Shown here piece by piece: positions 1 through 64,000 of a DNA stretch of 64,000 nt (its first letter is position 1; each line of letters opens with the position of its first letter). Under the pieces are notes generated by a model that saw only the letters and a list, made by a program, of their open reading frames with translations, ran no database searches and was not told the origin of the DNA. The position numbers and the translations under genes were made by a program. Source of the stretch: Desulfomicrobium orale DSM 12838 (GTDB lineage Bacteria > Desulfobacterota > Desulfovibrionia > Desulfovibrionales > Desulfomicrobiaceae); assembly GCF_001553625.1 (NCBI RefSeq), contig NZ_CP014230.1, forward strand, positions 1,860,001 through 1,924,000, in the 5' to 3' direction.

Positions 1-2613
1 CTGACTGACGATGAAGACATCCCGCAGGTTCGGTTCCAGTCCCGCCAGACGCTCCCGGATGCCTTCCGAGGCGAACAGCGTAACCCGCGCATCCAGCGAA
101 TGGCCGAGCGCCTTGGACTGGCGCAGAGGTTCAATGGCTTTGGTCACTTCGCCGCGCACGGCGAAAAGCAGCTCGAAAGCTTCCGCCTCTTTGGCATTCA
201 GAAGGGCTTCGTCCATTTCCGGAAGGCGCATGGCGAATATCGTGCTGCCGGACGGCCGCAGCGGCTGGGGCAGATGCTGGAAGATTTCCTCGGCCGTGAA
301 ACTCAGGATTGGGGCCATGTCGGCCAGGAGCATGAGCAGAATGCGGTACAGGGCCGTCTGGGCCGAGCGGCGCTCCGGGCTGTCCGGCCCGCTGGCGTAG
401 AGACGGTCCTTGATGATGTCCAGATAGTAGGAACTCAGCTCGGTGATGCACAGGTTGTGCAGGGCGTGGTAAACCTTGTGAAATTCAAAATTCTCGTAGG
501 CCGCCTGTATGGCTTGGTGCCGGGTGCGGACCATGTGCAGGGCGTAGCGGTCCAGCGGGAACATGGCCGAAGCGTTCAGGGTGCGGGCCGGATCGAAACC
601 GTTCAGGTTGCCCAGAATGAAGCGGCAGGTGTTGCGGATCTTGCGGTAGGCGTCCACCAGACGGCCCAGGATTTCCTCGGAGATGCGCAGATCGTCCTGA
701 TAGTTTTCCGAAGCCACCCACAGGCGCAGGATCTCCGCTCCGTACTTCTCGATAATCTCCTGCGGGGCGACCACGTTGCCGATGGATTTGGACATCTTGC
801 GTCCCTGGCCGTCCAGAACGAAGCCGTGGGTGAGCACCGCCTTGTAAGGCGGCACGCCTCTGGTGCCCACCGCCGCCAGCAGGGAGGAGTGGAACCAGCC
901 GCGATGCTGGTCCGTGCCTTCCAGATACAGGTCGGCAGGGAAAGTGCATTCCTCACGGCCTTCACACACGGCGGCGAAGCTCGTACCTGAGTCGAACCAT
1001 ACGTCCAGAATGTCATCCTCCTTGGTCCAGTGTTTTCCACCGCAGGACGGACAGGAAAGGCCCGCTGGCGCGACCTCTTCGACTGGAGCTTCGAACCAGT
1101 AGTCGGCTCCGCGCGGGTGCGTGGCGAAGCGGTCCACGATGCCGTGGGCCCAGGTCGCGTCGAAGTAGGCCTCGCCGCAGTCCGCGCACAACAGGGCGAT
1201 GATGGGCACGCCCCACATGCGCTGCCGGGAAATACACCAGTCGGGCCGGAATCTGATCATGTTGTGGATGCGCTCCCGGCCCCAGCCGGGTACCCAGCGC
1301 ACAGCGTTGTCGATGGCGTGGAGGGCTTTCTCGCGCAGGGCGCCGTTGTCCATGGTGATGAACCACTGCGTGGTGGCCCGGAAGATGACCGGCTTCTTGC
1401 AGCGCCAGCAATGCGGATAGGAGTGCCGGATTTTCTCGCTGGCCAGCAGATGGCCGTTTTCCGTGAGTTTGGCCGCGACCAGAGGATTGGCCTCCTGCAC
1501 TGTTTTGCCGCCGAAAAATTCCACACCGGGCAGGAACCGGGCCTGGTCATCCAGAGGAGAAAGAATTTCCAGTCCGCAGCGCAGGCCCGTCTCGTAGTCT
1601 TCGCGGCCGTGGCCGGGCGCGGTGTGCACGCAGCCCGTGCCCGCGTCCAGAGTCACATAGTCGGCCGTGACCACTGGAGAGGGGCGGTCATAGAAGGGAT
1701 GGCGGGCCACAAGTCCTTCCAGGGCCGCGCCGGAGGCCGTGCCCGCCACGCTCCATCCGGTCCAGCCGAAACGCTGGGCGCAGCCCGCGGCCAGTTCCTT
1801 GGCCAGGATGTAGAAATCGTCGCCTGCGCGGATCAGGTCGTACTCGAACTCCGGGTGCACGGCCACGGCCATGTTGTCCGGGATGGTCCACGGCGTGGTG
1901 GTCCAGATGACGATGTACGTCCGCCTGGGATCGGCCTGCGGAAAAACGCCGGACAGTCCTTTCGGCTCCAGGGGAAAACGTACGTAAATGGACGGCGAGG
2001 TGTGGTCGTCGTATTCCACTTCGGCTTCGGCCAGGGCCGTTTCGCAGGAGCCGCACCAGTAGATGGGCTTCTTGTTGCGCTGCACGGAGCCCGTCGCATA
2101 GAAATTGGCCAGCTCCCGGGCCGTGGCCGTTTCGTAGGCCGGAGTCATGGTGATGTACGGATCGTCCCAGGTGCCGAAGACGCCCAGACGTTTGAACTCC
2201 TCCCGCTGGATGTCCAGATAGCGCAGGGCGTATTCCCGGCATTTGCGGCGTATTTCCAGCAGAGAGAAAGCATCCTTGCCACCCAGCTCCTGCTCGACCT
2301 TGAGTTCGATGGGCAGGCCGTGGCAGTCCCACCCGGGGACATACCGGGCCTTGCGTCCGGCCATGTTGCGGTGCTTGACGATGATGTCCTTCAGAATCTT
2401 GTTCATGGCGTGGCCGATATGGATATGCCCGTTGGCATAGGGCGGCCCGTCGTGCAGGGTATAGGGTTCACCGTTCTCACTGGCGTGAACCATAGCGGAG
2501 TATGCGTCCGTCTCGCGCCATTTTTCCAGAATTTTCGGCTCGTTCTGGGTCAGGCTGGCCTTCATGGGGAAGGTGGTGTCGGGAAGATTCAGGGTTTTTT
2601 TGTAGTCGTTCAT
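1..2613 (-). CDS. ileS: isoleucyl-tRNA synthetase (3' end outside window)
   Basis: Charges tRNA-Ile with isoleucine in the cytoplasm. About 871 residues are visible and the frame is still open at base 1, so the C-terminus (normally ending in a zinc-binding segment near residue 930) lies outside. The class I signature HIGH is present as [10 protein letters not shown] near residue 60, and KMSKS follows GQGRK in the second half. The editing (CP1) domain shows [11 protein letters not shown] and the conserved [10 protein letters not shown] motif. The anticodon-binding helical region begins after about residue 640. The start is an ATG at 2611-2613, and the N-terminus [11 protein letters not shown] aligns with bacterial IleS. 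No T-box leader is apparent upstream. Very high confidence in identity. Confidence 0.97.
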
Positions 2614-2843
2614 GAGGCCGAGTTCCTCCGGAGCGTCGAGTGAGCCCGTGTGTTGCGGTATGCGCGGCATGTGCGGAAAGCGCCCGTGCCGACAGGCTGG
2701 GAACAGTGGAATATCCCAAACCTGAAGTCAAGTTTCGCCTCAGGTCCGGTCTGATGTGCGGGATCCGCCTCCGGGTCGTCATCGCCGGGGCTTTGCCTGG
2801 ACTGAAGGATATGGGCGCGCGGGAGATATACGGCCGTTTTTCA

Positions 2844-2883
2844 CCCGGCGGACCTCACGGACGGGCGTGTGGAATCCGCCGGG
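2844..2883. repeat. 9-bp inverted repeat between ileS and galE
   Basis: CCCGGCGGA at 2844-2852 pairs perfectly with TCCGCCGGG at 2875-2883 across a 22-nt loop. It sits just downstream of the galE stop in the 299-bp ileS-galE interval. No run of T follows on either strand, so it is not a convincing intrinsic terminator. It may be a transcript 3'-end hairpin for galE. The rest of the interval shows no gene. Confidence 0.45.
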
Positions 2884-2912
2884 CGGAAATCTGTGTTTTC
2901 CTGTTTTGCGGC

Positions 2913-3893
2913 TTACAGACGCTGCTCCCAAGTGTAAGCGGACAGGGCGATTTCATGGATGTCGTCGTGGAGCGGGGTCCAGTCCATGGCTTGGCGGATG
3001 CGGGAGCAGTCGGCCACCAGCGCCGGAGGATCACCTGCCCGCCGGGGAGAGTCGATGACCGGGAAATCGACGCCGCTGGCTTTCTGCACGGCGGCCACGA
3101 TCTCCCGCACGGAATATCCGCGTCCGTATCCGCAGTTGAACACGCCCGAAGGATTGCCCCGCTCCAGATGCCGCAGAGCCAGAACGTGGGCCTGGGCCAG
3201 ATCCGTGACGTGGATATAGTCGCGGATGCAGGTGCCGTCGGGGGTAGGGTAGTCGGTGCCGAAAACATGCAGGGCCTCGCGCCGGGCCAGAGCGGCCTGG
3301 GAGGCTACTTTGAACAGATGTGTGGCGTTGGGTGTGCACTGCCCCACGCGGCCTTTGGGGTCGGCTCCGGCCACGTTGAAATAGCGCAACGCGATATAGG
3401 AGAATTCCGGATGGGCCGCGGCGGTGTCCTGGAGCACCCACTCGCTCATGAGTTTGCTGCGGCCGTAAGGATTGATGGGGTCGAGGGGGCTGTCCTCGGT
3501 CACGGCCGGGGTGGAGGGCATGCCGTAAACCGCCGCCGTGGAGGAAAAGATGAAACGGGGGATTCGGTTTTTCACTGTCAGCCGGATCAGTTCCGTGGTG
3601 TTGCCTGTGTTGTTGTCGTAGTATTTGAGAGGGTTCTCCACGGACTCCGGAACCACGATGGATCCGGCGAAATGCAGGACGGCCGCGAAGCCTTCGTCCC
3701 GCATCAGGGCGTCCAGCCTGTCCGTTTCGGCCAAATCGGCCACCACCAGCCGTGCGGGCGGCAGGACGGCCTCGGCCCGGCCCGTGGAGAGATTGTCATA
3801 AACCACGACATCATAGCCCGCTTCCAGCAGGGCCAGTGTGGTGTGCGAGCCGATATACCCGGCGCCGCCGGTGACCAGAATTTTTTTGGACAT
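2913..3893 (-). CDS. galE: UDP-glucose 4-epimerase
   Basis: Interconverts UDP-glucose and UDP-galactose, supplying galactose for surface polysaccharide. This is a 326-residue extended SDR of normal length. The N-terminal NAD-binding motif is GGAGYIGSH at residues 9-17. The catalytic Tyr-Lys pair is in NPYGRSKLMSE, with a preceding serine in FSSTAAVYG. The GalE-type sugar-binding segment RYFNVAGADPKG follows. The start ATG at 3891-3893 has a good GGAGGAAAT ribosome-binding site upstream. It is monocistronic in appearance, with ileS next on the same strand 299 bp downstream. Related 4-epimerases with other UDP-sugar specificity cannot be excluded by sequence alone. Confidence 0.93.
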   Translation of the reverse strand: MSKKILVTGGAGYIGSHTTLALLEAGYDVVVYDNLSTGRAEAVLPPARLVVADLAETDRLDALMRDEGFAAVLHFAGSIVVPESVENPLKYYDNNTGNTTELIRLTVKNRIPRFIFSSTAAVYGMPSTPAVTEDSPLDPINPYGRSKLMSEWVLQDTAAAHPEFSYIALRYFNVAGADPKGRVGQCTPNATHLFKVASQAALARREALHVFGTDYPTPDGTCIRDYIHVTDLAQAHVLALRHLERGNPSGVFNCGYGRGYSVREIVAAVQKASGVDFPVIDSPRRAGDPPALVADCSRIRQAMDWTPLHDDIHEIALSAYTWEQRL

Positions 3894-3915
3894 GATTTCC
3901 TCCGGTACTTGCGGG

Positions 3916-3984
3916 GCGGCATTTTGCCGCGCCGTGTTGACTCAATTCCTTTTGGTGCGGGTAAGCAAAATTCCGCAAAATTCC
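3916..3984 (-). promoter_or_regulatory. galE leader: hairpin plus tandem 10-bp repeat
   Basis: The 311-bp interval 3894-4204 holds no gene. It contains a small perfect hairpin, GCGGCA-TTT-TGCCGC at 3916-3930, in the galE leader. A tandem direct repeat GCAAAATTCC x2 lies at 3965-3984, about 75 bp upstream of the galE start. The repeat could be a regulator-binding pair or chance. The intrinsic terminator of the neighbouring regulator gene lies at its left end. Confidence 0.3.
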
Positions 3985-4084
3985 AAGTTGCAGGGGACGG
4001 AGGATGGAGGCCGGAATTGGGCTGGCACAACGGCTGGTATCTGTTCTGGAGACCGCCTTCACACTGGCTTTAGCGGCTTGGAAG

Positions 4085-4122
4085 AAAAAATCCGGCGGAC
4101 AGGAGATGGCCGTCCGCCGGAA
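4085..4122 (-). terminator. rho-independent terminator of the receiver gene
   Basis: Read on the minus strand, a perfect 10-bp stem (TCCGGCGGAC / GTCCGCCGGA, plus-strand arms 4091-4100 and 4112-4121) with an 11-nt loop is followed at once by six T (4085-4090 as A on the plus strand). It lies about 83 nt past the stop of the receiver gene at 4205, so it most likely ends the transporter/regulator transcript. Confidence 0.85.
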
Positions 4123-4204
4123 ATACGTATTCAGGTGAGGGAAGGTAATGGCACATCCGGCATTACAGGTCTTGTCCCGTAACTCCCGCGCGCCGGGATG
4201 CCGT

Positions 4205-4663
4205 TCAGATCCGCCGGCCAGGGCTCCAGGAGGATTCCAGTTTGTCCAGCAGAGAGCGCTCTTCGGCTTTCTTCAGCCGCTGGTCGCGCTCCCGTTTGAC
4301 CCGGTAGGCCTCCTGGATTTTCACCACCAGATACTCGTACTCGTAGGGTTTCATCAGATAGTCGTAAGCGCCGAGACGCATGCCTTCCACGGCGGAGGAG
4401 ACTTCTCCGTGGCCGGTGAGCATGATCACTTCCACGCCGATGTGTTTGGCGCGGATCTCGGACAGGATTTCCAGGCCGCTCAGGCCGGGCATCTGGATGT
4501 CCGTGATGACGATATCGATTTTTTCCCTGTCCAGAAGCGTCAGGGCATCCATGCCGCTGCCGACATCCAGCACTTCGTAGCCGGTTTCCTTGAGCCGTTT
4601 GGCCAGTGTCTCGCGAAAAGGCTCCTCGTCGTCGATCAGAAGCAGTCGTGGCAGGTGTTCCAT
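4205..4663 (-). CDS. single-domain response regulator
   Basis: A receiver of 152 residues with no DNA-binding output domain, so it probably acts by protein contact or in a phosphorelay. The acidic pocket is LLIDDEE (residues 8-14), the phospho-acceptor is Asp55 in ITDIQMPG, the Thr/Ser switch follows in MLTGHGE, and the conserved Lys is in YLMKPYE. A charged helical tail of about 25 residues (KRERDQRLKKAEE) follows the receiver. It lies 104 bp downstream of the SLC13 transporter on the same strand and close to two histidine kinases encoded divergently, which are its likely partners. It resembles the receivers at 11513 and 13654. An ATG start with CTCCTT complement (AAGGAG) upstream supports the 5' end. 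Confidence 0.88.
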   Translation of the reverse strand: MEHLPRLLLIDDEEPFRETLAKRLKETGYEVLDVGSGMDALTLLDREKIDIVITDIQMPGLSGLEILSEIRAKHIGVEVIMLTGHGEVSSAVEGMRLGAYDYLMKPYEYEYLVVKIQEAYRVKRERDQRLKKAEERSLLDKLESSWSPGRRI

Positions 4664-4729
4664 ATTTTCTCCTTCATTTTCATCGGCGGGGCCGATTTGA
4701 ACCCGATGGAAATTACAGTCAAATCATCT

Positions 4730-4757
4730 TCCCACGGACATGGGCATGTCCGTGGGA
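4730..4757. repeat. 13-bp perfect hairpin between transporter and receiver genes
   Basis: TCCCACGGACATG at 4730-4742 is followed after two bases by its exact reverse complement at 4745-4757. The hairpin sits 11 bp past the stop codon of the SLC13 gene and about 67 bp before the start of the receiver gene. There is no adjacent T-run. It probably works as an mRNA 3'-end stabiliser, attenuator or processing site that lets the two genes be expressed at different levels. Confidence 0.6.
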
Positions 4758-4767
4758 GCAGTTGTTG

Positions 4768-6237
4768 TCAGCCGCCGAATCCTATCAGCGGCCAGTAGAC
4801 CAGAACGCCTGTGACGGCAATGGCCAGAAGCGTCAAACACCAGGGGATGGCTACCTTGGAGAATTCTATCTGGCTGAAGTAGCCCGTGCTGTACGCGATG
4901 ATTGTCGGCGGGCAGCCGATGACCAGCATGATGAAGGATGTGGTGATGGGCGAGAGCATGCCCACGGCTTCTGCGCTCATGTTCATCAGGTTGGCCATGG
5001 GCAGGGTGATGGGCAGACTCAGGGCCACGGCGGCGGAGTTGCTCATCATGCTGGACAGGAAGGAGCCGAAAAAGCCCATGCCGTAATAGGTAACAAAGGC
5101 GTTGTGCCCCTGCAGCATGGGCAGCAGGGATTCAGCCAGAAACTGCCCCAAACCGGACTTGAGCATCGCCGCGCCCAGCGACACGCCGGAACCGAAGACA
5201 ATCCAGGATTCCCAGGGGAACTTGTCGCAGATGGTCTTGAAGGATACCCATCCCGGCGCGCAGAATCCGGCCAGGGCCAGGGCGGCCACCACGCTGACGT
5301 GCCAGCCGGTCAGGTCGCCCATGAACCAGAGCACGAACGCGGCAATGAATATCAGGGTCACGCCGAGTTCGGCGGTACCCATCTTGGGCATGGATTCAAT
5401 CTTGACCGAGGCCGGAAGCTCTTTCTCGGAAGGCCGGAAAATCAGATAGCAAACCGCCCAGGTAGCCACTGATGTGAACAGGCAGAGGGGGAACTGAATG
5501 AGCATGTACTTCAGAAATCCGATTTTCACGGCGACGCCCGTGGTTTCCAGAATGTACTTCTGGGTGATGTCCACGGCCAGAGGACAGCGTCCGCCGCCGA
5601 GCAGCGTGCCGAAGCCGCCCGCCGACGCGGCGAGGGGGATGAGGATGATGAAAAATTTGCTCAGGTTGTTGCTCTTCTTCGGGGTGATGCCCATGGACTG
5701 AAAGATGGGCAGAATGGCGAAGAGCATGATGATGGTGATGGTCGCGTCATGGAATATGGAGGACAGAAGTGTGCTGCTGATGGTGATGAAGAAACTGAGT
5801 TTCTTCACGTTGGTGCCAGCAAAACGCAGAATCCAGAAAAGCAGTCGTTTGGCCAGCCCCACTTCGTTCAGGACCACGCCGAACATGATGATCATCATGA
5901 CGAACATGACGGCTCGGTTGGCGTAGGGCGCCCATGCGGAGGAGCTGTCCGTCACCTTGAACATGATCATGAGGGCGGTGGCCAGAAGGGCGGTGATGCC
6001 GATGGGAATGGCCTCGGAAACCCAGAGAAACACTACTGGCACGAGAATGGCCGCCAGCTTGTGTCCTTCAATGGGGAGATTGTCGGGTTTGGGGAGCACG
6101 TAGATGAAGATGCCCAGCGCCAGCGCCACGAGCAGCTTGATAATCATCGCTTTGTTAGACTGGGTCGGCCCCTGAGGCTCCTCTTCGTGCATGATAAGCT
6201 CATCAGGGGAATTGTCGCGCACATCTTGTCCACTCAT
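4768..6237 (-). CDS. SLC13/DASS-family anion symporter
   Basis: Inner-membrane secondary transporter of 489 residues with about 12 hydrophobic segments, after a hydrophilic N-terminal stretch of about 30 residues. DASS-type features include WVSEAIPIGITALLA near residue 95, a long hydrophobic core, and the second Ser-Asn motif MMSNSAAVALSLP near residue 400. Family members carry dicarboxylates, citrate, tartrate or sulfate with sodium. The first hairpin motif is unusual, GGFGTLLGGGRCP, where the family normally has a GTPPN-like end, so substrate cannot be assigned. The start has a strong AAAAGGAGAA site 5-6 nt upstream. It is downstream of the CBS-pair gene and probably co-transcribed with it. 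The divergent kinases and activator make a regulated nutrient transporter likely. Confidence 0.85.
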   Translation of the reverse strand: MSGQDVRDNSPDELIMHEEEPQGPTQSNKAMIIKLLVALALGIFIYVLPKPDNLPIEGHKLAAILVPVVFLWVSEAIPIGITALLATALMIMFKVTDSSSAWAPYANRAVMFVMMIIMFGVVLNEVGLAKRLLFWILRFAGTNVKKLSFFITISSTLLSSIFHDATITIIMLFAILPIFQSMGITPKKSNNLSKFFIILIPLAASAGGFGTLLGGGRCPLAVDITQKYILETTGVAVKIGFLKYMLIQFPLCLFTSVATWAVCYLIFRPSEKELPASVKIESMPKMGTAELGVTLIFIAAFVLWFMGDLTGWHVSVVAALALAGFCAPGWVSFKTICDKFPWESWIVFGSGVSLGAAMLKSGLGQFLAESLLPMLQGHNAFVTYYGMGFFGSFLSSMMSNSAAVALSLPITLPMANLMNMSAEAVGMLSPITTSFIMLVIGCPPTIIAYSTGYFSQIEFSKVAIPWCLTLLAIAVTGVLVYWPLIGFGG

Positions 6238-6293
6238 GAATGTTCTCCTTTTCGTTGCGTTTGCTTACGGAAGAGGCTGGTTACGGGGAAGTA

Positions 6294-6848
6294 TCACAGG
6301 CCGCAGCTTTCCCTGATCCGGCGGCCTATTTCACGGTATACGTCGGAAAAGCGGAGCATTCCGGCGAGTTTCTTGCCATCCATGACGAAAAGCGAATCGT
6401 GCTTGAACATGACGAACCGGTGAAAGGCGATGTTCAGGGATTCATCCTGGCCGATGATCTGATGGGGTTGGGGCGGCTTCAGAAAATCCTTCACCTGAAT
6501 GTCCTTGGCTCTCGCACACAGGTCGTCCAGGGGCTTGGACCAGAGGGTGGCCTGGTCGCGCATGGGCTGAATGACATAGTCGAAATTCTCCACACGGGAG
6601 CTGGCATTTTGGTCCACCAGAGTCTCGTAGTCGGGCTCGAGGCCGCGCACGACATCAAGCGGAGAGAGTTTTCCGACCACCTTGTTCTCGCTGTCCGTAA
6701 CCAGCAGGATGCGCTGTTCGCGTTTTCCGGACAGATATTCCTCCTGAGCCCTTTCCAGAGCCATGACTGCTCCGGAAAATGTGGCCGTGTCCGAAATCCT
6801 GGGAAATTTGGCGATGGGGACCGTAAGATCCTTTACAAGAGATTCCAT
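6294..6848 (-). CDS. CBS-pair protein
   Basis: A 184-residue cytoplasmic protein made of two CBS motifs. The first spans roughly residues 10-75 (EQRILLVTDSENKVVGKLSP), and the second residues 110-180 (DSLFVMDGKKLAGMLRFSDVYREI). Such pairs bind adenosyl ligands (AMP, ATP, c-di-AMP, SAM) and gate partners. The same layout, including a spacer with an aromatic Trp followed by a helix and a 'VxxxMxP'-like turn, occurs in the C-terminal half of the receiver-CBS fusion at 14086-14973, so the two look paralogous. I placed the start at ATG 6846-6848, where AAGGAG lies 7 nt upstream; a longer open frame to 6947 has no such support and would run into the leader hairpin. It probably heads the transcript with the SLC13 gene. 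Confidence 0.8.
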   Translation of the reverse strand: MESLVKDLTVPIAKFPRISDTATFSGAVMALERAQEEYLSGKREQRILLVTDSENKVVGKLSPLDVVRGLEPDYETLVDQNASSRVENFDYVIQPMRDQATLWSKPLDDLCARAKDIQVKDFLKPPQPHQIIGQDESLNIAFHRFVMFKHDSLFVMDGKKLAGMLRFSDVYREIGRRIRESCGL

Positions 6849-6870
6849 GTCTGTCGCTCCTTGATGGTTG

Positions 6871-6896
6871 GGCCGGAGCTTCAGACTGCTCCGGCC
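6871..6896 (-). promoter_or_regulatory. leader hairpin of the CBS/transporter transcript
   Basis: GGCCGGAGC at 6871-6879 pairs perfectly with GCTCCGGCC at 6888-6896 across 8 nt, directly upstream of the ribosome-binding site of the CBS gene. A second stem (GCCGG/CCGGC, about 6893-6911) shares bases with the first, so the two foldings would exclude each other. This is an attenuator-like arrangement, but no ligand class is recognisable. Confidence 0.4.
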
Positions 6897-6978
6897 GGTG
6901 CTGTGCCGGCATAAAACCCGGTTGCACTCTAACAAGTACCATACCATCGGAATTGCGTGATGCTGCCTGATGATAAAT

Positions 6979-6995
6979 AATTATCCGGAATAATT
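6979..6995. promoter_or_regulatory. AT-rich dyad in divergent control region
   Basis: AATTAT-CCGGA-ATAATT is a 6-bp dyad in the middle of the 316-bp divergent region 6849-7164, which holds no gene. The surrounding 60 bp are much more AT-rich than the flanking genes. This fits a shared operator or promoter zone for the CBS/SLC13 transcript and the divergent activator gene. No clear GG-N10-GC sigma-54 promoter was found by eye. Confidence 0.35.
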
Positions 6996-7164
6996 GATTT
7001 TAAAATTGGTATTTATTTCACGAGCAAGGCTTTCGGTATTGTGATATTAGAGACAATGCGCATGGGCAATGGTTTTTTGCAGGAAATTGCACGGTTTTTT
7101 CTTGTTCTAGGATGCCAAGGAGGGTAAAAGGAAATAAAGATGCGCTTTTGAGTGGAGAAATCGC

Positions 7165-9672
7165 ATGGGAAAGCCAGCACTGACGTGGGTTGAAAAAATG
7201 AGGGGAAAGAGACCCGCCGTTCGGAGAAAGCTCCGGACCAGGCTCTTGATGACGCTCATCCCCACAGCCCTCATTGTCCTGGCGCTGATGGGATATGCCA
7301 CATACTGGGCGTCCTCGGAATTCATCACGGTGGCGCTGGAGCGTACTTCTCGCCAGCATGCCAGCACCACGGCGCATATGGTGGAACTGTTGCTGGAGCA
7401 GTGCCGGACAAGTCTTTTGTATGCGGCCCGGAATCCACTGACGCCGGACAGCGCGAGAAAATATCTCGAAGCCCTGAACGCCTTGGAGGGGCTCGAATTT
7501 TCGGAATTCGGCTTTATCCCCGGGCAGGGAGATCGACCCTTCGTCTTTGTGAGCCGGGATGGGATGCTCACGGAGCTTTCGCCGGAAAAGATCGGAGAAA
7601 TTCGCCCCAGTCCCGCTTTACTCTACAAACAGGCCTCTCTTCTCAAGGATGGCGAAGTCTGGTTTTCCGAATTCGGCGAAGTGGAGCTGCCTTTTCCTAC
7701 CAGTGGGAGGCCGCTGGAACGGATATCTGAAAGATCCCTGCGTTTCGTGACGCCTTACCGCGGGCCGGATGGAGAGGACCTCGGCTTTGTCTATCTCGCC
7801 CTGGATGCCAGGAAGGTCCGCAACATTCTGTCCCTGCACGATTCCAATACGTCCCCGGTGTTCGCTTTTCCCCGCAATCCCAAGTTTTCCAGATTCACCT
7901 ATTTTTTCGACGCGCATGGATGGGTGCTTTTTCAGTCCGAGGCCGTGGATGCGGCCGAAGCGCCCCTGCGTACGCTGGATGTCCGGTCCACATTCCAGGG
8001 AACCCTGGGCCGGCCGGGTTTCCCGGAAGCGTTCAGACCGTCGGATCAGAGCCGGAATTATTGGCAGATAGTCGAGGGCACGGCCAAGGGAGAGAAAGGC
8101 ATTTTACGCTCCATTGGCGGCGAACAGAGCGATTCTCCGTACAGGGAACATTTTCTGGCCTACGCTCCGGTGTATTTTAAGTCCGGGGCGGACAAAAATC
8201 CTGCCGTTGTGGGCGGCGTGGCCTTTGAAGACAGAAGCGTGCTTATCGAACTTGCCGGGTACAAGCATCTCGATGTCATGCTCGCCATCAGCGTCATTTC
8301 GGTGCTGGCGCTCACCGTGGCGATCTTTCTGGTGGCCCGCGGCACTACCAAGGGACTTCTGGAGCTTGCCCTCACAGTCAAACACCAGAACGACCAGGGA
8401 CGCTGGGAGCCTGTGACACTGCGTGAAACGGGTTACGAGGCGGAGATGATCAAGGATGCCATCAACGCCCTGATCGGAACCATCCGGGCCCAGTTCGAGG
8501 AAATCAGATCGAAGGACCTGCAAATCGAATCGGTGGTGCTGAAAGAACCCGCGGAACTGTACAAGGACCGTTTCTCTCCCGTCATCGACGATATGTTTCC
8601 CGAATTCATCGGGACAGGCAGACATATGCAGCAGATGAAGCGCGACATCGTCAAGGCCAGTCAGGTGGACGTGGACGTGCTGATAGAAGGGGAGACGGGA
8701 ACGGGCAAACAGCTCGCGGCCGAAGCCGTGCACCGTCTCTCGCAGCGGGCGGTCAAGCCGTTCATTTCCATCAACTGCGGCGAGCTCGATGAAGCCCTTC
8801 TTCTGGACACTCTGTTCGGGCATATCAGAGGCGCATTCACCGACGGCAAGGAAGATCGGAAGGGCGCATTCCTGGAAGCTGACGGAGGCACGCTGTTTCT
8901 GGATGAAATTCAGTCCGCGTCCCTGAAAGTGCAGCAGAGTCTGCTGCGGGCTCTTTCTCTGCGCAAGATCAAACCCCTTGGCAGCGACCGGGACATCAGC
9001 GTGGATGTGCGTCTGATCACGGCTACCAATGCGGAGCTCAGGCGGCTGATCGCCGAGGGCAAATTCCGGGAAGATCTTTATTACCGGCTGAAAGTCATCA
9101 CCATCCAGACCCCGGCTCTGCGCCACCATCGTCAGAATGTCCCGGTGCTGGCCATGCACTTTCTGCAGGAAGGCGAACGCATGGCCGGAAAGACGGGACT
9201 GGTGCTCTCCCGCGGCGCTCTCAGGGCGCTGGTGTCCTATTCCTGGCCGGGAAATATCCGGGAACTCAAACATCTGATCATCACAGCGGCGGTCATGGCC
9301 GAGGGTAACGTCATTCAGGCCGAACAGCTGGGAATCGATGCCGTTTCGGAAGACAGCGCCTTCTCCGGGGAAACGTCTTTTTTTCCGGCCGATCCGGAGA
9401 GCTCCGCCGCTGCGGAAGAGAATTCAGAGTGCGAGACGGCTGCCGGCATGATGGAGATGGAACTCAACCGGCGGCAGATGCTGGCCTGGGAATACGCTGG
9501 CAGAAACGGCAGCATTACCAGCAAGGAGCTCATGGATATTCTGGGTGGGAGTATTTCCAAGAGAACCGCCAGCTACGATATTCAGGATTTGGTCAATCGG
9601 GGCCTGCTGACAAAAGTCGGACGCGGCCCGGCGACCCGGTATGTGCGGACGGTTCAGAAGAGGTCCGCATGA
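7165..9672 (+). CDS. membrane-anchored sigma-54-dependent activator with Cache-type sensor
   Basis: An 835-residue regulator joining an extracytoplasmic sensor directly to an AAA+ enhancer-binding domain, with no kinase step. A membrane segment at about 26-50 is followed by a periplasmic region of about 320 residues resembling double Cache sensors, then a second membrane segment at about 370-392. A linker (LKEPAELYKDRF) precedes the AAA+ domain: Walker A GETGTGKQ near 509-516, Walker B GGTLFLDEIQ, and WPGNIRELK. The sigma-54 contact loop reads GAFTDG near 556-561 instead of GAFTGA. The C-terminus is not a Fis-type helix-turn-helix; it looks like a winged helix (SKELMDILGG...VNRGLLTKVGRGPATRY). 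GGAGA lies 8 nt upstream of the ATG. It is divergent from the CBS/SLC13 genes, its probable targets. Confidence 0.85.
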   Translation: MGKPALTWVEKMRGKRPAVRRKLRTRLLMTLIPTALIVLALMGYATYWASSEFITVALERTSRQHASTTAHMVELLLEQCRTSLLYAARNPLTPDSARKYLEALNALEGLEFSEFGFIPGQGDRPFVFVSRDGMLTELSPEKIGEIRPSPALLYKQASLLKDGEVWFSEFGEVELPFPTSGRPLERISERSLRFVTPYRGPDGEDLGFVYLALDARKVRNILSLHDSNTSPVFAFPRNPKFSRFTYFFDAHGWVLFQSEAVDAAEAPLRTLDVRSTFQGTLGRPGFPEAFRPSDQSRNYWQIVEGTAKGEKGILRSIGGEQSDSPYREHFLAYAPVYFKSGADKNPAVVGGVAFEDRSVLIELAGYKHLDVMLAISVISVLALTVAIFLVARGTTKGLLELALTVKHQNDQGRWEPVTLRETGYEAEMIKDAINALIGTIRAQFEEIRSKDLQIESVVLKEPAELYKDRFSPVIDDMFPEFIGTGRHMQQMKRDIVKASQVDVDVLIEGETGTGKQLAAEAVHRLSQRAVKPFISINCGELDEALLLDTLFGHIRGAFTDGKEDRKGAFLEADGGTLFLDEIQSASLKVQQSLLRALSLRKIKPLGSDRDISVDVRLITATNAELRRLIAEGKFREDLYYRLKVITIQTPALRHHRQNVPVLAMHFLQEGERMAGKTGLVLSRGALRALVSYSWPGNIRELKHLIITAAVMAEGNVIQAEQLGIDAVSEDSAFSGETSFFPADPESSAAAEENSECETAAGMMEMELNRRQMLAWEYAGRNGSITSKELMDILGGSISKRTASYDIQDLVNRGLLTKVGRGPATRYVRTVQKRSA

Positions 9673-9861
9673 GGCGGGATCATGCCGGTCTGTTCGGGCG
9701 GTCGTCTTTGCCGCGCCGTGGGACTGACTGGGTGTGGCCTTTAGACATGGGGAACCGGTCGCAAGGCAGGCGGGTGTTGCGCCATGAATGGGGTTCATGT
9801 AATAGCCGGTAAAGATTGAAAATATACAGGCCGTCCGGGTGTTTTACGCGAGGAGCCGAGC

Positions 9862-11529
9862 ATGTCGATTTTCGGATTGAAGGATTTGGGGACCAAAATA
9901 GCCATCACCGCGCTGAGCTTTTCTCTGATTCCTCTCATCGCTCTCGGCGTGACCATGTATTCCATGTTTTCCTCGGCCTACCATTCCAAAGTGCGGACCA
10001 ATCTGATCAGTTTGTCCGAGAACAAACGGCAGGGCGTGGATCTGTTTTTGCGGGAACAGATCGCACAGCTGCGCACAGTGGCTTACTCCAATTCCATAGA
10101 GAAACTGTCTGTACAGGAGAACCTCGACAGCGTGCTGGCCTCCATGCAGGTCAGTTCCAGAACGTTCATCGACCTGGGCATCATCGACGATGAAGGCCGC
10201 CATGTGGCCTATTCGGGCCCCTACAATCTGACCCGGGCCAATTACAAAAATGAGGACTGGTTCCACCAGGTCATGATCAGGAAGATTTATGTCTCCGACG
10301 TGTTCGAAGGCTTCCGGGGTTTTCCACACATGATCATCGCCGTCAGGAAGCAGGAGAAGGGCCGGATCTGGATTTTGCGGGCGACCATCGATTCGGACAT
10401 CTTCGATTCCCTGGTGCGTTGGCTGCAACTGGGTGACAAAGGGGACGCCTATCTTGTGAACCGCGCCGGAGAACTGCAGACCCGGCCCCGGTTCGGCAAC
10501 AAGAGCAGAGATATTTACGCCCCTTACCTCGGCGCGCCGTTTGCGGGCACCAAAGTCCGGGAGTTTTCCAGCGGCAGCGAAAAAATGTTCGTGAGCGGTA
10601 TCTGGCTGGAGCAGAAGGACTGGGTTTTGATCATCGAGGAGGACATGCAGGGAGAGCTCCGCCCCCTGTTCGAGGCCGAGGCCGCCGCATGGGCGGTGGT
10701 GGGCAGCGGAGTGGCCTTCATCATCATCGGCACGCTTCTCATAACGCGCATGATCGTCGTGCAGCAGGAGCGCAGCAACAGGGCCGAGGCGAAGCTGAAC
10801 GAAGAGCTGATTCAGTCCAGCAAGATGGCCGCTCTGGGCAAACTTGCCGCGGGAGTGGCTCACGAGGTGAACAATCCGCTGGCGGTCATTCGTGAAAAGG
10901 CGGGGTGGATGCGCGACCTTCTGGAAGAGGAAGATGTCCGGGGCAGCGCCAACTTTCAGGAATTCGAGGAGGCCGTGGACAAAATAGAACAGCATGTGGA
11001 GCGGGCGGGAAGTGTGGTGCACCGCATGCTCGGGTTCGCCAGACGGATGGAACCCGTGTGCAACGACGTCTATCTGAACGACGTGCTGAAGCAGACGACC
11101 GCGTTTCTGGATAACGAAATACGCTTCCGTAACATTGAACTCGATTGGGCGCTGCTTCCGGATTTGCCCAGTATCCAGTCCGATGCGGCCCAGATACAGC
11201 AGGTGGTCCTGAATCTTTTCAACAACGCCATCGACGCCATAGGAAAGGACGGCCGCATTACCGTGACCACCACCTGCGATCAGGCTGCGGATACGGTCAC
11301 CGTTTCCATCCGTGATGACGGTCCGGGTATGGACAAAGAGGTGCAGCACCGTATTTTCGATCCCTTCTTCACCACCAAGAAGGTGGGGGAAGGCACGGGC
11401 CTTGGTTTATCCATCAGTTATTCCATCATCAACAAGCTGGGTGGCACCCTCCGGTTCGAGAGCGAGCCCGGAGAGGGCACCGAGTTTATCATCACTTTGC
11501 CGGTGAAGCATCATGACAGGAAAGAATAG
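9862..11529 (+). CDS. Cache-domain sensor histidine kinase (first)
   Basis: A 555-residue membrane kinase. Membrane segments at about 13-35 and 278-300 bracket a periplasmic dCache-like sensor containing DLGIIDDEGRHVAYSGPY and NEDWFHQV, both typical of Cache domains. After a short coiled linker with no obvious HAMP, the HisKA box is GKLAAGVAHEVNNPL with phospho-acceptor His334. The ATPase domain shows N-box LNLFNNAIDAI, G1 DDGPGM, F-box FDPFFTTK and G2 GTGLGLS. GAGGAGC lies just upstream of the ATG at 9862. The downstream receiver gene overlaps its 3' end by 17 nt, so the pair is translationally coupled and is the obvious cognate two-component pair. Ligand unknown; small carboxylates are common for this sensor class. 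Confidence 0.92.
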   Translation: MSIFGLKDLGTKIAITALSFSLIPLIALGVTMYSMFSSAYHSKVRTNLISLSENKRQGVDLFLREQIAQLRTVAYSNSIEKLSVQENLDSVLASMQVSSRTFIDLGIIDDEGRHVAYSGPYNLTRANYKNEDWFHQVMIRKIYVSDVFEGFRGFPHMIIAVRKQEKGRIWILRATIDSDIFDSLVRWLQLGDKGDAYLVNRAGELQTRPRFGNKSRDIYAPYLGAPFAGTKVREFSSGSEKMFVSGIWLEQKDWVLIIEEDMQGELRPLFEAEAAAWAVVGSGVAFIIIGTLLITRMIVVQQERSNRAEAKLNEELIQSSKMAALGKLAAGVAHEVNNPLAVIREKAGWMRDLLEEEDVRGSANFQEFEEAVDKIEQHVERAGSVVHRMLGFARRMEPVCNDVYLNDVLKQTTAFLDNEIRFRNIELDWALLPDLPSIQSDAAQIQQVVLNLFNNAIDAIGKDGRITVTTTCDQAADTVTVSIRDDGPGMDKEVQHRIFDPFFTTKKVGEGTGLGLSISYSIINKLGGTLRFESEPGEGTEFIITLPVKHHDRKE

Positions 11530-11920
11530 TGCCCACGCCGTGTGTGCCGGTCCATCCGTACTCGTGGTGGACGATGAAGTGGATTTCATGGAAACTCTGG
11601 TCAAACGTCTGGAGCGGCGGGGATTTCGCGTTTCAGGCGTGGACGGAGCGGCGGCCGCCCTGGAACTGCTCCACAGCAACCGTTACGATGTGGTCGTTCT
11701 GGATGTGATGATGCCCGGCATGAACGGCATCGAACTGTTGCATGAAATAAAGACCAGATGGGAGAATACCCAGGTCATTCTGCTCTCCGGGCATGGAGGG
11801 GAAGACATGGATATGCGGGGGATAGCTTACGGGGCCTACGCCTATCTGGTCAAACCCGTTTCCCTGAACGTATTGGTGGAGACCGCCTGCAAAGCTTTTG
11901 AGGAAAGCGGAATCCGCTGA
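11513..11920 (+). CDS. single-domain response regulator (partner of first kinase)
   Basis: A receiver of 135 residues without an output domain. The acidic residues are in VLVVDDEVDF, the phospho-acceptor is Asp64 in VVLDVMMPGMNG, the switch serine is in LLSGHGGE, and the conserved Lys is in AYLVKPVS. It begins inside the end of the upstream kinase gene (17-nt overlap), which points to co-translation and pairing. Without a DNA-binding domain it could pass phosphate on, act as a sink, or contact the AAA+ activator encoded upstream. The 26-nt gap to the second kinase gene keeps all in one operon. Confidence 0.9.
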   Translation: MTGKNSAHAVCAGPSVLVVDDEVDFMETLVKRLERRGFRVSGVDGAAAALELLHSNRYDVVVLDVMMPGMNGIELLHEIKTRWENTQVILLSGHGGEDMDMRGIAYGAYAYLVKPVSLNVLVETACKAFEESGIR

Positions 11921-11946
11921 GGGCATCCGGGAATACTCCACCAGCC

Positions 11947-13623
11947 ATGCGTCAAATCACCAGCCGGATAATCAAACGCAATTTCTTCGTCGCCCTGCTG
12001 CTGGCTCCTTTTGTGCCGGTGGTGCTCGCTCTGGGCACGGGCGGATACCTGTTCTGGAATCATGTACAACAGGGCGGCCTCGATAGTCTTTCCCTTCTGG
12101 CCAGAAGTCACGCCCGGATGGTGGACAGCTATCTGGACGACTGTCTCGGTGATCTGGCTCTGGTGGAAGGGCGATTTGCGGGTGGGGACAAGGTCGAAAT
12201 GCGCTCCGTTCTGGAAAATTTGCAGCGCAAGCGCGGCGGGATCACCGACGTGGCGCTGGTGGATCAGAATGGAAGCGTGCGCGGCTATGCTGGTCCCGGG
12301 GTGTTCAAGGGTACTCACACGGTACCCGGAAGGTGGCTGGAGGAAGCTCTGGAGCGGGGCAGCAGCGTCAGTGGGGTCATGGCGGGACAGATGGGGCTGC
12401 CCTACACGGTCATCGCCAGGCGCATCTCCATGGGCGGGGAGCCGTTTGTGTTGCGTGCTTCGCTGGACCCGGAGGTGTTCACGCGCATGGTCATGGATGT
12501 GCGCGAGGATGGGACCGAGGTTTTCCTGGTCACCCGGAAAGGGGAAATCATTGCCGGCAGTGAAGGGCAGACGCTGATTCGTGAACGGGAGCTGTTCGGG
12601 CCCGCCTTTTGGGATCGCGTGGGCGGCGCTTTTCTGGATGACCGCTCCGGGGCTGCCTACGCCAGCCGCGTTCTGAAGCATGCGGGCTGGATTGTGGCCG
12701 TGCGCGAGTATTCTCCCGTTTTTTTCCGGACTGCGGATTCCACGGTGCTTTTTCTTGTCCTGTCCGTGCTGTGCGGTGGCATCATCGTTTTTCTGTCTTC
12801 CCTTTATCTGACCGGATATGTGGAAAAAATGCTGCGCCAGCGCGAGGGCGAGCGCGAGCAATTGCGCGAACAGCTGTACCGGGCCGGCCGTCTGGCCGAA
12901 CTGGGGGAAATGGCTGCGGGGTTCGCCCATGAAATAAACAACCCCCTTCAGGTTATGAAAAGCGAGCAGGCCTATATGGAGATGCTTCTGCAGGACTTCC
13001 GGGAGCGGGCCGGGAGCGACGCCGGACTTCTGGCCGATGTGGAGGAGATGGCGGGCGGAGTCGGGCAGATCAAGGTGCAGATCGACAGATGCGCGCGCAT
13101 CACCCATTCGATCCTGAGTTTCGGGCGGGCGGGCGAGGTGGAAGTGCAGAACGTGGAGCTGGGCCGGTTCATTCCCGAGGTGCTGCGCATGGTTCAGAAA
13201 AAGGTGCAGCTGAACAACATCGACCTGCGCGTGGCTGTGGCGGCCTCCCGTTTGGTGGTGCAGGTGGACCCCGGCAGATTGCAGCAGGTGCTGCTGAACC
13301 TGCTCAACAACGCCATCCATGCCGTGGGAGACGTGACGGACGGCCGGACCGGAGACATTTCGCTGACCTGCGCTCCGGAGGGCTCGGACCGGGTGCGTAT
13401 TTCCATAAGGGATAACGGCATGGGGGTCACCCCGGAAAATCAGAAGCTGATCTTTACGCCGTTCTTCACCACCAAACCGGCGGGGAGCGGGACGGGGCTC
13501 GGCCTGTCCGTGTGTCATGGTCTGGTGGACAGCATGAACGGCGTACTCGATTTCGAGAGCGTACCGGGGCGGGGCTCCACGTTTTTCATTGTTTTGCCCA
13601 GAGTGCCGTCCCCTTCGGCGTGA
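11947..13623 (+). CDS. Cache-type sensor histidine kinase (second)
   Basis: A 558-residue membrane kinase paralogous in layout to the one at 9862. Membrane segments at about 12-36 and 264-288 flank a periplasmic sensor of about 225 residues with DVALVDQNGSVRGYAGP, typical of a Cache fold. A charged coiled linker (RQREGEREQLREQLY) leads to the HisKA box GEMAAGFAHEINNPL with His328. The ATPase domain contains N-box LNLLNNAIHAV, DNGMGV, FTPFFTTK and GTGLGLSVCHG. It is 26 nt downstream of a receiver gene and followed at 30 nt by another. Two kinases with related sensors in one operon suggest sensing of two related ligands or heteromeric signalling. Confidence 0.92.
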   Translation: MRQITSRIIKRNFFVALLLAPFVPVVLALGTGGYLFWNHVQQGGLDSLSLLARSHARMVDSYLDDCLGDLALVEGRFAGGDKVEMRSVLENLQRKRGGITDVALVDQNGSVRGYAGPGVFKGTHTVPGRWLEEALERGSSVSGVMAGQMGLPYTVIARRISMGGEPFVLRASLDPEVFTRMVMDVREDGTEVFLVTRKGEIIAGSEGQTLIRERELFGPAFWDRVGGAFLDDRSGAAYASRVLKHAGWIVAVREYSPVFFRTADSTVLFLVLSVLCGGIIVFLSSLYLTGYVEKMLRQREGEREQLREQLYRAGRLAELGEMAAGFAHEINNPLQVMKSEQAYMEMLLQDFRERAGSDAGLLADVEEMAGGVGQIKVQIDRCARITHSILSFGRAGEVEVQNVELGRFIPEVLRMVQKKVQLNNIDLRVAVAASRLVVQVDPGRLQQVLLNLLNNAIHAVGDVTDGRTGDISLTCAPEGSDRVRISIRDNGMGVTPENQKLIFTPFFTTKPAGSGTGLGLSVCHGLVDSMNGVLDFESVPGRGSTFFIVLPRVPSPSA

Positions 13624-13653
13624 GGCGGGCGTTCGCTTTGAAAAGAGGTGAGC

Positions 13654-14043
13654 ATGGATGATGCATTACGGGTTTTACTGGTGGACGATGAGGAAGACTA
13701 TCTGCGGACTGCGGCCAAGATATTCCGGCGCAAGGGAATCGACGCGGAAGTCTGCAGCGTGGGACGGGACGTACCCGCCTTGCTGGAGGAAAAGCAGTGC
13801 CAGGTGGTGGTGCTGGATTTGAAGATGCCCGGTATGGGCGGGTTGGAAGTCCTCAGGGAAATCAAGGCCCGCCAGCCCCTTGTACAGGTGATCATTCTGA
13901 CCGGGCATGCCTCTTCGGATGACGCGGCCGTGTGCCTGACCAGCGGGGCTTTCGATTTTCTGATCAAACCGGTGGAAATGGACCATCTGATGGACAGGAT
14001 CAAGACGGCCTATGAACTCTGGAAAGTTTCGCCCAGGCTCTGA
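13654..14043 (+). CDS. single-domain response regulator (partner of second kinase)
   Basis: A receiver of 129 residues and nothing else. It has VLLVDDEEDY near the N-terminus, Asp55 in VVLDLKMPGMGG, ILTGHAS as the switch, and the Lys in FLIKPVEM. I chose the ATG at 13654, which has AGAGGTG about 5 nt upstream, over the in-frame GTG six bases earlier, which would sit inside that same ribosome-binding site. It directly follows the second kinase gene, so it is probably that kinase's partner. It resembles the receiver at 11513 more than any DNA-binding regulator. Confidence 0.88.
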   Translation: MDDALRVLLVDDEEDYLRTAAKIFRRKGIDAEVCSVGRDVPALLEEKQCQVVVLDLKMPGMGGLEVLREIKARQPLVQVIILTGHASSDDAAVCLTSGAFDFLIKPVEMDHLMDRIKTAYELWKVSPRL

Positions 14044-14085
14044 ATATCCGCCGGGTGGACAGGCCTGGGACACCGGAGGAATGAG

Positions 14086-14973
14086 ATGTTGACCGGACTT
14101 CACATGGCGATTGTCGATGGGGATATCCCCTTCCGGGACCATCTGGCGAAGATGCTGACTGACCTGGGATATACGGTGCATTGCGCGGATACTGGCGCCC
14201 AGGTTCCGGAGCTGCTGCATTCCGCCGCCCCGGAAATTCTGTTTCTGGGCGCGGGGCTGGATGCGCAGGAGCTTCTGCCGAAAATCAGGTTTGCGGCTCC
14301 CGGCTGTAAAGTCATCGTTCTGGCCGACGGAGATGACGTATCCGCAGTGCACCGCGCCTGGGAACTGGGAGCTTTTGATTATCTGTGCAAACCTCTGGAT
14401 GTGGACGCTCTGGCCATCCGCCTGCGGGAGATCGCAGCCCTTCCGGTTGAGGAGGAACGGGAAAAACTGGCCTTTGAGATCATGATCCCCATTCAGCATT
14501 ACACCTGCGTGCAGGCTTCGTGCACGATACGGGAAGGTATCGAGCAGCTGAAACGCGCTTCGGAGAATTTCGTTTCGCTGGGACTCATGATGGAAGTAGG
14601 GCACCGGGCGGTGCTGGTTTTCGACGGCGAGGAGATGGTCGGCGTCCTGACCATGAGAAATCTCATCCAGGCCATCCGGCCCGGATATATTACCGCTCCA
14701 TCCGGACTTCCTCCCCGGAGCATGCGCCATTCCCCGGTTTTCTGGGCGGGCGTCTTCACCAGTCAGGTAAAGGAACTGGAGGCCAAATGCGTGGCGGAAA
14801 TCATGAATCCCCGCCCTCCTGTGGTGCATTGCCGGGCCAATCTGATGCAGGTGGCGCAGTTGCTGTGCGAGGAGAACCGCAGGCGGGTGGTTGTGGAGCA
14901 GGACGGAAAAGCGATCGGAGTTATCCGGGAGCAGGAGCTTTTCGCGCAGATATCCCGGCAGCTTCTGGGATAG
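14086..14973 (+). CDS. pseudo-receiver fused to CBS pair
   Basis: A 295-residue two-part protein. Residues 1-125 have a receiver fold (MAIVDGD pocket, VIVLADGDD switch region, YLCKPLDVD with the conserved Lys), but the phospho-acceptor is replaced: the segment that should read LLD-x-x-MP is FLGAGLDAQ, with Gly55. Residues about 135-295 are a CBS pair (RAVLVFDGEEMVGVLTM ... RRVVVEQDGKAIGVIREQEL), similar in spacing and spacer motifs to the stand-alone CBS protein at 6294-6848. It could not be phosphorylated in the usual way, so a ligand-gated protein-interaction role is more likely. It is the last gene of the kinase operon, with an ATG 42 nt after the preceding receiver. Confidence 0.85.
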   Translation: MLTGLHMAIVDGDIPFRDHLAKMLTDLGYTVHCADTGAQVPELLHSAAPEILFLGAGLDAQELLPKIRFAAPGCKVIVLADGDDVSAVHRAWELGAFDYLCKPLDVDALAIRLREIAALPVEEEREKLAFEIMIPIQHYTCVQASCTIREGIEQLKRASENFVSLGLMMEVGHRAVLVFDGEEMVGVLTMRNLIQAIRPGYITAPSGLPPRSMRHSPVFWAGVFTSQVKELEAKCVAEIMNPRPPVVHCRANLMQVAQLLCEENRRRVVVEQDGKAIGVIREQELFAQISRQLLG

Positions 14974-15135
14974 TCGGTCATCCTTCGGTTTGCCCGGCCT
15001 GTCACGGTCAAGGCTCAGTCATGCCGGAGTGTCGCGGGTGTGGCTCGATCATGCTGATTTATAAATATCTGAGTGGGTTGCCTTGCTTTTCCAGATCAGG
15101 GACCGTACAGTCGATCCTATGAAAGGGAGCATGTT

Positions 15136-15974
15136 ATGATCATGCTGAAGCAGCCTCTACAGAAGTTCTATAAAATGCAGGGCAGCGGGAATGACTTTAT
15201 TGTCATCGATAACCGCTCCCGTTCCATCTCGCAGGAAGTCATGCCGACCTGGGCCAGAGTTTTGTGTCCTCGGGCCTTCAGCATCGGCGCCGACGGGATT
15301 ATCTTTCTGGAAGAAGATGCTTCCGGGCAGGCTTCCACTCGCTGGCATTTCTTCAATGCCGATGGTTCCAGAGCTGAAATGTGCGGTAACGGGTCGCGTT
15401 GCGCCACATTGCTGGCCTGTCTGATGGGTATGGCTCCGGCCGAACACATCATGCTCACGGATGCCGGGCTGGTACACGCCCGGGTACAGCCAGAGGCTGG
15501 CGAAGTGGAGGTGCAACTCACCAGAATTCGGGATCTGCAGCTCGGGACCGATCTTGACTTGGACGGTCGGCCGGAATCCGTGCATTTTGCCAACACGGGC
15601 GTACCGCATGCCGTAATCATCGTTCCAGATGTGAAGGTCCTTGATGTCCGTGAACTGGGCTCTGTTGTGCGTCGGCATGCCCACTTCGGACCCGCTGGAA
15701 CCAACGCCAATTTCATTCAGGTTGTGGATTCCGGGCATATTTTGCTGCGCACTTATGAACGTGGTGTGGAAAACGAAACCTACGCCTGCGGCACCGGTGC
15801 GGCGGCGTCCGTGGCTGTGGCTCATGCCCTTGAATTGTGTGGTCCCGTGGTGGAAGTGACCACCTCGGGCGGTGAAGAATTGCGTATTACCGTTCGTGGA
15901 GAGGACATCTTTCTGGGGGGCAGGCTCGGATCGTTTATCAGGGCGAGTTCAGTCCCTTCTCTATGGGGCTTTGA
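15136..15974 (+). CDS. dapF: diaminopimelate epimerase, reading frame broken at a G6 run
   Basis: Converts LL- to meso-diaminopimelate for lysine and peptidoglycan. The two catalytic cysteines are in MCGNGSRC and YACGTGAAA, and GNDFIVIDN is the usual N-terminus. The frame from ATG 15136 (GGGAG 6 nt upstream) stays normal up to FLGG. There, at six G (15915-15920), the expected C-terminus continues in another frame: adding one G gives [17 protein letters not shown] and a stop at 15972-15974, for a 279-residue protein of normal family size. Uncorrected, the frame runs to 16056, overlaps the dapA start by 59 nt and ends in unrelated residues. A sequencing error, a real mutation or slippage could each explain it. 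dapA follows at once, so the pair is a lysine/DAP operon. Confidence 0.9.
15915..15920 (+). other. frameshift site in dapF (G6, G7 expected)
   Basis: A run of six G where seven would keep the DapF frame. The bases after it encode the conserved DapF C-terminal strand only in the -1-shifted frame. The same signature recurs in tsaD at 58929-58934. Confidence 0.85.
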
Positions 15975-15997
15975 CCGTCACCAGCAAAGGAGAAAGT

Positions 15998-16876
15998 ATG
16001 CAGTTCAAAGGTGCTTTCACGGCCCTTGTGACCCCTTTCACCAATGGCCGTATTGATGAAGACGCTTACAGAAATCTGATAGAATGGCAGGTGGAAAGCG
16101 GTATCAATGGTGTTGTTCCCTGTGGCACCACCGGAGAATCGGCCACATTGAGCCATGAGGAACACAAACAGGCTATCAGAATCTGTGTAGACCAGATTAA
16201 AGGGCGTGTACCTGTACTGGCCGGAGCTGGCTCCAACAATACGGCGGAAGCTGTGGAATTGGCCCGGTTTGCCAAAGACGCCGGTGCCGATGGCGTCCTC
16301 CTCATCACTCCCTACTACAATAAACCCACGCAGGAGGGACTGTATCAGCATTTCAAACATATCGCGGCTGAAGTTCCGATACCCTATATTCTATATAATG
16401 TACCGGGGCGTACGGGAGTTAATCTGCTCCCGGCCACGGTGGCCAGACTGTACAAGGATATTTCTGACATCTGCGGCATCAAGGAAGCCACTGGCGATCT
16501 GAATCAGGCTTCGCAGATACTGGAGTATTGCGGCCCGGATTTTCAGGTGCTCTCCGGTGACGATTTCACCATCCTGCCATTGTTGTCCATTGGTGGATGC
16601 GGGGTTATTTCCGTAGTATCCAACATTTTGCCGGAGGAAATGAGCGAGCTGTGTGCCGCTTGGTTCGCGGCGGATGTATCCAGAGCTCGGCAGCTTCATT
16701 TCGAACTGGCCGCCTGTTCGCGGATGATGTTTGTGGAAACCAATCCCATTCCGGTAAAGACGGCTCTTTCCATGATGAAACGTCTCAAATTAGAGCTTCG
16801 ACTGCCTCTTACTCCCTTGAGCACGACTAATGAAGAAGCCTTGCACGCTTTTCTCAAGGCAAGAAATATCATCTGA
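15998..16876 (+). CDS. dapA: 4-hydroxy-tetrahydrodipicolinate synthase
   Basis: Condenses pyruvate with aspartate semialdehyde, the first committed step to lysine and diaminopimelate. It has 292 residues, exactly the common size. The pyruvate-binding motif is [10 protein letters not shown] near residues 43-52. The catalytic Tyr is in [11 protein letters not shown] near residue 133, and the Schiff-base Lys is in GIKEATGDL near residue 161. The start is ATG 15998 with AAAGGAGAAAG upstream; an upstream in-frame extension belongs to a shadow frame over dapF. It lies 23 nt after the corrected dapF stop. No intrinsic terminator follows before the isocitrate dehydrogenase gene 138 nt away. Confidence 0.96.
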
Positions 16877-17014
16877 AAGGATGTCTTGGTGTATGGGAAT
16901 TTAAGTATTGCTTTATTCTTGGCGAAAGAATTATGCTTTCACACTAGCGAAGTCAGGAATTATTCTTAATTTTAGGATAGTTGGTGTAGAAGTGCTCTTT
17001 TTTTGGAGAGAAGT

Positions 17015-18166
17015 ATGAGGCGAAAGGTTTTTTTTATTGAGGGCGATGGTATTGGCAAGGAGATATGGAAAGCCGGGCGGCCTGTGTTGGATCGTGCTCT
17101 TGAGTTGGCTTCTGGCGGAGAGCTGCAACTGGAGTGGGTGGAACTGCTCGCAGGAAAAAAAGCCTTTGCCGAAACAGGTTCTTATCTGCCGCAGGAAACT
17201 ATAGATATACTGAAGAATGCTGATCTGGCCATGAAAGGCCCTCTAGAGACACCTGTCGGCAAGGGTTTTCGCAGCCTGAACGTTACATTGCGGCAGACTC
17301 TTGACCTTTTCGCCTGCATCAGACCTGTTCAATATTTCGAAGGCATAGAGAGTCCGGTTAAGCATCCGGAACGAGTGAACATGGTTGTTTTTCGGGAGAA
17401 CACCGAAGATGTCTATGCGGGAATAGAGTGGGCTGCGGACAGTAAAGAGGCTAAGCGCCTCCTTACGTTTCTGAGGGACGAGATGGGGGTTTGCCTTGAC
17501 GAAAGAAGTGGAGTGGGACTGAAGCCCATGACCGCAAATGGCTCGAAGCGATTGATACGCAAGGCTATTCAATTTGCTCTGGACCAGAGACGGCAGAGCG
17601 TAACGCTTGTGCATAAAGGCAATATCATGAAGTTCACGGAGGGGGCCTTCCGTAACTGGGGTTATGAACTGGCTGCCGAAGAGTTTGCCGGGCAAGTGAT
17701 ATGCGAAGGTGGGGATTGTTGTCCTCCCGGAAAGCTTGTGTTGAAGGACAGGATTGCGGACGCCATGTTTCAGGAGGTGCTGATTCGCCCGGAGCAGTAC
17801 GACGTCGTTGCAACGCCAAATTTGAATGGAGACTATCTCTCTGATGCTCTGGCTGCTCAGGTCGGCGGGTTGGGATTGGCTCCAGGGGTAAATATGAGCT
17901 CCCGTTTGGCTTTTTTCGAGCCAACCCATGGTACTGCTCCCTCCATCGCGGATAAGGATTTGGCCAACCCGGGGAGCCTCGTTTTATCAGGTGCATTGAT
18001 GTTTGATCATCTCGGTTGGCATGAAGCTGCGAACAGGGTACGGTCTGCTGTGGGAAGAGCCATCGCGCTTAAGAAGGTGACAATCGATCTTGCCACGCAG
18101 ATAGACGGTGCTTCGAAGGTCGGTTGCAAGGAGTTTGGTGAGACTCTTATGCGATTTTTGGAGTGA
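17015..18166 (+). CDS. icd: isocitrate dehydrogenase, probable NAD type
   Basis: Oxidative decarboxylation of isocitrate to 2-oxoglutarate. It has 383 residues, shorter than the 416-residue E. coli enzyme. The substrate loop is GFRSLNVTLRQTLDLFACIR with the regulatory serine present, and ENTEDVYAGIEW is the family signature. Cofactor positions differ from the NADP enzyme: THGTAPSIADKD replaces the E. coli THGTAPKY pair (Lys344/Tyr345), and VTIDLATQ replaces the segment carrying Tyr391 and Arg395. From known structure-function rules this predicts NAD preference. I chose ATG 17015 with TTGGAGAG 4 nt upstream; an in-frame TTG earlier lies within that site. A related decarboxylating dehydrogenase (homoisocitrate type) is less likely given the serine loop. 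Confidence 0.88.
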   Translation: MRRKVFFIEGDGIGKEIWKAGRPVLDRALELASGGELQLEWVELLAGKKAFAETGSYLPQETIDILKNADLAMKGPLETPVGKGFRSLNVTLRQTLDLFACIRPVQYFEGIESPVKHPERVNMVVFRENTEDVYAGIEWAADSKEAKRLLTFLRDEMGVCLDERSGVGLKPMTANGSKRLIRKAIQFALDQRRQSVTLVHKGNIMKFTEGAFRNWGYELAAEEFAGQVICEGGDCCPPGKLVLKDRIADAMFQEVLIRPEQYDVVATPNLNGDYLSDALAAQVGGLGLAPGVNMSSRLAFFEPTHGTAPSIADKDLANPGSLVLSGALMFDHLGWHEAANRVRSAVGRAIALKKVTIDLATQIDGASKVGCKEFGETLMRFLE

Positions 18167-18249
18167 TACAGAGCCTTCAATTGCGGGCTCATATGGAATT
18201 CATGGCCTTCAAGGCACTGTTTCGAACTGGAAAAGTATCTTATTCACTC

Positions 18250-18279
18250 TTGCTTAGTGCGACAAACCTGTGCTAATAG
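18250..18279 (+). promoter_or_regulatory. candidate sigma-70 promoter of the pil operon
   Basis: TTGCTT at 18250-18255 and an extended -10 TGC-TAATAG (hexamer 18274-18279) are 18 bp apart, about 110 bp upstream of pilM in the 221-bp icd-pilM gap. It is the best match in this gap; unproven. Confidence 0.3.
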
Positions 18280-18387
18280 AATAGTTATCTAGGTTGGGTC
18301 CGCCGAGAGAAGTTGAGTGTGGGCGCGGGAGTTTTTTGATGAATTGAATGTTTTTAATGCGGAAGTTTCTGATGGAGATACTGTCAG

Positions 18388-19440
18388 GTGAAGAAAAGTA
18401 GTTTTTTTTCAAGAAAGAGGGCTGGTGTGGGTTTAGATCTTGGCAGTGAATGGTTAAAGCTTGTCAAGGTTTCGATGGGAAAGAATGGTTGTGTTCTGGA
18501 GTCTCTTTCGAGGACTCCATGGCAGTCAGGGGAGCTTGATAATAATGTTGCCACAGGGAAAAAAATTTCCAGTCTATGGGGGCAGCTTGCCTTGAAGGAG
18601 AAGACTGTCGTTTCTTCAATGGCTGGCCATGCAGTCATCGTGAAGAGGGTCGCCTTTGAAGCCGAATCGCCAAAAACTCTTGGGGATGTTGTGCTGAGAG
18701 ATGCCCGACAGTATATTCCTTTTGACATTAACGATGTTTATATCGATTATCATGTACTGGGGAGAGGAGTAAAAGAGGGCTCTTTTGATGTGCTTCTTAT
18801 TGCCAGTAAAAAGCGAGCTGTTCAAAGCCTGAGCGAGGCAATTGGGCAGGCGGACTTGGCACTCTCCATTGTAGATGTGGATTCTTTTGCGTTGTGCAAC
18901 AGCTTTGAATATAATTATCCAGACTTTAGTGGTAAATATGTATATCTTCTTGATATCGGAGGCACCCAAAGTATTTTTTGTATTTATCAGGACGGGAAAC
19001 CTCTCTTTTTGCGAGAAGTATCTTTCGGGGGAAAATCAATAACGGAAGCTATAGCATCTGCCTTGAACATCAAGCGTGTTGATGCAGAGCGGATAAAGAT
19101 AAATGGAAATGACGAATTGAATGAAGATCAGAGTCGGGCTGCTCTGAATGCAGTAGATAAGACTCTGAAGGCTTGGTGTGACGAAATAAAGAGGTTAATT
19201 GGTTTCTATCAGTCTTCATCTGACCATGTCGCAGTAGTAAACTCTATGTTTCTTTCTGGCGGTGGGTCTTTGCTTGCTTCTTTGCCACGAGTATTTCAAG
19301 ATGAGCTGAGGCTGGAGGCTCACTATCACGACCCCTTTCGTAAAGTAAAGTTTGATGAGAACCAATTCCAAAGAGAATATCTTAAGGAAATAGCTCCTCA
19401 AATGGTGGTGCCATTCGGGCTTGCTCTTAGAGGGGCCTAA
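18388..19440 (+). CDS. pilM: type IV pilus assembly ATPase-fold protein PilM
   Basis: Cytoplasmic actin-like protein of 350 residues that docks on the PilN N-terminus to build the pilus alignment subcomplex. The fold is visible as phosphate-1 motif VGLDLGSEWLKLVKV near residues 13-27, LLDIGGTQSIF near 187, and phosphate-2 like FLSGGGSLLASLP near 286. The Asp-Val segment SIVDVDSFAL is typical of PilM. The start is GTG at 18388, preceded by a weak site (GATGGAGAT about 11 nt away). It is the first gene of pilMNOPQ and is followed by 23 nt and then the original pilN start codon. Its composition is more AT-rich than neighbouring regions. Confidence 0.92.
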   Translation: MKKSSFFSRKRAGVGLDLGSEWLKLVKVSMGKNGCVLESLSRTPWQSGELDNNVATGKKISSLWGQLALKEKTVVSSMAGHAVIVKRVAFEAESPKTLGDVVLRDARQYIPFDINDVYIDYHVLGRGVKEGSFDVLLIASKKRAVQSLSEAIGQADLALSIVDVDSFALCNSFEYNYPDFSGKYVYLLDIGGTQSIFCIYQDGKPLFLREVSFGGKSITEAIASALNIKRVDAERIKINGNDELNEDQSRAALNAVDKTLKAWCDEIKRLIGFYQSSSDHVAVVNSMFLSGGGSLLASLPRVFQDELRLEAHYHDPFRKVKFDENQFQREYLKEIAPQMVVPFGLALRGA

Positions 19441-19463
19441 GCTTTAGATGCTAGGATAATTTT

Positions 19464-19478
19464 ATGATAAAAATTAAT
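19464..19478 (+). pseudogene. pilN: stranded original 5' end of pilN
   Basis: ATG ATA AAA ATT AAT, with AGGA 7 nt upstream, are the first five codons of the ancestral pilN. They are cut off from the rest by the insertion sequence. From here the ribosome would read into the element and stop within about 50 codons. Removing the element joins these codons exactly to TTA CTC CCT and gives the usual PilN N-terminus MIKINLLP. Confidence 0.85.
19471..19478. repeat. left 8-bp target-site duplication of the insertion
   Basis: AAATTAAT immediately left of the element, matched exactly by 20215-20222 on the right. Eight bases is the usual duplication length of the IS1595 family. Confidence 0.92.
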
Positions 19479-20214
19479 GGGTCATGCCTAGTCCGTGAGT
19501 CTCCATTCGACTATAAGGCTAGTCACGACAATGAAAAACAAGTATGCGAAGCGTTCAAGAATTTCAGAGGCCAAAGTCCGACAAATAGTGAAGCTGTTTG
19601 CCGTGGATTTGAATGCCCTGCAGATAGCTGAAATAGCCGGGGTAAATCGTAATACCGCGAACCGTTATCTGGCTGCTTTCCGAGAGAGGATTGCCCGGTT
19701 CTGCGAGGCGGAGTCTCCTGTTCAAGGCGAAGTTGAGGTTGATGAAAGCTATTTTGGCGCACGCCGCGTTAAAGGAGTCAGAGGCCGAGGAGCCAAGGGC
19801 AAAACCATTGTGTTCGGCTTATTCAAGCGTGAAGGTCGCGTTTATACCGAAATTGTCCCGGACTGTTCAAAAATCACCCTCCAAGGGATCATCCGGGGCC
19901 GCGTGAAACTTGAAAGCATTATTCACTCTGATGGCTGGCGCGGCTATGATGGTCTCGTAGACCTAGGCTACCAAAAACACTTCCGGGTTGAGCATGGCAA
20001 CAATGAATTTGCCAATAAAAACTCACACATTAACGGCATTGAGAGCTTCTGGGCTTTTGCCAAAACACGACTTGTTCGTTTTAGGGGTTTGCCCAAGCAC
20101 ACTTTTTACTTTCATTTGAAAGAATGTGAATTTCGCTTTAACCATAGAAACGAAGATAGTTATAAACTTCTGCTCAAAATGCTCAGAGAAAATCCACTCA
20201 GCTAGGCATGACCC
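19479..20214 (+). mobile_element. complete IS1595-family insertion sequence, 736 bp
   Basis: Bounded by perfect 13-bp terminal inverted repeats, GGGTCATGCCTAG at 19479-19491 and CTAGGCATGACCC at 20202-20214, and flanked by 8-bp duplications. It carries one transposase gene reading in the same direction as the pil operon. Intact ends, perfect duplication and an unbroken transposase suggest a recent insertion. It splits pilN after codon 5, yet its right inverted repeat contains an ATG that is in frame with the rest of pilN. No other copy is visible in this window. Confidence 0.95.
19531..20205 (+). CDS. IS1595-family transposase (ISXO2-like)
   Basis: About 224 residues. An N-terminal helix-turn-helix (ALQIAEIAGVNRNTANRYL near residues 30-50) precedes the ISXO2-like catalytic domain: GEVEVDESYFGARR with the first Asp, IIHSDGWRGYDGL with the second, and HINGIESFWAFAKTRL with the terminal Asn/Glu-type segment. 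There is no N-terminal zinc ribbon, so it fits the small IS1016-like subgroup. The start is ATG 19531; an in-frame GTG at 19495 is possible. The stop TAG at 20203-20205 lies two bases before the new pilN start, so translation of pilN may be coupled to the transposase. Confidence 0.93.
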   Translation: MKNKYAKRSRISEAKVRQIVKLFAVDLNALQIAEIAGVNRNTANRYLAAFRERIARFCEAESPVQGEVEVDESYFGARRVKGVRGRGAKGKTIVFGLFKREGRVYTEIVPDCSKITLQGIIRGRVKLESIIHSDGWRGYDGLVDLGYQKHFRVEHGNNEFANKNSHINGIESFWAFAKTRLVRFRGLPKHTFYFHLKECEFRFNHRNEDSYKLLLKMLRENPLS

Positions 20215-20795
20215 AAATTAATTTACTCCCTCAGCAGAAACGGGTCCGGGCTACTAATGCGCATGGAGATATATCTCTATTTATTTTTGGACTGATTATT
20301 CTGGGTGCTCTTATTTTTGGGGTAGACTACTATTTTTCTGCTCAAAAATACGATCTTGAAAGCTTGGTACAGAAGAAGGAGCAAACTAAAAAATTGCTTG
20401 AAGTCAAGGTCGCAAAAGTCAAAGCGATTCAAGAAGAACTTGAGAAGATTAAAGGCCGGATTGAAGTTATCAAGATGGTTCGTCTGCGTCAGGGTTTGCC
20501 TGTCCGATATATTGATGAAGTTGCCTCTAATGTCCCTCAAGATAAAATGTGGTTGGAAACTTTTACACTTAATGCCAATGGCAATATTGCATTGACTGGC
20601 GTGGCTTTGGATAACCAAGTTTTTGCCCGTTATGTTGAAGACCTTAGGGCATCAAACTATATTGCCATTGTCGATACTCAGCGTACTTCACGGCAGACTG
20701 TAGATGGATTGGATCTCGTATCATTTCAATGTGTTGTCATTGCTCGTGAGTATTTTGAAAATTTAGATATAAACGGGACTGCAACAAATGGATAA
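20208..20795 (+). CDS. pilN: type IV pilus inner-membrane protein PilN, start codon supplied by IS
   Basis: Bitopic inner-membrane protein (195 residues) linking PilM in the cytoplasm to PilO in the periplasm. INLLPQQK is the conserved PilM-binding N-terminal motif. A membrane segment at about 23-43 is followed by a coiled coil (YDLESLVQKKEQTKKLLE) and a ferredoxin-like domain. The present start ATG 20208 lies in the right inverted repeat of the insertion sequence, giving MTQINLL in place of the ancestral MIKINLL. Everything after residue 3 is unchanged. There is no good ribosome-binding site of its own; re-initiation from the transposase stop 2 nt upstream is likely. It overlaps pilO by 8 nt. 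Confidence 0.93.
   Translation: MTQINLLPQQKRVRATNAHGDISLFIFGLIILGALIFGVDYYFSAQKYDLESLVQKKEQTKKLLEVKVAKVKAIQEELEKIKGRIEVIKMVRLRQGLPVRYIDEVASNVPQDKMWLETFTLNANGNIALTGVALDNQVFARYVEDLRASNYIAIVDTQRTSRQTVDGLDLVSFQCVVIAREYFENLDINGTATNG
20215..20222. repeat. right 8-bp target-site duplication
   Basis: AAATTAAT directly after the right inverted repeat, identical to 19471-19478. Its first two bases complete codon 3 and the remainder form codons 4-5 of the rebuilt pilN. Confidence 0.92.
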
Positions 20796-21420
20796 TAAAT
20801 CAATCTCCAGAAAATTTTCAGAGCTTTCATCTACTCACAAGGTATTATTATTTTTGATTATAGTATGTTGTGCGTGTGGTGCGTATTGGTATGCCATTTT
20901 GGATGACAAGTTAACTGAGATTGCTCAACTTGCACAAACATCTGAAAAGCTGGACCAAGATATAGAGCGCTACAAGACCCTGGTTGCAAAACTACCAGAG
21001 CTTGAGCAGAGTCTGAGCGCACAAAAGAAAGAGTTATATTACGCAATGACTCTTCTCCCAGAAGATGCTCGTGCCCTCGAGTCGCTGTTAGCCTCTTTTG
21101 AAAAGCTGGGAAGGGATGAACATGTTGAGTTTGTTCTTTTTCAGCCAGGTCCTGAACAGCAAGCAGATTTCTACGCCACGAGGACTGTACAGTTACAGAT
21201 CAGCGGGACGTTTCATCGTCTTCTTACATATTTTGATCGTCTCTCCCGCTTAGATCGCTTGGTTACAATCCAAGATGTGACATTCTCCCCTGTTTCGGAC
21301 CTTTCTCCTACAGAGAAGTATTTGAATGTAAATTTGGTGCTGCAGGTGTACAGAGCTCTCACGGAAGCGGAGATAAAGGCTCGAGAAGAACAACAAAAAC
21401 AAGCTGAAAACAAAAAATGA
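20788..21420 (+). CDS. pilO: type IV pilus inner-membrane protein PilO
   Basis: A 210-residue partner of PilN in the alignment subcomplex. A short cytoplasmic segment, one membrane helix at about 17-36 (VLLFLIIVCCACGAYWYA), then a periplasmic coiled coil (KLDQDIERYKTLVAKLPELEQ) and a ferredoxin-like domain with YFDRLSRLDRLVTIQDV, typical of PilO. It overlaps pilN by 8 nt and pilP by 4 nt (ATGA), so translation is coupled through pilNOP. The C-terminus is charged and helical (KAREEQQKQAENKK). Confidence 0.92.
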   Translation: MDNKSISRKFSELSSTHKVLLFLIIVCCACGAYWYAILDDKLTEIAQLAQTSEKLDQDIERYKTLVAKLPELEQSLSAQKKELYYAMTLLPEDARALESLLASFEKLGRDEHVEFVLFQPGPEQQADFYATRTVQLQISGTFHRLLTYFDRLSRLDRLVTIQDVTFSPVSDLSPTEKYLNVNLVLQVYRALTEAEIKAREEQQKQAENKK

Positions 21421-21941
21421 TTATGAAAGACCTAAAAATTATCCCTAGTATTTTTTTTATAGTTTGTTTCATTTTTTTGGCGCAATGTTCTTGGGCTGAA
21501 GAGCTTGATAACGCTACAAATACTACATTGCCGGATGATGAGATGCCGGGATGGGTTACTCCCTACTATTCGCCATATGAGGCAAAGAATAAGACTGATC
21601 CCTTCGTTTCTTTTGTAAAAGTTCGTGCCTATGAGCTGCTGGAAGCTGCAAAGAGGGCGAAAGCCCAGAAAAAAGCCTCCACACCACTTGAAACTGTGGA
21701 GGTACATACCCTAAAGCTGATTGGTATTATCAATAAAGGTAATGGCCAAACCGCAGCAATGGTAGAGCTACCTGATGGAAAGGGTTATCTTATTCGACCT
21801 GGGACTATTGTCGGACTGTATGATGGTGTTGTGAAAGAAATAAAAAACGCTACTGTTGTGGTTGAAGAAAATATCATGGATATTTTTGGTGAATCTAAAC
21901 AACGCACAATAAATTTAAGATTGCGCCAAGAGAAGGAGTGA
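21417..21941 (+). CDS. pilP: type IV pilus assembly protein PilP
   Basis: A 174-residue periplasmic protein connecting the PilNO platform to the PilQ secretin. An N-terminal hydrophobic signal (IFFIVCFIFLAQC) could give either a lipidated Cys24 (box LAQC, with an unusual Gln before Cys) or a signal-peptidase cut near SWA-EE. The mature part has a flexible region with DPFVSF, then the PilP beta domain: LKLIGIINKGNGQTAAMVELPDGKGYLI and VGLYDGVVKEI. It starts at ATG 21417, overlapping the pilO stop by 4 nt; a second ATG at 21423 is possible. pilQ begins 6 nt after its stop. Confidence 0.9.
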   Translation: MIMKDLKIIPSIFFIVCFIFLAQCSWAEELDNATNTTLPDDEMPGWVTPYYSPYEAKNKTDPFVSFVKVRAYELLEAAKRAKAQKKASTPLETVEVHTLKLIGIINKGNGQTAAMVELPDGKGYLIRPGTIVGLYDGVVKEIKNATVVVEENIMDIFGESKQRTINLRLRQEKE

Positions 21942-21947
21942 GTAGAT

Positions 21948-24059
21948 ATGAGGATGCCTAAGTCCACATTCAAACTTGTGAGTGTTCTTTTTTTTATTGT
22001 TGCGTTTTCTTCCTGTGCTGCGAAGTCGAAAGATGCCACCACTCTGTCATCTTCAGAAACTTCAGAAGAAAAGGTTACCCAGACGGATCTTTCTGGGGCA
22101 TTGGCTATTTCAGAATCTTTAGGGAAAACTATCATAGATATTCCTGTTTCATCTGAAACTCAGCCTCACGCAAAATACGATAATTCAAACAATATAGTCG
22201 TATCTTTCACCCCTCCAATTGTTCATTTTGATATCCCTGTGTTGGACACTTCTCTTGTTAAATCCGTTACAAAATCAGATAGTAATGGATTGGTTGACTC
22301 TGTAACTGTTTTTTTAGGTACAAAGAGTAAATTTTTGCTTTCCAAGCAGGGGGAAAATATCGCACGGCTTGTGTTGGTGCCGGATGAGATTCCCGCAACT
22401 TCTCCACTACCGACCAATTATATTTCTTCTCTGGACTTTCGGGAGAGAAAGGAAGGATTGCAGATCACTGCATATTCCAGTCTCCCTTTTGAAGTTACAC
22501 CCAAGGACAGTGATGTCTTCCAGCTTCAATTTGCCAAAGCTCAGTTTTTGGAGAATTTACTCAAAAAATATGATCTCAGTCAGCTGAGGACTCCCATTAA
22601 ACATGTACTTGCACAAAATAATGATGGTGGAGCGCTTTTATCCCTTGCAGGAGTGAGGAATCCCGCTCTTTCTATTCAACGAAAGAACGATGAAACAATT
22701 ATTCTTGTCAAGGTTAAGAGTGAATCTATCAGGAGAGGTCAGCCTCTCAAAATATCTGGAAAAACGAAGGTCTCTCCTGATGCCAGTGCGTTGGATGCTG
22801 CAAGTGATGCAGAGATTCAGGAACTCAACACTCTTTTTCCTGGGATGAAGGAGCATTACACTGGTGAGAGGATCTCCATAGACCTTCAGGATGCTGATGT
22901 TGAACTTGTATTGAGACTTATTTCTGAAGTCAGTGGCTATAATCTTATTCTTGATGATGAGATTTCAGGAAAAATTTCTTTGAAGCTTGTGGATATCCCT
23001 TGGGATCAGGCCCTTGATCTGGTCCTTTTGCAGAGAAACTTGGGCGTAGTCATGAAGGGCAATATCATGCGCGTTGCTTCTGCCGCCAAGCTTGAAGCTG
23101 AACGTGCACAACTTCAGAAGGCTCGTGAAGCAGCGATGCAGGCCAAGGCAAGCCTGGAAAATCTTGCTCCTCTGAAAACTGACTATATTCAGATCAACTA
23201 TAGTACTGCTGCGGACTTTGAAGGCAAGGTAAAGACATTTATATCGCCTCGTGGCTCTGTTTCCTCTGATCCGCGTACAAATATTCTGATTGTTACAGAT
23301 ACGGAAGCGACGCTGAAACGTATCAGCAGCTTTATTAAAAAACTTGATAGGGCTGAACGCCAAGTTATGATCGAAGCTCGTGTCGTATACGCCACAGATG
23401 AGTTTCAGCGTAGCCTTGGGGTCAAGTGGGGAACAGGTTATGCCACGGAATCAAAGGAAAACGAACCTAAGGAGCAGTGGCGGGGTAGAGTTGGAAGCAC
23501 CGGTTTGAATATGATTAATACGGTAAACGGCATCACTCTCGGCGGTTCGATAGGAAAGTATCTGGGGAAAGATCTTTTCGCTTTGGATGCGTCGCTGCAA
23601 CTCGGCGAGGCGAAAAATCTGGTTAAAACTATTTCTTCACCCAGAATTTTGACCCTGAATAACAACCGTGCGGAAATTCAGCAGGGTACGAAGCTTGCCA
23701 CGGCCACGGAGTCATCCAGCGGTGGCACGACCACAGAATATGAAGAAGCTGTGCTGCGCATTTCTGTATTGCCGCAGATTACGCCAGACAATAAGTTGAT
23801 TCTTGATCTTGAGATCAATGATGACAGCCCGAAAAGCGATGGCCGGGATATCGACACCAAGCAGACGAAAACCAAGATGATGGTCAATGATCGGGAGACG
23901 ATCGTTATCGGCGGTGTGCAGAAAACCACGGAAACGACGGGGAGTAACAAAGTGCCCGGTATTGGGGATATACCAGGGCTTGGTTGGCTGTTCAAGAATA
24001 CATATGACTCCAAAAGCAAGGCTGAGTTATTGATTTTCATCCAGCCGAGGATTCTATAA
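21948..24059 (+). CDS. pilQ: type IV pilus secretin PilQ
   Basis: Outer-membrane channel for the pilus, 703 residues. The signal peptide ends in FSSC (Cys23), so a lipoprotein is likely. One AMIN-like region lies at about 60-250, a secretin/TonB short domain near 300-360 (ISIDLQDADVELVLRLIS), N-type domains near 400-470 (LKTDYIQINYSTAADFEGKV), and the secretin core to the end (VMIEARVVYATDEFQRSLGVKWG; VPGIGDIPGLGWLFKN). The start has AAGGAG about 9 nt upstream. It is the last gene of the operon, followed by a strong intrinsic terminator. The window contains no pilin, pilB, pilC or pilD; pilT and pilU lie 29 kb away. Confidence 0.95.
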   Translation: MRMPKSTFKLVSVLFFIVAFSSCAAKSKDATTLSSSETSEEKVTQTDLSGALAISESLGKTIIDIPVSSETQPHAKYDNSNNIVVSFTPPIVHFDIPVLDTSLVKSVTKSDSNGLVDSVTVFLGTKSKFLLSKQGENIARLVLVPDEIPATSPLPTNYISSLDFRERKEGLQITAYSSLPFEVTPKDSDVFQLQFAKAQFLENLLKKYDLSQLRTPIKHVLAQNNDGGALLSLAGVRNPALSIQRKNDETIILVKVKSESIRRGQPLKISGKTKVSPDASALDAASDAEIQELNTLFPGMKEHYTGERISIDLQDADVELVLRLISEVSGYNLILDDEISGKISLKLVDIPWDQALDLVLLQRNLGVVMKGNIMRVASAAKLEAERAQLQKAREAAMQAKASLENLAPLKTDYIQINYSTAADFEGKVKTFISPRGSVSSDPRTNILIVTDTEATLKRISSFIKKLDRAERQVMIEARVVYATDEFQRSLGVKWGTGYATESKENEPKEQWRGRVGSTGLNMINTVNGITLGGSIGKYLGKDLFALDASLQLGEAKNLVKTISSPRILTLNNNRAEIQQGTKLATATESSSGGTTTEYEEAVLRISVLPQITPDNKLILDLEINDDSPKSDGRDIDTKQTKTKMMVNDRETIVIGGVQKTTETTGSNKVPGIGDIPGLGWLFKNTYDSKSKAELLIFIQPRIL

Positions 24060-24114
24060 ATGAGACGATATGATTTCTAACTTTATATAAGTTTTGGGAC
24101 AGCATTCATTTATG

Positions 24115-24153
24115 ATTGGAGGGAGCATTTTACGCTGCCTCCAATTATTTTTT
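24115..24153 (+). terminator. rho-independent terminator of the pil operon
   Basis: ATTGGAGGGAGC at 24115-24126 pairs with GCTGCCTCCAAT at 24134-24145 (one mismatch, 7-nt loop), followed by TTATTTTTT. It lies 55 nt after pilQ and before the peptidase gene, closing the pilMNOPQ transcript. Confidence 0.92.
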
Positions 24154-24197
24154 AATGGTCTTTTTTAGAAGAAGTAATACTACCAACAGGAGCTCAG

Positions 24198-27101
24198 ATG
24201 AATTTATCTGGTTATACCAGTATATTATCTGTTAAAGTGGGAGAAATTGCATCCAAAGTGGATATGTATGTTCATGATAAGACTGGGGCGCGTATTCTTT
24301 CCATATGCAATGCGGATGAAAATAAAGTTTTTGGAATTACCTTCCGAACCCCTCCTGAAGACTCGACAGGTGTGGCGCATATTCTTGAACACTCAGTGTT
24401 GTGTGGATCCCGTAAGTACCCGGTGAAAGAGCCTTTTGTGGATTTGCTGAAAGGTTCTTTGCAGACATTTCTGAATGCCATGACTTATCCGGACAAGACA
24501 TGCTATCCTGTCGCCAGCCAGAATCTGAAAGATTTTTACAATCTGGTAGATATATATCTGGATGCTGTTTTCTTCCCGCGCATTTCCCGTGAAATATTTG
24601 AACAGGAAGGGTGGCATCTGGATCTGCCAGAGGCTGGAACGTCATTGACCATCAAGGGAGTGGTCTACAATGAGATGAAAGGGGTATATTCATCACCTGA
24701 CTCCCGTCTGGCCGAGCTCTCACAGCAGTCCCTCTTCCCGCAGACCACATACGGACTGGACTCTGGCGGTCATCCTTCGGTTATTCCGAGCCTCACCTAC
24801 GAGAAATTTCTGGATTTCCATCGCACTCATTATCATCCGTCCAATGCCTGGATCTTTTTCTATGGAGATGATGATCCGGCAACCCGCCTGGAACTTTTGC
24901 GTGAATATCTGGATCAATTCGAAGCGCTGGAGACGGCTTCTGCCGTTGCGGTCCAGGAGCCTCTGAGCACTCCCGTGGAGATATGTCAGCCGTTTGAAGC
25001 CATGGGTGAGGATGAGAGCGGCATGTTGACCATGAACTGGCTGCTGCCGGGTACGAAAGATCCCCAGACAATTCTGTCATGCAGAATTCTGGACGGGCTG
25101 CTCACCGGGATGAACGCTTCTCCCCTGCGTCAGGCCCTGATCGAATCGGGCTTGGGTGAAGATTTAACCGGGGCCGGATTGGAACATGAAATGGCCCAGA
25201 TGTATTACTCCGTGGGCATGAAGGGGGTGCGTCCTGAAAATTTTCAGACCGTGCGCGACCTCGTCACAGATACGTTGAAGCGCATTGTGAAAGATGGTTT
25301 TGAGCCGGATTTGATTGAGGCCGGCATCAACTCCGCCGAATTCGACCTGCGTGAAAACAACACCGGATCTTATCCGCGCGGGCTCATGGTCATGCTGCGC
25401 TCCCTGGCGACTTGGCTGTACGATGATCAGGCTCCCCTGGCTCTGGTGGCTTTTGAGGAACCGCTGGACAGAATCAAGAAGCGCTTGGCCGACGGCGAAA
25501 AGGTCTTTGAGGATCTCATCCGCCGCTATCTGCTGGAAAACCGGCATCACAGCACGGTGTTGCTGACCCCGGAGGCCGGGGTCGCAGCCCGCATGGAGCA
25601 GGAAGAGCAGGCGCTGATCCGGACCCTGCGCGACAAATGCGGCCTGAACGATGAAGATCTGATCCGGCGTACGCGTCTGTTGCGTGATATGCAGGAAACT
25701 CCCGATGCTCTGGAAAGTCTGGCTCTGTTGCCCGTGCTTTCCCGTGCGGATATCGATCCCAAGGTGCGGATGGTGCCCACCGAAAGGCGGGAATGGGAAC
25801 AGACTGTGGCATTGCTGCATGATCTGCCCACCAACGACATCTGTTATATGGATCTGGCTCTGGATTTGGGGGGCGTGCCTGACCGGCTGTTGCCTCTGGT
25901 GCCTCTGTTCGCCAGGGGGCTGACAGAGATGGGTACCACCAGAGAGGATTATGTTGCCTTTTCCAAGCGTATCAACAGCCAGACGGGCGGAGTCCACGCG
26001 CGCAGCCTGGTTTCCCAGCGTGAAGACAGCCCCGAGCCCGTGGCCCGGCTGATCATGCGGGCCAAGGCCGTGTCCGGGCGGACTGGGGATATGCTGGATA
26101 TTGTGCACGACGCCCTGATGCTGACCCGCTTCGATGACCGTGAGCGGTTCCGGCAGATGCTGTTGGAGGAAAAAGCCGGGTTCGAACAGGCGCTCATTCC
26201 TTCCGGGCATCATTTTGTGGGGCTGCGGCTGCGCTCCTGCTTCAACCGGGCTGACTGGATGCAGGAACAGATGGGTGGTATAGAGAATCTGTTTTTCCTG
26301 CGGGAGTTGATCCGGCGGGTGGAAGAGGACTGGACCGGTGTTCTGGAGGAACTGGAAACCTTGCGCCGTTTGGTGGTGCGCAGACCTGGAGCGGTGCTGA
26401 ATCTGACGGCCGGGGAGGATTTTCTGGCGGCCCAAGAAGAGTATTTTCGTAATTTTCTGGTGCTGTTGCCGGAAGAAAACGGCCTTACGGCAGCGGAACG
26501 TTCCGGGGAGACGGCCTGCTTGCATGAAGGCTTAAGCATCCCGGCCCAGGTCAATTATGTGGGCAAGGTCTGCGATCTGCGCGGATACGTCTCAGATGGT
26601 TCCACTCTGGTGGCGGCCAAGTATCTGCGGACGAGCTGGCTGTGGGAACAGGTGCGCGTGCTGGGTGGGGCTTACGGTGGATTCTGCAACTACGGGCGCC
26701 TTTCCGGGCTGATGAGCTTCGGCTCCTACCGGGACCCGAATATCATCTCGACCATCGAGGCTTTTGACGGCAGCGGGGCTTTTCTGGAACGCGCGGATCT
26801 GGATAACGGCGATCTGCTCAAGGCCGTCATCGGCACATCCGGCGATCTGGATCCGTATCAGCTGCCGGATGCCAAAGGTTTCGCCGCGTTGACCCAGTAT
26901 CTGGCCGGGGTGACCGACGAAGTGCGCCAGCGCATCCGAGACGAGGTGCTGGCCACCGAGCCGCGCCATATCCGGGAACTGGGAGCGGCATTGCGTGAAA
27001 AGGCGGCGTCCGGTCTTGTCTGCGTACTCGGCGGAGAAGAGGCCTTGGCTCAGGCGGCGGAGCAGGGCGTGCGGTTTTCCAGAACGCTGCGGGTGCTGTA
27101 G
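24198..27101 (+). CDS. M16C zinc metallopeptidase, presequence-protease-like
   Basis: A 967-residue member of the M16C (PreP) family, clamshell proteases that degrade peptides. The inverted zinc motif is HILEH at residues 61-65 inside GVAHILEHSVLCGSRKYP, the typical PreP signature; the third ligand region is VVYNEMKGVYSSPDSRL near 155-170. The second half shows LRGYVSDGSTLVAAKYLRTSWLWEQVR, matching the non-catalytic C-terminal half. No signal peptide is evident, so it is probably cytoplasmic. AGGAG lies 5-6 nt upstream of the ATG. The first 700 bp are distinctly AT-richer than the remainder. It appears monocistronic, between the pil terminator and its own terminator. Confidence 0.92.
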   Translation: MNLSGYTSILSVKVGEIASKVDMYVHDKTGARILSICNADENKVFGITFRTPPEDSTGVAHILEHSVLCGSRKYPVKEPFVDLLKGSLQTFLNAMTYPDKTCYPVASQNLKDFYNLVDIYLDAVFFPRISREIFEQEGWHLDLPEAGTSLTIKGVVYNEMKGVYSSPDSRLAELSQQSLFPQTTYGLDSGGHPSVIPSLTYEKFLDFHRTHYHPSNAWIFFYGDDDPATRLELLREYLDQFEALETASAVAVQEPLSTPVEICQPFEAMGEDESGMLTMNWLLPGTKDPQTILSCRILDGLLTGMNASPLRQALIESGLGEDLTGAGLEHEMAQMYYSVGMKGVRPENFQTVRDLVTDTLKRIVKDGFEPDLIEAGINSAEFDLRENNTGSYPRGLMVMLRSLATWLYDDQAPLALVAFEEPLDRIKKRLADGEKVFEDLIRRYLLENRHHSTVLLTPEAGVAARMEQEEQALIRTLRDKCGLNDEDLIRRTRLLRDMQETPDALESLALLPVLSRADIDPKVRMVPTERREWEQTVALLHDLPTNDICYMDLALDLGGVPDRLLPLVPLFARGLTEMGTTREDYVAFSKRINSQTGGVHARSLVSQREDSPEPVARLIMRAKAVSGRTGDMLDIVHDALMLTRFDDRERFRQMLLEEKAGFEQALIPSGHHFVGLRLRSCFNRADWMQEQMGGIENLFFLRELIRRVEEDWTGVLEELETLRRLVVRRPGAVLNLTAGEDFLAAQEEYFRNFLVLLPEENGLTAAERSGETACLHEGLSIPAQVNYVGKVCDLRGYVSDGSTLVAAKYLRTSWLWEQVRVLGGAYGGFCNYGRLSGLMSFGSYRDPNIISTIEAFDGSGAFLERADLDNGDLLKAVIGTSGDLDPYQLPDAKGFAALTQYLAGVTDEVRQRIRDEVLATEPRHIRELGAALREKAASGLVCVLGGEEALAQAAEQGVRFSRTLRVL

Positions 27102-27149
27102 CCGAGATCGCATACCTCACCGCCGGGGGGTGTTTTTTCGAAGCTGTGG

Positions 27150-27187
27150 AACCCTCGCATGGATGGCGCCATCCGCGAGGGTTTTTT
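27150..27187 (+). terminator. rho-independent terminator after the M16 peptidase
   Basis: ACCCTCGC at 27151-27158 pairs with GCGAGGGT at 27175-27182, with an inner GGATGG/CCATCC stem, followed by six T. It separates the peptidase (plus) from the accessory operon arriving on the minus strand. It may also slow minus-strand transcription, though that side lacks a T-run. Confidence 0.9.
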
Positions 27188-27206
27188 ATTACTTCAGGGC
27201 TGGATG

Positions 27207-27791
27207 TCAGACCATGTTCATGCGCTCCAGCACGAATCCTGTCGCGTCCCGGCGCAGGATATTGACACAGGCATAGTCCTGCGCCAGCCGGAAAACATGC
27301 TGCAGGGGCATGTCCAGCACACGGCACAGAATAGCCCGGTTCACACCGCCGTGAGCCACGATGGCCGCGGTATTTTCTCCGGCCGCAATGTCCAGAAAAG
27401 TCTTCCAGGTGCGCTCCTGCACCTCCCCGAAGCTCTCGCCTTCAGGTGGTGCGTAGCCGGTCAGATCGTGGCCGCGCAGTTCGTATTGCCCCGGAAAGAG
27501 GCGGCGAACCTCGTCCACAGTCAATCCTTCCCACTGTCCCAGAGAAATTTCGCGCAAATCCGCATGTATCTCCGGCGTCAGCAGGCTCCGGCCCAGGATG
27601 GCGGCGCTTTCCACACAGCGGGACAAGGGACTGCACACGATGCGTTCCAGACCTTTGTCCGCGAACCTTTCGGCCAGAGCGGCCATCTGATTCCGGCCCG
27701 TCGCGGTCAGAGGCAGGTCGCGCTGGCCTACAAAGCGGCGGGGCGAGCTTTGCGGGATTTCCCCATGGCGCAGCAGATAGATGATACTCAC
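27207..27791 (-). CDS. histidine phosphatase, CobC / phosphoglycerate-mutase-like
   Basis: A 194-residue member of the histidine phosphatase superfamily. The phospho-His motif LLRHGE is at residues 6-11, CSPLSRCVESA follows near 53, the proton-donor region LREISLGQWEGLT is near 80, and the second His is in VAHGGVNR near 145. This pattern resembles alpha-ribazole phosphatase (CobC), but the genomic setting is not cobalamin synthesis: it ends the aldehyde-oxidoreductase accessory operon. Its start overlaps the MocA-HD gene stop by 4 nt (ATGA), so it is co-translated. It may dephosphorylate a nucleotide or cofactor intermediate made by its neighbours; that is inference. Confidence 0.85.
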   Translation of the reverse strand: MSIIYLLRHGEIPQSSPRRFVGQRDLPLTATGRNQMAALAERFADKGLERIVCSPLSRCVESAAILGRSLLTPEIHADLREISLGQWEGLTVDEVRRLFPGQYELRGHDLTGYAPPEGESFGEVQERTWKTFLDIAAGENTAAIVAHGGVNRAILCRVLDMPLQHVFRLAQDYACVNILRRDATGFVLERMNMV

Positions 27792-28882
27792 GGCATTTCT
27801 TCCAGAATGTCTTCGATATTCCGCCCGGTTCGGGCTTCCACCAACCTCTGCATGGCCAGAGCATTCTGTCTGCGTTCAAAAATAGCCCGGCAGGCCGCTT
27901 CATCCCCGGCGTAGAGTGTGAGCTTTTGCGTGAAACGTTCTTCCACGCTGACGCGCGAGGGACCACGGACCAGCTTGTCGGCCAGATAGACGATCTCCTT
28001 TTCCGTGATCCGGCCGTCATCAGGAGGGGACGCATCCCGATGGGCAGCTACGGCGGCTGAGAGTCCACCCAACCCCAGTTCGTCAAGCAGGGCGGCCCCG
28101 GCGGTTTCATGGTCCGGAACGCCCTTGCCTATATCGTGCAGCAGGGCGGCGTTATGCGTAAGTTCCATATCCAGTTCCGCTCCGTGGCTATTGAGTGCCT
28201 CGGCCATGCACAGGGCGGCGCGGGCCACGGCCGCTCCATGGCCTAGGCCCTTTGCCGGCATGCTCAGCCGGGCCAGGGCCATGGCTTCGGCCCGTTCGCC
28301 AATATCCAGCCGCCGGACCTTGTCCTCCAGCCGGGCCATATCCACGGGTTGGTCCGCGTCCATGAGCACGCCTTGGTCCCAGACAGGCACCTCCTCCACA
28401 TGTTGTCCGGCCAGGAATCCGCGCAGGCCGCCTTCTCCGGAGTAATCCAGAAGTTCTGGAACAAGCCGGGCCGGGAGCAGCACCGGATGCCCGCGCTCGC
28501 CCTCGAAGCATGGACTGGCGGGAACCTTGTCGGCCGTGATCAGCATCCTGATGGTGGTGGGGCGGACAAGCGGAATATCCACGGGCAGCAGGAAAAAATC
28601 GGTTTTACTCGTGGCCGCCGCTGCCCGCACGGAAGAAAACATGCCGCGCTTGTACTCCGGGTTGTGGACGGCCCGTATGCCCAGGCGTTCGGCTTCGCCC
28701 TGGACCTCGGATGCGCGGTGCCCGGTGATCACGCGGATGTCTTCAACGCCCGCCGCCCGGAAGGAGGACACGCACCACTCCAGCAACGTGCGTCCGTCAA
28801 GATGCATGAGCGGCTTGAATCCCTTCATGCGTGAGGAAAAACCGGCCGCCAGAATGGCCGCTCCCGGAAGCGGGCGGTTCAT
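27788..28882 (-). CDS. MocA-like nucleotidyltransferase fused to HD domain
   Basis: 364 residues in two parts. Residues 1-195 are a MobA/MocA-type nucleotidyltransferase with AAILAAGFSSRMKGFKPL at 8-25, the metal-binding LLPVDIPLVRP near 98, and ERGHPVLLP. This type adds CMP to molybdopterin, the cofactor form known in Desulfovibrio gigas Mop. Residues about 215-350 are an HD hydrolase with MELTHNAALLHDIGKG and YLADKLVRG. Fusion of a cofactor transferase to a phosphohydrolase domain is unusual and implies paired addition and removal of a nucleotide or phosphate. The gene overlaps both neighbours by 4 nt. From memory, D. vulgaris carries a similar gene (DVU_1551) next to its aldehyde oxidoreductase cluster. 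Confidence 0.87.
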   Translation of the reverse strand: MNRPLPGAAILAAGFSSRMKGFKPLMHLDGRTLLEWCVSSFRAAGVEDIRVITGHRASEVQGEAERLGIRAVHNPEYKRGMFSSVRAAAATSKTDFFLLPVDIPLVRPTTIRMLITADKVPASPCFEGERGHPVLLPARLVPELLDYSGEGGLRGFLAGQHVEEVPVWDQGVLMDADQPVDMARLEDKVRRLDIGERAEAMALARLSMPAKGLGHGAAVARAALCMAEALNSHGAELDMELTHNAALLHDIGKGVPDHETAGAALLDELGLGGLSAAVAAHRDASPPDDGRITEKEIVYLADKLVRGPSRVSVEERFTQKLTLYAGDEAACRAIFERRQNALAMQRLVEARTGRNIEDILEEMP

Positions 28883-29889
28883 GCGCGGCCAGCCCGGACG
28901 GCCACAAGTTCCGCCACGACACTCACACCGATTTCCTCAGGCGTCTCGGCGCCGATATCAAGGCCGATAGGGCTGTGGACCCGGTCCAGATCGGCCTGGG
29001 TGAAGCCTTCCTCCAGCAGGGAGGAATACACGGACTCGCGTTTGCTCCGGCTGCCGATCATGCCGACATATCCGGCCCGCGTGCACAGGGCCTGGGCCAG
29101 AACGTGGCGGTCATGCAGATGGCCGCGGGTGACGATGACCACGTAATCGTCCGCATCGAGGCTGCCCAGGCAATCCTGGAAATTTTTCACCACGCGCACT
29201 TCTCTGGCTTGGGGAAAACGCCCGGCGTTGGCGAATTCCGGCCGGTCATCCAGAACGACCACATCAAAACCGGTGAAATGCGCCAGATGCGCTATGGCCC
29301 TGCCCACATGTCCCGCCCCGGCCACATGCACCGTCACGGGTGGGGACAGAGGCTCGGCCAGCACGCGCGTATCTTCCGTCTCCAGCCGGAAGGGCCGTCG
29401 TGTAGCGGCCTTGCGGGCCAGTTGCGTGCGCAGGGCGGCGGGCAGCGGGGCGGCCGTTTCATCCGCCGTGGTCCACAGAGCCAGAAAAGGCGCCGCCCCG
29501 GCCGCCGGGATGACGGTCAGCAGCATGGGGGTGTCCCGACGGTTCAGGGCGTCCTCGAAAAGCGGCAGATCCCCAGAAGTCAGGCATTGCAGCAGAATCG
29601 TGACCCCGCCGCCGCAGACCATGCCGCTTTCGGCGGACTGGGCGGCCGTCAGTTCAAAGGACAGGATGCGGTATTTCTCGGGAGCATGGAGCAGCGCCGC
29701 TGCCTCGTTCAGGCACGCGCCTTCCACCGCGCCGCCGCCGATGGAGCCCGTGAAGGTGCCGTCGGCGAAAACCAGCATGCGCGCTCCGGACGAGCGTGGC
29801 GAAGAGCCCGAATCATCCACGATTCCGCACAGGACGGCCTTCTGTCCTTGCCTGAGCACATCGGCCAGGGTTTCCACCAGTGCTTTCAT
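28879..29889 (-). CDS. xdhC: XdhC/CoxI-family molybdenum hydroxylase maturation protein
   Basis: 336 residues. XdhC proteins bind molybdenum cofactor and help insert its sulfurated form into xanthine dehydrogenase-family enzymes, which include Mop. N-terminal XdhC motif: DDSGSSPRSSGARMLV near 23-38 and GSIGGGAVEGA near 47. The C-terminal Rossmann part shows VHVAGAGHVGRAIAHLA near 190 and VGMIGSRSKRE near 280. I placed the start at ATG 29889 with GGGAGGAAATC directly upstream; the open frame extends further upstream but over the neighbouring ligase gene. It overlaps the neighbours by 4 nt on each side. Confidence 0.92.
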   Translation of the reverse strand: MKALVETLADVLRQGQKAVLCGIVDDSGSSPRSSGARMLVFADGTFTGSIGGGAVEGACLNEAAALLHAPEKYRILSFELTAAQSAESGMVCGGGVTILLQCLTSGDLPLFEDALNRRDTPMLLTVIPAAGAAPFLALWTTADETAAPLPAALRTQLARKAATRRPFRLETEDTRVLAEPLSPPVTVHVAGAGHVGRAIAHLAHFTGFDVVVLDDRPEFANAGRFPQAREVRVVKNFQDCLGSLDADDYVVIVTRGHLHDRHVLAQALCTRAGYVGMIGSRSKRESVYSSLLEEGFTQADLDRVHSPIGLDIGAETPEEIGVSVVAELVAVRAGRA

Positions 29890-31217
29890 GATTTCCTCCC
29901 GCGCCGGTCGGCGATAACGCGTTTCATGGTGTGCGATGGGGAAAAGGCAGCTATGGACGAGACGCGGAGTCTCCCTCGCGCCGCCATCGGGGCCAGCGCC
30001 GGGATGCCGGTCAGCGTCCGGAGGCATTCTGTCGTGGAGGCTTCCGTTCGGGCCAGCATCTCGATATCCAGCGTGTCCCCGCCATCTGCACCGAGCAGCA
30101 TCGCCCGGTAGTCCAGCACGCCCTCCAGGGCGAAGAGGGCGTCATCCAGAGTCTGGCTGTCCAGCGTACCGCCGTCCAGACGGACGAGGTTCCGGCGTCC
30201 CCGGATGCCGTAAATTCTCGCCGTGGCGCCGCCGCACCGGCAGACGGTGCGTGTGAGCCTGGCCGTATCGCCGGTGCGGTAGCGGATGAGCGGCATGGCT
30301 TGGCGGTTCAGGGTGGTGACGACCACCTCGCCCTCCGCGCCGTCAGGCAGGGGCCGGCCGCTTTCCGGGGCCACGATTTCCACCAGCAGATCGGCCTCGC
30401 GCATGTGGCAGCCGTCATGGGCGGCGCATTCCACGCCGCCTCCCAGGCCCGTTTCCGTGGCGCCGTAATGCACAAAGGTCTCGCATCCGCAGATGTTTTC
30501 CATCCGTTCGCGCAAGACAGACGGGGCGTAGTCCGAGCACAGCAGCATGGTCCGCACCGCGCCGTGGGGCAGGCCGTACGACAGGGCCAGCAGATGCTGG
30601 GGCAGTCCCACCACGCACGAAAAGCCGTTTTTCAGGACGCACTCCGCCATGCCCGAATCAGGAGGCCAGTACCCGGAAGCGGAAACGCCGCCTCCGGCCA
30701 GGGCCCGGATGAGCAGATCTCCCGTGCTGTCTGGGCGGTCAAAGGGCAGCAGAACCAGCACCTTGTCCCGGCCGTCGGCAAGGGCCGTCATGCCTTCCCG
30801 GAAAAATTCCAGGGTGCTTTCAAGGTCGGAGCGGGTGAAAAATATCCGCTTGGGCGCGCCGGTGCTGCCCGAAGTATGCAGAGTCATGATGCGGGCCACG
30901 TCACCTCGGGATACGCACAGCAGTTCATCCGCATGGGCGGCCAGTTCCCCGGCCGGGAGCAGGGGCAGATGGCTCAAGTCCTCCCGGCCGCGTAAATCCC
31001 CGGCGTGAATATCGAGGTGCTGGCGGTACCAGGGGCTGTTTGCCCGGGCATGAGCCACTGTCCGGCGCAGGGCGGCCATCTGCGCCGCCTCGATTCGATT
31101 CCGGTCCAGAGGAAGAGCCAGATTCAGGCGGCGGGCGGTCAGGGCGTCAACGGGCGTGGGACGCACGGGCTGCCGGTGTTCTTCCGGGAATTTCGCGGAG
31201 TTGTTCTGTCTGCCCAC
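29886..31217 (-). CDS. phenylacetate-CoA-ligase-like AMP-forming enzyme
   Basis: About 443 residues of the adenylate-forming family. The ATP loop is LHTSGSTGAPKRI near residues 110-122, the central motif is HYGATETGLGGG, and the ribose-binding motif is PLIRYRTGDTA. A Lys near the C-terminus (HTMKRVIAD) could be the catalytic lysine. It is similar to phenylacetate-CoA ligases but shorter than acyl-CoA synthetases, and its substrate is unknown. The start is uncertain: GTG at 31217 has TGAGGG 8 nt upstream, while GTG at 31232 overlaps the radical SAM stop. The much longer open frame reaching 32534 is only a shadow of the radical SAM gene. A CoA ligase inside a Mo-enzyme maturation operon is unexplained. 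Confidence 0.82.
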   Translation of the reverse strand: MGRQNNSAKFPEEHRQPVRPTPVDALTARRLNLALPLDRNRIEAAQMAALRRTVAHARANSPWYRQHLDIHAGDLRGREDLSHLPLLPAGELAAHADELLCVSRGDVARIMTLHTSGSTGAPKRIFFTRSDLESTLEFFREGMTALADGRDKVLVLLPFDRPDSTGDLLIRALAGGGVSASGYWPPDSGMAECVLKNGFSCVVGLPQHLLALSYGLPHGAVRTMLLCSDYAPSVLRERMENICGCETFVHYGATETGLGGGVECAAHDGCHMREADLLVEIVAPESGRPLPDGAEGEVVVTTLNRQAMPLIRYRTGDTARLTRTVCRCGGATARIYGIRGRRNLVRLDGGTLDSQTLDDALFALEGVLDYRAMLLGADGGDTLDIEMLARTEASTTECLRTLTGIPALAPMAARGRLRVSSIAAFSPSHTMKRVIADRRGRKS

Positions 31218-31228
31218 TGCCGCGGCCC

Positions 31229-32581
31229 TCACTGCCCAGGGTTTTCCCGTCTGGGCCGGTACAGGGGCCGTCCCGAGCGGGAAGTCAGGTTGAAGGCGCA
31301 AAAGGGAATGAGACGGCCGTCGGGCCGGGCCACATGGATGCAGCAGCCGCGCAGCCGTTCCAGATTGAGAGTCCAGGCGTCCTGAAAGGCCATGCCCGAA
31401 ATGCCGAATACATGGGTGCGCGCCCGGCGCAGAAAACGCTCCAGATCGTCGCCGCCTTCCCCGTCCGGAGGAGAATCCGGGGCGGTCCACTGTCTGGCCG
31501 TGACGGCGATGGATTTCAGGGCTCCGGCCTCGGCCGGTTGCGGGGCGCAGTCGCAGCGGGCTGCTCCAAGGCGCGTGAGTCTTCCGTCTTCCTGAACCAG
31601 AAAGCGGCCCGAAAAGGAGCACAGGGCGTGCTCGCATCCCGGCGGCAGGAAGTCTTTGGTCCTGACCAGCCCCCGGCTCTGCCGGGCCAGGCCGGTCATG
31701 ATTTCCGGCAGAGTGACGTGATCCGGGACAAAATCGGCGGGAACGCGGCCGAAATAGCTCACGGGCTGAAAATGCACGCCGCGTACGTGGGGCAGGTGTT
31801 TCAGGCCGAAGCGCACAAGCTCCCAGAGCTGGTCCAGGTTCACTCCGCGTCCGATGGTCGGCACCAGCACCACACCCAGACCCGCCGCGGCCAGATTCTC
31901 CACGGCCCGGCATTTCACTTCCAGCAGGTCCCGGCCGCGCAGCCGCCGGAACACGGCGTCCGTCACTCCGTCGAATTGCAGAAAGACGGACGACAGCCCG
32001 GCATCCTTGAGCAGATGGGCCAGCTCCGGTTCCAGGGCCAGAGCCAGACCGTTGGAGTTGAGCTGCACGAAGGAGAATCCGGCCTTTCCGGCTGCGCGGA
32101 CGATATCCGGCAGATCCTCGCGGACGGTGGGCTCCCCGCCCGAAAGTTGCAGGTTGCAGCCGCCGGTGCGGTCCATGATCCGGCCGAACATGCGGCGCAG
32201 GGTCTCCAGGTCCGGGTCCGGAGTGTTGCCGCCGCTGTCGGCGAAGCAGACCGGACAGCACAGATTGCAGCGCTCCGTGACTTCCACCAGAGCCGTGCAG
32301 GTACGCTGGGCGTGGGCGGAGCACAGCCCGCAGTCGAAAGGGCATCCGCGCCGCGTCTGTTCGCGCGGGCCGCCCGGAAAGGGAATTTTGGGCCGGACCC
32401 AGCCCGAGAAAGGCGGATTGCCGCGCCAGACGGCGGCGGAGAAGAAGCCGTGTTCGGGGCAGTGTTTTTCCAGGTGCACGGTTTCGCCGCGCTGGACAAG
32501 CTCTCCCCGGATGCGGCGCAGGCATTGCGGGCATACGCTGTCCGCATGGGACAGGTGCCGCTTCGGATCCTGTTCAGGCAT
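31229..32581 (-). CDS. radical SAM protein of the Mop accessory cluster
   Basis: 450 residues. The radical SAM cluster motif CX3CX2C is ERCNLCCPVC (Cys105, 109, 112), followed by NLQLSGGEPTVRED, the SAM-binding GGE motif. An N-terminal metal-binding region of about 90 residues has CPQC, HCPEHG and CPFDCGLC; a cysteine-rich stretch (CEHALCSF, CDC) lies near 330-360. This layout resembles the family I recall as TrsS, which in some species contains selenocysteine. Here no in-frame TGA is needed, and the position just after the motif reads Phe-Ala-Asp. It overlaps the C_GCAxxG_C_C gene by 8 nt. The reaction is unknown; modification of a cofactor or the enzyme is plausible. Confidence 0.88.
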   Translation of the reverse strand: MPEQDPKRHLSHADSVCPQCLRRIRGELVQRGETVHLEKHCPEHGFFSAAVWRGNPPFSGWVRPKIPFPGGPREQTRRGCPFDCGLCSAHAQRTCTALVEVTERCNLCCPVCFADSGGNTPDPDLETLRRMFGRIMDRTGGCNLQLSGGEPTVREDLPDIVRAAGKAGFSFVQLNSNGLALALEPELAHLLKDAGLSSVFLQFDGVTDAVFRRLRGRDLLEVKCRAVENLAAAGLGVVLVPTIGRGVNLDQLWELVRFGLKHLPHVRGVHFQPVSYFGRVPADFVPDHVTLPEIMTGLARQSRGLVRTKDFLPPGCEHALCSFSGRFLVQEDGRLTRLGAARCDCAPQPAEAGALKSIAVTARQWTAPDSPPDGEGGDDLERFLRRARTHVFGISGMAFQDAWTLNLERLRGCCIHVARPDGRLIPFCAFNLTSRSGRPLYRPRRENPGQ

Positions 32582-33020
32582 GGGCTGCGTCCAGAGGATC
32601 GATGCCGTTTTCCGCCAGCAGGGTCATCACCTTGCCGAAGCATTCCGCCACCAGACCGCCGCAGGTCTGTGGATCGGGTTTGCCGTCGTCCACGATGTCC
32701 GCGCAGCGGATGCCGCCGAAACGCTCCCGGGCGTATTGCTCGAACCATTCGGCCAGTTCGGCCTGCATGAGGGGCAGTCGCTCGTGGGCTTCCTCTTCCG
32801 GTGCTCCCTTGCCCGCGTACCAGGACAGCAGACAGGCCGCGCCGGTCAGCGTTCCGCAGGCTCCCCGGCTGGAGGAAAAGCCGTAGCACAGCCCGGCCAT
32901 GGCCCGGACCAGACCTGGGTTGTCCGCGCCGGACTGCTCAAGACCCAGAAGCATGACGACCTGAGCGCAGCAATAGCCCGCATGTCCCAGACGCAGGATG
33001 TCGAGATCGTAGTCGCTCAT
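32574..33020 (-). CDS. C_GCAxxG_C_C family redox protein
   Basis: A 148-residue helical protein named for its conserved cysteines: GYCCAQ at residues 15-20, GACGTLTGAACLLS near 54-67, and TCGGLVAECF near 118. Members often sit beside redox enzymes and may bind a metal cluster, but no function is established. The last residues (GIDPLDAAHA) overlap the start of the radical SAM gene by 8 nt, and its own start overlaps the methyltransferase stop by 4 nt. This tight packing implies stoichiometric production with its neighbours. Confidence 0.88.
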   Translation of the reverse strand: MSDYDLDILRLGHAGYCCAQVVMLLGLEQSGADNPGLVRAMAGLCYGFSSSRGACGTLTGAACLLSWYAGKGAPEEEAHERLPLMQAELAEWFEQYARERFGGIRCADIVDDGKPDPQTCGGLVAECFGKVMTLLAENGIDPLDAAHA

Positions 33021-33793
33021 GGAAAACTCCTTGTGTTGATGGCGGGGCCGGGGTCTTTCAGATTTTCATTCTCTGACGGTGCGGGCGGCGTGGCGGAGAC
33101 TCCGGGTTTTCGCACGGCTACCAGCAGAAAGAGTCCGGGACGGCTGGATTGCGCCGCCTGGCAGGCCTCGGCGGCCATTTTTTCGTCGCCGGTCACGGCC
33201 CGCCAGAAACCGTGCAGGGAACCATGGCGGAAAACGAACTCCGCCGCTGTCCGGGCCAGCAGGGGGGAGTGGTCTTCCAGCGCTTCCACTGCAAATCCGG
33301 CCGCTTCCATCCGCTTCCGGGTATCGTCCAGAGTGGCGGCCTGGGCGAAGCAGCAGCGTACGGGCCAGGAGCTGTTCGTTTCGCCGCGTGCAAAAATGTC
33401 GGAGAGAAGAAGTCTGCCTCCGGGTCTGAGTACGCGCGCGAATTCCGTCATGGCCAAGCTCTTGTCCGTCAGATTCCACGCGCATTCGCAGATGACCAGA
33501 TTCATGCAGGCCGGGGCCAGCGGCATGCGGGCCAGATCACCCCGCACAGCCCGGACACCCGTCTTGCGTGCCTCGCCGAGCAGGGTGGCGTCCAGATCGA
33601 GCCCCAGGGGGCGCAGGCCGTAGTCCCGCAACAGGGCCAGAGTGGCTCCGGTCCCGCATCCGGCGTCCAGCGCCATGCTGCCGGGTTCCGGCGCGGCCAG
33701 TTCCAGCATGCGCCGGGTCAGGAGTTCGCCGCCGGGGCGCAGAGTCGCTCCCAGAGTCCGGCGTACGGGATCTGAGAGGTGCAGGGTGGTCAT
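33017..33793 (-). CDS. class I SAM-dependent methyltransferase
   Basis: About 258 residues. The SAM motif I is ALDAGCGTGATLALL, motif II is GLDLDATLL, and a post-I segment is VRGDLARMP, followed by VICECAWNLTDK and RPGGRLLLSD as in UbiE/COQ5-like enzymes. The target is unknown. I chose ATG 33793 (CCAGG 7 nt upstream); ATG 33811 is equally possible. The C-terminal 30 residues are proline-rich and probably disordered. It lies 48 nt after the small CxxC protein gene and overlaps the next gene by 4 nt. A methyltransferase plus radical SAM protein in one operon may build or repair a methylated or thioether group. Confidence 0.85.
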   Translation of the reverse strand: MTTLHLSDPVRRTLGATLRPGGELLTRRMLELAAPEPGSMALDAGCGTGATLALLRDYGLRPLGLDLDATLLGEARKTGVRAVRGDLARMPLAPACMNLVICECAWNLTDKSLAMTEFARVLRPGGRLLLSDIFARGETNSSWPVRCCFAQAATLDDTRKRMEAAGFAVEALEDHSPLLARTAAEFVFRHGSLHGFWRAVTGDEKMAAEACQAAQSSRPGLFLLVAVRKPGVSATPPAPSENENLKDPGPAINTRSFP

Positions 33794-33841
33794 GTCGTGC
33801 CTGGAATGCATGGTTTGCGCGCTTGTCGGAGCTCGCCCGCG

Positions 33842-34051
33842 TCATTTGTCTTCCAGCAGCTGTTCCACTTCGAGCATACGGCCCATGGCCAGCGCTTCGT
33901 AGATGAAAACCCGTCCGCACACGGGACAGACCGGCAGTTCCACCTGAAAAGAGCCGCCCAGGTAGGTCAGCTCGGTCTTGCCCGGTTTAAGACGCGCGCC
34001 GCAGGGCCGGCATGTCCAGTTCATGTCCTCGGGCAGAAAACTGAGGCTCAT
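33842..34051 (-). CDS. small double-CxxC redox/zinc-ribbon protein
   Basis: Only 69 residues. Two CxxC knuckles, TCRPCGARL near residue 13 and PVCPVCGRVF near 41, suggest zinc or iron binding as in zinc ribbons or rubredoxin-like proteins. The rest is a beta stretch (LTYLGGSFQVEL) and a C-terminal helix (ALAMGRMLEVEQLLED). The start ATG 34051 has GGAGG 6-7 nt upstream and overlaps the stop of the Fe-S/FAD gene by 4 nt. A longer open frame upstream belongs to the neighbour's shadow. From memory, a similar 'DVU_1557 family redox protein' occupies this place in D. vulgaris. Confidence 0.83.
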   Translation of the reverse strand: MSLSFLPEDMNWTCRPCGARLKPGKTELTYLGGSFQVELPVCPVCGRVFIYEALAMGRMLEVEQLLEDK

Positions 34052-36318
34052 GCGCCCTCCTTGCCGATCCGCATGCGGTGGCTCCAGACGTTCAGGATTT
34101 CGGAGCCGCCGTCCAGAGGCCGGTATTCCACCCAGAAGGTGACTTCGCCCAGCCGGGCCGAGGCCACTTCCCGGCCGTCTTCCCCGTGAGTGAAATATTC
34201 TCCGCTTTCTTTGGCCCGGAAAAGCACCCGGCGCAGATCGTCCTCCAGAATGCGCCGCTTTTCCAGCAATTCGGCCACGGGCCCGGAAATGGAGAGGGGC
34301 AGGCTTTCCCAGGGAGCTGCAGGCGCTGGAGGCCGTCCGCAACCGGAAAGCAGATCGTTTTTCAGGCGGCGGCGGTTCGCCCGGCGCGTGGAAATGCCCG
34401 CCGGAGGTTCGCCGGCCGGATGGGCGGCATCGGGGAAGAGCACGTCCAGCATATGCAGGACGGGCTTTCTGGTTCTGGCCAGCTGGTCCCGGCACATGGC
34501 GCAGTAAGTCAGAAAGCAGTCGTCGCTCTGGGCGGCTCTGGCTTCGGCCGTTTTACGGGCCAGATCGGGATTGGCGCTGTCCATGAGCCCGCCGAAACCG
34601 CAGCATTCGGTCAGTTCGCCGGACATGGGAAGCGGGGCCAGGGGCTGTCCGGCCTTTTCCAGCAGAGCTCGGACGGCCGCACGGGTCAGGCCGTCATGGC
34701 GCGCGGTGCATGGATCCGACAGGGCCAGCGGGAGGCCAGGGGCAGCCGTCCCTTTCACAGGATGTTCGGCCAGAAAGATCCACACGGACAGCACTTCAAG
34801 GCCGGGCAGGTGTTCTCGGAACATCTTCAGACATGTGGAACAGGCGGCCAGAATGCGCGGTTGTCCGGACTGTTCCCAAAGCTGCCGGAGATCGTCGCAC
34901 AGGCCGGAAAATTCCCCGGTCCGTCCGGACCAGTGAGCCGGAGCGCCGCAACAGTCCAGCCAGACTCCGGTGGCCGGTTCCAGTTCCAGCAGGCGCTCAT
35001 ACAGCCGCGCGGTCTGGTCCGGCCGGATGCCCGCCAGCTGACAGCCCGGAAAAAACAGCACCGCGCTTTTGTCCTGTCCCGGACCGTGGGCCAGCAGCGC
35101 GCCTTCTGACCTGGCCGAACGCATTTCCTCCAGAGCGAACCAGTGGGCCGAGGGCGGCATGCGCTTTTCGCGGACCATCTGCCGCCGGGCGTCCAGACAC
35201 ATGTCGGCCATGGAAAAGCTGTTGGGACAGAGAACTTCGCACTGCCCGCACAGGGCGCAGGAATTGATGAACTTGTTGGCCTGCCGCGCGCCCTGGACAA
35301 TGGCCGAATTGTTGAACACCCGCCGGGCGTAGGTTTTGGGGTAGGCACCGTATTCCCTGAGGTACACGCAGTGGCGCACGCATTCCAGACACTGGCAGTC
35401 GATGCAGCGCGAGGCTTCCTGCGTGGCCTCCTGGGGCACGTACCCGCCGGGCGGTGCCGGCACGATGCGTGGCTCGGGACGGATGCCCTGAAGATTGGTG
35501 AACAGGTCCGTGTGTCCGGAGCGGGGAAAGACGCGGCTGGCCGTAAGAGACGCGCCCTGAAGATGGCGGTCCATGGAGGTCGCCGCTTCCCGGCCGTGGG
35601 ACAGGGCGCCGATGAAACGGAATTCGCACGGGACCGCGCCTCCGGTGAACCAGCCCGGTTTTTCCAGGGCCATGGTCCGGGCGTCGGCCTTGCCCAGAGC
35701 CGCCAGCAGGGCTGGATCGGTATGGTCGTCCTGGCCGATGTACACGGCGTCGGCCGGATGGGCCTCAATCAGCGCCAGATCCAGAGATTCGGCGGCGGCA
35801 AAGAACACGCGCAAAGATTCCAGAATGCGGATCTCCTCGTCCAGAACGCGGGCGGGCAGGATTTCATCGGGCAGATCGCGCAGCCAGCCTCCGGGTGCCG
35901 TGTCCAGATGATATACGGTGACCGGGTAGCCTTTTTTGCCCAGGTCGAAGGCCACCGCCAGACTGCTCGGCCCCGAGCCGATGACGGCCGCCTTCTTGGG
36001 CCGGGCGGGCAGACGCAGAATTTTGGCCCGCGTATCGCAGCGGGCCGCACAGGATCGCTCCAGCAGGCCGATGGCCAGCGGGCCGCCCAGATCTTTTCGC
36101 AGGCAGAATTTTTCGCACGGCGCTTCGCACAGTCTGGCCGTGATGCCCGCCAGTGGCATGGTTTTTTCCAGCACGGCCCAGGCCGCGCGCGGATTGTCCC
36201 GTCCCATGGCCAGGACGAAGGCCCGTGCATCCACGCCCAGAGGACACCCGGCCCGGCATGCGGGCGGTTCTTCCTGGATGCATTTGGCTTCCCATTCCCG
36301 CAGTTCCTTCTGGTCCAT
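34048..36318 (-). CDS. multi-domain Fe-S/FAD oxidoreductase with HdrB-like CCG domains
   Basis: 756 residues in four blocks. Block 1 (1-100) is a glutamate-synthase-small-subunit-like dicluster region with Cys13, 21, 25, 64, 68, 72. Block 2 (about 108-290) is an FAD-binding Rossmann fold with AAVIGSGPSSLAVAFDLG. Block 3 (about 300-375) is a second dicluster ferredoxin (CIDCQCLECVRHC; CALCGQCEVLCP). Block 4 (about 425-625) has two CCG-type motifs as in heterodisulfide reductase subunit B (FFPGCQLAG...DCCGAPAH; TECCGFGGLMDS). A C-terminal region of about 100 residues follows. It probably moves electrons between a pyridine nucleotide or ferredoxin and a disulfide or maturation partner. It lies 242 bp downstream of mop, separated by strong hairpins, and overlaps the small CxxC gene by 4 nt. 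Confidence 0.87.
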   Translation of the reverse strand: MDQKELREWEAKCIQEEPPACRAGCPLGVDARAFVLAMGRDNPRAAWAVLEKTMPLAGITARLCEAPCEKFCLRKDLGGPLAIGLLERSCAARCDTRAKILRLPARPKKAAVIGSGPSSLAVAFDLGKKGYPVTVYHLDTAPGGWLRDLPDEILPARVLDEEIRILESLRVFFAAAESLDLALIEAHPADAVYIGQDDHTDPALLAALGKADARTMALEKPGWFTGGAVPCEFRFIGALSHGREAATSMDRHLQGASLTASRVFPRSGHTDLFTNLQGIRPEPRIVPAPPGGYVPQEATQEASRCIDCQCLECVRHCVYLREYGAYPKTYARRVFNNSAIVQGARQANKFINSCALCGQCEVLCPNSFSMADMCLDARRQMVREKRMPPSAHWFALEEMRSARSEGALLAHGPGQDKSAVLFFPGCQLAGIRPDQTARLYERLLELEPATGVWLDCCGAPAHWSGRTGEFSGLCDDLRQLWEQSGQPRILAACSTCLKMFREHLPGLEVLSVWIFLAEHPVKGTAAPGLPLALSDPCTARHDGLTRAAVRALLEKAGQPLAPLPMSGELTECCGFGGLMDSANPDLARKTAEARAAQSDDCFLTYCAMCRDQLARTRKPVLHMLDVLFPDAAHPAGEPPAGISTRRANRRRLKNDLLSGCGRPPAPAAPWESLPLSISGPVAELLEKRRILEDDLRRVLFRAKESGEYFTHGEDGREVASARLGEVTFWVEYRPLDGGSEILNVWSHRMRIGKEGA

Positions 36319-36379
36319 AGTCTGTTCCGCTTGTTACGGATCGCTGAATTTCAACTCGTAATGGTTTCGGGCCGTATCG

Positions 36380-36395
36380 CCGCTTTGGAAAGCGG
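36380..36395. promoter_or_regulatory. 16-bp palindrome upstream of the Fe-S/FAD gene
   Basis: CCGCTTT-GG-AAAGCGG, a perfect 7-bp inverted repeat 62 bp upstream of the gene starting at 36318. It may be an operator or a leader hairpin controlling the accessory genes separately from mop. Confidence 0.4.
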
Positions 36396-36465
36396 TGTGT
36401 AACGAGGAACTTCTCCCGGCCGGTCAGGATATGTGCATGGAGCGCGCCCGGCTGCGGGAAATTTC

Positions 36466-36533
36466 CACCCCTTTTCACACGGTTCGTTCCGGACAGGAAA
36501 AACCCGCCCGGAACGAACCGTGTGAAAGGGGTG
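36466..36533. repeat. 26-bp stem hairpin between mop and accessory genes
   Basis: The arm at 36466-36492 (starts CACCCCTTTTCACACGG) pairs with 36508-36533 (ends TGTGAAAGGGGTG) with a single one-base bulge across a 15-nt loop. Read on the minus strand it follows the mop stop by 28 nt. No T-run follows, so it is unlikely to be a simple terminator. A stability or processing element that leaves mop mRNA more abundant than downstream mRNA is the simplest reading. Confidence 0.8.
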
Positions 36534-36549
36534 CAGGGGAAGCCCCTGC
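36533..36549 (-). repeat. small hairpin directly after mop
   Basis: GCAGGGG at 36533-36539 pairs with CCCCTGC at 36543-36549 over a 3-nt loop, 11 nt past the mop stop. It abuts the 26-bp hairpin, making a two-hairpin 3' end for the mop message. Confidence 0.6.
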
Positions 36550-36560
36550 GGATTCTTCTC

Positions 36561-39278
36561 TTACTTCTTCATGGCCGCCAGAACCTTCTCCGGCAGGGCC
36601 GGGAGTTCGCGCACGCGGGCTCCACAGGCGTTGTAGATGGCGTTGATCACGGCCGCGTGGGGCGCGGTCAGTGGCATCTCGCCCACACCGGAGGCGCCGA
36701 ACGGTCCGGCCGGACGCGGGGTTTCCACATAGATGATCTCCATGTCGTCAGGAATGTCCTTGATATACGGAATGCCCGCGCCCCGGATGGTGGCGTGCTT
36801 CTTCAGGTCCTCATAGTCTTCGGTCAGGGCCAGGCCGATGCCCTGGGCCAGGCCGCCGTATACCTGTCCGTCCACCAGAGAGTAGTTGTTGACCACGCCG
36901 ATGTCGCCCACAATGGTCATTTTTTCCGTGGTGGTCTTGCCCGTGGCCGTATCCACCGCCACTTCGGCCAGAAACAGGCCGTACATGTAGCAGGCGAAGG
37001 GATTGCCCTGTCCGTCGGCATCGCAGTCCTTGGCCGGGGCCGTCCACTTGCCGTTGTAGCGCAGAGGCAGTTTTTCCTGGACCATCTCATCGTAGGTGCG
37101 GAAACCGCCTCCGGGCTTGGTCATGGCCTTGATGAGCTGCTCACAGGCGTTGATGATGGCCTGCCCGCCTACCACCTGGGACCGGCTGCCGCCCGCCGGG
37201 CCGGTATTGGGAGCCAGACGGGTGTCGTTCATGACCAGACGGATCCTGTCCGGGCCGATGCCGAGGGGCCGCAGGGCCTCGTGGGCCGTGCCCAGGGTGC
37301 CCATGTCCGCGCCCTGGCCGTGATCCTGCCAGCAGTCGTAAATGGTCACGCTGCCGTCGGGCATGAGTTCGGCGTCTGCTTCGGCGCTGTCCGCGCCGTC
37401 CAGACCCGCGCCGTACACGCCGAGGGCCACGCCGACTCCGCGTTTGAGACCGTTGCCGGATGCGGCGGCCGCGCGCTTTTTGGCTGCCTCGTATTTGGGC
37501 CGCATGAGGTCGAACATCTCGGGCAGACTGTACACTTCCGGATCTTGACCCGTGGGTGTGGTGGAACCCTTACGGTAGACGTTTTTATAGCGCAGTTCAA
37601 AGGGGTCCATGCCCAGCTTTTCAGCCAGCTCGTCCATCAGGGATTCGGAACCGAACTCGCTCTCCGGCGAGCCGTAGCCGCGGAAGGCCGCGCCCCAGGC
37701 GTGGTTGGTGCAGACCGTCCGGCCTTCGCCGCGGATGTTGGGGATGTCGTAGCCCGCGCCGATGTACTGGGCGCCGCGCAGGGTCAGCAGATCGCCGAAC
37801 TCCGAGTATGGGCCGTGGTCCACGGTCCAGTCCGTTTCCATGCCCAGAAGCTTGCCGTCCTTGGTGGCGGCGTAGCGCACAGTGGTGAAGAAGGGCGAGC
37901 GCTTGCCGGTGTAGGCCTGCTGCTGGCGGTAGTTGTAACCCAGATATACGGGCCGTCCGGTGGCCAGGGCCGCCGCGCCGATCAGGGCTTCCATGGTCGG
38001 GCTGAACTTGTAGCCGAAGGTGCCGCCCGTGGGGTTCTGCACCAGAGCCAGCTGATCGGGCTCCAGACCCAGGCCCGGCGCGATCATGTACAGATGCAGG
38101 TGCAGGCCGATGGATTTGGAATGGATGATCAGTTTGCCGTCGTCGTCGATGTAGGCGAAGCCGCAGTCCGGCTCGATGGGCAGATGGGGCTGGCGCTGGG
38201 TGTAATAGCTGCCTTCGACGACCACGTCGGCCTGGTCGAAGATGGGGGCCGTTTCCTCGCCCTTGGCCACCTTCTGGATGTAATAGACGTTGGGCGTGCC
38301 CGGATGGATTTCGATGGCGTCCTCGGCCATGGCTGCGGGAGCGCTCATGTATTCGGGCAGCTGTTCTATCTCCACCTTCACTTTTTTGGCCGCGGTCTTG
38401 GCGTTTTTCTCCGTGTCGGCGCAGACGATGGCTATGGCGTCGCCGTACTGGAAGATTTTCTCATCGCACAGAATGGGGCGGTCCCAGCCGTCGCCCTTGT
38501 TGGTGGGGAAGGTGATGAGGCCGGTGATGCGGTTTTTGCCCTTGACGTCCTTGTGTGTGACCACCTTGTACACGCCGGGCATCTTTTCGGCTTCAGACGT
38601 GTCGATGGACAGGATTTTGGCGTGAGATACCTCGGCCTGGACCAGGGCGCACATGAGAGCGTTTTCCGGCAGTTTCAGGCCCAGATCCGCGCCGTAGTCC
38701 AGAGTGCCGGTGACCTTGCCCAGGGCCGAGGGCCGGGGATGTCTGGTGCCCCAGACGCGGCCGTCGGAGGGAATTTTGTACTCCAGATCCGCCGCGCTCT
38801 TTTCTCCGCGCAGCACCTTGGCCGCGTCCATGACGGCGTCCACCAGAGGCTTGTAACCGGTACACCGGCAGGCATTGCGGTGTTTCTGGAACCAGTCGCG
38901 GACTTCTTCCCGCGTGGGCCTGGGGTTGGAATCCAGAAGCCCCTTGGCCGAGACGATGAAGCCTGGAGAGCAGAAGCCGCACTGGGCGGCGCCGTGCAGC
39001 ATCCAGGACAGCTGGAGCGGATGGGGACTGGCCGGGGTGCCGATGCCCTCGATGGTGGTGATGTTCGCTCCGTCCTCCACGCGTTTCATCCTGGTGGCGC
39101 AGGAGCGGACGACTTTGCCGTCCATGAGGACGCTGCACGCGCCGCACTGACCCTCGCCGCAGCCGACCTTGGTGCCGGTCAGACCGAGACTTCTGCGGAT
39201 GACGTCGGCCAGGGTATCTTCCGCGTCCACTACGAGATTTCTGGCGACTCCGTTGACCACGATTGTTTTCTTGATCAT
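36561..39278 (-). CDS. mop: molybdenum aldehyde oxidoreductase (Mop)
   Basis: Oxidises aldehydes to carboxylic acids; xanthine-oxidase family, 905 residues, close in length and sequence to the D. gigas enzyme (907). The N-terminal plant-type [2Fe-2S] site is GCGEGQCGACS with a further Cys in RSCATR; the second [2Fe-2S] site is CGFCSPG and CRCTGYKP. The Mo-binding part contains NPTGGTFGYKFSPT, AFRGYGSPE, QDHGQGADMG and the catalytic glutamate in GASGVGEMPL near the C-terminus. It has no FAD domain, as in D. gigas, and no signal peptide. GGAGGAACGCGC precedes the ATG. It sits between a MoeA-like gene and the accessory operon, which would mature its cofactor. Confidence 0.97.
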   Translation of the reverse strand: MIKKTIVVNGVARNLVVDAEDTLADVIRRSLGLTGTKVGCGEGQCGACSVLMDGKVVRSCATRMKRVEDGANITTIEGIGTPASPHPLQLSWMLHGAAQCGFCSPGFIVSAKGLLDSNPRPTREEVRDWFQKHRNACRCTGYKPLVDAVMDAAKVLRGEKSAADLEYKIPSDGRVWGTRHPRPSALGKVTGTLDYGADLGLKLPENALMCALVQAEVSHAKILSIDTSEAEKMPGVYKVVTHKDVKGKNRITGLITFPTNKGDGWDRPILCDEKIFQYGDAIAIVCADTEKNAKTAAKKVKVEIEQLPEYMSAPAAMAEDAIEIHPGTPNVYYIQKVAKGEETAPIFDQADVVVEGSYYTQRQPHLPIEPDCGFAYIDDDGKLIIHSKSIGLHLHLYMIAPGLGLEPDQLALVQNPTGGTFGYKFSPTMEALIGAAALATGRPVYLGYNYRQQQAYTGKRSPFFTTVRYAATKDGKLLGMETDWTVDHGPYSEFGDLLTLRGAQYIGAGYDIPNIRGEGRTVCTNHAWGAAFRGYGSPESEFGSESLMDELAEKLGMDPFELRYKNVYRKGSTTPTGQDPEVYSLPEMFDLMRPKYEAAKKRAAAASGNGLKRGVGVALGVYGAGLDGADSAEADAELMPDGSVTIYDCWQDHGQGADMGTLGTAHEALRPLGIGPDRIRLVMNDTRLAPNTGPAGGSRSQVVGGQAIINACEQLIKAMTKPGGGFRTYDEMVQEKLPLRYNGKWTAPAKDCDADGQGNPFACYMYGLFLAEVAVDTATGKTTTEKMTIVGDIGVVNNYSLVDGQVYGGLAQGIGLALTEDYEDLKKHATIRGAGIPYIKDIPDDMEIIYVETPRPAGPFGASGVGEMPLTAPHAAVINAIYNACGARVRELPALPEKVLAAMKK

Positions 39279-39308
39279 GCGCGTTCCTCCGAATTTGTGG
39301 CGGCTCAG

Positions 39309-39340
39309 ATTATATATTTCTCCTCAGGGATGTTTCCCTG
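39309..39340 (-). promoter_or_regulatory. candidate mop promoter with overlapping dyad
   Basis: On the minus strand TATAAT (39309-39314) lies about 31 bp upstream of the mop start. A perfect dyad CAGGGA-TGTT-TCCCTG (39325-39340) covers the place where a -35 box should be. It may be a regulated promoter allowing mop to be transcribed apart from the MoeA-like gene. No consensus -35 is visible. Confidence 0.4.
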
Positions 39341-39362
39341 CTTTCCACAAGCCCGCCGCGGC

Positions 39363-40385
39363 CTACGCCTTTCCAAACCCGCAGACCGGGTAGCGGCAGT
39401 CCGGACAGTTTTCGCACAGTCCTCCGTGCCCCAGAGCCTCGATGTCCTGCCTGGAGAGGCGTTCTCCGGCCAGCAGGCGCGGCACGGCCAGATCGAAGAT
39501 GCTGGCCTTGTGGTACATGACGCAGCCCGGCAGCCCCACCACGGGAATATCTCCCAGATAGGCCAGCATGAACATGGCTCCGGGGTACATGGGCGCGCCG
39601 TATGAAACCACTTCCGCTCCGGTCCGGCGGATGGCCGCCGGAGTCTGATCGTCCGGATCCACGCTCATGCCGCCGGTCACGGCGATGAAATCCGCTCCCC
39701 GTCCGGCCAGATCCGAAATGGCGTCCATGGTCATGTCCACCTGGTCCGAAACGAATACCTGATCCAGGATGGAGGACCCCAGATGCTCGAATTTCCGTTT
39801 GAGAACGGGGCCGAAACCGTCCTTGATCCGTCCGGTGTAGACCTCGCTGCCGGTGGTCACCACGCCGACCCGGGCCGCTCGCAGGGGGCGCACCTCGATG
39901 AGCGGGGCGTTCCCGGCGCAGATGTCTTCGGCTTGGCGCAATATGTCTTCGGGTATGGCCAGAGGGATGATGCGGGTGCCGGCCACCATCCGTCCGGCTT
40001 TGACGAACTGGCCGGTGTGAATGGTAGCGAAGGTGATGTCGGGAACGGAGTTGAGGCGCAGGAGCGCTTCCGTGTCGATGCGCAGCAGGCCGTCATGGCT
40101 CGCAGTAAGGGAGGATTTGCCCTCACTCGGGGAACCGATGGAGATTCCCGGCCCTGAGGCCGCCCTGGCCAGACGCAGGGCGCATTCGTCCTCGTGCACG
40201 TAGCCGTCTCTGGGGTCGAAGACGAAGAGGTTGGCCTTGCCGATGTCGAGCAGGGCGGGGATGTCTTCGGGGCGGACCACATGCCCGCGCCGGAATGCGG
40301 GCTCCTTGCAGCGGCCCGGAACGATGCGGGTGATGTCATGGCACAGCACCGTGCCGACGGCGTCTTCAACGGGAATGGTTTTCAT
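39363..40385 (-). CDS. MoeA/MoaB-like molybdopterin-binding protein
   Basis: 340 residues with a molybdopterin-binding MoCF domain at about 170-310: RVGVVTTGSEVYTGRI, TGGMSVDPDDQTP and VVGLPGCVMYHKAS match the MogA/MoeA fold. The N-terminal half lacks the full MoeA four-domain layout, and the tail is a cysteine cluster (CENCPDCRYPVCG) that could bind a metal. The start is ATG 40385 with AAAAAAGGA 6-7 nt upstream; a longer open frame has no support. It lies 84 bp upstream of mop on the same strand. It probably delivers or senses molybdopterin for Mop rather than acting as the general MoeA; that is inference. Confidence 0.83.
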   Translation of the reverse strand: MKTIPVEDAVGTVLCHDITRIVPGRCKEPAFRRGHVVRPEDIPALLDIGKANLFVFDPRDGYVHEDECALRLARAASGPGISIGSPSEGKSSLTASHDGLLRIDTEALLRLNSVPDITFATIHTGQFVKAGRMVAGTRIIPLAIPEDILRQAEDICAGNAPLIEVRPLRAARVGVVTTGSEVYTGRIKDGFGPVLKRKFEHLGSSILDQVFVSDQVDMTMDAISDLAGRGADFIAVTGGMSVDPDDQTPAAIRRTGAEVVSYGAPMYPGAMFMLAYLGDIPVVGLPGCVMYHKASIFDLAVPRLLAGERLSRQDIEALGHGGLCENCPDCRYPVCGFGKA

Positions 40386-40549
40386 GCGCGTCCTTTTTTG
40401 CCTTTGATTCGTGTCTGTTTTTGTCCGCGCCGGACCGTGACCTCCCATATTTTCAGGCAAAAAGAGGGCCAGAAGGCGGCGTGGCGGGAAAAAACGGACC
40501 GGAATGTCCGCAGAGTTGCGCCGTTTCTGGACTGACAGCTGGGACGGTA

Positions 40550-40660
40550 CCGGAGAAGGAAGGAAGAGGGCGGGAAGGACGCGGATGGAAAAGAAAAATC
40601 GGGTCAGAAGGAAACAGGAAAGAAAAGGCGCGCTGTGTCAAAAAGAGACGGAATATTGCG
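40550..40660 (-). terminator. candidate Rho-dependent termination region
   Basis: The 290-bp interval 40386-40675 has no gene. Directly after the EamA stop (minus strand), the transcript would be strikingly pyrimidine-rich and poor in G for about 100 nt; the plus strand here is nearly all purine (for example GAAGGAAGGAAGAGGG). Such C>G stretches are typical of rut sites. It would end the biotin operon before the MoeA-like gene. No intrinsic terminator is seen. Confidence 0.35.
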
Positions 40661-40675
40661 GGTGCGGCCCGGCTT

Positions 40676-41545
40676 TCAGGGCCGCAACTGGGACCAGATC
40701 ATGCCGCCGAGCATCAGGGTGCAGCCGGCCATGGCCCGAGCGGTCAGCATTTCGTCCAGCAGGAGCCATCCGGCCATGACGGCGAATACCGCTTCCAGAC
40801 TGAGAATGATGGCCGCCGGAGCGGGCCGGGCGTCCCGCTGGGCCACCACCTGGAGGGTGTAGGCTACGCCGACGCTCAGAAGTCCGCCGTAAAGAATGGG
40901 GATCAGACCGGCCCGGATGCCGGACAGGGAAATATCTTCGGAGACGGCCGCTCCAGCGAGGCTGATCAGGGCGCAGACCGCGAACTGGACAGAGGCCAGC
41001 CGCAGGGCGTCCACCGCCGCAATGCCTTTGGTCAGCCTGCCCAGCAGCAGCACATGAATTGCCCAGAAAGCAGCCGATCCGAGTACCAGGGCATCGCCCT
41101 TGCCGATGGAAAAACCCCCGGTGACGCTCAAAAGATACATGCCGGCCATGGCCAGAGCGGCTCCGCCCCAGGTGCCCGGGCCGTAGCGGTGGCGCAGAAA
41201 AATGCCGATGACCGGAACGAAAACCACATAGAGTCCGGTGATGAATCCGGCTTTACCCGCCGTGGTGTAGCACAGTCCGAGCTGCTGAAGCCAGGCTCCG
41301 AGGAAAAGGGCAATGCCGGGAAGCAGGCCGTTGCGGAGGGGATACGCGCGGGCAAGCCCCGTCCGGCGGCCGTCCATCCAGGCGATGCAGGGCAGCAGGG
41401 CCAGTGCGCCCAGAGCGAAGCGTACGGCATTGAAGGTCATGGGGCCCATATGGTCCATGCCTACGCGTTGGGCCACGAAGGCCGCGCCCCAGATCAGGGC
41501 TGTGAGCAGAAGCAGGATATTGGCGCGCAGGACGCGGGTCTCCAT
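40676..41545 (-). CDS. EamA/DMT-family transporter
   Basis: A 289-residue inner-membrane protein with ten predicted helices in two EamA repeats (LLLTALIWGAAFVAQRVG at 11-28; LGSAAFWAIHVLLLGRL near 150). These carriers mostly export metabolites, and some import vitamins. It lies 122 bp downstream of bioD on the same strand as the biotin cluster, so transport of biotin or a precursor is possible but unproven. I set the start at ATG 41545 with GAGGAAATCC upstream; the longer open frame would begin far upstream without support. An 8-bp hairpin (TGCGGCCC/GGGCCGCA) spans its stop codon. Confidence 0.85.
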   Translation of the reverse strand: METRVLRANILLLLTALIWGAAFVAQRVGMDHMGPMTFNAVRFALGALALLPCIAWMDGRRTGLARAYPLRNGLLPGIALFLGAWLQQLGLCYTTAGKAGFITGLYVVFVPVIGIFLRHRYGPGTWGGAALAMAGMYLLSVTGGFSIGKGDALVLGSAAFWAIHVLLLGRLTKGIAAVDALRLASVQFAVCALISLAGAAVSEDISLSGIRAGLIPILYGGLLSVGVAYTLQVVAQRDARPAPAAIILSLEAVFAVMAGWLLLDEMLTARAMAGCTLMLGGMIWSQLRP

Positions 41546-41667
41546 GGATTTCCTCGGAACGGAACACGGTTGCGGAAGTGCGGGGCCGTAACGGCGTGCG
41601 GGGCCGGAGTCAATGCCCCGGCCGGAAGACGCGGCCGCTTCCGTTCGCGCAGCGGAAGTGCCCGGAT

Positions 41668-42339
41668 TCAGAAACGTGTGGCCAGTACCCGGTGGATCAT
41701 GGCCAGCACGGAGGCGGGGGGATGAAGCGGATTGTCGATCCGGCCGATGACGCCGTGCACGGGAAAGCCGGAAATTCCGCTGATGGCCCGGATGTTTTCG
41801 TTTCGTTCGGCTTCGGGCGTGGCATCGTCCGGGTCCAGCAGGAAAACGCCCAGGCACGAGCCCTGCCGGGCACGGATGGCTTCCAGGGTGAGCAGGGTAT
41901 GATTGATGGTGCCAAGCCCCGCCCGGCCCGCCACCAGAATGGAGGCCTTTGTCTCCAGAGCCAGATCGAGCATGGTTTTTTCGGACGTGACGGGCACCAG
42001 CACGCCGCCCGCTCCTTCGACCACGGTCCAGGAATACCAGGCGGCATGGGCCAGCACGAAATTTACGGCGGCCTGAAAGTCCACGGGTTCTCCGGCGAAC
42101 AGGGGCGCTTTGGGCGGAACGCGGCAGGCGTGGATGGCCTGTGCGGGTGTGGTGGGCAGGCCGTCGGGCAGGTGGCGGTGCACGAAGGCCGGGTCGGAAT
42201 CCGTGTCGGGATCGGAACAGCCCGTCTGCACGGGCTTCAGATACACCGCGTCCCGGCCGTGCAGGGCGTGCATGACCAGCAGGCTGAGCATGGTCTTGCC
42301 TGCGTCCGTATCCGTGCCGGTGATGAAAATGATGTTCAT
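41668..42339 (-). CDS. bioD: dethiobiotin synthetase
   Basis: ATP-dependent closure of the ureido ring from diaminopelargonate and CO2. 223 residues. The P-loop is ITGTDTDAGKT at 6-16; the substrate Lys is in YLKPVQTG at 34-41; the second phosphate/metal site is VVEGAGGVLVP near 110. The start ATG 42339 overlaps the bioF stop by 4 nt (ATGA). There is no bioA in the window, so the diaminopelargonate transaminase must be elsewhere. The upstream open frame continues into bioF and is not part of this gene. Confidence 0.94.
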   Translation of the reverse strand: MNIIFITGTDTDAGKTMLSLLVMHALHGRDAVYLKPVQTGCSDPDTDSDPAFVHRHLPDGLPTTPAQAIHACRVPPKAPLFAGEPVDFQAAVNFVLAHAAWYSWTVVEGAGGVLVPVTSEKTMLDLALETKASILVAGRAGLGTINHTLLTLEAIRARQGSCLGVFLLDPDDATPEAERNENIRAISGISGFPVHGVIGRIDNPLHPPASVLAMIHRVLATRF

Positions 42340-43484
42340 GGGGACTCCGTAGCGGCCGCGAGGGCGTCGCGCAGGCGAAGCAGGTCCGCGGGTTGATGAT
42401 CGCTGGTCAGGCAGATGCGCAGCATGGCCCGGCCCAGGGGTACCGTGGGATAGCGGGCCGCGAAGACCAGAATGCCGCGCTGGCGCAGGGTCTCGGCCAG
42501 GGCCTGGCACCCGGCTTCATCCCCTGTTTCCAGCGCCAGAATATGATGCCTGCCGCGCACGGAAAATCCGGCGCTCCGTAACAGATCGCGGGCCATATCG
42601 CCGGTCTTCTGCAGGTGCGCGCGGCGGTCGTCGGCTGCCGATATGCGTTCGAGCAGCGCCAGAACCATGTCGCCGTGCCAGGGCGGCGGGGCCGTGGTGT
42701 AGATGAAGCCCTGGCCGAAATGGATCAGATACTCGCGCACGGTTTCCGGCATGAGTACAAAAGATCCGAAAAATCCGAAAGCCTTGCCCAGGGTGCCCAC
42801 GGCCACGTCGGCCGTGCCGCGGCCCAGACCGCGTCCCCGGTCGCCGAGCACACCGAAGGCGTGGGCCTCGTCCGTGATGCAGAAAAAATCGTGCCTGTCT
42901 TTGAGTTTCTTCAACCGGCCGAAATCGGGGCTGTCGGCGTCCATGCTGAACAGGGATTCCGTGCACACGGCCGTGACCGGGTGCCGGGTCAGGATTTTTT
43001 CCAGATGGTCCGGATCGTTGTGCCGGAAAGTGTGAAAGGCGGCCCGGCTGTGCCGGATTCCGGCCATGAGGCTGGCGTGGATGCGTTTGTCCGCCGCGAT
43101 GGCGTCGCGGGAGGAGAAAAGGGCGGAGACGAGGGTCAGGTTGGCCAGAAAACCGCTGCTGAAGAGCAGGCAGGCTTCGTAGCCGAAATACCTGGCCAAG
43201 GCTTTTTCCGCCTCCAGCAGGGAAACGGAACTGCCCGTGACCAGACGCGACGCTCCGGCTCCCGAGCTTTGGTCCCGGCACAGGGCGGCCAGCCGCCGGG
43301 AAAGGTCCGGATCCCGGCCCAGTCCGAGAAAATCGTTAGAACAGAAATCAAGGCAGGGGCGGCCGTCCGCCACGACGGTTCCACCGCGTCTTGCGGAGAC
43401 GGGCAGGAGGCTTCGGCCCAGCCCTTTCGCGCGGCAGGCGTCCAGTCTGGATCTCAGAGTATGGAGGAATGGCTGCTCAGACAT
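42336..43484 (-). CDS. bioF: 8-amino-7-oxononanoate synthase
   Basis: PLP enzyme condensing a pimeloyl thioester with alanine. 382 residues. CSNDFLGLG near 48-56 and GSGAGASRLVTG-type SSGAGASRLVTG near 73-84 are the family signatures. DEAHAFG (205-211) binds the PLP pyridine nitrogen, and the Schiff-base Lys is K234 in GTLGKAFG. It overlaps bioD by 4 nt and the upstream hotdog gene by 31 nt. In this cluster its acyl donor is probably pimeloyl-ACP made on the dedicated carrier encoded at 45003, rather than pimeloyl-CoA. Related KBL (glycine C-acetyltransferase) is excluded by context. Confidence 0.93.
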   Translation of the reverse strand: MSEQPFLHTLRSRLDACRAKGLGRSLLPVSARRGGTVVADGRPCLDFCSNDFLGLGRDPDLSRRLAALCRDQSSGAGASRLVTGSSVSLLEAEKALARYFGYEACLLFSSGFLANLTLVSALFSSRDAIAADKRIHASLMAGIRHSRAAFHTFRHNDPDHLEKILTRHPVTAVCTESLFSMDADSPDFGRLKKLKDRHDFFCITDEAHAFGVLGDRGRGLGRGTADVAVGTLGKAFGFFGSFVLMPETVREYLIHFGQGFIYTTAPPPWHGDMVLALLERISAADDRRAHLQKTGDMARDLLRSAGFSVRGRHHILALETGDEAGCQALAETLRQRGILVFAARYPTVPLGRAMLRICLTSDHQPADLLRLRDALAAATESP

Positions 43485-43849
43485 TGGAAACGGCGGCGGA
43501 AAAACGTGTCGGCCAAAGCGGGGCGGTATCCCATGATCATCCGGCAGGGCGGGCTGGACTCCACGGCCGCCTCGTAGCCGGCCGCCGCGCCGGTTTCGCC
43601 CGTGAGGCGAGCCCTGATGGTCACGGGTGCCGGATGTTCCTCATAGACGAGGTCGGAGGCGGAGGCCAGAAAGACGTCAACGAGGAAATGGCGGCGAAAG
43701 CGCAGATGCATGCCGCAGGTCTGGGCCAGAGCTTCGAGAAGCAGATACGGGGGCAGGTCCGGCGGCGTCCGGGTGATGATGTTTTCAGGGTCGCAGGACA
43801 GGATGGCGGCCAGAGCCGTGGACGGGTCGAAGCGGTTTGTCAGGTCCAT
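43454..43849 (-). CDS. hotdog-fold dehydratase-like protein B (keeps Glu, lacks His)
   Basis: 131 residues. The central helix reads YLLLEALAQTCGMHLR (Glu39 in EALAQ), the equivalent of the FabZ helix EAMAQ. But the loop just before it, where FabZ has GHFPxxPxxPG, is only TRTPPDLPP, so the catalytic histidine is missing. The following strands (DLVYEEHPAPVTIRARLTGE; YEAAVESSPP) fit a hotdog sheet. Start at ATG 43849 inside the ketosynthase 3' end (10-nt overlap). The partner hotdog protein at 46179-46457 has the opposite pattern. It could pair with it as a heterodimeric 3-hydroxyacyl-ACP dehydratase; a non-catalytic thioester-binding role is the alternative. Confidence 0.75.
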   Translation of the reverse strand: MDLTNRFDPSTALAAILSCDPENIITRTPPDLPPYLLLEALAQTCGMHLRFRRHFLVDVFLASASDLVYEEHPAPVTIRARLTGETGAAAGYEAAVESSPPCRMIMGYRPALADTFFRRRFQCLSSHSSIL

Positions 43850-45006
43850 GGCTGTACTCCCAGACAGGCGTTCTGCCCGCCGAAACCGAAGCTCTGGACC
43901 AGAATGGCTTCCGGCCGCAGATTGGCGCTCTCGCGCAGGAAGGGGACGTCCGTGCGGCAGGGCTCGTCCAGATTGGCGATGCCCGGAAAATATCCGGCCC
44001 CGGCACAGATGAGGCTTGCCGCCAGCTCCGCGCAGCCGCAGGCCGAGGCCAAGTGTCCCAGGCGGGATTTGAAGGCGCATACGGTCAAGGCGTCGGGCGC
44101 GACGCGGGCCATGAGGGCGCTTTCCGCTGCATCGTTCAGAAGGGTGCCGGTGCCGTGGGCCGCGATGAGAAGGCTTTTGCCCCTCATTTTGTCCAGGCAG
44201 CGCCGCACGCAGGATTCGGCCGCGCTCATGAGCGGGTCCGGCGCGGTCAGCCCCTGGCCGTCCAGAGACGAGGCGGCTCCGATTATTTCGGCCAGGATGG
44301 CCGCATCCCGGCTCTGGGCGTGCTCCAGACTTTCCAGAACGAACATGGCCGCACCCTCACCCACGGCGAAGCCCGTACGGCTTTGGTCGAAGGGACGGCA
44401 GGCGCGTTCGGGGCGGTCAAAGCCCGAGGCCAGCACTCCGGCCTGCCTGTAGGCCCGGATGCCCCGGGCCGAGAGCCGGGAGTCCCCGCCGCCCGCCAGG
44501 GTCACGTCGATCCGCCCTGCCCTGATGGCGTGAAATGCCTCTCCCAGAGCCTGGGTGGAAGCGGCGCAGGCGGTCTGGATGGTCAGGTTTTCACCGTGCA
44601 CGCCCAGAATTTCCGCCGTGACCGCGGCCAGGGTGTTGGGCAGGTAGTCCATGAGCCACAGGGCCTTGTCCGGCCGGGGGACGGCTTCCAGATTGGGGCC
44701 GCAGCCCAGAAACAGACCGGCCTCCGTGAGCCGCTCCCGGCTCAGTCCGGATTCCTGTACGGCCAGAATGGCGGCGGCCAGACACAATTCCTGTCCGCGA
44801 TGCAGGTACCGGGCGTTCTTGAAGCGCCCGGTGTACGTTTTCAGGTCGAAGTCCGGCACGGGCAGGACGGCTGTTTCCGGATCATGGGCGGAGCGTTCGA
44901 AGGGCGAAAAATCCTGCCGCAGGCCGTTCAGAATGGCCGAAGGGCTTTTTCCGGGCGGCAGCACGGCACCGCAGGCCGTGATGACCACCCGCCGGGAGGC
45001 GTTCAT
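43840..45006 (-). CDS. dedicated 3-oxoacyl-ACP synthase (KAS II-like)
   Basis: 388 residues, the FabF fold. The complete Cys-His-His triad is present: Cys147 in QTACAAS, His284 in AAHGTGT, His318 in SRLGHLASACG, plus Lys313. GEGAAMFVLE and FGFGGQNACLG are other family marks. Located in a biotin operon between an ACP and a hotdog gene, it probably elongates a C3 or C5 dicarboxylate-type starter to pimeloyl chain length rather than serving general lipid synthesis. It overlaps the ACP gene by 4 nt. It is shorter than FabF (about 412). Starter specificity cannot be read from sequence. Confidence 0.9.
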   Translation of the reverse strand: MNASRRVVITACGAVLPPGKSPSAILNGLRQDFSPFERSAHDPETAVLPVPDFDLKTYTGRFKNARYLHRGQELCLAAAILAVQESGLSRERLTEAGLFLGCGPNLEAVPRPDKALWLMDYLPNTLAAVTAEILGVHGENLTIQTACAASTQALGEAFHAIRAGRIDVTLAGGGDSRLSARGIRAYRQAGVLASGFDRPERACRPFDQSRTGFAVGEGAAMFVLESLEHAQSRDAAILAEIIGAASSLDGQGLTAPDPLMSAAESCVRRCLDKMRGKSLLIAAHGTGTLLNDAAESALMARVAPDALTVCAFKSRLGHLASACGCAELAASLICAGAGYFPGIANLDEPCRTDVPFLRESANLRPEAILVQSFGFGGQNACLGVQPWT

Positions 45007-45383
45007 GTCCGCCCGTTCTCCGTAGCGAAGCGGACATAGGCCAGCAGATCCGCGACCTGCAGGATGGGGCCCTGAGCCATGTCGGCGGGTATCCGGGCCA
45101 GCCGCTCTCCGCCGAGATGCGGGTAGGCGCGGGCCAGGGCGGCCAGGGTTTCGTCAGCCCCGTCCGGTTCGTGCTGATGGATGATGACGGGCGCATCTTT
45201 CAGAAAAAGCGCGTCGTCGTCCACGGCCACGCCCAGCCGGTGCTGTATGGCCACGCCTATCTCCAGCAGGTCGATGGATTCGGCGCCGAGATCGCGGATG
45301 AGGAAAGTTTCAGGCCGGATGGAGTCCGGGTCCACATCTAGAATTTCGCCGATGATGGCGGCAATGGCGGAGAAATGATTCAT
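45003..45383 (-). CDS. dedicated acyl carrier protein with internal extension
   Basis: 126 residues against about 78 for a standard ACP. The phosphopantetheine site is DLGAESIDLLE with Ser36. Helix II is normal, but between it and the final helix (LQVADLLAYVRF near 108-119) there are about 40 extra residues (from APVIIHQHEPD to IPADMAQGP). This makes it a divergent, probably pathway-specific carrier. It overlaps the ketosynthase by 4 nt. In a biotin cluster it most likely holds the growing pimeloyl chain and presents it to BioF. Confidence 0.88.
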   Translation of the reverse strand: MNHFSAIAAIIGEILDVDPDSIRPETFLIRDLGAESIDLLEIGVAIQHRLGVAVDDDALFLKDAPVIIHQHEPDGADETLAALARAYPHLGGERLARIPADMAQGPILQVADLLAYVRFATENGRT

Positions 45384-45471
45384 ATTTTTCCTGCTGCCCG
45401 AAAGGAGATGGCCGGGCCGGTTCAGTGGTTTCCGCGGAGGCGGTGGCGGGCTTTCTCGCGGCCGTGCCGCG

Positions 45472-46188
45472 TCAGTATTTGCGTGCCGTCAGGCCGCCGT
45501 CCATGGTTACGGTGGTGCAGGTCAGACTCAGGGCCTGATCCGAGAGCAGAAAGAAAATGGTCGCCGCAGCCTGTTCCACGGCTACCACAGGGAGATTTCG
45601 TCCGCCGCCCGAGGCCAGAAATTCCGCTCCCCGCCCGGCGTCCATGAGACCCAGACGCAGGCTCAGGCTGGTCACGCCCCGTCCGCTCAGCTCCAGTCCC
45701 AGAGTCCGGTACAGGGCTTCGGCCGCGTTTTTGGAGGCGCTGTAAAGCCCCTGCCCCGGCGCGGGCAGCCCGGCGGCGGTGGAAGAAACATGGATCAGGC
45801 GTCCGAAGCGGCGGGCGAGCATGATCCGGGTCACGCTTTTGAGCAGAGCGAACCGGCCCGCCACATGAGCCTGGAAATATGCTCCGGCGCGGGCCTCGTC
45901 TTCCGCCGCCAGTAGGTTTTCATGCCGGGCCTGGGCCAGATCCACCAGATATCCGGCATCCGGGAGGGGCAATGTTTCCAGATACCTCTTCATGTCCGGC
46001 TCGCCCAGATCCAGGCATATGCGTTCCACATCCGGAAAGCGCCCGGTCAGTGCCGCCTTGCCGCCCTCTGTAGCGTAGGTGGCCACAGGCCGCAGACCTT
46101 CCTCCCGCAACAGTCCGACAAGCTCCAGGCCGAGCCGGCAGCCGCCGCCCAGCACAAGAACCGTGTTCCCGGAAAAACTCAGGCGCAT
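45472..46188 (-). CDS. SDR-family 3-oxoacyl-ACP reductase-like
   Basis: 238 residues. The cofactor loop is VLVLGGGCRLGLEL near 10-23, and the catalytic set is Ser in HVSSTAAG and Tyr/Lys in LYSASKNAAEAL. It ends with LTCTTVTMDGGLTARKY, the usual FabG-type C-terminus (VxGG). In this cluster it should reduce the 3-oxo intermediate during pimeloyl-ACP assembly. I used ATG 46188, which overlaps the upstream hotdog gene by 10 nt; the open frame continues over that gene as a shadow. 88 bp separate it from the ACP gene. Confidence 0.85.
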   Translation of the reverse strand: MRLSFSGNTVLVLGGGCRLGLELVGLLREEGLRPVATYATEGGKAALTGRFPDVERICLDLGEPDMKRYLETLPLPDAGYLVDLAQARHENLLAAEDEARAGAYFQAHVAGRFALLKSVTRIMLARRFGRLIHVSSTAAGLPAPGQGLYSASKNAAEALYRTLGLELSGRGVTSLSLRLGLMDAGRGAEFLASGGGRNLPVVAVEQAAATIFFLLSDQALSLTCTTVTMDGGLTARKY

Positions 46189-46457
46189 GGTTCTATCCTG
46201 CCCCGGGCATAGATGTCCGGGCCTTGGCGAAGCGTGCAGCACCAAGCCGGGCCGTCTTCGGCAATGGTCAGCGTGTACGCGCCCGGAGGAGCGAAGCGGA
46301 CGAAGGAAAAATGCCGGACGTGCAGTTTCCGGGGTGTGCGCGATCCGATGCCGTGCAGGCACAAGGCCATGATCAGCGAGCCCGGCACCACGGGATTGCC
46401 CGGAAAATGTCCCCGGAAGCAGGCGTCGTCCGGAGAGAGGATCAGCTCCAGATCCAT
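46179..46457 (-). CDS. hotdog-fold dehydratase-like protein A (keeps His, lacks Glu)
   Basis: Only 92 residues. It carries the FabZ-type active loop FRGHFPGNPVVPG with His17. The residue that should be the catalytic glutamate on the next helix is replaced: FabZ LILEAMAQ corresponds here to LIMALCLH. The rest (FVRFAPPGAYTLTI) matches the FabZ FKRPVxPGD strand. It overlaps bioB by 16 nt and the SDR by 10 nt. In FabZ/FabA dimers the His and Glu/Asp of one site come from different subunits, so this protein could complement protein B (43454). FabZ proteins are normally about 145-150 residues. Confidence 0.8.
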   Translation of the reverse strand: MDLELILSPDDACFRGHFPGNPVVPGSLIMALCLHGIGSRTPRKLHVRHFSFVRFAPPGAYTLTIAEDGPAWCCTLRQGPDIYARGRIEPCA

Positions 46458-47449
46458 TGTCCCTGCTCCAGCATGCGCATGTCTCTGCCCAGATCCCGCC
46501 CGGCGGTGGTCAGGTAGTTGCCGATCATGACGCCGTTGGCCCCGGCCAGGGGCACCCAGGACAGATAGTCGCCCAGAACGGCTTCCCGGCCGCCGGCGAT
46601 GGTGATGTCGGCCCGGGGCAGCATGAACCGGAGCAGGGCCACGGACTTGAGAGCGTCGTGGGGCGTGAGGAGCGGGCTCTTTTCCAGCGGCGTGCCGGGA
46701 ATGGGATTCAGGAAATTCACGGGCACCACGTCCACATTCAGTTCAGCCAGGGTGGCGGCCAGCTCGATGCGCTGATCGAAGGTCTCGCCCAGTCCCAGAA
46801 TGCCGCCGGAACAGATCCCAAGCCCGTGCTCGCGGGCCGTGTGCAGCGTATCCACGTCCTCTTCGTAGGCATGAGTGGTGCAGATTTCCGTAAAATGAGA
46901 CCGGGCGGTTTCCAGATTATGGTGGTAACGGGACAGCCCGGACCGGGCCAGCCGTCCGGCCTGTTCCGGGCTGAGCAGCCCGAGGGAAGCGCTGACCGTG
47001 AGCCGGGTATGCCGGACCAGATATTCGGCGCAGCGGCAGACTCGGTCGATTTCCGTATCCGTCAGCCGGAGCCCGCTGGTGACGATGGAATAGCACGACG
47101 CCCCGGCCGCGTGCATGGCCAGACCCCGGTCGATCAGCTCCTGCAGAGGCAGCAGAGGATGAGTGGGGGCGCTGGTGGAGTAGCGGGCGCTCTGGGCGCA
47201 GAAACGGCAGTCCTGGGAACAGGTTCCGGATTTGGCGTTGATGATGGAACAGGAAAAGGGCGTGCGTGCGAAATGTCTGGCAATTTCATGGGCCGCAAAC
47301 AGCAGCTCGACGGTATGGGCGCGGTCCAGAGCGGTCAGGGAGCGGCCCTGGGCTTCGCTCAAGGATGCGCCGTTCAGTACGGCGGCGCTCAGGCTGGCGA
47401 TGAGAGGATGACGCATGGACATTTCCGGACTTGGCACACGAAAAGACAT
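46442..47449 (-). CDS. bioB: biotin synthase
   Basis: Radical SAM enzyme inserting sulfur into dethiobiotin. 335 residues. The CX3CX2C motif is GTCSQDCRFC (Cys77, 81, 84), in the BioB-specific context SGTCSQDCRFCAQSA. Further BioB marks are YHHNLETARSHF, CSGGILGLGE, VPVNFLNPIPGTPL and AGGREAVLGDY. The start is ATG 47449, 13 nt after the SRPBCC stop, with no good ribosome-binding site; ATG at 47422 is an alternative. It is the upstream-most biotin gene in the train. No BirA-type operator was recognised upstream. Confidence 0.96.
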   Translation of the reverse strand: MSFRVPSPEMSMRHPLIASLSAAVLNGASLSEAQGRSLTALDRAHTVELLFAAHEIARHFARTPFSCSIINAKSGTCSQDCRFCAQSARYSTSAPTHPLLPLQELIDRGLAMHAAGASCYSIVTSGLRLTDTEIDRVCRCAEYLVRHTRLTVSASLGLLSPEQAGRLARSGLSRYHHNLETARSHFTEICTTHAYEEDVDTLHTAREHGLGICSGGILGLGETFDQRIELAATLAELNVDVVPVNFLNPIPGTPLEKSPLLTPHDALKSVALLRFMLPRADITIAGGREAVLGDYLSWVPLAGANGVMIGNYLTTAGRDLGRDMRMLEQGQWIWS

Positions 47450-47462
47450 GAGGAGCGAGGAA

Positions 47463-47870
47463 TCAGCCGGACCGCTCGGCCGCGCGCTTCAGTCCTTTGA
47501 GAGTGCGGGGTAATCCTGCCTGTATCCGGGAACCGGCGAGGCGGCCGAACAGGGGAGAAAGGAGTCCGGAAAAAGAAACCCGGTGCACGGACTGGTTTTT
47601 TCCGGCCATCGGAAGAAGTTCGTGCTCGAAGCGCATGACGCAGAGCGGAAGACTGCCTTCGATGGTGAAAGAGCGGCCGGGCGCGACTTCGGTGAAAGTG
47701 ATTTTCGCTTCGGGCCCTTCTGGCGGACGGAGAGTGCCGGTCGTGAAGCTCCCGCTGACGGAAGCGGATGTGACGTCGGGATCCCACGAGGACCAGCCGG
47801 GGACATCGGCATAAAGCGAAAAGACCTTTTCCGCCGGGGCCTCCATGAGGATTTTTTCTTCGAACCGCAT
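47463..47870 (-). CDS. SRPBCC-family (polyketide cyclase/START-like) protein
   Basis: 135 residues. IxAPAEKVFSLYADVPGWSSWDP-type N-terminus (EAPAEKVFSLY at 9-19; WSSWDPD near 26) is the hallmark of the Bet v1-like SRPBCC fold, a cavity that binds hydrophobic ligands. Members are lipid-binding proteins, cyclases or uncharacterised. It lies 13 nt upstream of bioB and may be the first gene of the biotin transcript. Whether it has a role in the pathway, for example holding an acyl intermediate, is unknown. Confidence 0.82.
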   Translation of the reverse strand: MRFEEKILMEAPAEKVFSLYADVPGWSSWDPDVTSASVSGSFTTGTLRPPEGPEAKITFTEVAPGRSFTIEGSLPLCVMRFEHELLPMAGKNQSVHRVSFSGLLSPLFGRLAGSRIQAGLPRTLKGLKRAAERSG

Positions 47871-47949
47871 GAGAAGATATGCCTTGCTTCGTCTGGTTGA
47901 GGAAATCTTTTTTGACCTGAAGAGTCGATTACGCTACCGGGCAACGGCC

Positions 47950-49287
47950 ATGAACGCAAAGGAAAAAACACCGGAGACCGTGCCGCCGGATCATGCCGCC
48001 GTGCAGTGGGTGTCGGCCTCTCTGGACAGCCAGCATCCGGCCGATATGGCCGATGAGCTGGAAAAACTGTCTCTGGAGGAGCAGCTCGAATACATCCGGG
48101 AAATGGATGTCGAGGACGCTTCCGAATCCATCACGGAGATGGAGCGTCACGACCGCAATGCGCTCATGAGCGAGCTGCCGTCCGAGTTTGCGGCCGAGAT
48201 TCTGCAGGCCATGTCCCCGGACGACGCGGCGGATATTTTAAAAGATCTGGACACCGACGTCCGGTCCCGGATTTTCCGCAGGCTGGAACGGGAGGACGCC
48301 GCCGAAATCTCCGATCTGCTCCAGTTCGATCCGGATTCGGCCGGCGGCGTCATGAACACGGAGATCCTGGCTCTGGATCAGTCCATGAACGCGCGGCAGG
48401 CCATAGCGCTTATCCGGGACCGGGTGGAAGAGAGTGAAATTCCGTATTACGCCTATGTGGTGGACGGATACCGGCATCTGATGGGCGTGCTGTCCCTGCG
48501 GGATCTGCTGCTGAGCCCCGGCCGGATGATGCTCAAGGATCTGCTGCGCGAACAGAATCTGATCTGCGTGCCCTTCGACGCGGACAAGGAAGAAGTCGCC
48601 CGGCTCATCAGCCGCTACAATTTTCTGGCCCTGCCCGTGGTGGACCATGAGCAGCGCCTGCTGGGCACGGTCACTGTGGACGACGTCATCGACATCATCC
48701 AGGCCGGAGCCAGCGAGGACATGCAGTCCATGGTGGGCGCCGGCGCCGATGAGACCGTGGATTCGCCCTGGACTTACTCCCTCAGGATGCGGCTGCCCTG
48801 GCTCATCCTGAACGTGTTGAACTCGGCCGTTTCCGCCTTCGTGGTTCATCTGTTCGAGGGCACCATCGCCCAGATGGCCATTCTGGCCGCCCTGATGCCC
48901 ATTGTGGCCAATCAGGCGGGCAATACCGGCCAGCAATCCCTGGCAGTGATGATCCGGCAGCTGGCCATGGAACGCTTTGACAGGAAGAAAAGCTGGGGGG
49001 CCGTGCTCCGGGAAGGCAAGATCGGACTGGCCAACGGATGCATCGTGGGCACGCTGGTTTTTCTGGGGCTTCTGGCCTGGACGCACAACACGGGACTGGC
49101 CGCTGTCATGGCGCTGGCCTTGTGGGCGGACATGATCATCGGCGCCGTGGCCGGGGCGTCCATCCCGCTCATTCTGAAGGAGCTGGGCCGCGATCCGGCT
49201 CAGGCATCCAGCATCTTCCTGACCACCCTGACAGACAGCATCGGTTTTTTCACCTTTCTGGGCTTGGCGGCCGTCTGGCTTTTCTGA
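47950..49287 (+). CDS. mgtE: magnesium transporter MgtE
   Basis: 445-residue Mg2+ channel. Residues about 20-125 are the helical N domain (DMADELEKLSLEEQLEYI; MSPDDAADILKDLD), 130-255 a CBS pair that gates the pore with Mg2+ (YYAYVVDGYRHLMGVLSL; FLALPVVDHEQRLLGTVTV), and 285-445 five membrane helices with the pore motif ALMPIVANQAGNTGQQ. I used ATG 47950; the open frame reaches 47845 but that part overlaps the divergent SRPBCC gene. It is convergent with the next CBS gene, 22 bp away. Confidence 0.95.
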   Translation: MNAKEKTPETVPPDHAAVQWVSASLDSQHPADMADELEKLSLEEQLEYIREMDVEDASESITEMERHDRNALMSELPSEFAAEILQAMSPDDAADILKDLDTDVRSRIFRRLEREDAAEISDLLQFDPDSAGGVMNTEILALDQSMNARQAIALIRDRVEESEIPYYAYVVDGYRHLMGVLSLRDLLLSPGRMMLKDLLREQNLICVPFDADKEEVARLISRYNFLALPVVDHEQRLLGTVTVDDVIDIIQAGASEDMQSMVGAGADETVDSPWTYSLRMRLPWLILNVLNSAVSAFVVHLFEGTIAQMAILAALMPIVANQAGNTGQQSLAVMIRQLAMERFDRKKSWGAVLREGKIGLANGCIVGTLVFLGLLAWTHNTGLAAVMALALWADMIIGAVAGASIPLILKELGRDPAQASSIFLTTLTDSIGFFTFLGLAAVWLF

Positions 49288-49309
49288 CCCGCTCTTTTTC
49301 GGCTGCAGG

Positions 49310-49741
49310 TCAGTCTTCGGGTTCCACGGCTTCCATCAGTTCGATAGTCAGTCGCAGAAAATCGGCTTCGGTGATGATGCCGCAAAGTTTTTTCCCGCTG
49401 ACCACCGGCAGGCAGCCGTATTTTTCCTCCAGAAGCAGTTTCGCGGCTTCTTTGAGGGGCATGTCCGCGGATACGGTGCATACGTCGCGCTGCATGATCT
49501 CGCGGATGGGAATGCCCGCCTCGATCTCATCCTGAGTCCTGCGGTTGATGCCGGCCAGTTCCGAGACAGCCGCGGCGAGGATGTCGCGGTGGGTGAGCAG
49601 CCCGGCGAAGTTGCCCTGACCGTCCACGATGGGAATGTGGCGGATGCGGGCCAGATCCATCAGATCTCTGGCCGCGCTCAGGCTGTCGGTCTGAGTCAGG
49701 GTGAAGACGTCCCGGGTCATGATGTTTTTTACGAGAAACAT
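49310..49741 (-). CDS. CBS-pair protein
   Basis: 143 residues consisting of two CBS motifs only: VKNIMTRDVFTLTQTDSLSAA... IPIVDGQGNFAGLLTHRDIL at 4-55, and IMQRDVCTVSADMPLKEAA... LPVVSGKKLCGIITEADFL at 77-130. A probable nucleotide-binding regulator in the cytoplasm with unknown target. AAAAGGAGAAAACC precedes the ATG at 49741. It is convergent with mgtE and divergent from pcm. It differs from the CBS proteins at 6294 and 14086, which share another spacer arrangement. Confidence 0.88.
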   Translation of the reverse strand: MFLVKNIMTRDVFTLTQTDSLSAARDLMDLARIRHIPIVDGQGNFAGLLTHRDILAAAVSELAGINRRTQDEIEAGIPIREIMQRDVCTVSADMPLKEAAKLLLEEKYGCLPVVSGKKLCGIITEADFLRLTIELMEAVEPED

Positions 49742-49902
49742 GGTTTTCTCCTTTTTACATATTGTTTCCCATTCCACCGGAGCGGGCAAGGAAAACCTGT
49801 CCGGGCCGCGCGTACGGCGGAGCCTGTTGACTTGCATGGTGAAATCTGTTTCGTCCTATCTTTCTGTATGTCCCAGTGAGTTGCGGATGCCGGGGAGGTT
49901 TT

Positions 49903-50541
49903 TTGAGAGGGTTCCAGCGCAATCGGGAGCGGATGGTGCGGCAGATCGAAGCCAGAGGCATCTCCGATCACCGCGTTCTCGCCGCCATGCGCCGGATTCC
50001 CCGCCACCTCTTCGTCGATGAGGCGTTGCAGGCTCAGGCCTACGGAGATCATCCGGTGCCCATCGGGTTCGGGCAGACTCTGTCTCAGCCCTATATTGTG
50101 GCCCTGATGAGTTCGCTTCTGGTGGTCCGGCCGCGGATGCGCATTCTTGAAATAGGTGCGGGCTCGGGATATCAGGCTGCCGTTCTCGCCGCCATGGGAG
50201 CCGATGTTTTTACGGTGGAACGCATTCGGCAGCTGTATCTGATTGCGCGTAACCGCCTGTTGGAGATGAAGCTCTTCAATATCCAGGTCAAACTGGACGA
50301 TGGAACTCTGGGGTGGTCTGAAGAAGGACCTTTTGACCGGATCATCGTCACGGCGGGCGGTCCCGAAGTGCCGGAACCGCTTCTGGCTCAGCTGACCGAT
50401 CCGGGAATAATGGTCATTCCGGTGGGCCGCACCAGAAGGGACCAGCGCCTGCTGCGCATTTTCAAGAAGGAAGACCGCATCCACCACGAGGACCAGGGCT
50501 GTGTGGCTTTTGTGGACTTGGTCGGCTCCCACGGATGGTAA
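49903..50541 (+). CDS. pcm: protein-L-isoaspartate O-methyltransferase
   Basis: Repairs isoaspartyl residues with SAM. About 212 residues. [21 protein letters not shown] near 48-68 is the Pcm substrate motif, [14 protein letters not shown] is SAM motif I, and [16 protein letters not shown] and PGIMVIPVG are the later motifs. I favour the TTG at 49903, which has GGGGAGG 4-5 nt upstream and keeps the conserved [15 protein letters not shown] start; ATG at 49933 and GTG at 49876 are alternatives. It heads a dense plus-strand run (Mrp, transglycosylase, pgsA, pilTU). Confidence 0.92.
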
Positions 50542-50581
50542 GTATTTGGGGCTCTAACAAGCCGATTTTCCTGGAGGAATA

Positions 50582-51493
50582 ATGTCCGGTAATAAATCTT
50601 CCTGCGCGTCCTGTTCCGGCCGGAGCAATCTGGGCCAGATTCAGGACAGCCCCGAGTCCAAAATGGAGCGGCAGGATAAACTCATCGTCAGCGCGCTGTC
50701 CAAAATCAGGCACAAGCTTTTCGTCATGAGCGGCAAGGGAGGGGTGGGTAAAAGCTCCGTATCCGCCAACCTTGCAGTGGCCTTGTCCCTGAAGGGATAC
50801 CGGGTGGGCCTTCTGGATGTGGATATCCACGGCCCGAGCGTCCCTCATTTGCTCGGGCTGCAAGGGCTTCTGGAAGTGGATCAGGCCAGGGGGGTTCGCC
50901 CCAAACAGTACAGTGAAAATTTGTCCGTGGTTTCCATGGAGTCCCTGCTTACGGATCCGGATCAGGCTGTTCTGTGGAAGGGCCCCATGAAGACTTCGGC
51001 CATCCGGCAGTTTGTCTCTGACGTGGAATGGGGCGAGCTTGATTTCCTGGTCATTGATTCGCCTCCCGGTACGGGTGATGAACCCATGGCTGTCCTGAAA
51101 ACCGTTCCGGACGCCTTGGCCATTGTGGTGACGACGCCTCAGGAAATCTCCTTGGCGGATGTTCGCAAGTCCATCAATTTTCTGCAATATGTGAAGGCCA
51201 ATATCCTCGGTGTGGTCGAAAATATGAGCGGCCTGACCTGTCCGCACTGTGCTCAGCACATCGATCTGTTCAAGAAAGGAGGCGGCGAGGAACTGGCCGG
51301 GAAATATGGGTTGCGTTTTCTTGGCGCCATTCCGCTGGACCCGTCTGCCGTGCTGGCTGGGGATCTGGGTAAGCCCGTGGTCATGCTGGATGTGGATTCT
51401 CCTGCAAAGAAGGCATTGCTAGACTTGTCGGAGAAGGTTATTGCCGCGACAGAGAGCATTTCGGAGGCAGTATCTGTCGGCAGCCATACTTAG
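50582..51493 (+). CDS. Mrp/Nbp35-family Fe-S carrier ATPase
   Basis: 303-residue P-loop ATPase that carries Fe-S clusters. The deviant Walker A is MSGKGGVGKSSVSANLA near 49-65, Walker B-like is LLDVDIHGPS, and VIDSPPGTGDE is the switch. The bridging cluster ligands are CPHC in SGLTCPHCAQH near 220, and an extra N-terminal pair is CASC (Cys8/Cys11). GGAGGAAT lies just upstream of the ATG. A chromosome-partition ParA is excluded by the CPHC motif. It serves Fe-S proteins in general, of which this genome makes many. Confidence 0.93.
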   Translation: MSGNKSSCASCSGRSNLGQIQDSPESKMERQDKLIVSALSKIRHKLFVMSGKGGVGKSSVSANLAVALSLKGYRVGLLDVDIHGPSVPHLLGLQGLLEVDQARGVRPKQYSENLSVVSMESLLTDPDQAVLWKGPMKTSAIRQFVSDVEWGELDFLVIDSPPGTGDEPMAVLKTVPDALAIVVTTPQEISLADVRKSINFLQYVKANILGVVENMSGLTCPHCAQHIDLFKKGGGEELAGKYGLRFLGAIPLDPSAVLAGDLGKPVVMLDVDSPAKKALLDLSEKVIAATESISEAVSVGSHT

Positions 51494-51495
51494 TT

Positions 51496-52119
51496 ATGGA
51501 TATCAGAGATGTTTTACGTGTTATGAAATTTGCCCTTGCGTTTATCTGTATTTTGAGTGTGCTGCTTTGTGTGGCGGAGAGTTCTCACGCAAAGAAGCTC
51601 TATTACAGAATTAAAGAAGACGGCACGCTATGTATTACAGATATACCGAATTCATCAAATTACAAGCCATATAAGTTCAAGAAATCAAAGAATTATATTC
51701 GGAACGCCTTGGCCGCATTCAAGCGCGAGAAGAAGAGCATCAAGGAAGTGCAAAGCATTGTATCACGCCTGTGTGAAAAATATGGTGTGGAAAAAAGTCT
51801 GGTTATGGCGGTGATCGATGTGGAATCCGGATTCAATGCTGCCGCAGTTTCATCGGCTGGAGCGCAGGGACTGATGCAGATCATGCCAGCTACAGGAAAA
51901 GATCTGAATTTGTCCGATCCTTTTGATCCCATGGAAAATATCGATGCAGGCATTCGTTATTTGAAATATCTGCTGGATACGTTTCCAGACAAGCGTCTGG
52001 CCGTGGCGGCATACAATGCCGGACCCAATGCCGTAAAAAAGTACGGCGACATTCCTCCGTATGCCGAAACTCAAGGATATGTTCAAAAGGTCTGGGCACG
52101 ATTGAAGCACTATGAATGA
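51496..52119 (+). CDS. lytic murein transglycosylase (SLT domain)
   Basis: Periplasmic enzyme cleaving the glycan strand of peptidoglycan. 207 residues. Signal peptide at about 8-32 (FALAFICILSVLLCVAESSHA). The SLT domain begins near residue 90, with catalytic Glu in VIDVESGFNAAAVSSAGAQGLMQIMP and later AVAAYNAGPNAVKKYG. A DUF4124-like segment (YYRIKEDGTLCITD) precedes it. The ATG lies 2 nt after the Mrp stop and the stop is 6 nt before pgsA, so it is within one transcript. It could aid pilus or envelope assembly given the pil genes downstream. Confidence 0.92.
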   Translation: MDIRDVLRVMKFALAFICILSVLLCVAESSHAKKLYYRIKEDGTLCITDIPNSSNYKPYKFKKSKNYIRNALAAFKREKKSIKEVQSIVSRLCEKYGVEKSLVMAVIDVESGFNAAAVSSAGAQGLMQIMPATGKDLNLSDPFDPMENIDAGIRYLKYLLDTFPDKRLAVAAYNAGPNAVKKYGDIPPYAETQGYVQKVWARLKHYE

Positions 52120-52125
52120 ATTTCT

Positions 52126-52662
52126 ATGAATACTGCCAACGCCCTGACAATTTTCCGTATTGCGGCTGTTCCGTTCATTGTGGCGCTCTTATACTTCCCG
52201 GCGCCATTGACTTGTCTGCTGGCCGCGATTTTTTTTCTGATCGCCATTCTGACCGACCTTGCTGATGGCTTTATCGCCAGAAGATATAATCAGGTGACCA
52301 ATTTTGGGAAATTTCTTGATCCACTGGCCGACAAGATTCTCATTGCTTCGGTTCTGATCATGCTTTCCAGTCTGGGCTGGGTTCCGGCCTGGATAACGAT
52401 CATTATCGTGGTCCGGGAAATTCTGGTGACCGGCTTGCGTGCCATTGCCGCCGATAAAGGACAGGTCATTGCCGCCGACCGGTACGGAAAGTTGAAAACC
52501 ATCATGCAGAGTGTGGCCTTGGTACCTCTTGTTCATCACTATCCTTTTCTGGGTACGGATTTGGCATTGCTCGGACAGATACTTTTACTGGCTGCGGTGG
52601 TTTTGACGGTTTTTTCCGGTTGGAATTATCTTTACAGCTTTTATCGATTGTGGGGCGAGTGA
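52126..52662 (+). CDS. pgsA: CDP-diacylglycerol-glycerol-3-phosphate 3-phosphatidyltransferase
   Basis: Inner-membrane enzyme of phosphatidylglycerol synthesis, 178 residues with about five helices. The CDP-alcohol phosphotransferase signature D-x2-DG-x2-AR-x8-G-x3-D-x3-D is complete: LTDLADGFIARR then FGKFLDPLADK. MNTANALTIFRI is the normal N-terminus. The spacing to the preceding gene is 6 nt. pgsA itself is the likeliest of the CDP-alcohol family by length and N-terminus. Confidence 0.94.
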   Translation: MNTANALTIFRIAAVPFIVALLYFPAPLTCLLAAIFFLIAILTDLADGFIARRYNQVTNFGKFLDPLADKILIASVLIMLSSLGWVPAWITIIIVVREILVTGLRAIAADKGQVIAADRYGKLKTIMQSVALVPLVHHYPFLGTDLALLGQILLLAAVVLTVFSGWNYLYSFYRLWGE

Positions 52663-52712
52663 ATTGATTAGCTTTCCCAAAGGATGCGCGGTAAGTGCAG
52701 GGGGATATGTAA

Positions 52713-53795
52713 TTGGCTCAGATTGATGCTTTTTTTAAGATGATGCACGAGCTTGGGGCTTCGGACTTGCATCTTTCGTCCGGCTCCCAGCCGGTCATTC
52801 GGCTGCAGGGTGAAATGCAGCGGATCAAGTACAAGATGCTGGAGCACGAAGAACTGAAGAAGCTGCTCTACGAGATCACGCCGGAGAACAAGATCAAGAT
52901 TTTTGAAGAGACCGGAGATGTCGATTTTGCTTATGAGGTTCCGCATTTGGCCCGCTACCGCTCCAACTTTTTTATGCAGAAGCGGGGAATCGGGGCTGTT
53001 TTCCGAGAAATTCCCCAGAAGATATTGTCCATTGACGATTTGGGGTTGCCATCCATTTTGAAAAATCTGGCTCTTCTGCCCAAGGGTCTGGTGTTGGTCA
53101 CCGGCCCTACAGGCAGCGGAAAATCCACCACTTTGGCAGCCATCATCGACTATGTGAACAAGATCCGCAAAGATCATATCCTGACCATCGAGGATCCCAT
53201 CGAATTCGTGCATGAGCCGCAGAGCTGCCTCATCAACCAGCGTGAGGTGGGGCGGGATACCCAGTCTTTCAGTGCGGCCCTGCGCGGCGCCCTGCGCGAA
53301 GACCCAGACATCATTCTGGTGGGCGAAATGCGCGACCTGGAGACCATCCAGCTGGCTTTGGAAGCGGCGGAAACCGGTCATCTGGTTTTTGCCACACTGC
53401 ACACCATTTCCGCTTCCAAAACCATCGACCGTATCATCGAGGTTTTTCCGGGGGAATTGCAGGGACAGATCCGTTCCGGTCTGGCCGATTCCCTGAGGGC
53501 TATCATCGCCCAGAACCTGTTCAAGCGGGTGGACAGACCGGGCCGGGTTGCCGGAATTGAAATTCTCATCGCCACTCCGGCCGTTCGTAACTTGATCCGC
53601 GAGAACAAGATTTTCCAGATTAATTCCGTCATCGAAACAGGTAAGAAGTTCGGTATGCAGAGCCTCGACGAAGCTATCCTCCGGCTTTTGACCGCCGGCA
53701 TCATCGATCCTGAGCAGGCGTACAACAAGGCGGCGACCAAAGCCAAGTTCAGGGAATTTCTGACGAATCCTCCGCAGGACTTCACAGAGGTGTAA
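52713..53795 (+). CDS. pilT: type IV pilus retraction ATPase PilT
   Basis: Hexameric cytoplasmic ATPase that depolymerises pili, 360 residues. SDLHLSSG near 15 is the N-terminal PAS-like domain mark. Walker A is GPTGSGKSTT, the Asp box is ILTIEDPIEFVHE, Walker B is ILVGEMRDLET, and the His box is TGHLVFATLHT. The PilT-specific segment AVRNLIRENK near 289 is present. It starts with TTG at 52713 (AGGGGG about 8 nt upstream), giving the common MAQIDA N-terminus. One base separates it from pilU. It is unlinked to pilMNOPQ (29 kb away). Confidence 0.95.
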   Translation: MAQIDAFFKMMHELGASDLHLSSGSQPVIRLQGEMQRIKYKMLEHEELKKLLYEITPENKIKIFEETGDVDFAYEVPHLARYRSNFFMQKRGIGAVFREIPQKILSIDDLGLPSILKNLALLPKGLVLVTGPTGSGKSTTLAAIIDYVNKIRKDHILTIEDPIEFVHEPQSCLINQREVGRDTQSFSAALRGALREDPDIILVGEMRDLETIQLALEAAETGHLVFATLHTISASKTIDRIIEVFPGELQGQIRSGLADSLRAIIAQNLFKRVDRPGRVAGIEILIATPAVRNLIRENKIFQINSVIETGKKFGMQSLDEAILRLLTAGIIDPEQAYNKAATKAKFREFLTNPPQDFTEV

Positions 53796-53796
53796 G

Positions 53797-54972
53797 ATGC
53801 AAAGAGCGCAGCTTGACCATATTCTGCATCAGATTCTTGAAGACGCTCCTGAAGCCTCGGATATTATTTTTACTGTGAACAAGCCGACGCAGGTGGAGGT
53901 ACACGGGGAGCTCCGCAATGCGCGCATGGAACCCAATCCCGGACCGCTTCTGCCCATTCAGGTCGAAGCCATTGCCATGTGTATGATGGGCAATCGTTTG
54001 CGTCTGTATGAGGATCAGGTACTCAGAGGTTCTTGCGACCTGTCCTATGAGCTTCCCGGGTTTTGCCGGTTCCGTGTCAATATTCTGGGGCAGCGTGGTT
54101 CTCTGGCCATTGTCATGCGTAGATTGACTTCTGCCGTGCCGACCATCGGGGAACTGGAACTCCCGGATGTATTCTATGAGATGTCAAGGGAGAAATTCGG
54201 GCTGATTCTGATCACCGGGGCCACGGGTACGGGTAAGACGACATCATTGGCCGCGCTTATCGATAACATCAACCAGCTTTATCGGAAGCATATCGTTACG
54301 CTGGAAGACCCCATCGAATACGTGCACGAGCACAAGCTCGGCACGATAAACCAGCGGGAACTGGGCAGGGATTTTGATGCTTTCGCTTCAGGTTTGCGCG
54401 CCGCCTTGCGCCAAGCCCCCAAAGTCATTCTGGTGGGCGAAATCCGCGACCGCGAAACAGTGAGTATTGCCCTGGAGGCGGCGGAAACAGGCCATCTGGT
54501 TCTCGGCACATTGCACACCAGTGATGCCGGGCAGACAATCAACCGTATCATCGGTATGTTCGAACTGGCTGAAGAACGACTGATCCGTGATCGCCTTGCT
54601 GGTAGTCTGAAATTCGTCATCTCTCAGCGTCTGATGCCGCGGATCGGAGGTGGCCGGATTCCGGCTTTTGAAATCATGAAAACCAATTTGCGGGTCAGGG
54701 AAGTCATCTTCAATGGAGAAACCGAAGAGAAGAATTTCTATAACATTGTGGAGAGTGGAGATGCTTTTGGCATGATCACTTTTGACAAATACTTGGCCAA
54801 TCTTTTTGAGAACAATATCATTACCGAGGAAACGGCCATATTGAACAGCTCGGACCGGTCCAGGCTGGCCCAGATGCTCGACAAGATCAAAACGGCGCGT
54901 GGTGAGAAGGTGACGAATATTGAAGGACTCGAGCTTGATCACGATTACGAACGGAAAGGTGCGTTTTTCTGA
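53797..54972 (+). CDS. pilU: PilU-like type IV pilus ATPase
   Basis: 391 residues, a PilT paralogue. Walker A is TGATGTGKTTS, Asp box VTLEDPIEYVHE, Walker B VILVGEIRDRE, His box ETGHLVLGTLHTSDA. The C-terminus (FNGETEEKNFYNIVESG) matches PilU-type accessory motors, which need PilT to act. It directly follows pilT. The N-terminal domain (SDIIFTVNKPTQVEVHGELR) is divergent from PilT. A second PilT of equal function is the alternative. Confidence 0.88.
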   Translation: MQRAQLDHILHQILEDAPEASDIIFTVNKPTQVEVHGELRNARMEPNPGPLLPIQVEAIAMCMMGNRLRLYEDQVLRGSCDLSYELPGFCRFRVNILGQRGSLAIVMRRLTSAVPTIGELELPDVFYEMSREKFGLILITGATGTGKTTSLAALIDNINQLYRKHIVTLEDPIEYVHEHKLGTINQRELGRDFDAFASGLRAALRQAPKVILVGEIRDRETVSIALEAAETGHLVLGTLHTSDAGQTINRIIGMFELAEERLIRDRLAGSLKFVISQRLMPRIGGGRIPAFEIMKTNLRVREVIFNGETEEKNFYNIVESGDAFGMITFDKYLANLFENNIITEETAILNSSDRSRLAQMLDKIKTARGEKVTNIEGLELDHDYERKGAFF

Positions 54973-55026
54973 TGAGTTGGAGTCCGTCTGGACAAACAAA
55001 GTGCGCAATGGCCGGAGGCGCTATAC

Positions 55027-55608
55027 ATGGAAATAACATGTTCTTTTTGTGAAACCAGCTTTGAATTTCCGGATGAACGCCTGCCTGAGGCAAAAAAGTT
55101 CAAGCTCAATTGTCCAAAATGCAGAGAGCCTCTGCTCATAGAGCAGAATTCCGATGGACAAATGATTGCACCGGAAGCTTTTCCCCACGATGCCACAGTC
55201 GCACTTATGTATGTCCCAGACAACGAGCTGGCGGGGCGGATAGGAGATTTTCTCAAATTCAAAGGAATACATATTTCCGAGGCACCGACTGTCACCGTGG
55301 CGCTCGAAAAGATGAGAGTCAACTACTACCAGATGCTCATTCTTGAAGAAAGCGATGCGGCACAGGCAATACTGAATGCGGCCAGAAAATGGGATGGATT
55401 GAGAAGACGGGATATCAATGTTGTCTATGTCAACACGGATACTCAGAGCATGCAGCAAAGCGAAGCATTTTTCCGTGGAGTTAATTTTGTCATTGGAAAA
55501 GCCGACGTAAAACAGATAGAGCACTTTTTGGAAATCATATTGAAAGAATATAAAAATTATAAAGAGATGTGGGTTTTAGCAGAAAAAAAAGCGAGAATGG
55601 AGGGATGA
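55027..55608 (+). CDS. zinc-ribbon protein with receiver-like domain
   Basis: 193 residues, family not recognised with certainty. Residues 1-40 are an MJ0042-type zinc ribbon (MEITCSFCETSF; LNCPKCREPL, four Cys). Residues about 58-180 look like a degenerate receiver: ALMYVPDNELAGRIGDFLKFKG, then YYQMLILEESDA at the usual acceptor strand, where no clear Asp sits, and INVVYVNTD. Similar zinc-ribbon/receiver-like fusions occur in deltaproteobacteria. It follows pilU by 54 nt and overlaps the ftsB-like gene by 4 nt. A role in motility or cell-envelope regulation is only suggested by neighbours. Confidence 0.7.
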   Translation: MEITCSFCETSFEFPDERLPEAKKFKLNCPKCREPLLIEQNSDGQMIAPEAFPHDATVALMYVPDNELAGRIGDFLKFKGIHISEAPTVTVALEKMRVNYYQMLILEESDAAQAILNAARKWDGLRRRDINVVYVNTDTQSMQQSEAFFRGVNFVIGKADVKQIEHFLEIILKEYKNYKEMWVLAEKKARMEG

Positions 55609-55892
55609 ATTTGTTCAAGAGCAAGAAAAAATTTTCCTTTTTCATTCTATTCATGGTCAATATTTTTTTGTTGTACAAGATATTTGATGAAAAAAGCGGC
55701 TTGCCTGCATACCAGGAGCTTCAGGAAAAGATAGAAGCCGTTCAAGTAAAGATTGATGAAATGGATATGCGCAACAGGCAGGTAAGTTCTGAGATCAGAG
55801 TTCTGAAGAAAGATGACCGATATATTGAGAGATTGGTCAAACGGGAACTTTTCTATCTTTCCGATAACGAATTGATGTATATAATGAAGTGA
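55605..55892 (+). CDS. ftsB: FtsB/DivIC-family septum formation initiator
   Basis: 95-residue bitopic membrane protein. A short basic N-terminus, one membrane helix at about 10-27 (FSFFILFMVNIFLLYKIF), then a coiled coil (YQELQEKIEAVQVKIDEMDMRNRQVSSEI) and a short conserved tail (ERLVKRELFYLSDNE). The tail R-E-x-x-Y is the FtsB/DivIC pattern. It would join FtsL/FtsQ at the division site. ATG 55605 overlaps the preceding stop by 4 nt. Confidence 0.83.
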   Translation: MNLFKSKKKFSFFILFMVNIFLLYKIFDEKSGLPAYQELQEKIEAVQVKIDEMDMRNRQVSSEIRVLKKDDRYIERLVKRELFYLSDNELMYIMK

Positions 55893-55893
55893 T

Positions 55894-56622
55894 ATGAACG
55901 ATACATTTCAGCTTTTCGACGAGCTTCTCGCTCATGATCCCGGCTCTCGGATTTTCTTCCCGTTGGCCCGCCTGTATCGTAAAGAAGGGCTGATGGACAG
56001 GGCCATTGAAATTGTGCGAAAAGGTATTGAATACCACCCGGACTTTCTTGAAGCCCAGTTGTTTCTGATAGAACTGTTGTCTGAGGCCGGTCTCCGTGAG
56101 GAAGCGGTGGAGTGGGGGCAGGCCATAGTTGCCAAGCTTATGACATATGAGAAGTTCTGGCGAGTGTTGCGTGAGCATTTTTCTACATTTCGGCCGGATC
56201 TGTCCTTGGCCTCATTTGTTTTTGAGAGAAACGCGCGGAGCGAGACTTTTGATCTTCTCCAACTCGTGTCCATGGGAATCTCCCGTTATGAAGAAACGGC
56301 ACCCGAACCCGTCCCTGTAGAGTCGGGGACGGATCTGGATGCGGAGGAAGTGACGCTTCTGTGTCTGAATTCGGGGATCAAGACAAAAACCATGGCCAAG
56401 CTTCTGTGTGCTCAGGGAGAGTTTGCGCAGGCAGTGAAAATCTATGACGACTTGCTTGATGCTCCTCTTGACGAGAATGAGCGTGCTGAAATTCGTGACT
56501 TGAGGGCTGCGGCACGCAAAGAACTGCCGGGCAGCGAGGCCTCGGACAAGAATGCCAGACTTTACGACGTATTGAATTCTCTCGCCTCCAGACTGGAGGA
56601 ACGATCGACTCCCACCACATAA
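55894..56622 (+). CDS. tetratricopeptide-repeat protein
   Basis: 242 residues, largely helical. At least two TPR units are visible near the N-terminus (RIFFPLARLYRKEGLMDRAIEIVRKGIEYHP; FLEAQLFLIELLSEAGLREEAVEWG) and a further one near 180 (TKTMAKLLCAQGEFAQAVKIYDDLLD). It has no signal peptide, so a cytoplasmic scaffold is likely. It begins one base after the ftsB-like stop, suggesting tight coupling and perhaps a common function in envelope or division. No enzyme motif is present. Confidence 0.8.
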   Translation: MNDTFQLFDELLAHDPGSRIFFPLARLYRKEGLMDRAIEIVRKGIEYHPDFLEAQLFLIELLSEAGLREEAVEWGQAIVAKLMTYEKFWRVLREHFSTFRPDLSLASFVFERNARSETFDLLQLVSMGISRYEETAPEPVPVESGTDLDAEEVTLLCLNSGIKTKTMAKLLCAQGEFAQAVKIYDDLLDAPLDENERAEIRDLRAAARKELPGSEASDKNARLYDVLNSLASRLEERSTPTT

Positions 56623-56684
56623 GCCGGGACAAACAGAGCCATAAAGGGTTAGCACGGGCTCTTCAGCAGGCTGACGAGGATGAG

Positions 56685-57377
56685 ATGAAGTATTTTTGCA
56701 TGGTACCTATTTGTTTTTTTCTTTTTGCCTGTCGACCTGTCCACGTCACCAGACAGTACTATGACGAATACGTGAATCCGGTGGCCTCCATTGATTACGA
56801 GGATGCCGCTTCCGCCGATATTCCGGCTGTTTTTCTGGACAACTACTACTTGGTCGACAGCCGCCTCGTACGCTTACTTGATCAGCTGGACTTGGGCGGT
56901 GAATCCCCGGACAGTTCCTGGGTCGATGCCCAGAAGGCTGGACATCCCTGGATCGAGTTCATGGCGGTTCTGGATAATGACCTGCTTTTTGTTTCGGGGG
57001 ACGAGTATCTGGGCTATGACGCCGCAGTCAGAAATCTTTTGGAACAGACTGGGGAAGGAGAAAAGCGTATTATTTTGAAGCATGATGGACGCTGCCTGCT
57101 TGTGCACGCCAGCCAGGCTGGTCCTGACCGCCTCAGGACGGTTGTCGTGGAGATAAATGTTGATCGGATTATGATCGACTCTACTTCCACAGACATGTTT
57201 TTGGCCGTGGACGAGGAACTGGTCCAGCACCCAGACAAGTCGGGATCTTTTGCCTCTCTTCTGAAAAAACTGAGCAGAAGCAGAAAGTATTCCGGGCGTT
57301 CCCGTGTGGATGGGCAACGTCTGTACTGGATCAGGAGCATGGCTGCGGACAACCTTGTTTATCTGTATCGGGGGTAA
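56685..57377 (+). CDS. uncharacterised lipoprotein
   Basis: 230 residues. A signal peptide ends in the lipobox LFAC with Cys16, so it should be a lipoprotein. The mature part is rich in acidic residues and alternating strands ([40 protein letters not shown]). I do not recognise a family. It lies 5 nt upstream of fbp and 62 nt downstream of the TPR gene, on the same strand, but nothing in the sequence links it to gluconeogenesis. Confidence 0.72.
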
Positions 57378-57382
57378 TCTGT

Positions 57383-58393
57383 ATGCGCCAAGTGACGGTC
57401 GTTGAAAATCTGCTGTTGCGCCAGAAGGAACGTCCCATGGCTTCGGGGCGGTTCACCAGATTGCTGACGGAGTTGATTCTCTCGGCAAAAATTATTGATC
57501 GGGAAGTGTCCAAAGCCGGTTTGCTGGATGTTCTGGGAGTCACAGGCGAGGTCAATGTTCAGGGAGAGATCGTCCAGAAGCTGGATGATTTTGCCAATAA
57601 GGTGATCATTCGCAGAATGGAGCGGGCTGGGGTGCTTTGCGCCATGGTTTCCGAGGAAAATGCGGATTTCATCGAAATCCCTCATCGGTTTCCCACAGGC
57701 GACTATATATTGGTGTTTGATCCACTGGATGGTTCGGCCAACATTGACGCAAATGTCAGCATTGGCACCATATTCGGAATCTATCGACGCACATCGTTCG
57801 GTGATCAGGCGGTAACACTGAGTGAGATACTGCAGAAAGGAGCTATGCAGGTCGCGGCAGGATACATCATCTATGGTTCCTCGACTATGCTGGTTTATAC
57901 TGCGGGAGACGGAGTGCATGGTTTCACTCTGGACCCGAGCGTAGGTGAGTTTTTATTATCCCATCCAGACATCAAGATTCCAGAACAAGGCAAGATATAC
58001 TCTGTCAATGAAGGTTATTCCATGTACTGGGATGAGCCTACCAGAAAGATAGTGGATTACTTCAAGTCCAATGATAATTCTTTGGGGCGGCCATACAGTC
58101 TACGTTATATTGGTTCGCTGGTCTCGGATTTCCACCGCAACCTGCTTTATGGCGGGATTTTCATGTATCCCGCTGACATGCGCGATCCGCGCAAGCCTTC
58201 CGGAAAGCTCAGGCTCATGTGTGAGGCAGCTCCCATGGCCATGATCATTGAGCAGGCCGGAGGGATGGCTACCGATGGAACCCGGCGGATTCTCGATATC
58301 GAACCCCAGGAACTGCATCAGCGTGTACCGCTCTTTGTGGGTTCCAAATCTGATGTGGAGATCGTGCAGCGGTATTATGCGGATGCGCGTTAA
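57383..58393 (+). CDS. fbp: class I fructose-1,6-bisphosphatase
   Basis: Gluconeogenic phosphatase, 336 residues, normal length. The metal-binding motif is [22 protein letters not shown] near 112-133, with EEN for the second metal (VSEENADF near 90-97). The substrate-binding segment [23 protein letters not shown] near 235-257 is typical. It precedes tsaD by 15 nt. Gluconeogenesis fits a sulfate reducer growing on lactate or other small acids. Confidence 0.96.
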
Positions 58394-58408
58394 GTTGTTC
58401 GTTGGGCT

Positions 58409-59472
58409 ATGAAGTGTCTGGGTATTGAAACGTCTTGCGATGAGACGGCCGTAGCTGTCTGGGCGGACGGTGCTTTGCATCAGGAAGCCATTCATACACA
58501 AATACCTATGCACGCTGTTTTTGGCGGTGTGGTACCGGAACTTGCGTCCAGAGAACATCTGCGAAAGCTGGATACTTTGGTGCGTTCAGTGTTGGGCTCT
58601 TTTAACGAGGAAAAGCCGGACTGTGTGGCTGTCACTCGTGGGCCAGGCTTGCTCGGCGCTCTGCTGGTCGGTATCGCCTACGCCAAAGCTCTGGCTCTGG
58701 CTTGGAAAATACCCGTCATTGGCGTCAATCATCTGCAGGCTCATCTGTTGGCCTGTGATTTCACCGCACCCATAGGATATCCCGCCATCGGTGTGTTGGT
58801 ATCGGGGGGGCATACCCATATCTACCGCATGACCAACCCGCATGAATTTCTCCTTCTCGGTAAAACACTGGATGACGCGGCTGGAGAGGCCTTCGATAAA
58901 ATTGCGAAACTTCTGAACCTTCCTTACCCGGGGGGAAATATATCGATATTCTGGCCGCCGAAGGAGTGGCCGATCCCAAACTTTTTTCCTGCCCGTACCT
59001 GCATAACGATAATTGTGATTTCAGTTTTAGTGGCCTGAAAACAGCGGTGGCCAATTTCGTCCAGAAAAATCCGATGCCCGGACTATCGTACGGGAATTTT
59101 GAAACCAAGTCTGTTCCTCAGGAAATCAAGAATTTGTGCGCGACGGTAAACACGGTAGTGGTCGACACGTTACTTGAGAAAACCAGGAGAGCCATGGCTC
59201 TGTATCCGGACATAAAAACCCTGTGTGTTGCCGGAGGAGTGGCCGCCAATGGTCTGCTGCGTACACGGTTTGCCGCATTGGCCCGCAGTCGCGGGATCAA
59301 ATTCCTGGTTCCTGCTCAAAACTATTGTGGGGATAATGCTGCTATGGTAGCATATGCTGGCAGTTGTTTGGCTGGAGAAGGTCTGGCCAGCAGGTTGGAC
59401 TTCGAGGCCGTCCCTCGCGGCAGAAATGTACCCTTTGATTATATGCAAAAAACTTCTGTGAGGAGTGAATAA
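58409..59472 (+). CDS. tsaD: tRNA t6A synthesis protein TsaD, frame broken at a G6 run
   Basis: Catalyses threonylcarbamoyl transfer to A37 of tRNAs reading ANN codons; nearly universally essential. The first part reads MKCLGIETSCDETAVAV, then HAVFGGVVPELASREH with the iron-binding HxxxH-like positions, VTRGPGLLGAL, and LVSGGHTHIY. After KLLNLPYPGG the frame is lost at six G (58929-58934). With one more G it continues as KYIDILAAEGVADPKLF ... FSFSGLKTAV ... VAGGVAANGLLR, ending at 59472 in a 354-residue protein of normal size. As written, translation would stop at 59038. The trxA ATG overlaps its stop. A sequencing error, mutation or slippage could each explain it. Confidence 0.92.
58929..58934 (+). 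other. frameshift site in tsaD (G6, G7 expected)
   Basis: Six G after CCTTACCC where seven restore TsaD. The bases after it encode GG-KYIDILAAEG only in the shifted frame. A true G7 run, read correctly, lies 120 bp upstream at 58804-58810 in the same gene. Confidence 0.88.
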
Positions 59473-59792
59473 TGGCAGTACAGATTAATGATTCAGGTTT
59501 TGAAGCCGAAGTTCTGAAGTGTGACCTGCCGGTGCTGGTGGATTTCTGGGCTCCGTGGTGCGGTCCGTGCAGAGCCATTGCCCCGGTAATCGAAGAATTG
59601 GCTCAGGAACTTGATGGCAAAGTGAAAATCGTGAAGATGAATGTGGATGAAAACCCTGCCACTCCGAGTAAATATGGCATCCGTGCCATTCCCACTCTGA
59701 TTCTTTATCGTAACGGCGACGTGGTGGAGCAGGTTACAGGGGCTGTGTCCAAAGCGAGCCTCAAGCAGATGTTGACAGACAAGGTGCTCTAG
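59472..59792 (+). CDS. trxA: thioredoxin
   Basis: 106 residues. The active site is FWAPWCGPCRAIAP (WCGPC), and the cis-proline is in RAIPTLILY. GAVSKASLKQML is the usual C-terminal helix. Cytoplasmic disulfide reductant. Its ATG overlaps the tsaD stop (TAATG), so it is translationally coupled to the tail of the t6A gene. Confidence 0.96.
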   Translation: MAVQINDSGFEAEVLKCDLPVLVDFWAPWCGPCRAIAPVIEELAQELDGKVKIVKMNVDENPATPSKYGIRAIPTLILYRNGDVVEQVTGAVSKASLKQMLTDKVL

Positions 59793-59817
59793 AGCGCTGT
59801 CTTTTCTGATTCAACAG

Positions 59818-59895
59818 AAATGCCTCGGGCAGGAGAATATTTCCAAGATGTGTCTTTCATTTTGGAGGAGCATCCGCCAGAGGCATTTTCTTTTT
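59818..59895 (+). terminator. candidate terminator after trxA
   Basis: AAATGCCTC at 59818-59826 pairs with GAGGCATTT at 59880-59888, followed by TCTTTTT. The loop is long (53 nt), so this is weaker than a classical intrinsic terminator, but nothing else separates trxA from bamD. The remainder of the 208-bp gap shows no gene. Confidence 0.45.
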
Positions 59896-60000
59896 CAGAG
59901 AAATCGAGTCATGTCTTTTGACCCGACACCTTTTTTCATGAGATTATTTCAGTTTTTTTCTTAACTTCCATATTTGCCTATTTTCTATCGGATGCGCCCA

Positions 60001-60714
60001 ATGCTCAGAAAATTGATTGTATTTTTTTTGCTCCTCTGTCTCAATGGATGTGGTATTATTGATTATTATTTTCTCACTCCACCCGAAGATACAGCGCAGG
60101 AACTCTTTGAAAATGCGCGTGGGCAGCTTCAGGATCAAGACTATGGAAGCGCCATTGAGTCATTAAGTAGATTGAATGATCGTTATCCGTTCAGTCCATA
60201 CGCCATTCAGGCCCGCCTCATGTTGGGTGATGCCTACTATCTGGATAAGCAGTATATGGAAGCAGCTGATACATATGAAGAATTTCTGAATATGCATCCG
60301 CGGCATGAATCTGTGGATTATGTTCTTCTTCAGATAGGTATATGTAAATACAATACCTATAAATCTATTGATCTCCCCCAGAGTGGGCTTGAGGAAGCCA
60401 TCGCTTCTCTGGAACGTCTGGTAGAGGATTATCCACAGAGTGGACACAGAGAAAAGGCTATCGAGTATATTGGAAAATGTCGTAAAATGATGGCTGAACA
60501 CGAGCTTTATGTGGCCGATTTTTATTTTAAATCAGAATCCTATAAAGCTGCATGGATGCGTTATATATATGTTCTGGAGAATTTTTCAGAGTTGCCGGAG
60601 GTGGTGCGTCTGGCGGAGGCCAAAGCCAAGGTGGCCTATTTTTACTACCAGCAACAGGAGAATGATACACAGAGGCACCCCAGCAGATTCAAGAAATTTT
60701 TCGACTGGCTCTGA
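60001..60714 (+). CDS. bamD: outer-membrane assembly lipoprotein BamD
   Basis: Part of the BAM complex that folds outer-membrane beta-barrels, such as the PilQ secretin environment. About 237 residues. Signal peptide and lipobox LNGC at about residues 14-17, then DTAQELFENARGQLQDQDYGSAIESL, the start of five TPR-like repeats; RFKKFFDWL is the C-terminus. YYFLTPPEDTA after the lipid anchor is typical of the BamD/YfiO family in this group. The start is not fixed: ATG 60001, 59992 and 59974 are in frame; the first gives the most compact signal peptide. Confidence 0.9.
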   Translation: MLRKLIVFFLLLCLNGCGIIDYYFLTPPEDTAQELFENARGQLQDQDYGSAIESLSRLNDRYPFSPYAIQARLMLGDAYYLDKQYMEAADTYEEFLNMHPRHESVDYVLLQIGICKYNTYKSIDLPQSGLEEAIASLERLVEDYPQSGHREKAIEYIGKCRKMMAEHELYVADFYFKSESYKAAWMRYIYVLENFSELPEVVRLAEAKAKVAYFYYQQQENDTQRHPSRFKKFFDWL

Positions 60715-60777
60715 TGCCTGGATTATGGTCGTATAGCGATATATACTGTAATTTCATTTTTTGTCGCTTACCAGCAT

Positions 60778-61281
60778 ATGAAGCATATTTCAAAAGACAC
60801 GGCAAAGAAGGAAACAAAAATTTCCTTCCGCACGACAGATGCAATATTTTCTCAACTCAAGGCAATTTCACGTATTGAAAATATATCCATATCCTTCCTC
60901 GTTGAAAATATACTGACCAATCATCTCATCAGGAATGAAAATCTGGCCATAGCGGAGGAAAAGCGCCAGGCTCCACGGAAAAAATGCTCGATCCCAGTGG
61001 TCCTTTCTGCGGGGCGAGATGCAAAAAATCATTACCGGGGGATGATTATCGGCCTTTCGCCGCTCAGCATGCAGGTTGTATTGGAGGAGAAGCCAGATGA
61101 GAGTTTGCTCTGGGAGGGATTTTTTTCTCTTTTCAGCCTTTGGGATGATTCTTTTCCCGTTCTCTTGGATTGCAGGATGCTGCGTATGGAACATATCCAT
61201 GAGGAATGTATAGTTATTGCCCAGTTTATACGGCAGAATAAGCCCTTTGATCTAGAAAGAATCAAAAGTATTTTCGATTGA
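60778..61281 (+). CDS. ribbon-helix-helix-like protein with PilZ-like domain
   Basis: 167 residues. Residues 14-55 look like a ribbon-helix-helix or CopG-type segment (TKISFRTTDAIFSQLKAISRIENISISFLVENILTNHL in outline). Residues about 61-160 resemble a PilZ c-di-GMP receptor, starting with EEKRQAPRKKCSIPVVLS, where RxxPR-like residues would bind the nucleotide, but the second D-x-S-x-x-G motif is poor (IIGLSPLSMQ). A DNA-binding protein answering to c-di-GMP would be the simple reading. It stands alone, 63 nt after bamD, with the GntR gene 10 nt downstream. Confidence 0.62.
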   Translation: MKHISKDTAKKETKISFRTTDAIFSQLKAISRIENISISFLVENILTNHLIRNENLAIAEEKRQAPRKKCSIPVVLSAGRDAKNHYRGMIIGLSPLSMQVVLEEKPDESLLWEGFFSLFSLWDDSFPVLLDCRMLRMEHIHEECIVIAQFIRQNKPFDLERIKSIFD

Positions 61282-61291
61282 AGAGATCGTC

Positions 61292-61987
61292 ATGAGTGTG
61301 TTGCAGAAAAAAAATGCGGGGGAGAAACATCTAGATCGTGGTGGATTACTGAAAAGAAGAGTGCTGCGGGATGACGTTGCGGAATACCTTGTCAGTGCAA
61401 TATTACGGGGAGATCTTGCGCCTGGGGACAAAGTGGTGGAATCCAAGCTGGCAAAGGAGCTTTCCATAAGCCAAGGTGCCGTGCGGGAAGCCATTCGGGA
61501 TCTCGCGGCGCAAGGATTTCTGGAGACGGAAGCATATAAGGGGACCCGCATCCGCACTCTGACAAAAGACCAGCTTGATGATTATTATGATGTTAGAACG
61601 GAAATTGAATCCACTGCTGTACAATGGAGTATCATAAAACATCAATCAAAATATATTGACATTGAATATCTCAAATATTGCGTGGATAACATGAGCCGCT
61701 GTGTGCAAGAAAATAATCCCAGATGCATGCGCGAATATGATATGAGTTTCCATCTTACGATCGTACAAGGCGCATATAGTGAGTCATTGCTCAGGGCGTG
61801 GAATTCTTTGGGGAATTACTATTGGACATATATCGCCATATATTACGATAACTTGGCGTCTTTTCTTCCGGAACAGATAGAAAAGCATCAGGCAATGTAT
61901 GAAGCAATCGCCTCGTCTGATGTTGACTCTTACAGAAAATGTGCCCGGGGGCATTATTTTGATACAGAGATATTATATCAAAAATAA
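61292..61987 (+). CDS. GntR-family regulator, FadR/FCD subgroup
   Basis: 231 residues. The winged helix is at about 25-90 (VAEYLVSAILRGDLAPGDKV; ELSISQGAVREAIRDLAAQGFL; GTRIRTL). An FCD ligand domain follows (YYDVRTEIESTAVQWS; MSRCVQENNP; YDMSFHLTIVQGAYSESLLRAW), with the metal-type His/Asp positions in DMSFHLTI. These repress genes for organic-acid or sugar-acid catabolism. It is 10 nt downstream of the RHH-PilZ gene. The target is unknown. Confidence 0.9.
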   Translation: MSVLQKKNAGEKHLDRGGLLKRRVLRDDVAEYLVSAILRGDLAPGDKVVESKLAKELSISQGAVREAIRDLAAQGFLETEAYKGTRIRTLTKDQLDDYYDVRTEIESTAVQWSIIKHQSKYIDIEYLKYCVDNMSRCVQENNPRCMREYDMSFHLTIVQGAYSESLLRAWNSLGNYYWTYIAIYYDNLASFLPEQIEKHQAMYEAIASSDVDSYRKCARGHYFDTEILYQK

Positions 61988-62069
61988 AAATCACTGTGGG
62001 TTTATACTCAGAGAATACAGGAGAAATGTCAAAGATGTTTAGCTCGGAGAGACCAAGGAGAGCCACTTG

Positions 62070-62456
62070 ATGAAAGATTTTCCCCCTCATTCCCGGAGTT
62101 ATGGTCGATCGGTTTCGGACATGCATGCAGCATTGCTCAGCCGTCTGGCTGAAATGCACATACCCGTTTTCTGTACGATAGATCACGCTGAGAACGCACG
62201 CGGCGCAGGTCTTGAAATGCCGGAGACGCGCGTCGTCATTTTGGGTAATCCCGTTGTCGGCACGCCGCTCATGCAGGCGGCCCCGGACATCGCCCTGGAT
62301 TTACCGTTGAGGATACTCATTCGCGAAACGTCTTCCGGGTGCGAGCTGCTCTATACTCCGTCCGCCGCCCTGGCTGACCGGTATCATCTGGACCCGTCGC
62401 GGCCGGAGCTGCTGAAAATTTCTGCATTTCTTGAAAATCTGTGCGGAAGCCTTTGA
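62070..62456 (+). CDS. DUF302-domain protein
   Basis: 128 residues with the DUF302 pattern: LLSRLAEMHIPVFCTIDHAENARGAGLEMPETRVVILGNP and DIALDLPLRILIRE. These small proteins often appear near heavy-metal or sulfur metabolism, but no activity is known. I used the ATG at 62070, preceded by AAGGAG about 10 nt upstream; a TTG directly before it is in frame. It is 77 nt before the glycosyltransferase gene. Confidence 0.85.
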   Translation: MKDFPPHSRSYGRSVSDMHAALLSRLAEMHIPVFCTIDHAENARGAGLEMPETRVVILGNPVVGTPLMQAAPDIALDLPLRILIRETSSGCELLYTPSAALADRYHLDPSRPELLKISAFLENLCGSL

Positions 62457-62532
62457 TCCTTCCGAAATATCCTTTTCCTGCGGCAAATATGCTTTCCAGC
62501 TGATTTCTTGTGCTGATTTCATTGTTTCTCCG

Positions 62533-64000
62533 ATGAAAAACATGTCGTGTGATCAGGTGGAAATGAGGCCGGCAGGGTTTCTGTTCCTCCATCGTCCCAT
62601 CTTGTGGTTTCTGGCCGCTTTTCTGGCAGTATGCGCCGCCTTCGTGGGTAATGCGAGTCGGGGGCTGATGGAGACCACGGAAGGACGCTATGCCGAATGC
62701 GCCCGGGAGATGGTCGAAACGGGAAACTATCTGGAGCCGACCCTCAATTACGTTCCACATTGGACCAAGCCGCCCATGGCCTACTGGTCCACGGCTGCGG
62801 GGATCAAAATACTCGGCAACACAGAAGTCGGAGTCCGCCTGGCCAGCGGGCTGGCCTTTCTGGGGACTGTCGTGCTGACCGCCATGATGGCCTGGAGGCT
62901 CTGGGGAGAACGGGCTGCGTTTTTGGCGTTTGTCGTGTACATCTCTTCGGTATTGCCTGTGCTTGGCGCTACCATGTTGAGTACGGACATGCTGCTGACC
63001 TGGTGGGAGACTCTTGCCGTTGCGCTGTATCTTTTCTGGGCTTTTCCCGGCGTGCCCCTGCGCTCGGACGGACAGGATCATTCCGAGCCGCTTGCGGACT
63101 GGCGCATCCATCTCTGCTGGGCGGCCTTCGGGCTGGCCTTCCTGACCAAAGGGCCGCCGGCTCTTCTCCCTTTACTCTGTCTGCTTCTCTGGCATTGGTG
63201 GCGGTTCAGGAGTCTGCGTATCTTTTCTCTGCCCGGTCTGATTCTTTTTTCCGTGTGCGCTTTTTCCTGGTTTGGTCTCATGACTTGGAAGCATCCCGGC
63301 CTGTTGAGCTATTATTTGCTGGAGGAAATTGCGGGTCGGGTGGCTACGGATGTTTTTGACCGCAATCCAGAGTGGTACAGTCCCTTCATTATTTACGCTC
63401 CGCTTCTTATCCTGGGACAGGCGCACTGGCTCTGGATTCTCTGGCAAAGACGGGCCCGCTGGCATGGGTTGGGCTTTATGGAGCGGTCCATACGGATTTT
63501 TCTCCTGCTTTGGTTCTTTTTACCGCTCCTTGTGTTCTGTCTGTCCAAGAGCCGTTTGCCGTTGTATATTTTACCCCTTTCCGTGCCTCTTGTACTTTTT
63601 CTGACCTTTTTTCTGAACTGCAGCATCGGGGCGCACATGCGGTCCGTGCTTTTCACATGCGCCACTGCGGTGTTTGTCCTGTGCGTCATGCGATGGATTT
63701 CGGGTGTACTGCCTCTGCCGGAGAACATGCGCCATCTGGCTGAAATCGTGCGTCAGGAAGAGGCGGTCCGCCCGGCCCCTTTGACAGGGCTGTTGACCAC
63801 TCCGGCATATGGCCTTCAGTTCTACATGCGAAAAGAAATGAACTGGCTTGAAGATCGGGGCGGAAAGGAAGAGACACTGCGGGGCTATCTTGCCGGGTTG
63901 AAGACACCTGAGCGTCTGGTGATCAAGGAAAAGTACACGGCGCTGGTACATCTCCTATGCGCCCGGGCGCGAGTCCGGGTGACGGAACGCCTGGCCGGAG
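62533..64000 (+). CDS. ArnT-like membrane glycosyltransferase (3' end outside window)
   Basis: At least 489 residues, cut off by the right edge. Many membrane helices. The N-terminal periplasmic motif ETTEGRYAECAREMVETGNYLEP and WTKPPMAYW match the GT39/PMT superfamily, as in ArnT (aminoarabinose transfer to lipid A). Other members add sugars or mannose to lipids or proteins, so the donor is uncertain. No good ribosome-binding site precedes ATG 62533; ATG 62563 has AGGTGG just upstream and is possible. Confidence 0.85.
   Translation, partial: MKNMSCDQVEMRPAGFLFLHRPILWFLAAFLAVCAAFVGNASRGLMETTEGRYAECAREMVETGNYLEPTLNYVPHWTKPPMAYWSTAAGIKILGNTEVGVRLASGLAFLGTVVLTAMMAWRLWGERAAFLAFVVYISSVLPVLGATMLSTDMLLTWWETLAVALYLFWAFPGVPLRSDGQDHSEPLADWRIHLCWAAFGLAFLTKGPPALLPLLCLLLWHWWRFRSLRIFSLPGLILFSVCAFSWFGLMTWKHPGLLSYYLLEEIAGRVATDVFDRNPEWYSPFIIYAPLLILGQAHWLWILWQRRARWHGLGFMERSIRIFLLLWFFLPLLVFCLSKSRLPLYILPLSVPLVLFLTFFLNCSIGAHMRSVLFTCATAVFVLCVMRWISGVLPLPENMRHLAEIVRQEEAVRPAPLTGLLTTPAYGLQFYMRKEMNWLEDRGGKEETLRGYLAGLKTPERLVIKEKYTALVHLLCARARVRVTERLAG

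Follow-up and report, generated by a model that had tools for sequence, protein, structure and literature searches.

The 64,000-nucleotide stretch of the Desulfomicrobium orale DSM 12838 genome analysed here (the window) carries a run of eleven genes on the minus strand, from a MoeA-like gene starting at 40385 to a phosphatase gene ending at 27207. The MoeA-like protein (39363..40385) has a MoCF_biosynth domain (PF00994, E 7e-22) and a Cys-rich C-terminus, and its TIGR00177 score is under the cut-off. After a gap of 84 nt it is followed by mop (36561..39278), which encodes a molybdenum aldehyde oxidoreductase of the MCD type (905 aa; NF045668, 1707 bits, cut-off 1100). No other MoCoBD_1 protein was found in the genome, and Mop matches the solved enzymes of D. 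desulfuricans (1DGJ) and D. gigas (1SIJ/1VLB) over the full length with approx. 1500 bits. A MoeA-like gene precedes Mop by at most 600 nt in 15 of the 16 loci having both. The spacer of 242 nt (36319..36560) between mop and the next gene, Diclu, contains a very strong predicted hairpin (arms 36474-36494 and 36506-36526; MFE of the spacer -113.9 kcal/mol, z -6.7). Values of z <= -3 were obtained for 43 of 53 Mop-Diclu spacers, compared with 40 of 120 other same-strand gaps.

Diclu (34048..36318; NF045663, 922 bits; PF14691, PF13534, PF02754) ends in a C-terminal domain of 87 aa, CtD (34051..34311; AlphaFold pLDDT 89.5), and is followed by CxxC2, a double-CxxC protein of 69 aa (33842..34051; NF045645, the DVU_1557 family, 96.6 bits; PF24292, DUF7479). 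Next come a class I SAM methyltransferase (MTase, 33017..33811; NF045667, the DVU_1556 family, 217.6 bits; PF08241), a C_GCAxxG_C_C family protein (GCA, 32574..33020; NF045669, 177 bits; PF09719), the Tes-type radical SAM enzyme TrsS (31229..32581; NF045646, 633.5 bits) and a PaaK-type adenylate-forming enzyme with a GTG start (AMP-ligase, 29886..31232; NF045666, 391 bits). The last three genes code for an XdhC-family Moco maturation factor (28879..29889; NF045664, 394.7 bits; XdhC domains), a MocA-like cytidylyltransferase fused to an HD domain (MocA-HD, 27788..28882; NF045665, 405.6 bits; PF12804 and PF01966) and a histidine phosphatase resembling alpha-ribazole phosphatase (27207..27791; PF00300; TIGR03162, 154.7 bits, just below the cut-off of 162.9). 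A hairpin 3' of the last gene (27114..27206; MFE -30.4 kcal/mol, z -2.2) is the candidate transcript end. The junctions from Diclu on are, in order, an overlap of 4 nt, a gap of 30 nt and overlaps of 4, 8, 4, 4, 4 and 4 nt.

The initial annotation of this DNA had described a one-strand gene train around a molybdenum aldehyde oxidoreductase, with overlaps at nearly every junction after mop. The train is borne out by the eleven genes, and its domain assignments were confirmed by Pfam and NCBIfam. The overlaps hold from Diclu on (seven of eight junctions, 4 or 8 nt each) and fail at the Mop-Diclu spacer and between CxxC2 and MTase. The MocA, XdhC and MoeA-like genes fit molybdenum cofactor maturation, as was proposed, and the comparable set named at DVU_1551-1559 of D. 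vulgaris and the name TrsS both proved right, since the NCBIfam names and the gene order agree. Nine of the eleven proteins score above curated NCBIfam cut-offs (NF045645, NF045646, NF045663-NF045669), the exceptions being the MoeA-like protein and the phosphatase. The cluster had thus already been recognised, yet without an explanation, the NCBIfam set being unassigned in function. In the literature on DVU1551-1560, DVU1558 and DVU1559 appear in passing mentions only.

Co-occurrence of the gene set with Mop

Seven core genes (Mop, Diclu, CxxC2, MTase, GCA, TrsS and AMP-ligase) are collinear in 57 of the 85 inspected loci, from four phyla, and stand in the same order in the window; thus the set, which comprises up to eleven genes and is found in anaerobic bacteria belonging to four or more phyla, is no chance grouping. 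Among 229 Desulfovibrionales genomes, Mop was found in 149 and TrsS in 142, both in 139, Mop only in 10 and TrsS only in 3 (Fisher p 1.5e-45, a value which ignores kinship). Most of the mismatches were accounted for on inspection. In three of the Mop-only genomes (G298, G347, G358) TrsS is present and had been overlooked because it was found in pieces, in two (G290, G292) the sequence stops within the gene set, and in G419, a reduced genome, the whole set is decaying together with Mop. Three others (G294, G415, G437) are Mop-only by the search, and the last, G224, is a 100%-complete genome with an intact Mop, lacking TrsS and a full Diclu. The six core genes other than Mop, for which the known Moco pathways indeed have no role, track Mop very tightly, the search linking them to it in 139 of the 149 Mop genomes and inspection in more. 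Response-regulator and sensor genes, identified by eye, recur near many of the Mop-linked sets.

A different situation was met in a sample of 178 Desulfobacterota genomes, where TrsS occurs in 21 (20 above the cut-off and one partial match). Six of these have no Mop, and in four of the six (G036, G070, G096, G115) TrsS and the AMP-ligase are present and no Mo hydroxylase was detected at E <= 1e-60. Diclu above the cut-off and Mop have identical genome lists in this sample; the Diclu matches in G003 and G165 were rejected as unrelated GltD-type fusions. The Mop-free sets branch separately and deeper in the TrsS tree, which leaves an almost obligate tie to Mop inside the Mop-linked clade. The quartet of MTase, GCA, TrsS and AMP-ligase is separable from Mop (loci L024, L041), and Mop-free sets adjoin a TfrA-like fumarate reductase (L142-144) or double-cubane/HGD-type proteins (L119, L148). 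Conversely, Mop-Diclu-CxxC2 is found without an adjoining quartet as second copies in L032, L036 and L045, and likewise in L169 and L170. DMSO reductase was considered as a second partner (L145-147, L149, L064) and rejected, since the TrsS of these loci nest inside the Mop-linked clade; in two of the genomes with such sets (G182, G191) Mop-Diclu-CxxC2 is also present elsewhere.

The initial annotation had read the set as a system for the modification or repair of Mop. In its broader form, the quartet and the redox proteins would keep the active site competent by maturation, reactivation or repair, either through re-reduction of the pyranopterin dithiolene or through a labile group which is installed and then lost on purification. 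The near-obligate link across the order would fit a maturation factor equally well, and the joint decay in G419 points the same way. Furthermore, the activity of D. gigas Mop varies between batches, some being inactive, and it can be restored with dithionite plus sulfide, which act through the dithiolene redox state (PMC3877041); hence the need for redox repair of Mop is real. However, D. gigas carries the complete core locus and the crystal structures of its Mop, for which a native model at 1.28 A served in refinement, contain the ordinary pyranopterin cytidine dinucleotide (PCD) (PMC3877041). These published structures leave room for a labile change; the re-reduction of a dithiolene would presumably need neither a radical SAM C-H activator nor a methyltransferase or an AMP-ligase. 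TrsS sets without Mop exist, and G224 keeps its Mop intact without the set. A comparison of this solitary Mop with 65 linked ones showed differences in 5 of 180 near-invariant columns, none of them a cysteine, thus no clear signature of a lost modification site was seen. The routine occurrence of the six genes without any Mo hydroxylase, named beforehand as evidence against modification or repair, was found in part, for TrsS and the AMP-ligase in the four Desulfobacterota genomes, although their TrsS lie outside the Mop-linked clade and, given this position, may do something different. On balance, the modification or repair reading is supported in part at most, and we consider maturation, reactivation or repair of Mop unlikely.

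TrsS, its companion enzymes and Diclu

The nearest solved chain to TrsS is 7TOL (the tetraether lipid synthase Tes, also GDGT-MAS, MJ0619, which fuses archaeal lipids; 258 bits, about 30% identity). The predicted model of TrsS has the Tes fold (TM 0.81 to 7TOL, 0.43 for the next fold); with the Tes NCBIfam model it scores 314 bits, well under the cut-off of 450. The metal ligands of Tes, taken from PMC9433317, are all kept in both TrsS groups (96 aligned rows): the rubredoxin site CX2CX20CX2H, the N-cluster CX3CX2C plus His, the radical SAM motif CX3CX2C and the C-cluster ligands Cys321, Cys413, Cys428 and Met397. No in-frame TGA (selenocysteine) was found in the window copy of trsS or in the further loci examined. 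The Pfam zinc-ribbon name 'HMPTM' had suggested pterin modification by TrsS; this was rejected, because the name goes back to the old assignment of MJ0619 as a pterin methylase, for which Lloyd et al. found no corroboration (PMC9433317).

As TrsS conserves every metal site of Tes together with the SAM-gating loop, it might be a true bacterial lipid-coupling enzyme and the set might make a membrane-spanning or modified lipid. Nevertheless, the set contains no lipid-biosynthesis genes and is tied tightly to soluble redox enzymes, and brGDGT synthesis by bacterial Tes homologues is a hypothesis only (PMC8941075). We regard this possibility as highly improbable. It follows as a caution that the bacterial Tes homologues tallied as possible brGDGT enzymes (PMC8941075) may include TrsS proteins serving redox enzymes.

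Among the companions of TrsS, the MTase has conserved Cys52 and Cys110, and no related solved structure was found for GCA. The AMP-ligase is closest to phenylacetate-CoA ligases among solved structures and its Lys437 is kept in both groups of loci. Since its PaaK-like relatives handle aryl- and acyl-acids, the quartet could make or consume the specific aldehyde or acid of Mop, the AMP-ligase activating the acid formed by Mop in a catabolic or biosynthetic route. The neighbours of the Mop-free sets (TRAP transporters, acyl-CoA enzymes, a corrinoid protein with RACo, or HGD-type proteins) would be in line with such a dedicated pathway, as would the regulator and sensor genes seen by eye near many Mop-linked sets. 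On the other hand, the quartet is constant while the adjoining enzymes vary widely, and sulfate reducers of the D. vulgaris type, which have the set, have a narrow catabolic range. We consider a dedicated pathway rather unlikely.

Diclu consists of a GltD-like N-terminal Fe-S/FAD part, a dicluster Fe-S domain, two HdrB-type CCG motifs and CtD. Both CCG motifs (about CX30-39CCX32-36CXXC) are present in all of 73 Diclu copies as well as in the window copy. CCG domains are, however, also part of enzymes with no known action on thiols (GlpC, LutA, GlcF). CtD is elsewhere standalone or fused to CxxC2 (L022, L053, L080, L146), and its AlphaFold model weakly matches a RelE/BrnT-like fold (best Z 8.2 to BrnT). 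A check of CtD and CxxC2 for a toxin-antitoxin pair of the RelE/MqsR-MqsA type, in which a RelE-like fold adjoins a YgiT-type zinc finger, gave weak matches throughout (DUF4258, E 0.11; YgiT finger, E 0.02-0.05). All four Cys of CxxC2 are kept in both groups of loci.

A possible small-molecule pathway and its relation to known systems

The locus may be regarded as one functional system of three separable units. Mop and Diclu, the latter uniting in one polypeptide portions similar to HdrA, HdrC and HdrB, would form the enzyme unit, Diclu acting as the dedicated electron-transfer partner together with CtD and CxxC2. A Moco unit (MoeA-like, XdhC, MocA-HD) would load Mop, and the domain content suggests that the MoeA-like protein probably inserts molybdate. 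The quartet would most likely be a small-molecule pathway rather than a protein- or pterin-modifying machine, and we tentatively favour, with somewhat less than even confidence, the explanation that its product, possibly a redox carrier, is used by Mop and the Hdr-like Diclu. TrsS would apply tetraether-synthase chemistry, in which a 5'-deoxyadenosyl radical abstracts a hydrogen atom at an unactivated sp3 carbon, the latter being bound to a sulfur of the C-terminal [4Fe-4S] cluster with its labile Met ligand. The AMP-ligase would convert a carboxylate to an acyl-adenylate ready for coupling, with methylation by the MTase. The product would be a redox-active carrier, possibly a thiol, which meets the CCG centre of Diclu and accepts electrons from aldehyde oxidation by Mop. 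The hairpin 3' of mop fits higher levels of Mop than of the downstream enzymes, as expected if the downstream set is biosynthetic.

It is quite doubtful that the product is an undescribed diffusible coenzyme, e.g. a thiol made by TrsS through C-H activation on the cluster sulfur, which serves Mop and Diclu as electron carrier; if so, bacteria of at least four phyla would have an analogue of the coenzyme M/coenzyme B pair of methanogens. Mop, a classic aldehyde-oxidising enzyme, is almost never found alone; its usual companions are the Tes-type TrsS, the AMP-ligase, the MTase and the Hdr-like Diclu. Should a cofactor be what the quartet makes, anaerobes would possess a novel coenzyme and a novel electron route, both testable in the existing D. 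vulgaris mutant libraries.

TrsS shares with Tes the fold, all four metal sites and the SAM-gating-loop residues Gln, Ser and Arg, but it sits in a redox gene set rather than a lipid set. Diclu has the dicluster Fe-S domain and the two CCG motifs in common with the heterodisulfide reductase HdrABC and the thiol:fumarate reductase TfrB (its match to the TfrB model is weak, 53 bits), and differs from them in the GltD-like N-terminus, in the extra CtD domain and in that no thiol substrate is known for it. The D. gigas locus differs from the window in a nitroreductase-like gene inserted between Mop and Diclu, and XdhC and MocA-HD genes were not seen within the 20 kb stretch around it; flavodoxin is a working in vitro partner of D. 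gigas Mop (PMC10223205). A resemblance to the maturation genes of selenium-dependent molybdenum hydroxylases is seen in Sporomusa loci, which add XdhC-like genes beside the set, together with a cysteine-desulfurase-like gene and a small protein of 104 aa (the latter two identified by eye). These additions are absent from the window, and D. gigas Mop has no extra Mo ligand of the selenium-dependent kind.

Organisation and distribution of the gene set

The eleven genes of the set lie on the minus strand between positions 40385 and 27207 and comprise, in the order of transcription, a MoeA-like gene, the Mo aldehyde oxidoreductase gene mop and nine others, coding for Diclu (a GltD/dicluster/CCG Fe-S protein), the double-CxxC protein CxxC2, MTase, GCA, the radical SAM enzyme TrsS, AMP-ligase, XdhC, MocA-HD and a His-phosphatase. 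Successive junctions are gaps of 84 and 242 nt, an overlap of 4 nt, a gap of 30 nt and overlaps of 4, 8, 4, 4, 4 and 4 nt. The gene and domain calls of the initial annotation were borne out on checking; the 69-aa CxxC2 (34051-33842, minus strand) is too short for a plain length cut, and Mop is the sole protein found with a MoCoBD_1 domain in the D. orale genome. Directly upstream (41668-45383, minus strand) an apparent biotin cluster was seen by eye, with acyl carrier protein, ketoacyl synthase, BioF-like and BioD-like genes, in agreement with the specialised-ACP biotin route that D. vulgaris is reported to use (PMC10102598).

Nine of the eleven proteins exceeded the NCBIfam models NF045645, NF045646 and NF045663 to NF045669, named for D. 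vulgaris DVU_1551 to DVU_1557 or for features. The literature search found no paper addressing the function of the set, and in a 2026 review (PMC13188914) TrsS figures as a radical SAM selenoprotein and nothing more; the set had been recognised before, in the form of these models, without being explained.

Purpose-built profiles were used to score whole-genome stretches together with 80 TrsS loci, the latter taken from named genomes. Neighbouring pairs were in order and at most 600 nt apart in most loci having both (TrsS to AMP-ligase 80/85, MTase to GCA 71/78), and the seven core genes, Mop to AMP-ligase, were collinear in 57 of 85 loci. The hosts belong to Desulfobacterota, Chloroflexota, Campylobacterota and Bacillota. 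XdhC and MocA-HD, both Moco genes, are absent from most Chloroflexota loci, as is the phosphatase, so that the core holds together more closely than the maturation genes do. Mop was present in 50 of the 53 loci with sufficient flank. By eye, a nitroreductase-like gene intervenes between Mop and Diclu in D. gigas, and four Sporomusa loci contain, within the set, additional XdhC-like genes, a gene resembling cysteine desulfurase and one for a small protein of 104 aa, which recall the maturation genes of selenium-dependent Mo hydroxylases.

The spacer between mop and diclu holds a near-perfect long inverted repeat (36474-36526, minus strand) and a very strong hairpin (z -6.7). Strong hairpins reappear in this spacer across phyla, with z of -3 or below in 43 of 53 cases; for the other same-strand gaps of these loci, a control set not purged of Mop-Diclu spacers, the figure is 40 of 120. 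Such a hairpin would be consistent with production of Mop in excess of the downstream enzymes.

Association with Mop and a possible role in its modification

The initial annotation had proposed phylogenetic profiling against Mop. Among 229 Desulfovibrionales genomes, 149 had Mop, 142 TrsS and 139 both (Fisher p 1.5e-45, kinship ignored). Most mismatches were inspected: three were missed matches, four came from contig ends and one was a decaying cluster, explanations which do not take in three further genomes (G294, G415, G437). In the decaying cluster Mop is in two frames, Diclu and MTase are broken, and neither TrsS nor AMP-ligase was detected. In three loci (L158-L160) the whole-genome search overlooked TrsS because it was found in pieces; such searches give too low a count of TrsS. 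Clear exceptions were G224 (100% complete), the single clear case of Mop without the set, and G402, with TrsS without Mop. Among 178 Desulfobacterota genomes, Diclu passed the cut-off in 15, identical to the 15 with Mop (14 over cut-off, one divided between two contigs), while TrsS occurred in 21 (20 over cut-off, one partial match), namely these 15 and 6 without Mop.

A modification or repair system had also been suggested. The genome with the exact D. gigas Mop (100% over 515 aa) has the order MoeA-like, Mop, Diclu, CxxC2, MTase, GCA, TrsS, AMP-ligase. D. gigas Mop structures contain an ordinary cofactor, the sulfido ligand being absent (PMC3877041), and no modification of the protein is reported. 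A stable visible mark on the cofactor is thereby contradicted; a labile or purely redox effect may still occur. That the set serves Mop maturation appears unlikely to us: the inactivation of D. gigas Mop by dithiolene oxidation and its reactivation by reductants (PMC3877041) would suit a redox effect, but the unmarked cofactor from a host having the set speaks against a maturation role.

Sets without Mop

The Mop-free sets, in the six sampled genomes and others around them, contain TrsS, AMP-ligase, MTase and CtD (the C-terminal domain of Diclu) or CxxC2. They lie next to enzymes of other kinds: in L142-144 a TfrA-like fumarate reductase, accompanied by a corrinoid protein and RACo; in L119 and L148 HGD-type/double-cubane proteins along with an ATPase; and in L123 and L124 TRAP transporters. 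In the TrsS tree these sets fall outside a 98%-supported group of 87 rows, nearly all of them linked to Mop or to a DMSO reductase. Two genomes of the latter kind also carry the Mop-Diclu-CxxC2 trio elsewhere. The quartet MTase-GCA-TrsS-AMP-ligase adjoins a formate-dehydrogenase-like DMSO reductase family gene in L146, L147, L149 and L064, the assignment in L147 and L064 being by eye; in L146 an FmdE family gene lies next to that reductase gene. By eye, it adjoins PiT-type permease genes in L024 and L041, with no Mop within the stretch examined, and in L024 a ModE-like regulator is also near.

We tentatively prefer the reading, held at somewhat below even chances, that the quartet is a small-molecule pathway linked to an enzyme unit for aldehyde oxidation and to the Moco loaders of that unit (MoeA-like, XdhC, MocA-HD). 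A dedicated metabolic route is rated slightly lower than the maturation role.

Comparison of Diclu, CxxC2 and TrsS with known proteins

Diclu has a GltD-like N-terminus followed by a dicluster domain and two CCG motifs of HdrB type, the latter present in 73/73 copies. In Mop-free sets CtD stands alone, and in four loci (L022, L053, L080, L146) it forms a fusion with CxxC2. Its predicted fold is weakly RelE/BrnT-like (Z 8.2) and CxxC2 bears a weak likeness to the YgiT zinc finger; the two may possibly be a domesticated toxin-antitoxin-like pair.

The nearest solved protein to TrsS is the M. jannaschii tetraether synthase, Tes (258 bits), to which the predicted TrsS model (pLDDT 89.6) fits with a TM of 0.81, the runner-up fold being MoaA (0.43). 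Of the Tes metal ligands (PMC9433317), those of the rubredoxin site, the N-terminal cluster and the radical SAM cluster are kept in both TrsS groups; for the C-terminal cluster three Cys are invariant, and Met397 falls opposite the labile Met439 of Tes. Gln268, Ser271 and Arg275 of the Tes loop correspond in the alignment to Gln272, Ser275 and Arg279 of TrsS. The sequence match, fold, ligands and loop residues shared with Tes argue that TrsS very likely performs Tes-type chemistry on an unactivated carbon.
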